Below are positions 1-64,000 of a DNA stretch of 64,000 nt, piece by piece; position 1 is the stretch's first letter; each line of letters starts with the position of its first letter. Both the position numbers and the translations under genes were made by a program. Origin of the DNA: Rhea pennata (Eukaryota; Chordata; Aves; Rheiformes; Rheidae); assembly GCF_028389875.1 (NCBI RefSeq), contig NW_026907681.1, forward strand, positions 1,488,001 through 1,552,000, in the 5' to 3' direction. The notes under the pieces were generated by a model that saw only the letters and a program-made list of their open reading frames with translations, did no database searches and was not told where the DNA came from.

Positions 1-812
1 TACATATTCCTCAGAAAATGTGACATAGCAGTGAGAAGTTGGTATAGGCACCTTGTGCTGCATTCTCTGAATTGCCTTCTTGTGTTTTTTGTGAATGGAC
101 ATGGTTAAGAATCAGCTGCTTTGGGACTTGTTTCTCCACTCTGAATCCTATTGAAATGATGGCTAGGGTTGAAATAGGCAAGAAGATTGCCTGGTGCCTT
201 CCATCACCTGGGTACAACCAGCTTTTAATCTCTTGTGATTTGCTCCTCAGATACTAAATCTTGTTGTTCCTTATGCACAAAAGAGTGATGTGTGCTCAGG
301 CAGTGGGGTTAGGCTACAGGCTAAAAGGGCACTGCTTAGCTTCCTGTGCCTGTCCGTGTGACTCAGGTGTGGGTTCCTATTTGCCTGTATTTCCTTGACC
401 TCTCATGCCCTTGTATAGAGTCTCCTGGGTCCTGTAGTCCAATCACCTGTAATAGGCAGAAGTGTCCAAGAACTGATTTTATAAATTGACTGAAGCTCCC
501 TTGTGAGAGATTTCCTTGACTGAGAGCCACATGCAGAATTTCCTTTTCAAATCCAAGTGGCATTTGCTGATGGTGTCTTTATGGGTGTTTGTCCTTGTGG
601 CAGCATTGCCTCTGAGTGTAACTGGCTTTCTGTCGCTAGAGCAGCTTTGATTGTACGTAACAATCCTACATCCTCTGTCTTCGTTTGGCTATGTCACATT
701 GAATCCTCCTAGTGCGCTTTTGAATGACTGCCACTTCATTTCAGGAGCATCTTCATAGGCTGCCTTTGTAGCTTTTTGTTGGAATCTCAGTTCCTTTCTT
801 TCTGTTCTTTCT
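1..812. other. no gene recognised
   Basis: I see no supported gene, exon or repeat here. The open frames on both strands are short, overlap each other and show no family resemblance. The stretch is moderately AT-rich and ends in a pyrimidine-rich run. Confidence 0.5.
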
Positions 813-815
813 TAA

Positions 816-850
816 TCTCTCTCTCTCTCTCTCTCTTTTTTTTTTTTTTT
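816..850. repeat. TC dinucleotide repeat followed by a T run
   Basis: About ten TC units run directly into roughly twenty T. This is a simple sequence repeat and the T run could be the tail of an old retroelement, but no element body is recognisable beside it. Confidence 0.85.
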
Positions 851-1237
851 CAAATGAGAATTCAGAATTGCCCACAGTATTTCATGTGATATGCCTCAAG
901 TGCCAGGAGGAATACTTCCCTATCTGCTGGGAATGGGAAACTGTTCCTTTCTTCACGATTCTAGCTGTGGATCACTACTGTGTAGTTAGCTGGTGCACTC
1001 AGTTGTGTGTGTGGATAAGAACTCGCAGCAACGTCCACATTTCCTGAAGCCTGGTTTAGAGGAGAAATCCTTGTGGTTAATCCTGCGTGCCAGAATGGAG
1101 TTGCTGTTCTGTCCTGCCGGGTGCTGCCTGCAGGTACCACAGCCCTGTTGTTTGTGGCCACATCTGGAGTAGCATGGGCAGTTGTGGGCTGCCCAGTACA
1201 AGAGAGACGGGGAGCTACTGGCGCGAGTGCAGCAGAG

Positions 1238-1673
1238 GTCCTTCTGAGATGCTGAAGGGACTGGAGCATGTCTGATGTGAGGCAAGGCTGAGCAAGCTGG
1301 GACTCTTCATCCTGGAGAAGAGAAGGCTGGTGGGGGATCTTATCAATGTGTGCAAGTAGCTGAAGGGAGGTGGTAGAGAGGATGGGGCCAGGCTCTCTTT
1401 AGTGGTGCCCAGGGGTATGATAAGAGGCAACGGGCACAAACGGCAGCACAGAAGTTCCATCTGAACATGAGGAGAAACTTCTTTCCGATGTGGGTTAGTG
1501 AGCACTGGAACAGGTTTCCCAGAGAGGTTGTGGAGTCCCCTTGGAGATATTCAAAGCCATGCGGACAGGTTCCTGGGCAACACGTGCTCTAGGTGACGCT
1601 GCTTGAGCAGGGAGGTGGGACTAGATGATCTCCAGAGGTCCCTTCCATGCTCAACCATGATGTGATTTGGTGA
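1238..1673 (+). mobile_element. CR1 LINE 3' fragment
   Basis: The segment follows the conserved CR1 3' end on the plus strand: a block reading like 'ctggagaagagaaggctg', then the 'gggatcttatcaatgtgtgc' block, the 'aggcaacgggcacaaac' block, the 'catgaggagaaacttcttt' block, and finally 'gatctccagaggtcccttcc'. CR1 is the dominant avian LINE and most copies are 5'-truncated, as here. The open frames on it are repeat-derived. It is non-functional because only the untranslated 3' part remains. Confidence 0.9.
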
Positions 1674-1679
1674 GCTTTA

Positions 1680-3320
1680 GGATAAAGAGCAAAGATAGAT
1701 TCGTACACGTCAGCATTCTCTCTGGATGTCTTGCGTCCTTTTCTTGGACGTGTCCTGGGCCATGGATCAACATGTTAACAGAGAGAGACAAGGTAGGCCG
1801 TGAACTAAGTTTCAAAGGACAGGCCTTCCGCTTGTGTACATTATATCCGTGCATCAAGGCCAAAACCAGAATGTATCTCTTTTGAAAACAAGGACAACTA
1901 TGTAGCAGCATTCCAGTGATTCTTACTTGCTTTCTGCCTAATACGACAACTGTATGCTAATCTTCTGTGCATATGGAGAGCCTTCATAAAGTTACTGCGT
2001 ATGCACCAAGCGTGTGTGTGTCAGATTCTCGGCATTTTTATGACTGCTCCTTCATGTTTCTTATCATGAGCTGCATAGGAACTCCCCAGGAGGAAAGAAC
2101 AAGACAGAAACTTAAAAAAATGAAGGAATCACTCACACTCAAGATGGCACTGCAGGGTAGTTCTGTCTTTCCCGTTTTTTCTGTGTTCTGGCCAAAAGCC
2201 TCCTCTGAAACGATGGAAAGGAGCTGTCTGTAAGAAAGTTGTAAATGGCGCTTCCAGGGAGTCTCCAACAGCCTCCTTCCACCATCCTTGGATGTATGGA
2301 ACTTAAATGATAGTTGGTGCTGCCCTCTGGGCTTTCCACATGCCAGGAAGGGCCGGGTCCCATCTGTGCCCATCCAGCTGGCTTCAGGGGGTATGTGGCC
2401 ACTGTTCCCATAGCTCTGCCACTCCATGTGTCCAGAGCCTGGAACTGAAAAGGTGCAGGACTGCAGTCCATTTTTCTGCACTGGAGAAAAGTGTGGACAC
2501 CTGGGCAGTTATAGCACAGGGCTGGTCACTTGGAGACTCGGTTTAGTTCAACAGAGTGAAAATCTGAGTGTAGCAATAGGACCGGCAGGTACTGGTGCCT
2601 TCCGCACTGGTCCAGGAGCTGAGACTTTTCCCCAGGGCTAAGGAGCAGAAAGAACATTTAAGATGGACAGGGAAATACAGGAGGTTTCATTCAGGTCAGA
2701 TGTCGCAGGATCGGCTTCTGGGGCCATTTCTATGGTTGCTGTGATGCGACTCCGGTCCCTTGTGCTCAGGGGAGTTACAGAGCCCCGTGTGCAGCTTTTC
2801 AGCCTGGGGCTGAGTCCCATAGGGCTGAAACCTTGGGCTGAGCAGGTATCGATTCCCAGTGGAAAGGCATCTCAGTTTGGGTGCTCTGAGAGAGCAAAGA
2901 GACTCTCTGGCTAAAAAAGGGAGAGCCAAACATTAGCGGCATCTTGTAGTCTTCAGCCAGCCAGGACTTTTAAGGTCCCAGATTGAAGTCTTGGTTCGAG
3001 TGCCCAGCAAAGGGAAAAATAGAGTGCATTGTAGGCTGAGGAGCAATCAGAAGAAATATCCCTGAAAAGCACAGAAGCCATCAAGCAGATTATAGTCACT
3101 CGCAGGTCATCCGGCCTTACTCTTTTCTCTTTCAAACCAAACTCAGGCTTCACCCCAGAGCCACTGAAGCCAATGGAAAGAGTCATTTTCGTAGGGTTTT
3201 TTTTTTTCCTCCTTTGATGTGCTTGAGCATTTGTTCTAATGCTTTAATGAACAAGTTAAACTTGCAAATACATGTTCTATCACTAAAAAATCAGTCCTAG
3301 CCACACTATCTGAGACAGAA
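1680..3320. other. no gene recognised
   Basis: Frames of 60 to 147 codons exist on both strands but overlap heavily, and none has a recognisable domain or splice-flanked exon structure. I see no repeat family except low-complexity T runs near 3200. It may be intergenic DNA or introns of an unrecognised gene. Confidence 0.45.
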
Positions 3321-3324
3321 TAAA

Positions 3325-3924
3325 TCAGAAGTTTCGTGAAGCTCTCGCCCTGGAGCGAGTCCAGGTACATCCGGCTCTAGCCACTTGGCAACGGGCAGAA
3401 ATGCCTTTCTTGTCTGGTTGTTTCAAACTGTTAGCAGAACCTGGGTACTCCACTATTAAGAACATTTCTTCCTCATTTTTTGGAGGATCGGAAGTCTCAG
3501 CATATGAACTACTGGTATATTTGGGGTAATTGGGCATTTGAGTGTCCTGTGGGATTTGGAGACTCGAATAAGGTAAGAGGGCACAGGAGAGACCACATCT
3601 GGACATGGAGTCCAGTTTAGAGTCCCAAGCTTCAGACTGATGGGGCACACCGGTGTGAGCCCAGGGGAAGCCTGGGCTTCCCCCTGTTTCCTGAGGACCT
3701 CTAGCTGCAGGGGAGGCCTCTGGCTTTGTTCCTGTGCTTGCTGATGGGGCAAGGGACATGCTGTCCCCTGCATCCTGAAAGCCATTGGCCAAAGGAGATG
3801 CCACTGGCTCGGCTCCTCCGGGCATTGCTGGGTCGAGAGGCGTGCTCTCTGTGTCGCTGGCTGCCTCCGTGGCAACATCTCTGGCCTTGATGTCAGGCGA
3901 ACGGGGCACCTTCTGGTGGCACAT
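3325..3924 (-). CDS. unidentified open frame, possible exon
   Basis: A 199-codon frame starts at a real ATG and is rich in Ser, Pro, Ala and Glu, so it would encode a mostly disordered polypeptide. Upstream the same frame continues through one TGA into an acidic stretch (EEPLQVEELEENPPRA), which suggests either a decayed larger exon or an acceptor in between: a candidate acceptor 'tcttcacag' lies nine bases before the ATG codon context. A candidate donor follows the residues FLIVEYP. The C-terminal part is Arg-rich and may be read-through into an intron. No family is recognised. It lies downstream of the MROH-like gene on the same strand. It may be a chance frame. Confidence 0.25.
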   Translation of the reverse strand: MCHQKVPRSPDIKARDVATEAASDTESTPLDPAMPGGAEPVASPLANGFQDAGDSMSLAPSASTGTKPEASPAARGPQETGGSPGFPWAHTGVPHQSEAWDSKLDSMSRCGLSCALLPYSSLQIPQDTQMPNYPKYTSSSYAETSDPPKNEEEMFLIVEYPGSANSLKQPDKKGISARCQVARAGCTWTRSRARASRNF

Positions 3925-4024
3925 CTCTGTCTGTGAAGAGTCTCCTGAGGCTACGTCTGACCCAGGTCATGCACGAGGAGGGTTTTCCTCCAGCTCCTCC
4001 ACCTGTAAAGGCTCTTCCTGATCA

Positions 4025-5320
4025 GTCCAATCTGCTTGCTCATCCTGCAGCGCTCCCAGGCCTCTCTTCCCTCTTCTCACCTCCCGTCCCTGCTTGGGCA
4101 GCAAGGAGGATCCTAGAGCAGTGTGAGGTCAACCGGAGGTGTGTTGGCATCCAGCCATGCCGTTGTCAGAGACAAGCAAGGGGTGGAGCTGCGGGGCTGG
4201 TCCCTGCTCTTTGCCCTACTTCATTCCAGTGATATCTGTCTATTGAGAATAAAGCAGAGTGAAGGGCTAGCTTGCTGCTGTTGGGGCAGGGTTTGGGGGC
4301 AGCTTTGGGGGTGTTTAAGGCTCTGGGATAGGCTTCAGGGAGTCTCTGGAGTTGGTGAGGGTGCTGGAGCAAAGTTTGGAGGCATTTAGGGTCTAAAGGG
4401 CATGTTCAGGCCCTCAGCAGGCCCTGCTGAGAAGGAGGAGGAGGTCCATACCCAAGGGGTGCTGCATACATCTGGATGCTGATGCTGCACATGGTTCTGG
4501 GCATGCAAGGAAGAGCCCTGGGGGAACGGAAGAGGAGGAGGCACGGAGCAACTTGTGGGGGACACCAGAAGAGGCATTGTGGAAGCATTGACCTTGTCAA
4601 GACCCTCATCCCAGAAGAGCTGTGGGGGACACCCACAGCCCAGAGGAGTGGCAAAATCAGGCTGATGTCGTGCTGCGGGAGACATCCAGAGCCGCGTGCA
4701 GCACATGGGTGTCTGGGGAGATGCTGGAGGTGACGTGGGACTCGTGCAGGATTGCAGAGCCTGTGGCTCAGGGGCAGCTGTACAGAGGGAGCAGGGCTTG
4801 GGGAGGCTCTGTGAGGGTTTGTACATCTGTCCTCGGGGTACGGAGGAGCACCAAAGGGCTACTCAGAGGGGCCTGAGCTGCACAGAAGTGTGCACAGAAG
4901 GGCCAGGGGTGTACAGAAAGGCACATGGAGGCTACTGGGGTTTTCCAAAAGCTGCATGGAGGGGCATAGGACATGCAGAAAGGCGCACAGAGAGCCCTGG
5001 GGTGCACTCAAGGACCCACAGAAGGCCCTGAGGTGCACTGAAAGGTACATGGATGAGTCCTAATGGGGCTGCAGGGCAGATCACGTACACCCTCAGATGC
5101 CCAAGAGGTGGCTGTGAGTGCACCAGCTTGCTTCCTTTACCCTTGAATTCACCACAGGGCCTGACAAGGCACACATGCTCCCATGCCCTCTATCACCTCC
5201 TGCTCTCCAGCTGCATCCAACTCCTCTCCATGGCATCCACACTCCTCCTCCCACACTCACCTGCAGCCCCCACCAGTCCCACCTGCCCCAGCTTTCCAAA
5301 TGTACACAAGAAAAAGCCTT
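4025..5320. repeat. intergenic, weak degenerate tandem repeats
   Basis: There is no convincing gene. From about 4760 to 5070 the plus strand repeats variants of 'gcacagaagg' and 'ggggtgcact' at roughly 30-base spacing, giving out-of-frame repeats such as VPFSAPQG on the minus strand. This looks like an old minisatellite. The rest is unassigned. Confidence 0.4.
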
Positions 5321-5322
5321 GT

Positions 5323-5328
5323 TTTAAT
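5323..5328 (-). promoter_or_regulatory. candidate poly(A) signal of the MROH-like gene
   Basis: The minus strand reads ATTAAA, the commonest variant of AATAAA, 180 bases past the stop codon of the MROH-like gene. Position and strand fit, but six-base matches are common by chance. Confidence 0.45.
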
Positions 5329-5507
5329 ATGGGCATGAGCAAATGCAGAAACAGGGCTTCCCAGGCAAGTTGTGGCGTCTTCATGCTTGTGCAAGTCCAA
5401 TGAGACGTGGCCTGGAGCTACCTGCTTTGCTGAATGTGCTCTGCACTGGAGGCAGACCGGCAACTCGGGGATGCTGAATTATGGGAAGCTCATCCCACAC
5501 TGGTTCT

Positions 5508-8500
5508 TCAGCCTTGGTGCCACCACTGCCAGGCTCTCCGCAGGCGAGCGAGCAGGGCTCGGATGGTGAAGCCTGACGGGGATGCTTTCCTGGGCTCTCG
5601 GAGGGCAAAGGTTGTGTACGTTGCCAGGAAGCGGACTGTGGGGCTGCTGTCATGCTCCAAGCGCTGAAGTACTGTGGTGGGAGGAAAGAGTGGTGATCAT
5701 GGCCTGTATCAGCAGAGCCCCCAGGCCCTTCCTGGAGGGAGGGCCAAGGGAAAGCCAGGCACCAGGAAACCTGCCTGTGCTCAGTGATACTCCAAATGTT
5801 CCCCAAATTCCCTTCAGGAAGGTAGGCAAGAGCCCTCCAGCCTTGTGCAGGGCATGGGTGCTCTCTGCCTGGCCAAAAGCATTGGCCCTCAAATGCCCCA
5901 GAAATTCCCTGCATCTCCAGGCACCAACCCCAGCCAGCCCTGCATGCCCTACGTACAGCTGCACATCTCCTCCAGGTTCTCCCCGTGCCAGTCCAGGAGC
6001 CGCCCAGCAAGCCCTAAGCACACACAGCCCATCACAAGGTGAGAGCCAGGCCAGGAGGGAGGGATCTGGGGCTGGGTAGAGGGACGTGGCCTTTGGGGCA
6101 GAGATCTAGTGCTGGGGAGAAGGACCAAGGGGCTGGGGAGAGGGACTTGGGGTCTGGTCAGATGGGCCCAGGCATTATGGAGAAAGACCAAAGGACTGTT
6201 CAGAGGGTCTCAAGTGCTGGGGAGAGGGATCCAGGCATTAAGGAGGGGGTTGTGGGGGCTGGGGAGGGGGATCCAGAGTCTTGGGAGAGGGACCCGGTGG
6301 TGGGGAGAGGGTCACAGACGCTGAGGAGAGGGACATGGGCTCTTGGGAGAGGGCCAGGAGGGCTGGGGAGAAGCACCCAGGTGTTATGGAGAAGGACCTA
6401 GGGACTGGGAAGTGGGTCCCACGTGCTGGGGAGAGGGACCTTGGCATTCAGGGGTGAGGCGTGGGGAGAGGAACCGAGTGTTGGGGAGAGGGTCACGGGC
6501 ATTGAGGAGGGGAACACAGGCTCTTGGAAGAGGGCTGAGGAGAAGGATCTTGGGGCTGGGGAGAGGGTCGTGGGTGCCCGAGGGGGTCTCACCGAGGAAG
6601 TATGCCGCCTGCTCGCGCAGGGGAGTCCGGGGATCCTCCAGGTACCGGCAGCTGCAGCTCACATACTCGCTGGCTACCGGCCCGGCATTCCGCACCTGCA
6701 GGGACCCCCAGTAAAGGTGCTGGCACCGCCGAGCCTGCTCCCCTCTGTGGGACACCTATCCCCTCTCTAGGACAGGCGTTGCCAACACTGGGTCCACCCC
6801 CCCTCCCAGGACAGGTGAGGGCACAACCAAGACAGGGGCTAGCACGGCCGGGACAGCTGTTGGCACTGATGGAAAAGATGTTGGCAGAGAAGGGGCAGTG
6901 GCTGGCACCGCCAGGACAGGGGCTAGGACTGCCAGGAGAGATGCTGACACCTTTGGGGCAGTGGTTGGCACCTCTGGGAAAGGAGCTAGCCCTGCTTCAG
7001 TAGGGGCCGGCACCTCCAGGGAAGATGCTGCTGGCATAGCTGGGACAGGGATTGGCACTGGCTTTGCAAGCAGTCAGATTGCAAATTGTCCCAGGAGAAG
7101 CAACCTCCAGGACAAGGGCTGGCACCTGCAGGACAGCTGCTGGCACTGCTGGGACAGGGGCTGGCTCCCACGAGAGGTGCTGGCAACAGCGGGACAGGGG
7201 CCAGCACCTCCGGGACAGGCATGGCGCTGCTGGGGCTTCCTTACCAGGTACTCGCCAATGTACCAGATCTGTGCTCTCTCGGCCAGCTTCCGGAGCTGCT
7301 TCCAGTGTAGGAGCTTTGCAGCGTCCACGAGAGCTGCCTGGGCCACCTTGGGAGGAGTGGGGAGAGGGGTGATGGCACCACGGCCAGGCCAGGGACACCC
7401 CACAGCCGCCGCCCCGAGTGTCCCCCGGGTGGCCGTACGGCCTGCCACAGTGCCCTGTACCTGTGCCACCCCGGGGTGTGGGTCACTCAGATGCAGGAAG
7501 AGGGGCAGCAGTCCCTGGCGTGCCACCTGCTTCATCTGCTGCCTCTCGCTGCCTGCTGCCCGGCTCAGCAGCTCCCCAAAGAGCCGCATGGCCAGCTCCC
7601 GCACCGCTCTGACCTCCTGTTGGGGCAAACACGGCAACGTCAGCAGGGGCGATGGAGAGTAACCAGAAAGGGCTCCCTACCAGCTCCCTGCCGCCATCCT
7701 CACACTGGAGAAGAGGGACAGAAGGTCATGGGCCAGCTGCACAGCGAAGCGGCTGCTTTGCGATGGGGTGATGTGGTGCAGCACGTTACTCAGCACCACC
7801 AGCGCTTTGGCATCTGTCTCCCCATCATCGTCCTGCAGCTGCTTCACCACGTCCGGGATCAGCTTCTGCATCTTCCTTGCCTGCAGCGAGACATGCAGCA
7901 TTTTCCTCAGACCACTGATGGTGGAAATGCTCTGTACAGAGGCACGGGCGGCAAGCGCTCACTCACTGTGGCGGGTCTCTCAGAGAGGAAGAGGAGGCCG
8001 CGGAGCGCCAGCCAGCGCATGACTCGGCGCTCGTTGCCCAGCTGCTCCTGGCAGAGGCTCAGTGCCACCTCGTCATCTGCCGCGCACAGATCAGGGCACT
8101 GCAGCAGCTGCAACGGCACAGGGCCAGGGTGGCACAGGGACCAGTGGCCACAGCTAGGACCAGGACCCCGGCACGTAGCACGGCATTCCCACTGCCACCT
8201 CCCACTTGGCCCCAGCCCTAGCCCCAGCCCCAGCCCCAGGGGCAGCCCCAGCTCCAGCTGGATCCCCTCATCATTGCCCCCTTGTGCACAACCCCTCCAC
8301 CCCATCCCTGTGCCCTCAGCGCCATCCCCATGTCCCCATCCCCTCAGCCTGGCTCCATCTGCAGCCCTCTGGCCTTTCTTCAGAGCACATGGAGTGCTGA
8401 GGGCCAGCACAGAGGGTGCGTGAGACACAGGGGACAGCTGGGGACTAACAGAGGCACCAGCAGAGTCCTAGTTCTGCTGTCACCAGCCACCCCTTCCCAC

Positions 8501-10150
8501 TCATGCCAGCACCTCACAGCCTACCTCGATGAAGAAGGCCATAGAAGGGATCTCCTGGCACCTGTCCTTGCCCCTCAGGGCCACGCTCAGGTTCAGGAAG
8601 ACCTCAGCACGCTCCTCCAGGGGGTTGCCCTGCATCTGCCTGGCAATGGGCAGGAGAGTCACCGTGGTGGCCAAGACCGATGGGCAAAGTGCAGTGGGAC
8701 CCCGTGGTGGGACGGGAAGTAAGGACCGGAAGGGGCTTACCTGGCCAGCAAGGTAACCCCCGTGAGGTGAGTCTCAGGCTGGCTGATCATGTCCCAGCCA
8801 CCCCGCTGCTGCATGGCAGTGACCTGCTCCCTATAGCCACTGCAGCACAACAACGCCTGCATGGCTTGCACCACCACCCTGCGCAGGGAGAAGAGCACTG
8901 ATCTGTCATCCCCTTCTCCAGCATGGGCACTGGGGGACAGACCGGGTGGACAGGGTACCTGACAGGCCTGTGAGGCATGAGTTTGCCCTCGCGGCTGAAG
9001 GCAGGGATGTCCTCTTGCGCACAGACGATGGTAAAGGACAGCTGGAAGAAGAGCGCCAGGTAGAGGCGGGGGAAGAGTGCCTTCACCTGCTGCTTGCATG
9101 TGTGCTGCAGGAGGATGATGTTCAGTGCCTGGGTTGCCTGCAAAGACACCAATGGCAGCCCTCACTAGTGCCACAGCTGCATGCACGGGGAGGCTTTGCT
9201 CAGCCAGCAAGCCTGTGGGGCAACTCACGGTCAGAGGAAGGATGCAGCTGAGGTCCCTGATGGTGGTGCCCGGTTTGCAGAAGGGCCGCTCCTGCACCAC
9301 ACAGAGCAGCTCCTGCAGCACCTTCTCCGCTGTCAAAGACTGGGAGACCATCACCTCCCACATGGCCACGGCAACACTGTGAGTCCAAGCCAGAAAGGGT
9401 CAGGTCAGCATTGTGGCATCCTGCTGACCCTTGCCAGCGCTGGCCCACCCGGCAGATCTGTGAGGCCTGGAGGGAGCAGAGCAGCAGCCCTGCGGCTGCT
9501 GCACTCAGGCTGGCAACAGGGGAAGTGTACCTGTCACAGGTCGGGGAGCAGCTCAGCAGGCCAGTGACCACCTCGCTGGGGTAGTGGCATGTCAGGCGGA
9601 GAAGGAAGGTCTTCAACATGTCCTGGGCTGCGGCCTTACTGATGCCTGGCAGGTGCTCATAGATATGTGCCACAGTCAGCTGCAACTGGAAGAAAGACGG
9701 GTTGGCACCAGCCTGCTGCCACAGGAAACCCCTTTGCCAGATAAATTGTGCTCTAGAGCCCCGTGCTTGGGGGTCATCACCAGTGGGCTGGAGGCTTACG
9801 TGTTCTGGCTTGGCAGCGCAGTATCCCATCATATCCTCGAGCACGTGTGTTGCCGCTGAGGTGTTGTAGGCACTGCTGTCCTTCATGCCCTCGATGGCCA
9901 TAAGGACCACATCTGCCTGCTCAGCCTCCTCACAGGCCTCCATGGGGCAGCTCGGGGGTCCATCCTCCTCCTTGACCCCAGTTCTCATGGAGACGTCAGG
10001 GCGTCTCTCCATATCATCAACCCAAGCCTCTTTTGGGTGTCTGGGGGGTCTGGCCTCCTCCTTGACCCAGGCCTCCATGGGGTGGCTGGGGGGATGGTCC
10101 TCATCCTCACCCCACACTGCCGCAGGGCGGCTGGGGTGTCTCCCTGCCAT
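5508..10150 (-). CDS. maestro HEAT-like repeat (MROH) family protein, 13 exons
   Basis: Exons, 5' to 3': 10150-9800, 9685-9531, 9376-9229, 9137-8959, 8878-8741, 8639-8525, 8107-7967, 7880-7704, 7616-7461, 7346-7245, 6695-6593, 6013-5957, 5671-5508. All internal boundaries have AG acceptors and GT donors and all phases agree, giving about 661 residues ending in TGA. The C-terminal half is typical of avian MROH proteins: [50 protein letters not shown], then [10 protein letters not shown] and LEHDSSP. These helices form HEAT repeats, which act as protein-binding scaffolds; the partner is unknown. Residues 20-75 hold four copies of an acidic 15-residue repeat. The ATG at 10150 is the first after an in-frame TGA, but an upstream coding exon cannot be excluded. 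The exact family member is not determinable, so no symbol is given. Confidence 0.85.
6030..6592 (+). repeat. GGGGAGAGGGA-type minisatellite filling MROH intron 11
   Basis: Variants of 'ctggggagagggac' recur about every 27-30 bases through almost the whole intron between the 11th and 12th exons of the MROH-like gene. The many overlapping open frames here on both strands are products of the repeat. G-rich runs on the plus strand could form quadruplexes (inference). Confidence 0.85.
6720..7235 (+). repeat. GC-rich minisatellite filling MROH intron 10
   Basis: Units such as 'ctggcaccgccaggacaggg' recur with about 29-base spacing across the intron between the 10th and 11th exons. It differs from the intron 11 array, so two independent expansions sit in adjacent introns. 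Confidence 0.8.
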
Positions 10151-10649
10151 GCCAGCTCTGGGGCTCAGGCGGGACACGAAGGAGCAGTGGTGAAAGGGGG
10201 TCCTTCACAGGACCGTGGGCTGGCTGAGGGAGCTCCCTGGGAGATCCTAGCCGTCCCCCTCCCCTCACACTGAGGCGATGCTGTGGGGCATTACGTGACA
10301 CCACGAGGGACCATTGGAGTCACAGTGGGGGGGACAGTGGAGGTCACAAAGGGCCCTGACATCACCCCGGTCGGTCTCTGCCGCAGCTCACTGCAGTGAG
10401 GCCTCCGTGGGGCTGGCTAGGAGGTGAGGGGGGCTGCTCATTAGCTAATTACACAAAGGTGACCCATGAAGGGCCACCTCTGAGCCAGGGATTCCCCGTG
10501 TAGGTCTGAAATAGGGAAGCTGGTGGGGAGTCTCCATGCCCAGGGGCAGCCAGGGGCTGGGGCTCCTGAGGCAGCTGAGGCAGCGGCAGCCATGGGGCAA
10601 ATCGGGCTGGTAGGGGCTGTGGGCAGGGGGCAGGCAGTTTTGGGGGGGG
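10151..10649. other. upstream flank of the MROH-like gene
   Basis: This would hold the 5' untranslated region and promoter of the minus-strand MROH-like gene. It is G-rich on the plus strand, with no TATA box I trust and no CpG island. No other feature is recognised. Confidence 0.35.
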
Positions 10650-10845
10650 TTAGCCAGGAGAAGAGAAGGCTGAGAGGGGATCTTATTAATCTCCACAAAT
10701 ACCTTAAGGGAGGGTGCGGGGGGGAGTGTCAAGGGGATGGGGCCGAACTCGGATCAGTGCTGCCATGCGACAGGACAAGAGGCAATGGGCAGACTGTCTC
10801 TACCACAATAAAACCTGAACATGAGGAAAAAGCAGTATTTTCAAT
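10650..10845 (+). mobile_element. CR1 LINE fragment
   Basis: The plus strand carries the CR1 blocks 'gagaagagaaggctgagagg', 'gggatcttattaatctcc' and 'gacaagaggcaatgggca', ending near 'cctgaacatgaggaaaaa'. Both ends are truncated and it has no coding capacity. Confidence 0.85.
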
Positions 10846-10849
10846 ATGT

Positions 10850-12035
10850 GACCTGTTACAGACAACCTTCCTCCTCACCTCCCAACCCTGCCATTTCTCT
10901 CATCAGCCACTGGAGACTTACATCACTCCTGTTAAAACCTAGCCTGTTTCCATTCGAATCTGTAGCTGAATGTTGCAGCTCCTACGCACCAATTCCCACC
11001 TGCCCTCCTTAGAGAGTTGGCTGCAGACATAGGAGGGTTTTTCTTAATTGCAAACAAAAATAAAATAAGATACAGCTTAATACACAGTCAAATGCACTCC
11101 TCTACTGTATGTTAAGTCCAAGCTGCCTCCAGTGAGGGCCACTTTCCACAAGAAATTACCTTCCTTGGACTGTTTTTGACTGGTAGGTAGAAATGGATAG
11201 ACAGAAGCACTGCTACGGAGTAGACTAAGGAGACAATCAGACTCCTCAAAAGACAAGGCAAGTTTGAGGCTCCCTGAGGCTCAGAGCAGCAACTGGAGAG
11301 CTGAGCAGTATCTGATGGATAATGAGCAACGGGAGGAGGAAAACGGGAAAGTTACAGAAAGTTTTCCAGATAGTCCAGATAGTCTGATATAAAGGGAACT
11401 TTACACATGACCACTTTGATGAGGACAGGTGCAAATATGTGAAAGATCAGTGAGATTACATCGACAGCATTATAGCCCGAGCAGTGGTAATGCAAGGCAA
11501 GGGGCAGAGCAGTACTTCTTCTCCTGAGATTAATATCATTCCTGAAAATTTCCAGTGTGCTTTCATGGGAAAATGTTGACATTTTATTAAAACTATTCAG
11601 CCATTTCAGCTGAGGAGAAGGTGCTCCTATCTTTTCTTTAAATGTTGAAAACAATTCTTCACCTTTCCAGGCAGAGCTCAGGTGTCTAAGCACAGGCACC
11701 CAGGGGCACTTGGGGAGGCCCCAGTGTGTCGGAGGTAGCTGCTTGGGCCTGGCAGCTCTCATGGAGGACCTGTGGGAGCCCCTCGGAGCTGCAGATGGAG
11801 GCTGGGCAGAGGAGAACAGGGCACCTACAATGGCACCAGCTGTCTGTATTCCTGCGGCTGCAGTCCGCCCCAGTTCTGGAAATCACTTTCCTTTAAAGAA
11901 AAAATAATCGCCCTCAAAAGATCCAGTAGCCTTTCTTTTACACTCATGCCTGCACCATTAAAAAGATATTTGTGAGTCTTGCGCAGAGCTCAGTGGCCCC
12001 CGAACACTCCCTGCCCAGGGCTGTCCATGCCACTC
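10850..12035. other. no gene recognised
   Basis: Short overlapping frames only. No exon, RNA gene or repeat family is recognised in this stretch. Confidence 0.45.
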
Positions 12036-12039
12036 CTCA

Positions 12040-12990
12040 CTCTCTGTACAGAGTAAGTCGTGCACACCGCGGAAAGGAATGACCACAGAACCCAACATCC
12101 CAGCCCTGTGCCTGACGGCAGCCTATCAGGTACTCAGGCAGACGTGACCTCACAACCACTCATCCCAGACAGGAGGGAAGTGCTGGCCTATCAGCTTCAC
12201 CCACAGAAGTGACGTCACAGTCACTTTCCCACCTATGTGCCTGCTCGTGGTCCGTCACCTGCAGACACAGAAGTGACCTCACCGGCACCTTCATGGCTGT
12301 GTGCCTCTCACTGCCCTATGGGCTTCTGAGAAACAATAAATCTCATAAAAATGTCTCCAGCCACCAGTCTCCTGGTGACCAGGAGCTGCATCAGCTGACC
12401 AGATGCAACTGACCTCCTAATCGCCTACCGAGCCAATGGGCCTGCTGATGATCTTTCCCCTTCCCTTATGGAAATGACCTTAGCATGGTCTTGGCTTCCA
12501 TCCAGTCAGGTGCTCAGGCAGAAATTACACCATAACCATCCCCTCAGCCACGTGCTTGCAGCTGGCCTCTTAGAGGCTGAGGTGCAAGTGATCTCTCAGT
12601 CACCATCCGAGCCATGCAACTGTTTCTGGTATGCCCGATACTCAGTTCTAAATACCTCACTATCAGCATCCTGGCCCTGTGCCTCATGGTGGCCTACCAG
12701 GTCCTTGGGCAGAAGTGATCTTGCAAACAATTACCTCAGGCATGAGCCAAAGGCTCATCAGAGCAGCTGTCAGCTGCTCAGCTGGAGAGGTCCTAACAAT
12801 CACCTACCAGACCCACATGTGGTTGCTTCTGGCCTTGCAGTTTCTATGACGGACAGGGTTTATGTTCTTGCTTGGGAAGTTGTGTCTGCCTCAGCCTCGG
12901 ACAGGCTAGCAGCAAGGTCATGGCTGAGGCATGTGTGTGTGAGGTCACTCCTGCCTTAGCAGCTGACAGACCAGCAGTAGCCACATGGCT
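12040..12990 (-). repeat. degenerate ~66-bp satellite-like array, mostly inverted part
   Basis: Repeated motifs such as 'cagaagtgacctcac' occur at roughly 60-70-base spacing up to about 12.84 kb. Their reverse complement is the 'gtgaggtcacttctg' motif of the array at 13.9-16.3 kb, so this part is in the opposite orientation. At about 12.87 kb the orientation already flips, with 'gtgaggtcactcctgcc' on the plus strand. Confidence 0.7.
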
Positions 12991-12999
12991 TGGCTTTTG

Positions 13000-13900
13000 A
13001 TGGGAAGGTTACTTGTATTTGATCAGCTGAAAGTGGGAGTTTAGTAAGCATTCTGTCTGGGGACCCTGGCAAGAATTGCAGAAACTGCAGGCCTCCAAAA
13101 ACCTAGTGACACATTGCAAAATATGCTCAGCTGAGATGGACATCTGAACTGCCAGGTCAGAAATGACTCCCTTAGGTAAGAGACGAGTATCTGAAAAGAT
13201 GGGGACCATAATACTGAAGAGAATCACAGAGTTATTTGCATAAAACAACTTCAGCTTTGCAAGCCAAACTATGCTCCTAAGGCGTTAAACAGGATAGCTT
13301 TGATAAAGGATATGCACTGTAAGGTTACTTTGGGCTCAGGAGGCCTTTAGGACTCTCTGATGTTTCTACATTGTATATTTAACTTTGTATTAGTAAACTA
13401 AACTCCTTCCCCCCGCCCTAGGTGGAGGTTCTTGAGGGGAGGGAGGTGGAAAGCAGCAACCTCCTCTGCCTAAAGACAGCGGGATGCTGCCCAGTGAAAA
13501 GAGCCGCATCATGTAAGGAGCCAGCTTGGTGCCTGATCTTGTGCTGATCATTTGCACACACCTTGTGAGCCCAGAGGTCCTTGGCCACCTTTGGTGTTAG
13601 TGCAATAGATTCTCTGTGTATTTGGGAGAAGGAGGCAAGGGAAGGCAGTGAGCAATGTGTAAGTGCTCCAGGGCAAAGGCTCACAGCTCAGTCTTGATGG
13701 TAATAAAGGAAAGGCACAACCAATTGTTCCCTTTTATGGATTGTGCCCAGGGTGACAGAGTGAAGATGTCCCATGTCTTGGAGAGAGCCTTGCCAGGAGA
13801 TGAAACCCGTCTGCAGGGGACTGTTATGTTTGGAGTGGTAACAGTGTAGTGAAGGGCCACGAGAGTGGCGCAGGTGAGCTTCTCCTCCGTGAAGGTTTGC
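13000..13900. other. non-repetitive spacer between two array blocks
   Basis: No gene, exon or known repeat is recognised. It separates the two parts of the ~66-bp array and may be an insertion into it or the original flank. Confidence 0.4.
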
Positions 13901-13904
13901 ACCT

Positions 13905-16265
13905 TTCAGGTCACTTGTGACTCAGTCCCAGAAAGACCAGCAGCAGGCACCTTGATGCCCTTTGTGCTTGCGAGGTGAGTTGTGCCTCTGAACCTGGTAG
14001 GCCAACAGCATGCCGCTAGCTTTGGTGCAGATGGTGAGGTCCCTTGTGTCTCAGTGCTTCATGAACGGGGAGCAGGCCCCTTGCTGCTGTTTGTACTTGT
14101 TTAGGGCAATTGTGCCTGAGTTCCTAACAGGCCAGGCAGATCTATGGCTCCATGGATGCCTGTGACGTCACTTCGGCCTCAGGAGCTGCCAGTCCCGCTT
14201 GATGCATATTGCTGATGTTTGTGTTGGTAATGAAATTTGGCCTCCGTGTCTGCTAGGCCACTAGTGGACACAGTGCTCCTTTTTGTACTTGTGAGGTGAC
14301 TTTTGCTTCAGTACTTGATTAGACAACATCAAGCACATGGTTCCTTTTGCCCTTGTGCTTAGGGCCTGGTAGTCCAGCAACACGGAAGCACATTCCTTCG
14401 ATGCAGATTCTGTTGTCCTTTGTATCTGTACTAGGTGATAGTTGGTGGGAATGGTCCGTGTTGTAACTTTTGTATCTATACTACCTGATAGTTGGTGAGA
14501 ATGGTCTAATATTGTAACTTTTTAGTGCCTAGAACAGTACCACTGTGTTAAGCAGAGTACAAATAAGTAACTAAGAAGGTCTTGGAAATCTGTGAGAAAG
14601 AACAGCGTTTGGTTACATATAGATTCTGTGGCAGGAAGCCACAGAATAACCATGAGAAGCAGGCAACATGAAGGTCTCCAGTTGAAGAGTAATGAAATAG
14701 TGACCCCCAAAGTCAAAGTGGTCCCCGAAATAAGTCTGCATGTGTGCGCAGTATCATAGCCCAGTTATGCAAGCAGGGCAGAGTTGGGCTAGACTCCCTG
14801 CACTTGTTGGCCCCATGTGCCGGGACTCCCACCTACCACCAATAATCATAAATACCGGAATTTTGCCAGAGGAGAGGGAGGCTGCTACACAGCAGAGGGC
14901 CACGTTGCCTCCTCGGGGATGCCTGCAAAGATTGTGCCTGTCGACTCTCTCTCTCATCATGCAGATGATCGGGACAAGCATTGGAGTGGTCCTTCTTGAG
15001 ACTACCATCGAGTCCGTCTGTTTGTAAGTATCTACTGATAAACTGCTTGCTGCTGAAGAGTGTTTGTGTGAGAGAGAGTTTGTGCTGACTTGCCAAACAG
15101 GACATTTGGCCCCCGGGAATCTAACTAGGGCATCATTGTTGCTGAAGAATCTGACAGGCCATCAGCAGACCCATTGCTGCTGTTTCTGGTTCTGAGTTCT
15201 GGTTCTGCATGAGTACCTGGCAGAGCCGCAGTGCAGACATTAGTGCTGTTTGTGCTTCTGAGATTTTTGTGCCTCTGTCCATGAGAGGCCACAGCACGAG
15301 CATGGCTTCAATGCAGAGTGTGAGGACACTTTTGTTTAAGTATGTGAGAGGCCAGGGGTAGGCACCTAGCTGCTGCTTTTGCTTGTGAGGTAGCTATTGC
15401 CGTGCTGTCAGATATGCCAGCAGATGGCTTTGATGGAGACTGTGAAGTCACCACTTCCTGAGAACGGGATAGGCAAGCTGCAATTAAATTCCTTTGATAC
15501 GTATTTGAAACGCTTCTGCAACTGTAAATGACAGACAACAAGGAGACACATTATTACTCTCTGTGGCTGTGAGGTCAGTTCAGCCTCTCTGCCTGACAGG
15601 GCCCTGGCAGGCCCATGGCTGCTCTTTGTGCTTGTGAGGCCCCTTCTGCCTCAGGCCCTCGTAGGCCAGTGATAGGCGCATGGCTGCTGTCCGTGGTTGT
15701 GAGGTGGCTTGTGCAGCAGGGACCCTGTTAGGGGTCACTGGCAGGCCCCTGGCTGCTGTTTGTAGCTGTGAGGTCACTTCTGCCGCAGTGTGTCTGTTAG
15801 GCCAGCGTTGCTCACATGGCTGCTCTTTGTGTTTCTGGGGTCACTTCTTCCTCAGTGCCGGACAGGTCGCTGCTGGGCCCTGGCTGCTGCTTGTGGTTGT
15901 GAGGTCACTTGGACCTCCGTGCCACAGAGGCTCGTGCTAGGTCCACGGCTGCTTGTGAGGCCGCCTCTTCCTGAGTGCCTCATGGGTTTCTTATAGGTGC
16001 ATGGCTATGGTTTGTGGCAGTGGGGTCCCTTCTGCCTGAGGCCCTGACAGGCCAGTGCTATGGCCGTGTCTGCTCTATCAGGCTGTTTGGTTACTTCTGC
16101 CTGAGGCCCAGATAGGCCACTGCTAGTAACACGGCTGGTGTTTGTGCTTGTGAGGTCCCTTACGCTGCAGAGTCCGACAGGTCAGTGCCTGCCAGTGAGG
16201 TCATTTTTGCAGTAGTGTCTGGCCAGTGCCAGGCCCATGGCTGCTGTTTGTGGTTGTAAGATCAT
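13905..16265 (+). repeat. degenerate ~66-bp satellite-like array, forward part
   Basis: A unit of the type 'gtgaggtcacttctgcctca', then 'ctgacaggccagtg', then 'ccatggctgctgtttgtgct' repeats with 64-69-base spacing; clear starts lie near 15629, 15698, 15767, 15835 and 15899. Units diverge strongly. An LTR-like element interrupts the array at 14421-15122. Open frames here reflect the repeat and are not genes. Confidence 0.75.
14421..15122 (+). mobile_element. LTR-like element, copy 1 (about 0.7 kb)
   Basis: This stretch matches 28779-29507 along its full length and 61123-60763 in part. It begins TGTATCTGTACTAGG with a duplicated 'gatagttggtgrgaatggt' block, contains a poly(A)-like 'tgataaactgcttgctgct' and ends near 'ggcccccgggaa'. 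Length, a TG start and an internal poly(A) signal fit an endogenous retroviral LTR. No viral gene is attached. The exact 3' end is uncertain because the three copies stay similar past the first plausible terminal CA (15104). Confidence 0.6.
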
Positions 16266-16424
16266 TTCTTGTGGTTGTGTGGATTGTCTCTTTCTAACAG
16301 TCCTCGAGGAGAGGTTTGTTCTGTATCTGCAGCTGCAAACCTGTCCCTGTTTGCCCTCCTCATTTCCCTGGGTCATGTCTATAGTTGCTGTGAGTGTCAG
16401 AGATGTTGGTGCTGTGGGGTCACA

Positions 16425-16862
16425 AAGATGACTGAAGGGTTGGAGCATCTCCCATAGGAGGAGACACTGAGAAAGCTGGGACTGTTTCTGCTGTAAAGCA
16501 GACTGCTGGTGGGGATCCTTTCCAGGTATCTAAATATCTGACGGGAGGGTTTAAGGAAGATGGAGACCATGACTCTGAGTGGTTCTCTAGCACCCAGCAA
16601 GAGGAAGAGAGGCAATGGGCACAAAATGGCAAATCATGACTTTCCACCTGAGGGCAGAAAAACACTTTTTCACTCTGAAGGTAGGTAAGCGCTGGAAGAG
16701 GTTCCTCGAGAAGTTGTGGAGTCTTGGCTTGATGAGATACTCCAAACCTGCCTGACCCAGTCCTGGACAACCTGCTCTAAGCCCCCCTGCTTGGTCAGGT
16801 GGGTTAGACCAGGGGATCTCCAGAGGTCCCTGCCAATATCATCTATTTTGTCATTCTGTGAA
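16425..16862 (+). mobile_element. CR1 LINE 3' fragment
   Basis: The plus strand follows the CR1 3' consensus order, from 'gactgaagggttggagcat' through 'gaagaggttcctcgagaag' to 'gatctccagaggtccctgcc' and a terminal 'tcattctgtga'. It is 5'-truncated and non-coding. Confidence 0.9.
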
Positions 16863-16864
16863 AA

Positions 16865-17535
16865 CAACAAAACTCACACTCAAAACAACCGTTCAGAGAA
16901 AACAATGAAGAAACCAGAGGGTTGCTAGCAGCAGCTAGATTGTCTAGGTTGTTTTCAGTGTCTGTGGATGTGGAAGGGAAAGAAAGAGAGGTTTTAATTC
17001 CAGATCTGTTCTTTTCATGCCATGTGCATTAAGAAGAAGAAATCACTAGTCAGGATATCAGGATGGAGGCATCTGTGATGCTGCTGACAGGAGGTTGAAG
17101 GACTACAGCAGAGGGGCCTGGGTGCAGCAACCGCCTCATCTACCTTGTGCACCTGAATTTGCCCATGTGCTTGTTGCTCGGGCTGCCCTTGTGGGAGCAT
17201 TTCACTCTCTCTCCTGAGTCAGAGAGCCTGGGAAAAGCAGCCGCTCAGCTGAGGTCTGAGCACCAAATGCTGGGGGTGCTCGCTTGGTCTGGTGCAAGTA
17301 CTGTAGGTATTGAGGGATTGTTTAGTTTCTTTTGGGGAAACAGTTTCCTGATGTGAAGAAGTAAAGACTAGTGCTAGACCAGGAGTGGGCAGAAGGGGTG
17401 TCCATGAGTCTGTTCTGCACTTTCCTTATTCCTGGCATTTCTGTTGATGTGCATCCAGATACAAGACCCCTTGCACTTCCTTTTCCTCACAACAGCCACA
17501 CTGTCGGCCGCCTTTGTCACACAGACGTGTTGCTT
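16865..17535. other. no gene recognised
   Basis: Short frames only. No known repeat or exon is seen. Confidence 0.4.
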
Positions 17536-17539
17536 GCTC

Positions 17540-17755
17540 ATGGCCAACTTGCCCACCCGGATCCCTGGGTCCTTCTCTGGAAAGCTGCTCCTCAGCTGGT
17601 CAGTCCCCAACGTGTCCTGATGCCTGGGGATTTTTCTTCTCATGTGCAGGACTTGAGATTTCCCATTGACAAACTTCATGAGGTTCCTCTCTGCCCCTTT
17701 CTCCAGCCTGTCAATGGCCCTCTGCATGGTGCCACAACCTGCCTGGTTGTGCAGT
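17540..17755 (-). mobile_element. CR1 ORF2 remnant, C-terminal part of the reverse transcriptase
   Basis: Read on the minus strand, the translation includes DRLEKGAERNLMKF followed by a stretch like the region after the CR1 polymerase palm (PRHQDTLGTDQLRSSFPEKD). It is a short decayed internal piece with no 3' end. Confidence 0.75.
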
Positions 17756-17759
17756 AAAT

Positions 17760-18585
17760 GTGGACCAGGCAGCACTCGTGTGTGCCTGTTGTGGGTAATG
17801 GGCTGCAGAGGGCTGTGGGCAAGGAAGTGCAAAGGCTGGAGGGGTAAATGCAGATCTGTGGATTTATACAAGTGCTGTGCAGTGCTGGTGTGTCCACATG
17901 AGCAGAGCTGCTCAGCCAAGGGCTCCGCGGGCATGAACCCCTTTTTTGTAGTTGTAGGGGCAGAAAGGATTGCATGTTGGAGTGTATCACAAGGTAACTG
18001 CAGGCACCGCTTCTGTGCTCACAGCTCCTGCCCGACCTTTAAAAACGTTGCTTCATTTTGAAGTAGAATATCCCCTTTCGGGACTTTTTTTTTTTTCCTT
18101 TTAATTTCCTTTAAGCTTAGGTACTAGATTTGTTCCTTGATGATTAACAATCATGGAGAAGTATTCAATGCCCAGTTAGCTAGTAGAGGCAAGAGAGACA
18201 AAATTTGGAGTGGATTTTTTTTGTAGCTGTTTTTTAATTCAGCTATTAATCCTCTGGCATCCAAACAAGAAAGCAGGTGAAGGTATTCTCTAATTACAAT
18301 TTGGCTAACTGCATTTTTAAAGCAAAAAAGGTGTTCCTTGGGAAGCACAAACCCATGTGAAACCTGTAGCAGCTCCCCATCCCTGTGCAGGGAACAGCCC
18401 AGGACAGCATCTCCCATGGCATGGGCTGGGACAGTGGTTGAGTGGTGACCCCCCACCACGGGGTGCAGATAGAGCAGAGCCAGGACCAAGGCTGGGCACC
18501 ATTGAGAAGGGGTTCTGCCCATTTTTGAGGCTAGTCACCTCTGGGAGCCTCTGTCCTGCACCTGAGGGGATGCGCTGGGTCCCCC
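17760..18585. other. no gene recognised
   Basis: A T-run near 18090 is the only notable feature. Frames on both strands look like chance. Confidence 0.4.
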
Positions 18586-18589
18586 GGCC

Positions 18590-18697
18590 CAGATGCAATC
18601 CCATCTAACGTGCTGTAGGTGACCTTGCTTGTGCAGGCTGGTTCAACTAGATGATCTCCAGTGGTCCCTTCCAACCTTAACGATTCTGTGATTCTTC
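18590..18697 (+). mobile_element. CR1 LINE extreme 3' end
   Basis: About 100 bases match the CR1 terminus: 'gctggttcaactagatgatc', 'cagtggtcccttccaacc' and the terminal 'attctgtgattctt' repeats. It is a severely 5'-truncated copy. Confidence 0.9.
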
Positions 18698-18899
18698 CTT
18701 TGCCTTTGGTGTGCCAAAATCCTCTTGTCTTTTTCAGCACAGATGCTCCCCAGCCTCTCTGCTCCCAGCCTGAGGCTTTGAAGAGTGTTGGGCTGTGCCG
18801 GCTGGTTGCGCTGAACTCAAGAACTCATCATTTGTTAAGGAGAAGAATTTCTTGGAGCTTAGCAGTTCTACACCTACGACAGATGCTGGACAACACTGA

Positions 18900-21040
18900 A
18901 TACGCCAGAGGTATAGGAAAACTAGAAAGATTTGTAAAGCTCGAAATGTAATGGAGCTGGTAATACAGAGTCATGGTGGGATAGCTCACATGACTGGAAT
19001 GCGGTCGTGGATGGCTACGTGCGTTCTAGGAAAGACAGGCCAGGAAGGCGAGGTGGTGAGTTCCTCTTTATGTGAGAGAGCAATTGGAATGCCTCGAGTT
19101 CTGCCTAGGAGTGGAGGAGGAGGCAGTCGAGAGCTTATGGGTGAAGATCAAAGGGCAGGCTAGCATGGGGACCCCGTTGTGGGTGTCTAAGACAAGTCAC
19201 CTGACCAAGAAGAGGAAGTCAATGAGGCCTTCCACAGACAGCTGGAAGTAGCCTCCCAGTCACAGGCCCTGGTTCCCATGGCAGACTTCAACCACCCTGA
19301 CATCTGCTGGAAGGACAGCACAGCTAGGCACAAACAGTCCAGGAGGCTCCTGCAGTACATCTATGGTAACTTCTTGACACAGGTGGTGGAGGAGCCTACG
19401 AGGAAGGTTTTCTTGCTGGACCTTGTCTTAAGCAACAAAGAAGGACTGGTTGTAGATATGAAGGTTGGGGGCAGCCTTGGCTTCAGTGACCATGAGGTGG
19501 TGGAGTTGAGGATCCTGCAGGAAAGAACTAAGGCAACAAGCAGGACTGCAACCCTGGACTTCAGGAAAGCAGACTTCAGGCTCTTCAGAGACCTAATTGG
19601 TGGAGTCTCATGGGTTAAGGCCCTAGACGGAAGCGGGGTCCAAGAGAGCTGGCTAGTATTCAAGCATCACTTCCTCCAAGCTCGAGTGAGGCATCCCAAG
19701 GAGAAAGAAGTCCAGCAGATGGGGCAGGACACTGGCATGGATAAGCAAAGAGCTCTTGGCCAAATTCAGACAGAAGAAGAAAGTACACAGAATGTGGAAG
19801 CAGGAAGAGGCTAGTTGGGAGGATTATAGGAATGCTGTCAGAGTATGTAGAGATGTGACGAGGAAGCCTAAGGCCCAGCTGGAATTAAGTCCAGCGAGGG
19901 ATGTTAAGGACAACAAGAAGGACTTCCTCCTATACCGCAGCAGCAAGAGGAAGGCCGCCCAGCTGGAATTAAGTCCAGCGAGGGATGTTAAGGACAACAA
20001 GAAGGACTTCCTCCTATACCGCAGCAGCAAGAGGAAGGCTGGGGAAAATGTGGGCGTGCTGCTGAATGGGGCAAAAGCCCTGGTGACGAAGGCTGCAGAG
20101 AAGGCAGAATTACTGAATGCCTTCTTTGCTTCAGTCTCCACTGCTAATGGCAGCCCTCAAGAATCCCAGAGGCTGAAGACAAGGGAGAAAGTCTGTAGAA
20201 AGGAAGATTTTCCCTTGCTTCAGGAGGATCGGATTAGAGATCTTCTGGGCAAGCTTAATGTTCACAAACCCATGGGTCCTAATGGGATACACCCACGAGT
20301 ACTGAGCTGCAGATGCTCTTGCCAGACCACTCTCCATCATCTTTGAAAGGTCCTGGAGAACAGGAGAGGTGCCTGAGGACTGGAAGAAAGCCAATGTCAC
20401 TCCAGTCTTCAAAAGGGGCAAGAAAGAGGTCCCAGGTAACTACAGGCCAGTCAGCCTCACCTCCATCCCTCAAAAGGTGATAGAACAGCTCATTCTGGAT
20501 GCCATCTCCAAGCATATGGAGGAAAACAGGGTGGACTGTGAGGTTGATTGAGGATTGAGAACTGGCTGAACGGCAGAGCTCAGACGGTTGTCGTCCGTTG
20601 TGCAGAGTCTAGTTGGAGGCCTGTGGCTAGTGGAGTTCCCCAGGGCTCAGGACTTGGTCCCATCCTGCTCAGCTTATTCATCAATGACCTGGTTGAAGGG
20701 ACAGAGTATCTCCTCAGCACGTTTGCTGACGATACCAAGCTGGGAGGAGTGGCTGATACAGCTGAGTGCTGTGCTGCCATTCAGAGAGACCTGGCCAGGC
20801 TGGGGACTGGGGCAGAGAAGAATGTCCTGAGGTCTGACAAGGGCAAGTGCGGAGTGCTGCACTGAGGGAGGAATAACGCGAGGCACCAATACTAGCTGGG
20901 GCCTGACCTGCTAGAAAGCAGCTCTGCAGAGAAGGACCTGGGAGTGCTGCTGGACAACAAGTTAATTATGAGCCCGCAACGTGCCCCTGTGGCCAAGGCA
21001 GCCACAGGTATCCTGGGGTGCATTAGGAAGAGGTTAGAAC
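18900..21040 (+). mobile_element. long CR1 LINE copy with damaged ORF2
   Basis: This is the longest CR1 in the window. The endonuclease part reads ADFNHPDICW and later GFSDHEVVE, both typical of CR1 apurinic endonucleases. The reverse transcriptase part reads PEDWKKANVTPVFKRGKKE, then NYRPVSLTSIPQKVIEQL, and later GVPQGSGLGPILLSLFINDL and FADDTKLGG. Between the residues ENRVDC and IENWLNGRAQ (junction near 20545) the polymerase segment that normally carries the first catalytic aspartate is missing. There are also frame changes near 19815 and 20346 and an 84-base in-frame duplication at 19873-20040. The copy cannot encode a working protein. Confidence 0.9.
19873..20040 (+). repeat. 84-bp tandem duplication inside CR1 ORF2
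   Basis: Two adjacent, nearly identical 84-base units start at 19873 and 19957. Being 28 codons long, the duplication keeps the frame and repeats the residues AQLELSPARDVKDNKK and onward. Confidence 0.95.
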
Positions 21041-21044
21041 CTCA

Positions 21045-21340
21045 TTAGGGTCTTGGCAGCAGCAGCAATGTTGTCTGTGATGTTCCTTTTCCCACACTGG
21101 CTCTTTTTGCATGCATTCAGATGTGCCCATGTGTAGTAAGAGCACCTGTGGAAGATCTGGTGAGGACTCAGGCAACTGGCAGAGCACGTGAGAGCAGCCC
21201 CAAAGGGTGCTCTCTACCCACTGACCAATCCAGTCAGGGCGGACATGCATATTGCCCTTTGTCAATGATGTCTAGCTGCTTTGCAGCCAGTTGCTACTCC
21301 AGCTGCATATAGTCGAGATGAAGAAATAGCTCTAGTCTGA
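21045..21340. other. no gene recognised between two CR1 pieces
   Basis: About 300 bases that do not match the CR1 order. They may be an insertion splitting one CR1 or the gap between two copies. Confidence 0.4.
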
Positions 21341-21344
21341 CCAA

Positions 21345-21692
21345 GTGTGTAACTCTCCTCAGTGTGTATAAGGATCTGAAGGGAGAGTGTCAAGGGGATG
21401 GGGCCGGACTCTTGTCGGTAGTGCCATGCGGCAGGACGTGAGGCAACGGGCACAACCCGAAACACAGGCAGTTCTGCCTGAATATGAGGAGGGAGTTCTC
21501 TACTGTGAGAGTGACAGAGCACTGGAACGTGTTGCCCACAGAGGTTGTGGAATCTCCTTCTCTGGAGCTATTCAAAGCGCGCCCAGATGCACCCCTGTCT
21601 AACCTGCTGTAGGTGACCCTGCTTGAGCAGGGGGGTTGGACTAGAAGATCTCCAGAGGTCCCTTCCAACCTTACCCGTTCTGTGAAAAGGGC
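21345..21692 (+). mobile_element. CR1 LINE 3' fragment
   Basis: CR1 blocks in order on the plus strand: 'gtcaaggggatggggccgga', 'gaggcaacgggcacaaccc', 'gttgcccacagaggttgtgg', 'gatctccagaggtcccttcc', ending near 'ttctgtgaaaa'. It may be the 3' part of the CR1 that ends at 21040. Confidence 0.9.
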
Positions 21693-21949
21693 CTTTAGGG
21701 GACGCGGAGTGACTCCTGGCTGGCCATCCAACCTGGGTGTCCAGCAGCTTCCCAGCTGTGACCGCTCTGCGCGGTTCCCGGGGCTCCCCATGCACTTTGG
21801 AGTAGAAGTCATTCATTAAAGTGAGGTCCTCCTGAATGGCTGCACAACTCTCTGGTGTATCAACCGCTTACGAAAGCCCCATAAACAGCACCTGCTGCCC
21901 TACTGCCCTTACGCACTGAGCCCATCCATTCATTGTAGAGTTACCTTTC

Positions 21950-22155
21950 TTATGCCATGCTGAGTATTCCCAGTCCCCTTCTGGGGAAAATATGTGTGGA
22001 AAGGGCTCCGGGGAGGATTTTCTCCATCACCTTCTCAGGGATCAAGCTGAGGCTGACAGGCAGACAGGCTGCCAGGTCTGCATCCTCCTTCTTGCCGTGC
22101 TTGTGGGTAGGAGTGATTTTTACTTTCTTCCAGAGCTCAGGAACCTCCCCCAGTT
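21950..22155 (-). mobile_element. CR1 reverse transcriptase remnant
   Basis: The minus-strand translation is decayed but follows the CR1 order of a PEDW-like segment, then a KANVTP-like segment, then a region resembling RPISLTSIPGK. Several frame breaks are present. Confidence 0.6.
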
Positions 22156-22545
22156 TTATATACGCTTTTCAGGGAGTACTTCATACCAATTTTCCTACCG
22201 GTTACAATTTCATTATTCGCTCTGCGCTTGCACTTTCACCTTCCTGTTAATTAGCTTACGAAGTGGAGAAGAGGCGGTGACATCATTATCATGGCATTTC
22301 CATCTCATTATTCATTTAGGGGTGTCTAGGATAACATGTTAATAAGCCTTCATGAACCGACAGTCACTTGTGGGTTATTCCGCTGTTTTTGAGTTGTCTA
22401 CCTCTCACATTCTTTGACGTGCTGTGGTTTCAGCAAGGTCATTCCGCTGCAGCTGGTTATCCCTTGCAATGCTGTTTTTCTCTCCGCCTTGGCCTTGAGT
22501 CGTGTTAACTATTTGCAGGGGTTTCCTCTCAGCATCGCTCCAGCA
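22156..22545. mobile_element. second LTR-like repeat, copy 1
   Basis: About 390 bases match 24991-25385 in the same orientation, including 'cattatcatggcatttcc' against 'cattatcttgtcatttcc' and the shared 'cattattcatttaggggtg'. It carries no gene. The family is probably an LTR because of the better-preserved second copy. Confidence 0.55.
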
Positions 22546-22549
22546 TCGC

Positions 22550-24755
22550 CATGACAACAGCCAGCTCCCTCAGCATGCAGACTGATGCCTGTCCAACTGG
22601 TCTACAAGTCGCTGAGGCCTAGTATGAGCTGGGGTACTGCCTCCCTCCTCCCTGGGACCTTTCTGCAGCCCACAGCTAACTGCTAAAACTCATCGCAGGT
22701 TGAAAGGGTCAGCGGGTACACCTGGAACGGGTGAGTGAGTTCGATGGACTGCTCCCAAGATGGCTGGGGATCAGAAGTGCTTGCTGGGTGAGGCAAGGGG
22801 GCTTGTTCAGCCTGGAGAAGAGCTTTCAAGAGCACCTCAGGGCCTGGGAAACCTACTCTGCCACCATAGCTGACCCTGCTGGGAGCCAGAGGTTGGGCTA
22901 GAGGCCGCCGGAGGTCCTGCCTTGCCTCAGCAAGCCTGTGATTCCTTCCGCTCCAGCTCTTCTCTTGCTGATGTTGGAGAAAGCACTGAGGTTCCGTGGG
23001 ACCATGGAAGTACATCAGACACAAGCACGATCTGCCCTGGGTCCTGCTTTGCTTCACCTCTTAGTCTCTTTCTCGCTCTTTTCCCCAGTCTAAGTTCTTC
23101 CCTCTTGCCATCCACATAGCCTTGCCTCCAAACAGCCCGTCTCTGTTTGCCCTTTCCCCACAGGGAAAGGTTTTGCTTGTCTTGAACCGTCTTCTGGTGT
23201 TTTTGAGATGCCTTTGAGATGGTAATTCCTACCTTGGCCAGCAATGCCATTACACTAGCAGCTCCTACTAGTAGTGGTGCTGTGCTGCAGTTAGTTCTGC
23301 CCGCTGTTATCTTGTCAGAGGCACCACAAAGTGTGGGTGAGCCGTCTGCACACACACATGAGCAGCTGACACCAAGGAGCTTCTGTCTGGTGGAATCCTG
23401 AGAAGCCCGGGGATTCAGCCAGCGGCACCTTCATGAGGATTTACAAGCAGAAGGGGCAAGTCGTGGGAAGAGGACTGCTGTGCATCAGGGCAGGCTGGGA
23501 CCTGACAGGCTGAGGCGTGGCAAGAAGGGCCTGGGTGTTACAAGGGTGCTGTGGGAGCCTGTGGTGTGCACCCGAGGTGCATAAGGCCAGATACGCACGG
23601 GTCTGTGCTGGGAGGAGGGTGGCCGTGCAGACCAGGGGAGTTGCTATGCCCCTTGACTCAGCACTAACATGTCTCATTTGGGGGCTCCCAGGAGCTTTCC
23701 TTGGCAGTGGGAAACAGCATGAGAAGAGGAGAGCCACAAAGTGCAGCTTAGTTAGTTTGTGAGGATGAAGAAACGTCGCCTGAAGGGTGGTGCTTTGGTG
23801 TAAGAGGTCCCCCTGAGGCAGTGAGTGTGTCATCATCCCATGGCTTTGTGTTTCAAGGAGCAGCCAGTAAGAGGGAAGAGACATCAGTGAAGGCAGGGAG
23901 ATGCCAGGGTGAGAGCAAGGTGGGGAAGCAGGCTAGCGATCTACAGGGACACACGCACAAGAGGCGTGGGACAGCATAGGGCAGCCTGTGCTGGAGACAG
24001 CAGAGGGCTCTGGCAAGGCTGAAAGCCTCCATCGGAACTGAGGGCTTGGTGCCCTCGGCTAGGGCTGTTGTGTGTGCCACCAGGGCCAACCAGGAGACAC
24101 CGGGGCCTTGCCATTCCCTCGCCCCACTGGGCAGCCTGCAAGGTGTTGTGTCCTTGCCCTGCACTCGCCATTGCACGCCCCCACCCTCACACTGCCCCCA
24201 GGAAGAGCCTTGAGCAATGTGCAACGGAAAGGAACTCCCTTCCCAGGGGCTGGGTGTCCGTGCCTGGCCATTTTGCTTGATGAAACACAGGAAGAGGTTA
24301 CGTGGTGTCAGAGCCACCTGCGCATTTCCTCTGCCTGCCTGTGATTGGGGATCACAATGTTCTGCTCTCATCAGCCCCCCTTGTTGCTAATGGCCTTCAG
24401 GGGGACCCATTCACGCTCTGCAAACCTTTGGGCTGGGCTTCTGACTTTGACTTCTTGACCATTTGGTTCAATCTGCTCTCAGAAGCTGAGTCCATGCACT
24501 CAGCACCAGAACCCCATGGGGCTCATTAAAATGCAGAAAGCCCTGATGAACCACCGCTCTCCCTTTAATTTTCTTCAAGGCTTGTACGGCTAAATGCAGA
24601 GGTTTGGGGAGTGTCCCAGCTGAAAGACAGTCTTCCCTAATATGCCCATCTTTCTGCTTCTAGTGTGCTTTCTTCTCCTCCTTCTGCTTCTGCAGCTTCT
24701 GCTGCTGCTGCTTCTGCTTCTTTTTCAGCTTGCAGAATAAGGGAGAGCAACATTC
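22550..24755. other. no gene recognised
   Basis: From 22690 to 22950 there is a CR1-like but very degenerate stretch. Open frames of up to 172 codons on the minus strand near 23.9-24.4 kb have no recognisable domain and overlap frames on the other strand. A TTC/TGC-rich microsatellite occupies 24660-24725. Confidence 0.4.
24660..24725 (+). repeat. TTC/TGC-rich microsatellite
   Basis: Imperfect alternation of CTTCTG and CTGCTG units. It gives Gln/Lys/Glu-rich frames on the minus strand that are not genes. Confidence 0.8.
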
Positions 24756-24759
24756 TCCA

Positions 24760-25388
24760 ATTGGTATGGATCCAGGGTGTCTCCTCATGAAGTCAGGACA
24801 CATCAAAAAGCACTGTCCTGGAGATGAGACACTGTATGTGTTGTCCCAAATCTGGGTTCTGTTACCCGGTGTGGAAGCAACCAATAGACACACGGTGTCA
24901 AGATGTTTGTTTATTTCATTTCTGCGCAGAGATGGGTGCTAGGTGATAAATCCACAACGCTGGCACACTTTCTCCCCCTCTTATTCTTGATTTATACACA
25001 CTTTTCAGGGAATACTTTATGCAAATCTTTCTATTGGTTACAGTTTCATTACATCAGGTAATCGCTCTGCGCTTGTGCTTTCACATTCCTGTTAATTAGC
25101 ATTGGAAGCGAAGAAGAGGTTGTAACATCATTATCTTGTCATTTCCATCTCATTATTCATTTAGGGGTGTCTAGTTTAATATGTTAATAAGCCTTAATGA
25201 ACCTAAGGTGAATTCTGGGTTACTCTGACGTTTTTGTCTTACCTCCCCCTCACATTCTTCAAAGCGCTGTGGTTTCATCAAGGTTATTTAGCCAGAGCTC
25301 GTTATCCTTTGCAGTACTGTTTTTCTTTCCGCCTTGTCCTTGAGTCCTGTTAACTATTTGCAAGGTTTTTTCACAGGATTTCTCCAAC
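24760..25388 (+). mobile_element. retroviral remnant: nucleocapsid-like finger scrap plus LTR-like repeat copy 2
   Basis: Near 24775-24820 the plus strand encodes KSGHIKKHCPG, close to the second half of a retroviral CCHC knuckle, with the expected second cysteine missing. From about 24869 a TG-started stretch runs to a CA end at 25388; its last 395 bases match the repeat at 22156-22545. This fits a decayed endogenous retrovirus reduced to a gag scrap and an LTR. The element is old and carries no complete gene. Confidence 0.45.
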
Positions 25389-25437
25389 ATTAGTGCTGAC
25401 TTGCCAAAGCGGACACCCAGCCACCGGGAACCTAAGT
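25389..25437 (+). mobile_element. terminal fragment of the first LTR-like element
   Basis: About 50 bases match the 3' end shared by the elements at 14421 and 28779: 'gtgctgacttgccaaagcgg' and the following 'ccgggaacc'. It directly abuts the other LTR-like repeat on one side and P2RX2-derived sequence on the other. Confidence 0.55.
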
Positions 25438-26449
25438 GGCAGAGCAGCAGGGGCGCGGGCGGCTTCTAGCCCTGCTTGTGCCGCAGGCACTGTGACTGCG
25501 TTGCCGGCCCGCACCCGACACTTGCTTCCTCTGCTAGACACCAAGCCAGCATCTCACAGCTCTTCTCGGTGCCACCAGCACTGGGCACGCAGCACCCTGC
25601 CTTCTGCCCTGTGAGGATGAACACACACCGCTGAACTTCCTGGCAAATGGGATCCTGCCCAGTGCGCAGTGCTGCACAGATCACTTGTCCCTGCACATGC
25701 CCAGCTCTCTGTGGCCCAACATGTCCATGTCACCAGGGGTGCAGTCATGGTCGCAGTTGAACACAGCACTGCAAACTGCTAGCCCCTGCAGGGTCATGGG
25801 GGACATGATGAGAACAGGACATGCACCTGGTAGTCCTACACTGTGGCTGCAGAGGGGACGGGGCACCCCCTGTGCTTCCCCATCTCTGCATGGGTGCCAG
25901 CCCTTGCAAGCTGCCTGGGGTAAGCAGCTGTTAAGCGTGCCTGCGGTGGCCCTACTCTAGCATGGCTTTCCTTGGTGTGTCCTCCGGAGTAGACAGTCAA
26001 CCCTCTTCTCCATTTCCCTGCATGGGAACTGAGCCAGGGGCAGCTGTGCTCACTAGGATTCCCCACGTCTCTGCATCCGCCAGCAAGCTCCGCTCAGTCT
26101 CCACACATCTCCCCTCCTGTGATCCCTCACTCAGCAGCCCCCAAAAGTGCCCAAGTCAAGGGATGCAGGCAGATCCCTGCCACAAACTGGTAGCAGCAGA
26201 GGAGAGCGACAGGCACCACCATCACGTCCATGTGCGTGCAGCTCCGCGCTGACTCTGTCCCGGGGTCCCTGCTGGCAGCTCCAGTTATCTCCACACATCT
26301 CTGTAACACACCATCCTCTCCATTCCTCTTTCCGGGCCCACCTCACCTCAGGGCAGGTCTCTATCGTCTGCGCAGGGCTGACCTCCACCCACGCAAGGAG
26401 GCGGAAGGTGCTCCCGCCGCAGGAAGCAACCAGCAGAGATCATGCTGTT

Positions 26450-26670
26450 TGTAGGAAGGCAGAGCTATGCTTTGACAAAGGGTCACACAAGCATATGCAC
26501 ATGGAGATGAGACCACATGCATTCTCATGCAGAGTTACATGCAGGTGTGCACACATGCATTTGCACATGCATGCACACAGGGGCACACACACACACACTG
26601 GGACAGTGCACACAGGTTCACACCTGTGCTCATACCACCACGTACGCATGCCTATTCACACAGGGACATG
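26450..26670 (+). repeat. CA/TGCA-rich degenerate repeat
   Basis: Alternating 'cacacac', 'gcacatgcatgcac' and similar words with no exact period. It lies inside the intron-like part of P2RX2 copy A or its flank. Confidence 0.7.
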
Positions 26671-27004
26671 CAAGCCGTGACTTTGCACTGCTGTGGAAAG
26701 CACCCCCTGGCAGCACTTTGCTGAATCTGGAGCTGGTTCTGCAGGCAGCACACAGGGCAGAGCTGCTGTCCCATGTACCCAACAGGCTCGAGTCAACCTT
26801 TGCTCTTTGGAAACAGCCAAATACTGTCAAGAATGGCAGTGGCAGGGAAACACTCCAGCATTGTGTCCTCAAACCAGGTTCACCACTATCCCCAAATCAC
26901 CTGCCTCCTGAAAGCTCCGATCTGCATCAGTGCAACAGCGAGAAGCATTTTGCCTTCAAAGTCATTTCTCCACGGCTTCTTGCTGCTTTTAATCACAGAT
27001 TGCT

Positions 27005-27510
27005 GAAAGCCTGAGGTGGGCAGGAGGTTTGCAGGCCTCTAGTCCACCCCTCTGCTCTAGGCAGGGCTAACTCCACGTAAAGCAGGCTGCTCAGGACCTT
27101 GTCCAGCTATGTCTTGAACCTCTCCAAGAACACAGGGCTCCCGCCTCTCTGGTGCCTCTCCCAGGGCTGCACCACTCTCAGGCACAAGAATAGTTTCCTT
27201 TCTACCAGTCCTAATTGCCCCAGGGGCACCTCAGGCCAGCTGCCTCTCGTGCCTTCACTGAGCACCTCTAAGAAGAGTCTGCCTCCATAGCCTCCTCCGG
27301 GTGCTGGATCACTGTCTTAGATCCCCCTTCATTATCCCTTCCTAAGACAGGACAAACGCAGCTCCTTCAGCCTTTCCTCCTACGTTGTGTTCTCCAGCCC
27401 TGACCATCTTCATGGGCTCTGCTGCACTTGCTCCAGCTTACTGGCAGCTCTCATGGTCCCTGCACAGGGCACTGCATTCCAGATGTGGCCTCACTGTTGC
27501 CACCTAGGGG
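27005..27510 (-). mobile_element. CR1 LINE 3' fragment
   Basis: The plus strand shows CR1 in reverse: the terminal region first, then 'ggacaaacgcagctccttca' and 'ttccagatgtggcctcac'. It splits P2RX2 copy A between exon 2 and exon 4. The matching segment is absent from copy B. Confidence 0.85.
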
Positions 27511-28778
27511 GGATTCATCTGGCTCAACATCTCTGTGAGAAGACTTCTGGGGATAGTGGAAGGCTCCGAGACTCTCTGTCCAAGAGAGGCCATCAGCCAG
27601 GTCTGACACACTGGCCAGGTGATGCCGGGTGGCGGCTGCAAGCCATGTCCACACTGGCAATGCTCGAGGCCAGCCCAAGCTCTTCCACAGACCAGCTTGC
27701 TAATTTCAAAAGCACTTGGCCAAAACCACTGCAAACTCATCCTCTCTCTCATGCCACCCATTGAAAAAGCTAAGATCCTGCCCCAGTGCACCAGGCCATC
27801 TCCACTCTGGCCACGCAACAGGCCTGGGGCAGCTGCCACATCTGAAAGTGCCCCACCAAAGTCATGCAGTTGCCTCAAAAGACGAAAGGCTGAGAGAGTG
27901 CCTCTCCTCCGCGACAGAGCCCAGCATCAAAGGCACGTTCTTCTTCCCGCTTCTCACTTGTAGAGTCTGGCAAGGTCCAATCTGTTTCCCCTAAGCTTCG
28001 GGGCAATACAAAGCTGATCTGCCCTCTGCTACAAATAGCTGCAGCTGGCAATAATAGCCCTGGCAAACAAGGGGGTGCATGTCAGAGCCTCCCCTGACCT
28101 GATCTGAGAGTGCCCTCTCCCGCCCTGAACATCCAAAACCACAGAGGCCTGACGCTGCTTGTCAGGGCAGGCAGACCATAGCGCGCCTGCCTGGCTAAGG
28201 CCATAGGTCCCTGCCTGGTGCTACGTGCCAAGCTCCGCTGAGCCTGCCGCACAGCACTGCAAAGGTGACCTAACATGCAGTCCCAATGTGTCTGGGACGC
28301 AGCTATGGTTGCCTCATCGGGAGCCAAGGACAGTGCTGGGCCTGGAAGAGGGAACACAGGAGTCCCCATGCAGGCAGCGGGGACCACCACACACGACAGC
28401 TTCCTTTGCTGGGTCCATCTGGATGAAGGAGCAGTTGGGAAGCCCTTGCAGAAAGTCTGCTGCTCATCTACTGCTCCAAGAGGCCACCCAAAGCAAGCAA
28501 GACAAGAGAAGGGAGAAAGGAGGGTCAGAGCCTCACCTCGGCTGGGGCTGGGGGCGGGGGGGGGGAGCAGACGCGGGGGAGGGGGTGGTGGGCTCTGTAC
28601 ACCCCAACATCCCACACCTTGCTTGGTGACTGTGTCACGCCCTTGACTTTGGTGAGGACAGAGCTCTCCGGCTGTCTCCCATTCCTGGTAGCCCTTCTGA
28701 AGGATGAACACAGATGTATAGGGAAAGGACAGGAAAAGGAGCTCTCAGTGATCTCCTCGCCTCTGGGATCCAGAGTGC

Positions 28779-29507
28779 TGCATCCGTACTAGGTGATACT
28801 TGGTGGGAATGGTTCCTGTTGCAACTTTTGTATCCGTACTACGTGATACTTGGTGGGAATGGTCCGTGCTGTAACTTTTGTGTGTCTAGAAAACTACCGC
28901 TGTGTTAAGCAGGATACAAATAAGTAACTAAGAAGGTCTTGGAAATCTGTGAGAAAGAACAGCGGTTGGTTACATAGAGATTCGGTGGCTCCCACCAACA
29001 GAATAACCATGAGAAGCAGTCAACATGAAGGTCTCAAGTTGAAGAGTAATGAAATAGTGACCCCCAGAGTCAATGTGGCCCCCAAAATAAGTCTGCACAC
29101 GTGCGCAGTGTCATAGCCCGGTTATGCAACTGGGGCGGAGTTGGGCTAAACTCCCTGCACTTGCTGGGCCCACGTGCCGGGACTCCCGCCTACCATGAAT
29201 AACCATAAGTACCGGAATTTTTCCAAAGGAGAGGGTGGCTGCTTCACAACAGAGGGCTACGTTGCCTCCTCGGGGACACCCGAAAGGATTGTGCCTGCCA
29301 ACTCTCTTTCTTTCATCATGCAGATGATTGGGACAAGCATTGGAGTGGTCCTTCTCAAGATTTCCCTCGGGTCGGTCTCTTTGTAAGTATTTACTAATAA
29401 ACTGCTTGCTGCTGAAGAGTGCATGTGTGAGTGTGTGTGTGTGGGTGTGTGTGTGTGTGTGTGTTAGTGCTGGCTTGCCAAAGCGGACACTCGGCCCCCG
29501 GGAACCG
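28779..29507 (+). mobile_element. LTR-like element, copy 2
   Basis: Near full-length match to 14421-15122, beginning TGCATCCGTACTAGG with the duplicated 'gatacttggtgggaatggt' block. It has a poly(A)-like 'tactaataaactgcttgct' and an added TG run at 29425-29463. It lies antisense to P2RX2 copy A, immediately upstream of its exon 2, and copy B has the same junction. No viral genes are attached. Confidence 0.65.
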
Positions 29508-29509
29508 GA

Positions 29510-30650
29510 GTGGAACAAGTGCTCCCTAAACCATCTGTGGGCACCAGCACATGGGGCTAGGAGTCACTGGGTCCTGCTGCCATTTGAGGTATTTGAGGGC
29601 AGCAGGCAGGATGGGAAGGGCTCTGCTGGGCTACTTTGTTCACCAGGCACCTGTCATCCATCTCCTGCAGCTCTGGAAGTCCCTGGGATCTGGCACTGCA
29701 ATGCTCCAGCTGCGCCTCCTCTTTCCTATCCCTCTGCTCCACTTCCATTCACACTTCCAGGAGATCATGGTATGGGGCAATATGTGGGCAAGGAGGTAAT
29801 CTCAGAGCCACCAAAGGCAGGCAGAGTGGACAGACAACTAAGAGAGAGCTGCCACACTCGCCTTGCCCTGTACAGCAACACATGCCCACAGTCTCTGCTG
29901 TATCTCGCCCGGCCTGCAGGCACGGCCCCTCCGTTACCTGGTCCCAAGCAGCTTCTGGAGAGCATAGGCTCCAGCACAGCTGCTTTGTGGCACAGGAGAG
30001 GGTGGAGGTGGTGGGCGGGGAGTCGTGCCAGGGCAAGCACCAACACCCTGCTCTCTCTGGCTGCCAGCAGAACCTGCTAATCTGGGCTTTGCACAGCTCA
30101 GGAAAGGTGAAAGTATCCCAAAGGCAGGGATGAGATGAGGACAGCGTCAGGTCCTCAGTGCCACAGGGGAGCCGCGGCAGCCACCTCAAACAGCCCTTGC
30201 CATGCTGATCTGCACAGGCAAGCAGAGCGCCCCAGCAGGGCAGTCTCAGGAGAGCCAGCCTCCCTGGACTGAGGTTTGCACCTCATGGCTACCTTGTCCG
30301 TGCAGGGCAGGCCTTCGCGGTTGGCAGAAAGCACAGGCAGAGCTCTGCCACCCACTTCCTTCAGCAGCCAAGCATTACCCATCTCCTGCAGACGTAGAAA
30401 TCCCTGGGATCCAGCATTGCCACGCTGCAGCCGTGCTATCCACAGGTGTGCATGCCAGGAGAAGCTCTGCAAGCTGCTCAGGCAGGACTGGCTGGCTTGG
30501 GCACAAATCAATGAATAAACAGCCAGAAAGCACAGAGAGATGAACTTGTGCCAGATGGACCGAAAGGCACAAGTTATCACAGGGTTTTTCACTGGCTATT
30601 ACAGAGGAGCTGCTGGCAGGAGGCTGGATCTGGTGGCAGGATGCACACAT
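29510..30650. other. no gene recognised; small internal duplication
   Basis: This lies past the last recognisable POLE exon, where the terminal POLE exon should be but is not seen. Two stretches, about 29655-29715 and 30370-30430, share the order 'catctcctgcag', 'tccctgggatc' and 'attgc' or 'ctgca', suggesting an old local duplication. Overlapping frames on both strands are not convincing genes. Confidence 0.4.
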
Positions 30651-30652
30651 AC

Positions 30653-33600
30653 CGGGGAGGAAATGGTAAGGGCAAAATCTCCAGCACAGCTGCAGTACAT
30701 AGGCATAAGTGTCTCCTTCACACCATGACACTTCTTGCACACCTAGAGGCAAAGGGGTTTTAGCTGGGATAGCAGACAAGGCTGAGCAGCTCAGTCCTTT
30801 GACAGGGCTCTCTGGGGAGACACCACTGACATCAGGTCAATGGGTCAAGCCTCAGCCAGCCAGCAAAAGGCTGCAGCTATGTGCTGAGAAGAAGTGGAGA
30901 GCGCTCGAGCCAAACTCTCCTCATCATATCCCCACTGCATCACATCAGTCACAGAGGTAAGGTTGGGCTGCTCTGGTTCCAAGGAGCAGAGAGCAGCCTC
31001 AGCCCTCCTGCTGCAGCCTGCCACATCAAGGGCAGGCTCCTGCAGTGCAGCAGCCCAGCACTCACCAGGTCCTGCAGCAGGTAGACCATTAGCTTCTTCT
31101 GCAGCGCTTCCACCAGTGCCATTTCAATGGAATCCGAGTCATACTGGGCCTGGCAGTTGGAGCATACCCAACTGGGCAGCACTGACCCATCCTAGGGGCA
31201 GAGAGAAAGGAGATGAACACAAGTGTGACTCTTCCCAAGAGAAAGCATGGTGCAGCCTCAGCCCTCGCAGCCTAACAAGAGCATTCTGAGAGCCCCGAGT
31301 GCCAGGAAGCCATAACCAATTTCGGGAGGGGATAAAGCATCAGCCAAAGCACCAGCACACCTCAAACTGTCACAGGCAGCTAGGAAAGGGGATGAGCAGA
31401 AAATAACCTTGAAGGGAGGTTTATCGCTGTCACGGAACCTTCAAAGCAAAAGGATTGAGAGAGAGAGAAAGACAGACAACATGTGAGTTCACGACAGGCC
31501 AAGAGCACAACCATGCTAGGGCCTCTGGTGTCCCCAAGAGGGACTTCATGCATGCAGCCAGGGCAAAGGGGTTTTCCTGGGAAAGGAAGGCTGTACCTGC
31601 GAGAGGGCAGGGTCCTTGCACAGGTCCAAGTCCCTGCAAAAATTGCACTTCCTGCAGATGACTTCAGGGAGCATGTAGGAGCGGCAAGGGACCCGAAACT
31701 GGGCTTCTTCTGAGAACTCACCCACCTCAATGAGGCGCAGCAGGTCCAAGCACAGTTTGTTTACTTGGTTAGTTATTCTGGCATCCAGGGACAACACCTA
31801 CAGGAGAAAGTGTTAGGGAAGGCCACCAGCAGAGAAGACGGTCCTCACGGGGACTCACTCTGATGCGAGTGCTAGCTGGGCAAAACAAACTGATTGTAGA
31901 ATTGCAACAGATTCTTTTTTAAAAAAGAAAAAAAGAAAAAAAAACACGGCCCACCCCACTAACCTTGCAGACGTATTTGATGAACTCTAGAGCTGGGTTG
32001 TTGAGTGGCAAGTAGGAGCCAGGTAGCACTGAGAACATGTCTGAGGGCTCAGTGGCATTACAGGAACCAGCCATCTTCTTCTGGATCTTCTGAGTGATGG
32101 TGAAGAAGCTCTGCGTGAGCTCGTTGGCCACGTAATCCTGTGAGAAAGTGATCATGCTTGGAGAGGAGGAGCAGAGAGAGCTCTTGAGCCATATGGAAGC
32201 ATACGGGGACAGCAAGGTGGGCAGCTCTCTTCCTGCTGCAGGACTGGCCCAGCAGTGCTGCTCACAGCTCTCCCATGCCTAACTGTGGCTAACCGTACTC
32301 ACCAGGCATGGCTCCCGTCTCTCCCAATGCCTCCTGGGACACCTGGCTCGTGGCCCTCCTCTTGATGGGAGCGCTCCCAGGGGCATTGCACCGCAGCTCC
32401 TCCTTCATGCTGTGGTACACAGCCACAATGTAGGCTGCAGAGACACGTAAGAAAAGCTCCAGATGCAGTCCACGATGGGAGAGTGGCACAAGCGCGACTG
32501 TGCTTGTCGACTCTCCTGGGGCACCAATGACTAATCAGGAACTAGTGACCTTCTTCCCCTCTCTGAGAGAGTTCACACTGGTGCTGAAACCACCCAAACA
32601 ATGATATTTACAGACACGGAGGTGGTTCCTTCTGTACTACATCCAGCACAGTGCAGTCTTTGACTGTAAGGGGTTCTTTGGATCAACATCAGAACCTCCT
32701 CAGTAGCACAGAGAGCTTCAAGAAGCTGTGGGGAATGCTGTGCATATGGCTTGGGCAGCAGCAGGGTGGGGATAGCTCTACTCACCAGAGGTAACATTCA
32801 AAGTAGGACCAGGCGAGCAGCAGACTGCACTCACCAGACACAATCATGAGGAAGCAGTTCTGACAGGAAGCAGCCTGGGGGAGAAACTGCACGATGTTCC
32901 AACTATTCTCCAGCAAGTCCTCCACATTTGCTTCTCCATCCTCCTCCTCTTCTTCCTTATTCTCCTCTTCTTCCTCACTGTCCTCATCCAATACTTGACT
33001 CTTGCTAGTGTCCTGCTGGAATGGAGCACAAGCCATGCCCAGGCTTTGGGTTGGTGATGTCATAGCAATTCCCTATATCCAAACCAATAGCTCCCTGCTC
33101 AACTCAACCCACTGCACCCCTGTCTCTGCAGGACTGAGCACTTCCCATCTCTTACCTCCCCAGAGTGGACGCTAGGATGCACTCTTCCTTTGATACCTTC
33201 GTAATTTGCTGGATCCATCCAGAGCAGGAATCCCCAGCAGTGGCAGAAGGAAATAGTCAGAGAGTGGAAGATCTCCTTTGAGTGGATGCTGGAGGCAAGA
33301 GACTGCAGTCACACACAGTGTTGGCATCTTCCCTAGCTAATAACCTTCTCCATGGGAGGCAATGAGGAGCAGGCGATGTTAGCAAGAGAGCAGTTCACTT
33401 CTCACATCCAACCATGCTTCAGCGAATGGACTCAGTACAAAAGGCTGCAGAGCAGTCATTAGCAGAACTAAGGGCTGCAGAGGAATCATACCCACGCTTC
33501 AACTGCCTCTTGTGTCAAGACGCCTGTCTTAGCAGCCCACACATCATAGCTGGGATGCTGAGAGCTACCAGAGTATAAGAGACTGGGTAGAGCGCAACTG

Positions 33601-36248
33601 CTCACATTCTCCTGAAGGTCTCTTTAGATTGAATCATACAGATATTTTTGGAATATTGCCCCATACAGCACAGTTAAGGGACAGATCCCTACTCCGGGCA
33701 TGATGGCGCAAGAACCAGGTGACCTTGTCCGCTTTCTTCCAAAGCTAACTTTGCAAGAAATGCAGTGCTGAGGACCAAGAAGAGGCAAGAATCAGCATCC
33801 TCCTTCCACACCTTGAGCCATGTCTTAGCTCAGCCTCCAGAAGATTATCTCCAGGCCTGGCTTGCTGAGCGTACCCTTTGGCAGCCAAGTGTGCCCCACC
33901 TGTTGATGATGTACTCCATGTAGCCAATGGCATCCTCAGTTCGCCGTTTCTTGGTGCACAAGATGATCTGGTTGAAGTTGGCATAAACCACTGAAGAACC
34001 CAGACGCTTGAACTCAGCCACTAACGGTCAAGCAGAACACAGGATCTGGAGGCAGCAGGCTGGAGGAACTGCTGCTATTTAGCTGCCATTAAACAGGGAA
34101 CAGCAAACCACAGCACAACATACAATTCAGGAAGGATGTGCTGCTCCAGCACAGCCAGTAGTCAAATGCGTTGGTCTCACCATCTAAGGGAGCTCCAACC
34201 ACAGGATGGCAGGCACTCCAACAAAAGTTGGACCAACTATGCATCTGGAAGTTACTGGGCCTTTCCAGAGGTTGTGCCACAGGTGCTCAGAAAGACACAG
34301 CTATGGGTGCCAATGGAGTACCACCCATGGCTATGTCCGTCTGCTCCACGCACAGGGCATGGCAAGCTCCATTTTCACTTACTGTAGGAAAAGCTTCTTC
34401 ATCACGTTGTGCAGAGGGCGATGCAAAGCTGGGTTATAAAGCAGTGAGGAAGGAGAGCAGAGCCAGCGGTAAAAACGAATCACCTGGTTCTCTGCACAGA
34501 TGTTGGGATACTGTGTGATCTCCTTCACCCAGCTCACCACCATGCTCTTCAGAATCCTGCCACGGAGCAGAGATGAGCATCACACCAGGCACATGAGCCC
34601 TTCCTCCTTTCACACACTGACATGTTTTCAGATAATGCTAGAGCAAGTGGCAACTCTGCCAAAGCAGAGATGCACTAGCTCTCAGCACATAAGCCACAGG
34701 GCAATTATGTGCCTCTATGACCTTGTGGAGATGAAAAGAGAAACAGGAAAGGGCAAACTCTTCAAAAGCATCTCCTCACATATGCTGGCTGAGCCACTAG
34801 GGAGAGCTGATCCTCAAGCCTAAAAGGGAGGATGTCAACAGACAAAGCTGGGCTTCGCCTCCTTCCCTCTGCCAAGCCAGCTGCCTATTGTGCTTCAAGG
34901 CACCCCACAAACCACATGCTAGTAAGAATCTGGAGAGGCTAAGCCAGCCAGTCAGCTGGGAAGGAGGACCCTGCCCTCTCGCAGGTACAGCCTGGGAAGC
35001 AGGACCCTGAGGGCATCAGGCAGGATGAAACAGATGCTCCATCTCATGCTGACCCTTACAGACATACCTGAAGGGGTTGGAGCACAGGGCACTCTCATCA
35101 TAGCTGGCTGGAATGTTGGCACCTTGGTTCCCTGTCACCATGTCTTCTAGAGATGCCTGCTGGATCACATCAAAACTGATACTCACGCTGGGACCTTCTT
35201 CCATGTCATTGATGTGATGGGACTGTAACACTGTGTTTACAGCCAAGCTCTGAATATCCGGCTCCAGACACACTGTGAACAAACACAACCTGTCAACAGG
35301 CAAGCAGGGCAGAGAACCAGCAAGGACACAATCCCCTCTCCAGGTATGATGAATGCACCCACTTGCCAGGACTTTCCACAAGTTGTAAGAGCTCTTTACA
35401 GGTGTTGCTGCATCTACCGAGTGCAACATCAAGATATTCATATCAGGAAATGGTGAAAGCCTGTATGCTACTGCAGCAGCATGGGAAACTGTGCTGCTCT
35501 CCAGACTGCCACACACCTTGTGTTACAGGCCTTAAAGGACACTTTTGGCACATGGCCAGACCTCTCCCCTCTACGGCCATGATGCTATGTACGGACGGCC
35601 CCATTCACTGCACAGTTAAACAGCAGAGCACCTTCCAACAGAACTTGGATCTACTTCCGCTCCAGGGGCCACCAGCTTTTTCTGGAAACTGCAGCAGAGG
35701 TGCTCAGAAGAACTATCAGTCAGCTTGTTTTGCATCACAGAAAGATTCATCCTAGGGACCACCAGAAGTGATCTTCTGAATGCTGCTATGAGAGGCCACA
35801 AACTAGAAAATAATCTGTACTTAAATGCCTACATGCATTTTTCTATTGCATACAGGACTCTATCCCCAGGAGATGCCAATTGCATACATCCTGTCCAGAT
35901 CATTGCTCAACTTCTGAAGCTGTCAGAAACTGCAGAACTGCTCAGGTACTCTTCTGCCACTGCAGCCATCCTTCTCCTGAGCTCATAGAAGAGCACTTGG
36001 CTCGGCTCCCACTCAGTGCTATCTTACCTGTGGAGTAGCAGCCAGGGTTGTTTATCTCCACTGAGGCTCTCTCGTCAAACTCCATAACTAAACGGTTGTC
36101 ATCAGCCTCTTTACCCCCCAGCTCTGGGCGGGCCGTGGGTGAGAGCCACGCCAAATGGTTGTGGCGATGGAGGTGGTGGGAGAAAAACAGGTCAGAACCA
36201 AAGGTAGACATGTCATCAGGGAGATTCCCAATGGGGATGTGGTAATAT
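30653..36248 (-). pseudogene. POLE exon block 3: C-terminal region and zinc fingers
   Basis: Exons: 36248-36028, 35272-35068, 34556-34383, 34024-33899, 33288-33156, 33015-32835, 32434-32303, 32157-31964, 31797-31597, 31191-31066, 30742-30653. Recognisable signatures are [38 protein letters not shown], the acidic run at 33015-32835, [15 protein letters not shown], the cysteine cluster [13 protein letters not shown] and the second cluster CKKCHGVKE with [10 protein letters not shown]. No stop lies inside these exons, so this block is better kept than the catalytic half, although two acceptors are damaged (before 34024 and before 32157). The final exon, with about 35 residues in human, was not found below 30653. 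Confidence 0.85.
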
Positions 36249-36429
36249 CTGAGGAAAGGAAAGAGGTACAGTCATCGGGGTAAACACATCAACAGAAGAA
36301 CTGTGCCAGCATCATAGTTGCTTGTCCCAACAAGCGCAAGAGCACAGAAGGTGACAGCATGTGGCCTAATCTTGGCCTCAGGCTCCTGCAGTCTCCCTTT
36401 CCCACCCAACCAGGAACAAAGTAACCTCC

Positions 36430-46269
<9,840 letters not shown>

Positions 46270-48045
46270 CTGCAAGGATACAGGAATGATACTGAGACCT
46301 CTTCTAGGCACGACACCCATCCTCGCACACCGCCCAGGGAAGGGGTGCAGGGGGTGACAGCTTCTGCAAGATTATCCATGCTCCAGCGTAACTTCGGGGA
46401 TATTTGAAAACGGGCTCACTACTTAACAGAGCATGTCTCAGTATGGGTAGAGAGCAGTTCATCTCATCTGAAGGGCAGATGGCTGAAACAGGTCAGCTGA
46501 ATGGCATCTTGAAATGCCCCTTCGTTCACTGATCAGCTCCGATGTGAGCAGGCAGATAATGTTGGCCAATTAGCTGGCCTGACCTCCATAGCCAACTTGA
46601 GCTCTCTAGAACTGAAGGACGGTGGCTTTCTGCTAAGAACTCTACAACTCACAAAAGTCTACACCACTGGCACTAGGGCAAAACACAAAGCAGAGAAGAG
46701 ATGGTGGCTGCTCCCCGGCCCTTGGAGTTCTCCTGCAAAGGAGGCTATGTAGGGCAGCTAACAAGAAGAGATGATTGCATGTATGTTCCACGGGGCAACA
46801 CTTATGAGGCGGGGCTGACCCAGTAGTCAGCTGCTCACACATCTCACTGCTCTAAGGGGCCAAGGAGTTAGATTTAAGATCCTTCTAAATTCACAGTGCA
46901 CGTTCCCTTAAGATCATTTACGAGATTAAGGCCACTAAAATAAGCAGCGCTGAGGTGTGGTGTATCACACAGCAGAGAGAGAATTTGCCTCTAAAACTTA
47001 CAATCTAGACAGTAGCACCAACCAGAAACAGGTAAAAGAGGCCAAATGAAGAGGGCAAAAGAAGCTTGGCTTGAGTGGGAGAAGGACAAAGATATAATCC
47101 TGACGAGACAAAAACAGAGTCATCTCTGCCAACAACTACTGGCCCAAAGAAAACCAACCCTCCCCCCCCCCCAAAAAAAAACCCTTCAACCAACCAATAA
47201 ACAAACCCACACAACAATGAACCACTCTCCTTGCTGTAACACTGTCTTTACCCAATAGCCAGCCTGAGGTCATGAAGAGCAACTTCTCCAACCCTTCCCA
47301 CCTAAACTCTAAGCAGGTTCATGCACTCAAGCCATGAATTAGATATCAAAGTTTTATAATAAGTATTGCTATTGGGTATCCCCCAAAAGAACAGAGGATG
47401 GTAATTCCAGTTGGAGGGTTATTCTCTACTGCCATGTTCTCCAGAAAGAAGAGCATGATTGCATTACCATTTTAAAGCCTCCGTTGCAACACCTTGATTG
47501 TGTCCTTACCATTTTAAAGCAGCAAGGGATGTCACTGTGAAAAAACTCAGATTACAGAGCTTCCACGTGGCCTCCTACATACATCTCCGAGTCCAGCACG
47601 TGGCCATCATCTGTAAGTTTGTTGAACTCCTGCTCCTGCTTGTTGCGGAAGATGATGTTGGCGGGATAGGCCTGAACCATCAGCAATGCCTCACACAGTG
47701 TCCTAGAAACTTTTCTTAACACCTGTAAAAAGACAGACATCAAAAACTGGACTTAGAAAGAAGAGCTGTAAAGGGTGCTGCTGGAATTAGGCTGGCCTTA
47801 TCACTGCATCATTGAACTTAAATGTTTGATTTGGTGCCCAACATGATGCGTTTATTCAGGTAGTATTGAAGCCCAAGGCAAGGAGCACAGTAAGGAAACA
47901 AAACCAACTCCTTCACTTAGGCTACCCATAACTGGTCTATGGAAAAACAGCTATGACTGCTGCACTGCAGAAAGGAAGCGCATTTGGAGACTACTTTCCC
48001 TCCTTTCCTTGGGAAAAACTATCCAAACAGTAGAAATTAGTTCTA

Positions 48046-48219
<174 letters not shown>

Positions 48220-49380
48220 TCAGGTGGCCAGAGTCTGTTGAGGAGAAAGACAAATCAATCCCAGTCACATTTAATACAGCAGTTAACACGTACAACGGGA
48301 AACAAGGAAAGGTTGAAATCAGCAGGAAGATGCAAAAGGTATATTTCTGCATACAAACATCCCAGCGTGTAAAGAGTTATCAGTCGGCTTAAGACGACAT
48401 TCTGCTTTAACCTAAATTACATAAGCCAGCTCCAAATTAGCAGAAATGGGGAAGATGAGCTCACTGCCACATATCTGCACAGATGCCACTCCGGAGTGGT
48501 CAGGAGGCCACTCTTGGCCTACAGAGATCTCCAGGGCTTCAGCAGAAACCTCATTAAGGTGTCTCCTGGACTCTAGCAAACTACTGCTCCGTTGCAATGC
48601 CCCGAGTACTACCATTTTGCAGAAGTGTAAATAACACAAATATACAGTGCAACACCAATGCCAGAAACACATCAAAGAAATTCTATTCTTCCCTAAGCTT
48701 AAATTCTTTCAGGTGTCTGAAATTCAGCAAGATACACTGACAACTTCTCAAAGACACTGCATTAACTTAAAGGATTTCACAAAGCTCTAACTCAAAGGTT
48801 CACTAATATTGCAGATGCCCAGAGATACAGCACAGGGTGGGAATACCTGAGGCTCCTCTGTAGCCATCCGGCACATCTCTTCAGGGTCCAGCTCCACTGC
48901 ATCATAACCCAGTTTTGCTTTCGCTGCTGCTTTCAGGTTGTGACTTCCCACTGGCAGGTAACTCTCTCTCTTCACCCACCTAGACAGAATAATGAAAATG
49001 CCAGTCGACGAAGAGACAGCCCTGCACTTCAGAAAGGGCTGCTACGTACACGTACAAAAAAGATCTTGATTACTGTAACAGGGAAAGGTGAGAGCAGAAC
49101 ATCCAAGTGCAGTGGAATAAGAAGCTGCACAGCTTTAGACAGTCTGCATATCTACCCATGCTCTTAAATCCTGACTCGTACAAATTCTGCCATTCAGATC
49201 ATTTCTATTGCTCAGATTTTTCTCAACCCTCATACTTCAGAGACTTCAGAGATAAACATTTAAACACAGGAGGAGGTATCAGCAGGACTGTAAAGAGAGG
49301 CAGTTGTTTTCCAGAGTCTGGACACTGGTCCAATGTGAAAAAACATTCAAGTCACAACTGCCAAGACAGACAGCCCTCTC

Positions 49381-49382
<2 letters not shown>

Positions 49383-49414
<32 letters not shown>
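49383..49414. repeat. CA dinucleotide repeat
   Basis: About 15 CA units in a POLE intron. Ordinary microsatellite. Confidence 0.95.
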
Positions 49415-49419
<5 letters not shown>

Positions 49420-51654
49420 CTTTTCCTCTCTGTGCGAGGCAGGCTGTTGGGTTAGAAAATGGCCCTGTGCCCACTACAACAGTTTGGTCTTATCCTGTCC
49501 TTTTACCTGCTATCCAGGACAGTTCTCAAGCCCCCAGTGACAGCCACCAGCAGACTGTATAAACAGAGTTAGTCATTCAGGCTAGTGTGGATGAGATGTA
49601 ACTTCTGTAGCTAATGGCACACAACGGAGTACCGAGTAGAAGCAGCACAACCAAAGATGGGGGTGCTAGTCCTTTCCTAATAAGATGTAACCCATGATAG
49701 CAGTGCACAGAGATGGAAAAGGGACAGTATTCAAATACATCAACTGTAGGCATTTTATACAAATTTAACAGATAAAGATGCAGTTATACGGTACAGACGC
49801 AGCATTCGGTACCTCAGACAATCCATGTGGATGCACTGCGGGGCTTTGTACTCTCCCTGGCTGCCCTTCTGAAATCCAATCTCCTGATACATATTAATTC
49901 CATGAGCTGCTGCTCTTGCTTCCACAAAAGGCCTGAGGAGAGAGACAATGCAGAAGAGAAGAAACAAAGCAGTCCCTTTCCTCCACCCCATCCCCACCCC
50001 AAGGGTTTCAGGATTGCTTTCTTGTAAGCTACTTAATGAGGAATTTTTCTTGTGAAGTCTCCTTTGCTCCAGACCTTACCCGTGAGAGCTGGCCACAGGG
50101 AAAACTCCCTGTAGGGCAGAGCTACTGCAAGAAGGAAGCTGCTTGCTCACATCCTATACCAGGAGGCAGAACATTATGATCGAGTTTCCCTCGCTCCCCA
50201 AAGGCTTGGCTGCTCTGGTCTCCCTATTGTTCTGCAGTTCTCTTTTGACACTTTGCCTGTTCTCCAGTTACTGAGGTCATCAGTGTACAAACATTGCCAA
50301 ATCAACAACAATCTAGAAGTAGCTCAGCAATCCCAGGACCAACTGATGAGACTCTATAGAAGTTCGTATTTCAAAGCCAATAAACATAGCTCTGCTCAGG
50401 GAAAAAAAAAAAAAGTTCTGAATTCCACCTCCCCCTCTTCGACAGTCCTCTGCAGGCTGGCAATCCAAGACTCAGCCCAGCACTCCAGATAAAGAGCACA
50501 TAATCAGGATGTAAACAGGTTCCCAAACTGGTTGGATAGTCTGTGTAGATAAGAACACACGTGGCCGCTATGTGACCTCCAGACAAAGGACATACAGGCT
50601 GGTATCCGATCGCACCCCATGGCCTAGACAACATTTCCTTTTAGAAACCAGGTCAGTTTTCATTCCTGATCTTACCAGTCAAAGAAGTCTCCATCGTATG
50701 TGACAATGATAGTAGGTTTGGTCTCCTGGACATGTTCAAACCACCTCTGGATTAAACGAGCCTAGTATGCAACAGAGGATTAAAAAAAAAAAAACCCAAA
50801 ACAAAAAACATCTCCCCCACAAACACAAACACTCAGCAAATTCACCTCCTGCAGGCAGGCACTGGATATAATACAATTGATGCAGTCCTTCCCCTCTGCT
50901 CTTGACCTAGCTAGAGCCCGATCTGCCTCATCATCACACCACGAAATGAAAGCATCACCAGCACTGTGACTGTCCGCTGAGCTCCCCAAAGATACAATCT
51001 ATTGCATGATAAGCTCTCTTTGGCCTACAAGAGACCAAGGCAGATAAAAAGCAGCCTGATTTCCCAAGTAGAACCTACTTACCTCATCTGGTTCATTAGA
51101 CACAGAATGGACCCTCACACTCCGGCTTGGGAGCAAATTCAAAGCCCTCAATATCCTCACAGACAATCTCCTTGTTTATGATCAGATAGCCCTAGAGAGT
51201 TGACAAAGGAAGAGTTACTGAGGACTCAGATCCCTGCTACACCAGGGACACGTTCCTGAACAACCTAACTAAAGGATGAAATAGATATTTCATCCCTAAA
51301 GGATGAAATAGTCTTCCATCGATGAGATAATCCTTGCACAGCTTGATAGGTAGAGCTTTTGTGAAGTGGGAACGACTCTTTGGAGGTCACCTTCTGAACA
51401 ATTGCTTACAATCAACTAAGGGTGCCAAAAGGGAGACAACTTAAGGACTATACTCTCCAAATTACTACTGCCCCTCAAAGGGGCACCAGTAGCCTTAGCT
51501 GGGTTCTCCAACATACAAAACGAGGAAATCCTTATGCATCATTCAGACTAGACTTCAATTTTATTTCCACAGACATTACATATAGACCAAGCAACTAGCA
51601 ACAAAGCAAGCCAGGGACCAGACCGCCAAAGGTGACATGCTCGTTTGCTGTCTA

Positions 51655-51837
<183 letters not shown>

Positions 51838-53111
51838 TCAGCTTTAGAATATGATTTAACGAGCAGTTCTCATTAGATTAACAACTAATTTACCTAAGTA
51901 GGTTTATGCACATCTCAGACCCAGCAGGCTTGACTGTAGGAGACAAGGTAGCAACAGTGGTACCCACTGATAACCAAACAGCAAAATTCATTAACAGGAG
52001 AGAACGGAATAACAAAAGCTTCTCTTTAATGCAACAACCCCCTTCGAGAAAGAGAGTCATCAGGATTGACAGCACGTGAGGAAACATTGCGCAGGCAAAA
52101 AACACTTATTACCTCTATGCCTTTATAATAAAGGTTTCTTATGGCACTGGATTTATAAAGCATAGCAACGAGTTTAAGAATAGTTGGGCACCCCAGGAAT
52201 CACCTGGAACAAATGATGTACACCTCTCAGTTGGGCAGGAAGTGCTCACTTCACTAGATTCCTCTTCCTTTGAAATGGTTCAACTGAAATCAGACATCAG
52301 GTGTAGGAAACCAAAGAGAAGATTGGAATTCTCATTTGTACTTTTTAGTCTGTGTGACTAGGGGAATCCTAAGAAGCCCATGGGCCAACCGTCCTAAGGA
52401 GACCTCTTTCCTTGACAGCATAGACGTATAGACATCGCTCGCCTGGTCTCGCTCACTGTTTTTCCTCACAGCAGGAGAGATCTCTTTCCGCATCTTCACC
52501 AAGTCCTCCACCACGTGGAAGGATAACTTAATGTAGTTCCGCTTAAGACCCACCAAGTGATTTGGCTACAAAGCAACAAGACAGTGCCAGCTAAGGGTGG
52601 AAAAGAGTAATGAGGGAAAGGGAAGACTGCTAACAGTAAGAAACCGTTGGGAAGGCAAATTATACTGGCACACGTAGAAGAACTGGCCAAAGAAGAGGTA
52701 GTAATTGGATGGAAAGACTCGGAGTGAGAAGAGATGCTAGCAAGCACGTAAGCCAGCAAAGAACATGTGAGCTATGCCAGTTCACACCAAAGGCCATCTT
52801 GTCTTGTTGTCTGTTTCCAAGCGCAATCACCAGTACACACCCAAGAAAGAGTAAATGTATAGTATTTCCCTCTGCCACAACACTCTTAATCTCCAACCAT
52901 TTCTAGCTCAGGAAGTTTCTTGAGCATCCTGTGAAAAAGACTATGTGCTGGAGCAGAACATATATTTTATTTACTATTACTATAATAAGCAATTACTATC
53001 AATAAGCAATAATTAGCCTATTCATGATATGCAATGCAAACAGTGCTTGAAGATTAAAGGTAAGCATACTGCTTCCCTTTACTGCTTAGCCCCTTTCTAC
53101 TCCACTTGAGC

Positions 53112-53139
53112 TCGAAAGAAAGAAAGAAAGAAAGAAAGA
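53112..53139. repeat. GAAA tetranucleotide repeat
   Basis: Six to seven GAAA units in the intron between POLE exons 5 and 6. Confidence 0.95.
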
Positions 53140-53989
53140 TTAGGGTTATTCAATAGTACAGCAGGCAGAGGAATACTGACCAGATCCAAATCTTCTTTGG
53201 GGACAGTTTCTAGCTCTGAAATGTTCCCTTGAAACTTCTTGGAGAGGAAGGATGACACTTCTTGTTCACAGCCCTGCAAAGAAACTGGAGAATGAGCAAC
53301 AAAGCCAGACACTTCTCCAGAGGAGAAGACAGGCTCACAAGAGGTTCTGGTACTAGTGTCCTAGAAGATGGTTGGTCACAAGGCCTCTCAGCTTACTGGG
53401 GGACCCTTCAATCAAACCTGCCCTTGTCTCTGGGACCTCGGCCACTAGTTTACTCCAGACCCCACTTGCCAGTGCGCAGCTTCCAAGTCCATACTCGCCT
53501 TCTGGGGAGCCATGTAGAAATACGGCTTATAGGGCAGGGCCACCCAGGAGAAATCAAAACCGGTGAACATTGCGCGACCCCGCAGCCAAGGAGAGAAACC
53601 AACCCAATGGTTCCCAACGGAAGCAACGGGCACCGCGCTGCACTTGCTGCGCGTTGCTGGCATTTGTGCGCCACATACACATCCCTGCATCTCTGCAGCA
53701 CCCACCTTGGCCCCCAAGGGTCCCAGGTGGACCCAGCGTAGGGCAGACAGCGCTGCTGCCTTGTGGGTGATGCCTGGGGCCCAGAACAGCCAAACCGGTG
53801 GGGGCAGGCAGGACGCCCAGCCCGGGCACCAGCGCTGCGCTGGAGGAACGGGATGCACCTCGAAGCGGCTCCCATCCTCCGGGATGAAGTAGTCCACAGC
53901 GCTCACCAGCCGCCGGTCCTCGCCCAGCACCTCCGTCTGCACATGCACATGGCCTGTTACGACACACGACCCCCCCCGCCCCCTCCCAC

Positions 53990-54294
53990 CCCAGTCCTAC
54001 TGGGTGCCTGTCAGTGACACCTCCCCTGCCCCAGTCCTACTGGGTGTCTATTGGTGACACCTCCCCTCACACCCAGGTCCTACCGGGTGCCTGTCGGTGA
54101 CATCTCCCCCCCCTCCCGCCCAGGTCCTACCAGGTGCCTGTCGGTGACATCTCCCCCTCTCGTCGGTGACATTCGCCCCCCGTCCTACAAGGTGCATGTC
54201 GGTGACCCCCCCATCGTTGTCCCCCCTAGTCCTACCAGGTGCCTGTGGGTGACACCCCCCACCGGTGACATCCCCCCCCCTGGCCCAGTCCTAC
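53990..54294. repeat. minisatellite built from the POLE exon 2 splice-donor region
   Basis: About six imperfect units of roughly 40-47 bases each hold a version of 'gtcctaccgggtgcctgtcg' followed by 'gtgacatctcccc'. The first half equals the reverse of the POLE exon 2 end plus donor (CACCCG then GTAGGAC). The array fills most of the intron between exons 2 and 3, next to the real donor at 54294. Confidence 0.85.
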
Positions 54295-55330
54295 CGGGTG
54301 CATGTTGATGAGCCAGCCCGTGCGCTCGCCACGCTCCGTGGGCCGCTCGAAGCCGAACAGTGTGTCCAGCCGCTCCGTGCGCTGCGAGCGCTCCAGGCGC
54401 TTGAGGGAGGACAGCGAGGAGCCATCCTCCCTGCAGGACACCGCGCCGCCAGCCACCGCCCAGTCCCCCACGCGACCCACCCCCCCCCCCCCACCTCCCG
54501 CTGCCGCCTGGCCCCAGTGCTCACTGCCCCCCCCAGCCGCCGCCGCCGCCGCCGCCGCCGCCCGGCTCCGCGCCGCCCCGCAGCACCATCCCGCCGCGGC
54601 CGGAGCAGCCCCGCGCGCTGCCCCCACCTCCCGCGAGCGGGAAGCCTGCCAGCCCCGCCTCCCCAGGGAGAGCACCAATCAGAGAGCGGCACCGCAGCCA
54701 ATGGTCGCTCTCTTCCTCGACCTCTGCCCCGCAGCAGGGCGGCTGCGCTGGTCACGCCCCTCGCGGCACCTTCCCGGGCAGGCCCCGCCCCCGCCCCGGC
54801 TGCCGCTGCCGCGCACGCGCCTGCGCGGCGGCGCCCGGCGCGGCCCGACCCGGCCCGGCCCGGCGCGGCCTGTCGTGGGGCGGCGGCGCTGCGCGGGAAG
54901 CGGCTGCTGCTCCCGAAGCGGCGCCGTCACGGGGGCAGTTGCGGACCGGCGCCGCCATCTTGGCCGCCTCTCCAGGTAGCCCTCCGGCTGCGAGGGAGCT
55001 GGGAGCCGGCTGCGCCCCCGAGGAGCCCTGGCCGGCCTTGAGGCGCGTGCCGGGCTCCTTGGGCCGTGCGAGTCTTCCTGCCTGGAGGCCGGACGGGCTG
55101 CGGGGAGCCGTCGGGGGCCGAGGCGCAGCGTGCGAGCTCCGTCCTTGCTGCGCTTTGGCGGGGCGGGCTGAAGCCCTGGCGGGCTGCGCGGAGCAGGCCT
55201 GGCATGGGCTCGGCGAGCCTGGCCCGCCCCGTCTCGCTGAGGTGCCGCCCGGCCGTTCAGGGCGCGGGAGGGAGCTGGCCGCTGAAGCTGGCTGGCTTGC
55301 AGTGAAACAACAAGCAGCACTGCGGTCAGT
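54230..55330. promoter_or_regulatory. CpG island and probable POLE promoter
   Basis: Dense CpG, long CCG/GGC runs and no TATA box surround the POLE start codon. In human the POLE promoter is shared head-to-head with PXMP2; I do not recognise PXMP2 exons on the plus strand here. A plus-strand donor-like 'tccaggtagcc' lies near 54972, so a divergent non-coding first exon is possible. CpG density in a decayed gene suggests the region is still unmethylated in the germ line or the decay is recent (inference). Confidence 0.7.
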
Positions 55331-55334
55331 CTGT

Positions 55335-56777
55335 GGAGTCACTGCCTGAGAGAAGAAAAGAGGGGCAGGTGCTCTGCAGGGACCCTAAAAAAAATCTCTC
55401 AGACGTCGGAAAACTGCACTGTGGAGGTAGTGCACAGGAAGCGCTTTCTGCACGGCTGTACGAACCGTGTGTTTGGGGTTTTAAGCATATGCAGTGTGGA
55501 AATCGGGAGGCTCCTGGGAAGTTTCTTTCTGGGCCCCAGCCAGCTGCGAGCCGGCACTGCCAGCTTGAGCAGCCCGGATTGCGTTGTCCTTCCGTGGTGC
55601 TCGGGCGGTGTTGGGAGCACGTAGGAAGCACCGCTGCCTTTTGCCCAGGCTGTGCTCTGTCAGCGGCCCCTTGGGCACAGCCCCCGCTACTAAAGCAAGC
55701 CTCTTCTGTGTTGGCCGCTGCTAAGGCTCTTGTAAATAAACTAGGGGGAGCACACTGTTTTTTTGAATTTCCTTGTTTGTATTCAGTTGAACTTCTTGAA
55801 CTGGATCCTTTCTAATGACCCAATACTAGTATTATTTTAATAAGAGTGTAAATTACCAAAGTTGTTGTTTTTTTCCAGATATGAATGTCATCATTATAAG
55901 ATAGATGGGATGTACAGGGTTTGTGCTTCCTCATCATAATTAAATAAGCAAATATTAAAGAAAAATGTGGGGAGAAAACAGGTGGTTAACATAAATCTGA
56001 TTTTAACCAAAACTATGACCATTGAGTTGCTGAGGACTTCTCAGTGGGGGATGTTTTGGAAGGAAGGGCACTTTCTTTCTCTCTCCCCAAACTGTACTGC
56101 CAGCCATCTGTTGATAATTATTGTCCAGTCTCTGCTGAGAACTTGTGATAGTTAATATTTCCTCACCGCTTGAACAAATAAGCGATAATCACTGCAAGGT
56201 ACTTGACCACAGGAGTAGAAAGATGAATAGCGTGGAAGAGTCAGTGTATACCTTGGTTTGTGAAAACAGCTCAGTTTTCTATAAGTGATTATGACAAATT
56301 CAAATTCTTGAGGACTTGGAGAATGAGTACATTGAGTTACATAGTATCTCTGGAAAAAGTAAGTTAAAAGATCAAAATTATCAAAAATCTTAAAAATTCT
56401 CCATTCCTGTTTGTTTCGTATTATTTTTAATTTACATTATCCTTTCTCAGAGGAAATATTGAATGTTTATAGCTAAGCTGGGGATAGCTCACTTCATGGC
56501 AATGTTTATTCTCTTAACCTGTCAAATCTTTATAGTTTTATTGAGCCCTATGTAACAGGAGAGTAGAAATCATTCACTCTGGTTTAAAAATGGCCTCTGA
56601 AACTGTCCAAAATCATTGTTGTGATTTTGTTTTTCTTTTTTCAGTTATGTTAATAATACATACTAATAGGCTATGCCTTTAGTTCAAAGACTTGTAGGTT
56701 TACAAATAACAGCTCTTTCAACTTTGTAATACTCTTGATGTGATAGCTTCTAAGTTTGTCTAAGAGTGGTCTGGGAA

Positions 56778-56779
<2 letters not shown>
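55335..56779. other. no gene recognised
   Basis: A plus-strand frame at 55333-55815 opens just after the CpG island but has no recognisable domain. From 55.8 kb the sequence turns AT-rich and shows nothing I can assign. Confidence 0.4.

Positions 56780-56809
<30 letters not shown>
56780..56809. repeat. poly(T) run
   Basis: Thirty consecutive T. It may mark the tail of an old minus-strand retroelement, but no body is recognisable beside it. Confidence 0.9.
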
Positions 56810-56810
<1 letters not shown>

Positions 56811-57162
56811 AGGCTTCACAGTTGGACTTTTTCTATCTCTACAGTGACAATCTCTGTGTTTTTTCCTAACACGTAAAACTCAAGATTTTAAAAACTTATT
56901 TCTGGACCCACAGAAAACTTCAGATCTTAGCTCTTTGAAAACTCACTCCCTTTCAAAATGCCACAGAGTACGTTTTGCTGATAGCAAGAAAAACGTGTGT
57001 TGCTATTGAAATGGCTTTGGGTAATTTGATCAAAATGTCATCAGGCCTGATCCATTTGAGTGTATACTTTATGCTTATTTTTTGGTTATTAACTTTCCTT
57101 TTCTTCATAGGTTTCAGTAGGTACAAGTCCTTGACGGCTTGCAGCACCTTTTCCAGAGGAAA

Positions 57163-58640
57163 TGAACTGGGCAGCGCTGGTGTGCCCCGGTGGGCATGAG
57201 AAGCGTCTCAGGGCTCCTGGGACCTCAGAGGCCTGCCCTGAGGTGAGGTGGGCCTTGGGAAGAGGAATGGAGAGGATGGCAGGTTACAGAGATGTGTGGA
57301 GCTGCCAGCAGAGACCCCAGGACAGACAGTGCGGAGCTGCACGTGGACGTGATGTTGGTGCCTGTAGCTCTCCTCTGCCGCTACCAGTTTGTGGCAGGGA
57401 TCCCCCTGCCTGCCTTGGCTTGGGCACTGTTTGGGGGCTGCTGAGTGAGGGATCACGGGAGGGGAGATGTGTGGAGACTGAGCGGAGCTTGCTGGCGGAT
57501 GCAGAGACGTGGGGAATCCTAGTGAGCACAGCTGCCCCTGGCTCAGTTCCCATGCAAGGAAATGGAGAAGAGGGTTGACTGTCTACTCCGGAGGACACAC
57601 CAAGGAAAGCCATGCTAGAGTAGGGCCACCGCAGGCACGCTTAACAGCTGCTTACCCCAGGCAGCTTGCAAGGGCTGGCACCCATGCAGAGATGGGGAAG
57701 CACATGGGGTGCCCCGTCCCCTCTGCAGCCACAGCGTAGGACTACCAGCTGCATGTCCTGTTCTCATCATGTCCCCCATGACCCTGCAGGGGCTAACAGT
57801 TTGCAGTGCTGTATGCAGCTGTGACCATGACTGCACCCCTGGCGACATGGACATGTTGGGCCACAGAGAGCTGGGCATGTGCAGGGACAAGTGATCTGTG
57901 CAGCACTGCGCACTGGGCAGGATCCCATTTGCCAGGAAGTTCAGCGTTGTGTGTTTGTCCTCACAGGGCAGAAGACAGGGCGCTGCGTGCCCAGTGCTGG
58001 CGGCACCGAGAAGAGCTCTGAAATGCTGGCTTGGTGTGCAGCAGAGGAAGCGAGTGTCGGGTACGGGGCCCAAAGATGGGTCGTGGCACTGGGGAGGAGA
58101 GTCCTCTGCTAGGATGGAACAGGCACCAAAAGGCTGGCCCATCTTCGAGGTCCCGTTGGACACCAGGGGATGCTCTGGGCGGGACACCTCTGAGGGTGCT
58201 CTTGAGAGGTTTGGCCCCTTCAGCAACAGGCCATGGCCTAGGGAGGGTGTGCCATGGCCCTTGATGCCACTTCCCAATGGCAGCATGGGAGCGGACTCTT
58301 GCCCTTTCTGCAGTGACCTGGGACAAGCCTGGGGCAGCGTGGGGCGCGTTGACACAGAGCAAGGGGCCCGCAGGCATCCTGGGCCATGGCCCGCACACGG
58401 CCCCACAGCAGGAAGCGCAGCTGCCCTGGGGTGCTGGGCACAGGGGCAGCAGCAGGGCTGGCAGCCCCAGGGCCTTGTGCCACGCCGACGCCGGGCCGGC
58501 AGACGGCTGGCAGGGAGGCTGCAGCGCGGCCCCAGGGCCCCCATGTCGCAGCACTGTGACCCGGCAGCGCAGTCACAACGCTCGCGGCACGAGCAGGGCT
58601 ATAAGGCGCCCGCGCCCCTGCCGCTCTGCCAGGCTCCGCA
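57163..58640 (+). pseudogene. P2RX2 partial copy C (exons 4 and 5)
   Basis: Exon 4 (57790-57865) reads VCSAVCSCDHDC then GDMDMLGH; exon 5 (57967-58060) reads TGRCVPSAGGTEKSSEM then LAWCAAEEASVG. The first corresponds to the P2RX2 segment with the residues GELDMLGN, the second to TGRCVPYYQGPSKTCEV. The acceptors are intact; the donor after exon 4 is GA, while that after exon 5 is GTACGG. Exon 5 has Ser where P2X channels have a conserved ectodomain Cys, as in copy B and unlike copy A. Sequence upstream (57163-57789) matches 26353-25786 reversed; a possible exon 3 ending QGNGEE is weak. From 58270 it departs from copy B, but 58560-58630 again matches 25510-25435 of copy A. No exon 6 is seen. 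Confidence 0.78.
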
Positions 58641-58644
58641 GCCG

Positions 58645-59984
58645 GCTCGCAGCTGGCTGCCGCCCAGGGCCGAGGCTCTCTGCAGGCTGTCCTTGGGCGC
58701 AGCCGCACCCACCGCCACGAGGGCAGCAGGGCTCTCGACGGCCACCCAGCGCGACGTTGTCACAGGACATGTGGGGGAACGGCTGCCTGCACCTCAGGCC
58801 GCCAAACGATGGACGTGCTCAGCAGCTGCACCTCCCTTTGGTATGGAGACCTCTTTGTGGCCTTCCTCTGACCTTACTGCCAGCTCTTGCTTTGCATCTT
58901 CTCTGCCCTGCTTTGGTGCTCAGAGCACTCCCTGCCGTGGCCGTGCCCCGTGCCTTGCAGGCTTGGAAAGTGCCTATGTCTGCTGCTTCACTCCCTAACA
59001 CTGCCTAACGCTGCCTCCTGTGCCGGCGGCCTCTTCCCCAACACAAATAGGCACGACCAACCCCTTCCTCCTGCAGCCCTTGACCCCTTCCAGCACCGGC
59101 TCTAAGACTGGCTCTTTGGCTTGCCTCAGCCTCAGAAAGACTGTGGATCCTCTTCCTCTTCCGCCTGGCACTCCTCCAAAGACGCACAGAGCAATACCAA
59201 GTGACAGCAAGGTTTTCACAGTGTTTTCACCCTCAGGAGAGCAGAGGGAGGTCAGCATCTGCCAGCTCCAGGTCTCCTCTAAGCTGCCTCAGCTGAGCTG
59301 ACGCAAAGGGGCCAAGGCAAGCAGGCTTTCTGCTTTTATTGCTGTACTCGTGTGGCGCTGCTGGGCACAGCTGGCCTGTGCATGCCTCCTGTGGGAAATG
59401 GAAGTGACCCCTGCCACCACTGTCAGCAGCCATTCTTGTGCGAGCGCAGACTGTGCCCAGGCATTTGCTCAGGGGCAGGCAGCGCGCTGAAGCTCACAGC
59501 TGATTCAGCCCTTGTGCACCATCCGATCGTGGAAGGTTTTCTGTTGGAAGAGCTCGCTGGAGGCCCTGCGATCCAATCTGTGCTCCGAGCAGGCTCGGCT
59601 TCAAAGCCGGATGTAACTTTGGTCTTTCAGAGACCGGAGCAAGCCCTTGGGAGCGGGAGAAGACCCCTCACACGCCCCTCAAGCTCCGCAAGGGCTCCAG
59701 GCCTTTTCAGCTGGAGATCAGTGGAGAAAGTTAACTCGATGGCCCGCAAAGAGCAAGGGCATCCATTCTCGGAGCCAGAGACCCTTCCAAAGATCCCCAT
59801 GCCTATCTGCTTTGGCGCCACATGCAGCACCCAGGAAATGCAGGCCATGCGATGCGAAGATGCTCCAAGTGCTCATCATCAGTGTCATAGGTCTCAGGCA
59901 ACACTCTGGAGCACCCGGCCAGCTGGTCTCCTGCAGGGCCCAGGAAAGAGTTTTTTCCCCCAGGCTCTATCAGGTCTGGCTTTT
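58645..59984. other. no gene recognised
   Basis: GC-rich up to about 58.8 kb with long overlapping frames on both strands that look compositional. A 93-codon plus-strand frame at 59020-59301 and a 251-codon one from 59352 have no known domain; the latter ends in translated T/C repeat, so it is not a real gene. Confidence 0.4.
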
Positions 59985-60100
59985 GCTTTTTTTTCTTCCT
60001 TTCTTTTTTTCTTCCTTTCTTTTTTTCTTCCTTTCTTTTTTTCTTCCTTTCTTTTTTTCTTCCTTTCTTTTTTTTTTTTTTTCTTTTCTTTTTTTTTTTT
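59985..60100 (+). repeat. 16-bp pyrimidine tandem repeat
   Basis: The unit 'cttcctttcttttttt' repeats with exact 16-base spacing about five times, then grades into T runs. Confidence 0.9.
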
Positions 60101-60163
60101 CCCTTAAATTTTGCCATGCTCTGGAGCCCCTAAAGTGGCTTCAGTTTGAGAGAGAGAGGAAAG

Positions 60164-60762
60164 GAGCTGGGCAGCGCTGGTGTGCCCCGGTGGGCGTGAG
60201 AAGCGTCCCAGGGCTGGCCGGGAGGCAGGCCTTGCTCACATGCGCAGGGAACAGCCGATCGCCAGCTTTGGGGTCAGGAAGGAATTTTCCCCCGGCACAG
60301 ATTGGCAGCAGTGCCTGGGGGTTTTTCGCCTTCCTCTGCAGCACTGAGCACGGCCCACTCCCAGGGCTCCTCGGAGCCCTTTCAGGCCACTGATTGCCTG
60401 CTCTTGCAGCACCAAGACACCAGCTGTGCCCTGCAGCTCTCTCGCTCTCTGCCCTGGGGCAAGCTCAGGCACTTCCATGCATTCCATATGCTTGGGCTGT
60501 TCTGCCTTGTGCAAAACAATGTGCGTTTGCAAAGGCTCCGGGCTTGATGCTGCATCAGGAAGCAGCTGCCGCTTGTCAGCTCTCTCTGCATGTAATAAAA
60601 GTGCAATGCTTGTAACCTCTGCTGGCTCTGCTGTGTGTGTCGTGTGAGTCGTGGCTGTGGCCTGAGAGCTTTGTCGTGCAGCTGTGCTGTCAGGAAGCGC
60701 AGGTACCCTGCTGCCTGCAGGGTCTGTTGTGGGGCTTGCAGGGTTGCTCTGCACCGCAGGGA
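60164..60762. other. unassigned, begins with a duplicated 52-base block
   Basis: The first 52 bases ('agctgggcagcgctggtgtg' and onward) closely match 57166-57217, the left edge of P2RX2 copy C. The rest, including a block near 60270-60340 ('caggaaggaattttccccc'), resembles an interspersed repeat I have seen in sauropsid DNA but cannot name. No gene is recognised. Confidence 0.4.
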
Positions 60763-61123
60763 GTTTAGCCCAACTCCGCCCCGGTTGCATAACGGGCTAT
60801 GACACTGCGCGCGTGTGCAGATTTATTTTGGGGGCCACATTGACTTTGGGGTTCGCTATTTCATTACTCTTCAACTTCAGACCTTCTGGTTGACTGTTTC
60901 TCACAGTTATTCTGTGGCTGGAAGCCACCAAATCTCTATGTAACCAGCAGCTGCTCTTTCTCACAGATTTCCAGTTACTTATTCGTATTCTGCTTAACAC
61001 AGCGGTAGTGTTCTAGACACCCAAAAGTTACAGCAGGGACCGTTCCCACCAAGTATCATGTAGTATGGATACAAAAGTTGCAACACAGACCGTTCCCACC
61101 AAGTATCCCGTAGTACAGATGCA
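60763..61123 (-). mobile_element. LTR-like element, copy 3 (truncated)
   Basis: The reverse complement matches the first ~360 bases of the elements at 14421 and 28779, starting TGCATCTGTACTACGG. Its 3' half is missing. It lies antisense to and directly upstream of P2RX2 copy B exon 2, exactly as copy 2 lies against copy A. Confidence 0.65.
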
Positions 61124-62889
61124 GCACTCTGGGTCCCAGAGGCGAGGAGATCACTGATAGTGCCTTTTCCTGTCGTCCTTCAGAAGGGCTACCAGGAATG
61201 GGAGACAAGCCTGCAGAGCTCTGTCCTCACCAAAGTCAAGGGCGTGACACAGTCACCAAGCAAGGTGTGCGATGTTGCGGTGTACATAGCCCACAACCAC
61301 CACCCCCCCGGCCTCCGCCCTCCCCCCCCACACACACAGCCGAGGTGAGGCTCCGACCCGCCTTTCTCCCTTCTCTTCTCTTGTCTTGCTTGCTTTGGGT
61401 GGCCTCTTGGAGCAGTAGATGAGCAGCAGACTTTCTGCAAGGGCTTCCCAACTGCTCCTTCATCCAGATGGACCCAGCAAAGGAAGCTGTCGTGTGTGGT
61501 GGTCCCCGCTGCCTGCATGGGGACTCCTGTGTTCCCTCCTCCAGGCCCAGCACTGTCCTTGGCTCCCGATGAGGCAACCATAGCTGCGTCCCAGACACAT
61601 TGGGACTGCATGTTAGGTCACCTTTGCAGTGCTGTGCGGCAGGCTCAGCGGAGCTTGGGGAGCTTGGCACGTCGCACCGGGCAGGGCCCTGTGGCCTTAG
61701 CCAGGCAGGTGCGCCATGCTCTGCCTGCCCTGACAAGCAGCGTCAGGCCTCTGTGGTTTTGGATGTTCAGGGCGGGAGAGGGCACTCTCAGATCAGGTCA
61801 GGGGAGGCTCTGACATCCACGTGATGTTGGTGCCTGTAGCTCTCCTCTGCCGCTACCAGTTTGTGGCAGGGATCCCCCTGCCTGCCTTGGCTTGGGCACT
61901 GTTTGCGGGCTGCTGAGTGAGGGATCACGGGAGGGGAGATGTGTGGAGACTGAGCGGAGCTTGCTGGCGGATGCAGAGACGTGGGGAATCCTAGTGAGCA
62001 CAGCTGCCCCTGGCTCAGTTCCCATGCAAGGAAATGGAGAAGAGGGTTGACTGTCTACTCCGGAGGACACACCAAGGAAAGCCATGCTGGAGTAGGGCCA
62101 CCGCAGGCACGCTTAACGGCTGCTTACCCCAGGCAGCTTGCAAGGGCTGGCACCTATGCAGAGATGGGGAAGCACATGGGGTGCCCCGTCCCCTCTGCAG
62201 CCACAGCGTAGGACTACCAGGTGCATGTCCTGTTCTCATCATGTCCCCCATGACCCTGCAGGGGCTAACAGTTTGCAGTGCTGTATGCAGCTGCGACCAT
62301 GACTGCACCCCTGGCGACATGGACATGTTGGGCCACAGAGAGCTGGGCATGTGCAGGGACAAGTGATCTGTGCAGCACTGCACACTGGGCAGGACCCCAT
62401 TTGCCAGGAAGTTCAGCGTTGTGTGTTTGTCCTCACAGGGCAGAAGACAGGGCGCTGCGTGCCCAGTGCTGGCGGCACCGAGAAGAGCTCTGAAATGCTG
62501 GCTTGGTGTGCAGCAGAGGAAGCGAGTGTCGGGTACGGGCCCCAAAGATGGGTTGTGGCACTGGGGAGGAGAGTCCTCTGCTAGGATGGAACAGGCACCA
62601 AAAGGCTGGCCCATCTTTGAGGTCCCGTTGGACACCAGGGGATGCTCTGGGCGGGACACCTCTGAGGGTGCTCTTGAAGGTTTGGCCCCTTCAGCAACAG
62701 GCCATGGCCTAGGGAGGCGGTGCCATGGCACAGGGATGGCCTTGCACAGGCCATGCCAACAGGGACCATTTTGCTCCCAAAGCCATAGTACTTAGGTCTT
62801 TCCACAGTGAGTCCCTGGCGAAGATGGCACCACAGTTCCCCATCCTTATCAAGAGGAACATCCACTTCCCCTGCTTCGGCTTCTCCAAG
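61124..62889 (+). pseudogene. P2RX2 partial copy B (exons 2, 4, 5 and 6)
   Basis: This is the fullest P2RX2 copy. Exon 2 (about 61160-61290) reads LQKGYQEWET and SSVLTKVKGVTQSPSKVCDV without the frameshift of copy A, but its donor end is eroded into CCCC runs. Exon 4 is 62262-62337 (donor GA), exon 5 is 62439-62532 (donor GTACGG) and exon 6 is 62808-62889, reading GESLAKMAPQFPILIKRNIH then FPCFGFSK, close to the P2X stretch MAPNFTILIKNSIHYPKF. Phases of exons 4, 5 and 6 join correctly. After exon 6 the expected GT donor is absent at the expected place (GATGTCC follows). Exons 1, 3 and 7 onward are not recognised. It is not expected to encode a channel. Confidence 0.82.
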
Positions 62890-62894
62890 GATGT

Positions 62895-63390
62895 CCATGT
62901 GGAAGAGATCAATGTGGGGCCTAGGGATGGAGCAAGTAGACCAGTGGGTACCCAGGCTGCCATGTGTGTACAGGGTATAGAACAAAGTGGAGAGCAATAT
63001 AGGTGATGCTAAGCAGCTGAGTGCAGGTCAGGCCCTGCTGCTGGGACCAGGACAGCCTTGCTGCAGCAGCAGTGCTTTGTAGTCAGGTCTTTGGCATAGT
63101 GGGGAGAAGGGGGCCACCCTGGCCCTGCACTTGCATGTGTGTTGTCTGAGTGTGTGTGTGGAGTGCAGCCAGATACCTTCCTGAAAGTGCAATGGTGGAT
63201 AGCACAGCCATTTCCCGTAACAATTAGGTACCAGAGGAATGAGTGTTCACTGACAGCAGGGAGATGTGGTTGAAATACGTGGACAAGCCTGAAGGATGGA
63301 GAGGCAGGAGTGGAGCTGTGCAGGAGCAGTGCCATTTGGCAGCTGGAGGAGATGCCGGCTTTTCACAGGGGATCCCTGTTCCTAAGTTGC
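62895..63390. other. no further P2RX2 exon recognised
   Basis: Exon 7 of P2RX2 would be expected near here. I find no plus-strand match. A TG-rich stretch lies near 63135-63165. Confidence 0.4.
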
Positions 63391-63392
63391 TC

Positions 63393-64000
63393 CCAGAATG
63401 ACGGAGGTTGGAAGCACCTCTGGAGATTGCCTAGTTCAACAGCTGCTTAAAGCGGGGTCACCTACAACAGGTTGCTCTAGGCCAAGCCAACTCGGGTTTT
63501 TGGTATCTCCGAGGATAGAGACTCTCTAACCTCTCTGGGCAACCTGGTGCAGTGTTTGATCACCCTCACTGTAAAAAAAATGTTTGTTCTTAAGTTCAGA
63601 CACAATTACTGTATTTCAGTTTATGCCCATTGCCTCTCATATGATCACGGGGCACCACTGAGAAGAGCCTGGCTCCATCTTCTTTACTCTTACCCATCAG
63701 GTATTTGTACACATTGATAAGATGCCCCTGAGCCTTCTCTTCTCCAGACTTAACAGTCCCATTTCTCTCAGCCTCTCCTTACATGAGAGATGCTTCTAGT
63801 CCCTTCATCATCATTGCTGGACTTGCTCCAGTAGGTCCATGTCTTTCTTGTACTGGTGAGACCACACCCACACACAGCACTCCAGCTGTGGCCTCACCAG
63901 TGCTGAGGAGAGGGCAGTAATCACCTCCCTCAACCTGCTGGGACAGGATGTTTTTTTGGTGCTCAGCTGCTGTCTCTGTGATACGGAGTTCTCAACCCTT
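63393..64000 (-). mobile_element. CR1 LINE, continues past the window edge
   Basis: The plus strand shows CR1 in reverse order, from the terminal 'cagaatgacggaggttgg' through 'cacctctggagattgcctag', 'ttatgcccattgcctctc', 'ccttctcttctccagact' and 'actccagctgtggcctcacc'. At least 600 bases of the 3' region are present and the element continues beyond the right end. Confidence 0.9.

Follow-up and report, generated by a model that had tools for sequence, protein, structure and literature searches.

An unprocessed, decayed copy of POLE in Rhea pennata, very probably one of about 55 or more in the genome

Gene content of the window

We analyzed a 64,000-nucleotide stretch of the Rhea pennata genome (the window, C144:1488001-1552000) on a contig of 2,437,241 bases; the assembly that we searched comprises 1.269 Gb in 180 contigs. 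The minus strand of the window carries, at 30451..55797, a duplicated segment that aligns with C17:15259103-15289573 in collinear blocks of 88.6-94.3% identity (blastn). It comprises POLE up to but not including its last exon, together with ~1.3 kb that precede the first aligned coding block. POLE is an essential gene that is normally present as a single copy. In a translated alignment, the decayed POLE coding region occupies 30650..54480 (minus strand) and retains 37 of 47 coding blocks, which follow the gene order from 54480 down to 30650 with introns between them; judged by eye, the splice flanks are largely kept. Human POLE chains were the best matches in a PDB search with the concatenated window exons (E = 0 over 823 aa and 6.5e-297 over 550 aa). 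Since introns are present, a processed pseudogene was rejected, and the homology to C17 across both exons and introns bears out an earlier reading made from the letters alone (the sequence-only reading), which took the locus for an unprocessed POLE copy on this strand. Its description of a full-length layout holds in part: 10 of the 47 C17 coding blocks are lost, so the copy is not complete, whereas ~39 exons is a fair count because one of the retained blocks covers more than a single exon.

The GC-rich 5' end and upstream region (54001..55797, minus strand), inherited from the parent gene, are 94.0% identical to C17:15287848-15289573. The GC content at 54001-55000 is 0.751, in agreement with the CpG-rich start that had been proposed.

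Lesions of the window copy and the apparently intact gene on C17

Five in-frame stops interrupt the coding region at exactly the positions given by the sequence-only reading. These are, on the minus strand, TGA at residue 458 (48220..48222; TAT in C17), TAA at residue 548 (47552..47554; GAA in C17), TAG at residue 1018 (38704..38706; TAC in C17) and TGA at residues 1027 (37867..37869; TCA in C17) and 1252 (36472..36474; CGA in C17). The two frameshifts that it claimed proved, in comparison with C17, to be true deletions of 2 bp (51097..51098, minus strand) and 7 bp (43868..43869, minus strand), and two more coding indels of 3 bp each, at 53888 and 32939, preserve the reading frame. This comparison covers human residues up to 2177; the two kept blocks beyond that point contain no stop in the translated alignment. 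Each lesion lies inside an exon aligned to C17, and exon mis-calls were rejected on that ground.

The 10 lost coding blocks fall in three places, namely human residues 193-267, ~1266-1650 and the last exon. An 829-bp deletion (C17:15284487-15285316; junction at 51882..51883, minus strand) removed two blocks (aa 193-267), and a 4.3-kb deletion (C17:15265086-15269404; junction at 36440..36446, minus strand) removed seven. At the 3' breakpoint (30449..30453) homology to C17 stops in the last intron, and the last exon is absent. The window also contains ~365 bases (42182-42547) without a C17 counterpart, which were either inserted into the copy or lost from C17.

An apparently intact POLE is encoded on the minus strand at C17:15258902-15288259, with sense codons at all five sites of the window stops. 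Its 47 aligned blocks cover human residues 6-2284, with aa 1937-1950, the start codon and the full splice model outside this coverage, and no stop or frameshift was seen within its exons; one block reads across an intron and meets a stop there, in C17 and the window alike. The blocks include residues 193-267, 1266-1650 and the last exon, all of which the window copy has lost. Thus, the search of the assembly for a second POLE locus that the sequence-only reading had proposed found one, as expected of a duplicated copy with a working gene elsewhere, and we rejected the possibility that the window holds the only POLE of the genome. The nine matches listed for a profile search with PF00136 are all on C1 or C3, with C17 and C144 unrepresented; this model therefore fails to recognise POLE in its separate exons, and a lack of matches in such searches proves little.

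Copy number and dispersal

To count POLE copies, we combined two genome searches, one with the window exons (56 matches; 55 of 687 candidates scored) and one with PF08490 (106 matches; 104 of 218 scored), and clustered the resulting 162 matches by contig and strand with gaps of ≤16 kb. Among the scored candidates there are at least 54 clusters, comprising the C17 gene and 53 decayed clusters on 12 other contigs: 18 on C144, nine on C18, seven on C8, six on C149, four on C147, two each on C138 and C146, and one each on C139, C145, C162, C21 and C3. Two further copies with large deletions (C and D, below) were seen only in the fetched DNA of the C144 tract and bring the total to ~55, a lower bound with respect to unscored candidates that could be inflated by duplicated haplotypes or by insertions of >16 kb splitting a copy. 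DNA identity applies to C17 and the C144 tract, where blocks of >1 kb at ≥90% identity occur in several places, as in a segmental duplication, and copies on other contigs are known from translated exon matches. Judging from the stops listed in the exon search, these other copies are probably dead as well.

The contigs carrying copies include C3 (130 Mb) and C8 (38.6 Mb). On C8 the copies are within the final 1.6 Mb, on C18 within the initial 0.47 Mb and on C138 within the final 0.13 Mb; C139 has its copy close to the start and C145 close to the end, and others are on contigs of <2.5 Mb. Overall, 51 of the 53 decayed clusters are near contig ends or on small contigs, the exceptions being inside C21 and 3 Mb into C3. 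Two adjacent TTAGGG units were not found in the end pieces of C144 or in the 284-kb tract.

Relationships among the copies

Positions 60036..64000 of the window are the start of an adjacent ~41-kb tandem repeat whose units carry further POLE pseudogenes. The repeat spans C144:1548036-1643379, with a 40.9-kb unit and 99.3% identity over 54.5 kb at a 40.9-kb offset. Four other copies were compared with the window copy: A (C144:1556561-1584769) and B (C144:1597482-1625691), which are ~41 and ~82 kb away from it, C (C144:1638421-1651135) and D (C144:1378026-1384708). The upstream breakpoint (C17:15289573) is common to the window copy, A and B, and the 829-bp deletion is common to the window copy, A, B and C, which are all the fetched copies that reach that point. 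A 1.6-kb deletion (C17:15262230-15263795) is common to A, B, C and D and absent from the window copy, all four continue beyond the 3' breakpoint at which the window copy is cut off before the last exon, and its 4.3-kb deletion was not seen with the same ends in any of them. From these shared and unshared breakpoints and deletions, we infer that the window copy is an early branch among the copies.

Point lesions are also partly shared. The stops at residues 548, 1018 and 1027 are common to the window copy, A and B, that at residue 458 is present in B and absent from A, and that at residue 1252 is listed for neither. When a stop anywhere in the exon is counted, TGA occurs in 16 of the 18 matches listed for the residue-1027 exon (not in C17 or C147:1239934), TAG in 26 of the 27 listed for the exon ending near residue 1018 (not in C147:1240951) and TAA in six of the 10 listed for the residue-548 exon. 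Since part of the lesions is common to other copies, the gene was broken before amplification or early in it. The copy at C147:1236170-1249619 has the TAA of the residue-548 exon and lacks the TGA and TAG of most listed copies, whereas on C8, C21 and C146 there are copies in which the TGA is present and the TAA is missing. These conflicts mean that the history is not a simple tree and point to exchange between copies or repeated mutation.

The window copy differs from C17 by ~5% (1069/21096), from A by 3.5% (733/21096) and from B by 3.3%, while A and B differ by 0.3% (82/25902). Assuming a neutral rate of ~2e-9 per site per year, these differences would place the first duplication at roughly 13 million years ago and give the tandem units an age of <1 million years.

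Neutral evolution of the window copy

The window copy evolves neutrally, and protein constraint is absent. Its differences from C17 are spread evenly over the three codon positions (73/1690, 75/1690 and 79/1689), with 227 of 5069 coding and 947 of 17158 noncoding positions changed. At 129 residues human and C17 agree against the window copy, compared with seven at which human and the window copy agree against C17. For example, the motif LELDTDGIW of human and C17, which we take to be catalytic motif C of POLE, reads LELDRDGIW in the window copy. Against the intact gene, the comparison suggested by the sequence-only reading, dN/dS is 0.70 (0.54-0.93), whereas the values for the three dead copies lie at 0.86-0.96 with intervals that include 1, namely 0.92 (0.64-1.43) to A, 0.86 (0.60-1.30) to B and 0.96 (0.57-2.02) to C. 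Methylation-driven decay was rejected as a special cause, as CpG to TpG/CpA changes are symmetrical over the whole gene (104 vs 94 in the window copy). By its sequence, the window copy would thus have no protein function, and the C17 gene would supply POLE.

Alternative explanations

The sequence-only reading had suggested a sex-limited or repeat-rich chromosome as the setting of this copy. The second part stands, as the C144 tract is rich in repeats and, judged by eye, contains retroviral reading frames. W chromosomes are likewise rich in repeats and retroviral sequence, and a POLE copy decaying there without recombination would fit this setting. CHD1 and NIPBL are on both Z and W in birds. 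The Nipped-B_C (NIPBL) profile matched C61 only (four of four matches, six candidates), and CHD1-like_C matched C61, C10 and C20 (three matches, five candidates; 35.5 bits for C20). Given the Z/W placement of both genes, C61 is the Z chromosome. Neither of these two markers matches C144, in an assembly that may lack W, and no W copy of NIPBL was seen in it with the Nipped-B_C profile. POLE copies also occur on C3, C8, C18 and C21. On these grounds W linkage was rejected, and we regard it as very improbable. Still less probable is a copy on a songbird germline-restricted chromosome that was included in the assembly. In the accessible text of PMC10172847, such chromosomes are described as carrying copied A-chromosome genes, part of which have decayed; however, the copies here are also on several large contigs, and the word POLE does not occur in the main text of that source as accessible.

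A collapsed, mis-joined or error-rich version of a single true POLE might be suspected from the pairs of copies with equal scores on C144 and on C145/C147, which could mean that part of the count consists of duplicated haplotypes. However, divergence of 4.5-5.5% and kilobase-sized deletions are unlike base-calling errors. Assembly error is an unlikely source of the lesions because A and B, at 3.5 and 3.3% divergence, have three of the stops in common with the window copy (four for B), and an artefact as the whole explanation is extremely improbable. There is slightly more room, although still very little, for the idea that RNA or a truncated protein from some of the copies has a function, for instance as a source of non-coding or small RNA: 94.0% identity is retained in the GC-rich upstream region, but dN/dS is near 1 between dead copies and change is equal at all codon positions. 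Overall, we put the probability that the window holds an unprocessed, non-functional POLE copy, one of ~55 or more in the genome, at about 0.94.

Origin and significance

At this locus, a pseudogene sits in a segmental duplication that has been amplified. Such duplications are of a kind already known; the surprise, striking in a bird, lies in how many copies of an essential gene there are. A single large duplication of POLE and its upstream region out of the C17 locus most probably founded the family, the direction from C17 to the others being suggested by the intactness of the C17 copy, which is for this reason taken as the parent. The copy died before amplification or early in it; ectopic exchange or end-joining within repeat-rich DNA at chromosome ends or around centromeres would then have carried it to other chromosomes, and unequal crossing-over would have expanded it locally, probably with some sequence exchange among copies. 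A bolder proposal, which we consider doubtful, is that an early-dead POLE forms the core of a duplication block that is mobile and still growing, colonises heterochromatin and the ends of chromosomes, is homogenised by exchange between copies and is possibly transcribed from its inherited promoter.

The array of the ~41-kb unit, which is 99.3% alike and contains gene sequence, resembles large-unit tandem arrays (macrosatellites); the matches here, however, are also dispersed over 12 contigs. Like other unprocessed (duplicated) pseudogenes, the window copy has introns, a promoter region, multiple lesions and an intact parent elsewhere, but here there are ~55 or more copies of one essential gene. 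The family also resembles the interchromosomal segmental duplications near chromosome ends that the accessible text of PMC13431229 describes for birds and mammals: it shows tandem expansion, and its blocks, tens of kb in size, occur on several contigs and often close to contig ends. In the same text, that survey of 117 vertebrates reports a tendency of birds towards interchromosomal duplication near the ends of chromosomes, which it attributes to end-joining; however, among the groups surveyed, birds have the lowest content of duplications in their genomes, and its main text as accessible does not contain POLE. No bird POLE pseudogene family is named in the titles and abstract openings listed from open-licence papers (for one query, 10 of 60,860), and PMC12954441, in its accessible part, concerns gene loss on avian dot chromosomes and has no bearing on POLE copies.

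Because bird genomes are poor in segmental duplications (PMC13431229, accessible text), tens of dead copies of a replication gene may mark a young duplication hotspot, in a region that is probably absent from older assemblies. A clock for this hotspot is provided by the lesions, some of them shared between copies and some private. Left unmasked, the copies would give false variants and copy numbers at POLE.

Other features of the window and contig

C144 begins with a 336-bp satellite (29.8 copies, 97%; C144:1-10000). A tandem array at C144:1390766-1450452 has an 11.8-kb unit, 99.6-99.8% alike, with retroviral-looking frames inside (by eye), and a 5.8-kb tandem unit is also present near the window. 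Non-POLE repeats recur within the window as shared peptide strings, one pair at 57618-58598 and 62018-62791 and another at 61192-61810 and 28085-28744. A perfect 84-bp tandem duplication (19873-20039; 2.0 copies, 100%) lies in a LINE-like frame, and the frame just upstream (19191-19811) has an Exo_endo_phos_2 match below the cut-off (E 9.3e-05). A search of the window against Rfam gave no match at the gathering threshold, and when a human PXMP2 probe was run against the window, the tract and the C17 stretch, no hit was convincing as an exon (best E 0.036).

Maestro HEAT-like genes often form a multi-copy family in birds. A fragment of such a gene is indicated on the minus strand of the window at 9203-10204 (HEAT_Maestro, E 5.7e-10), and a weak HEAT_EZ match, below the cut-off (E 0.044), is at 7077-7676 on the same strand. 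Elsewhere on the contig, a 309-aa open frame at C144:1463053-1463979 (plus strand) looks, by eye, like a secreted leucine-rich repeat protein.
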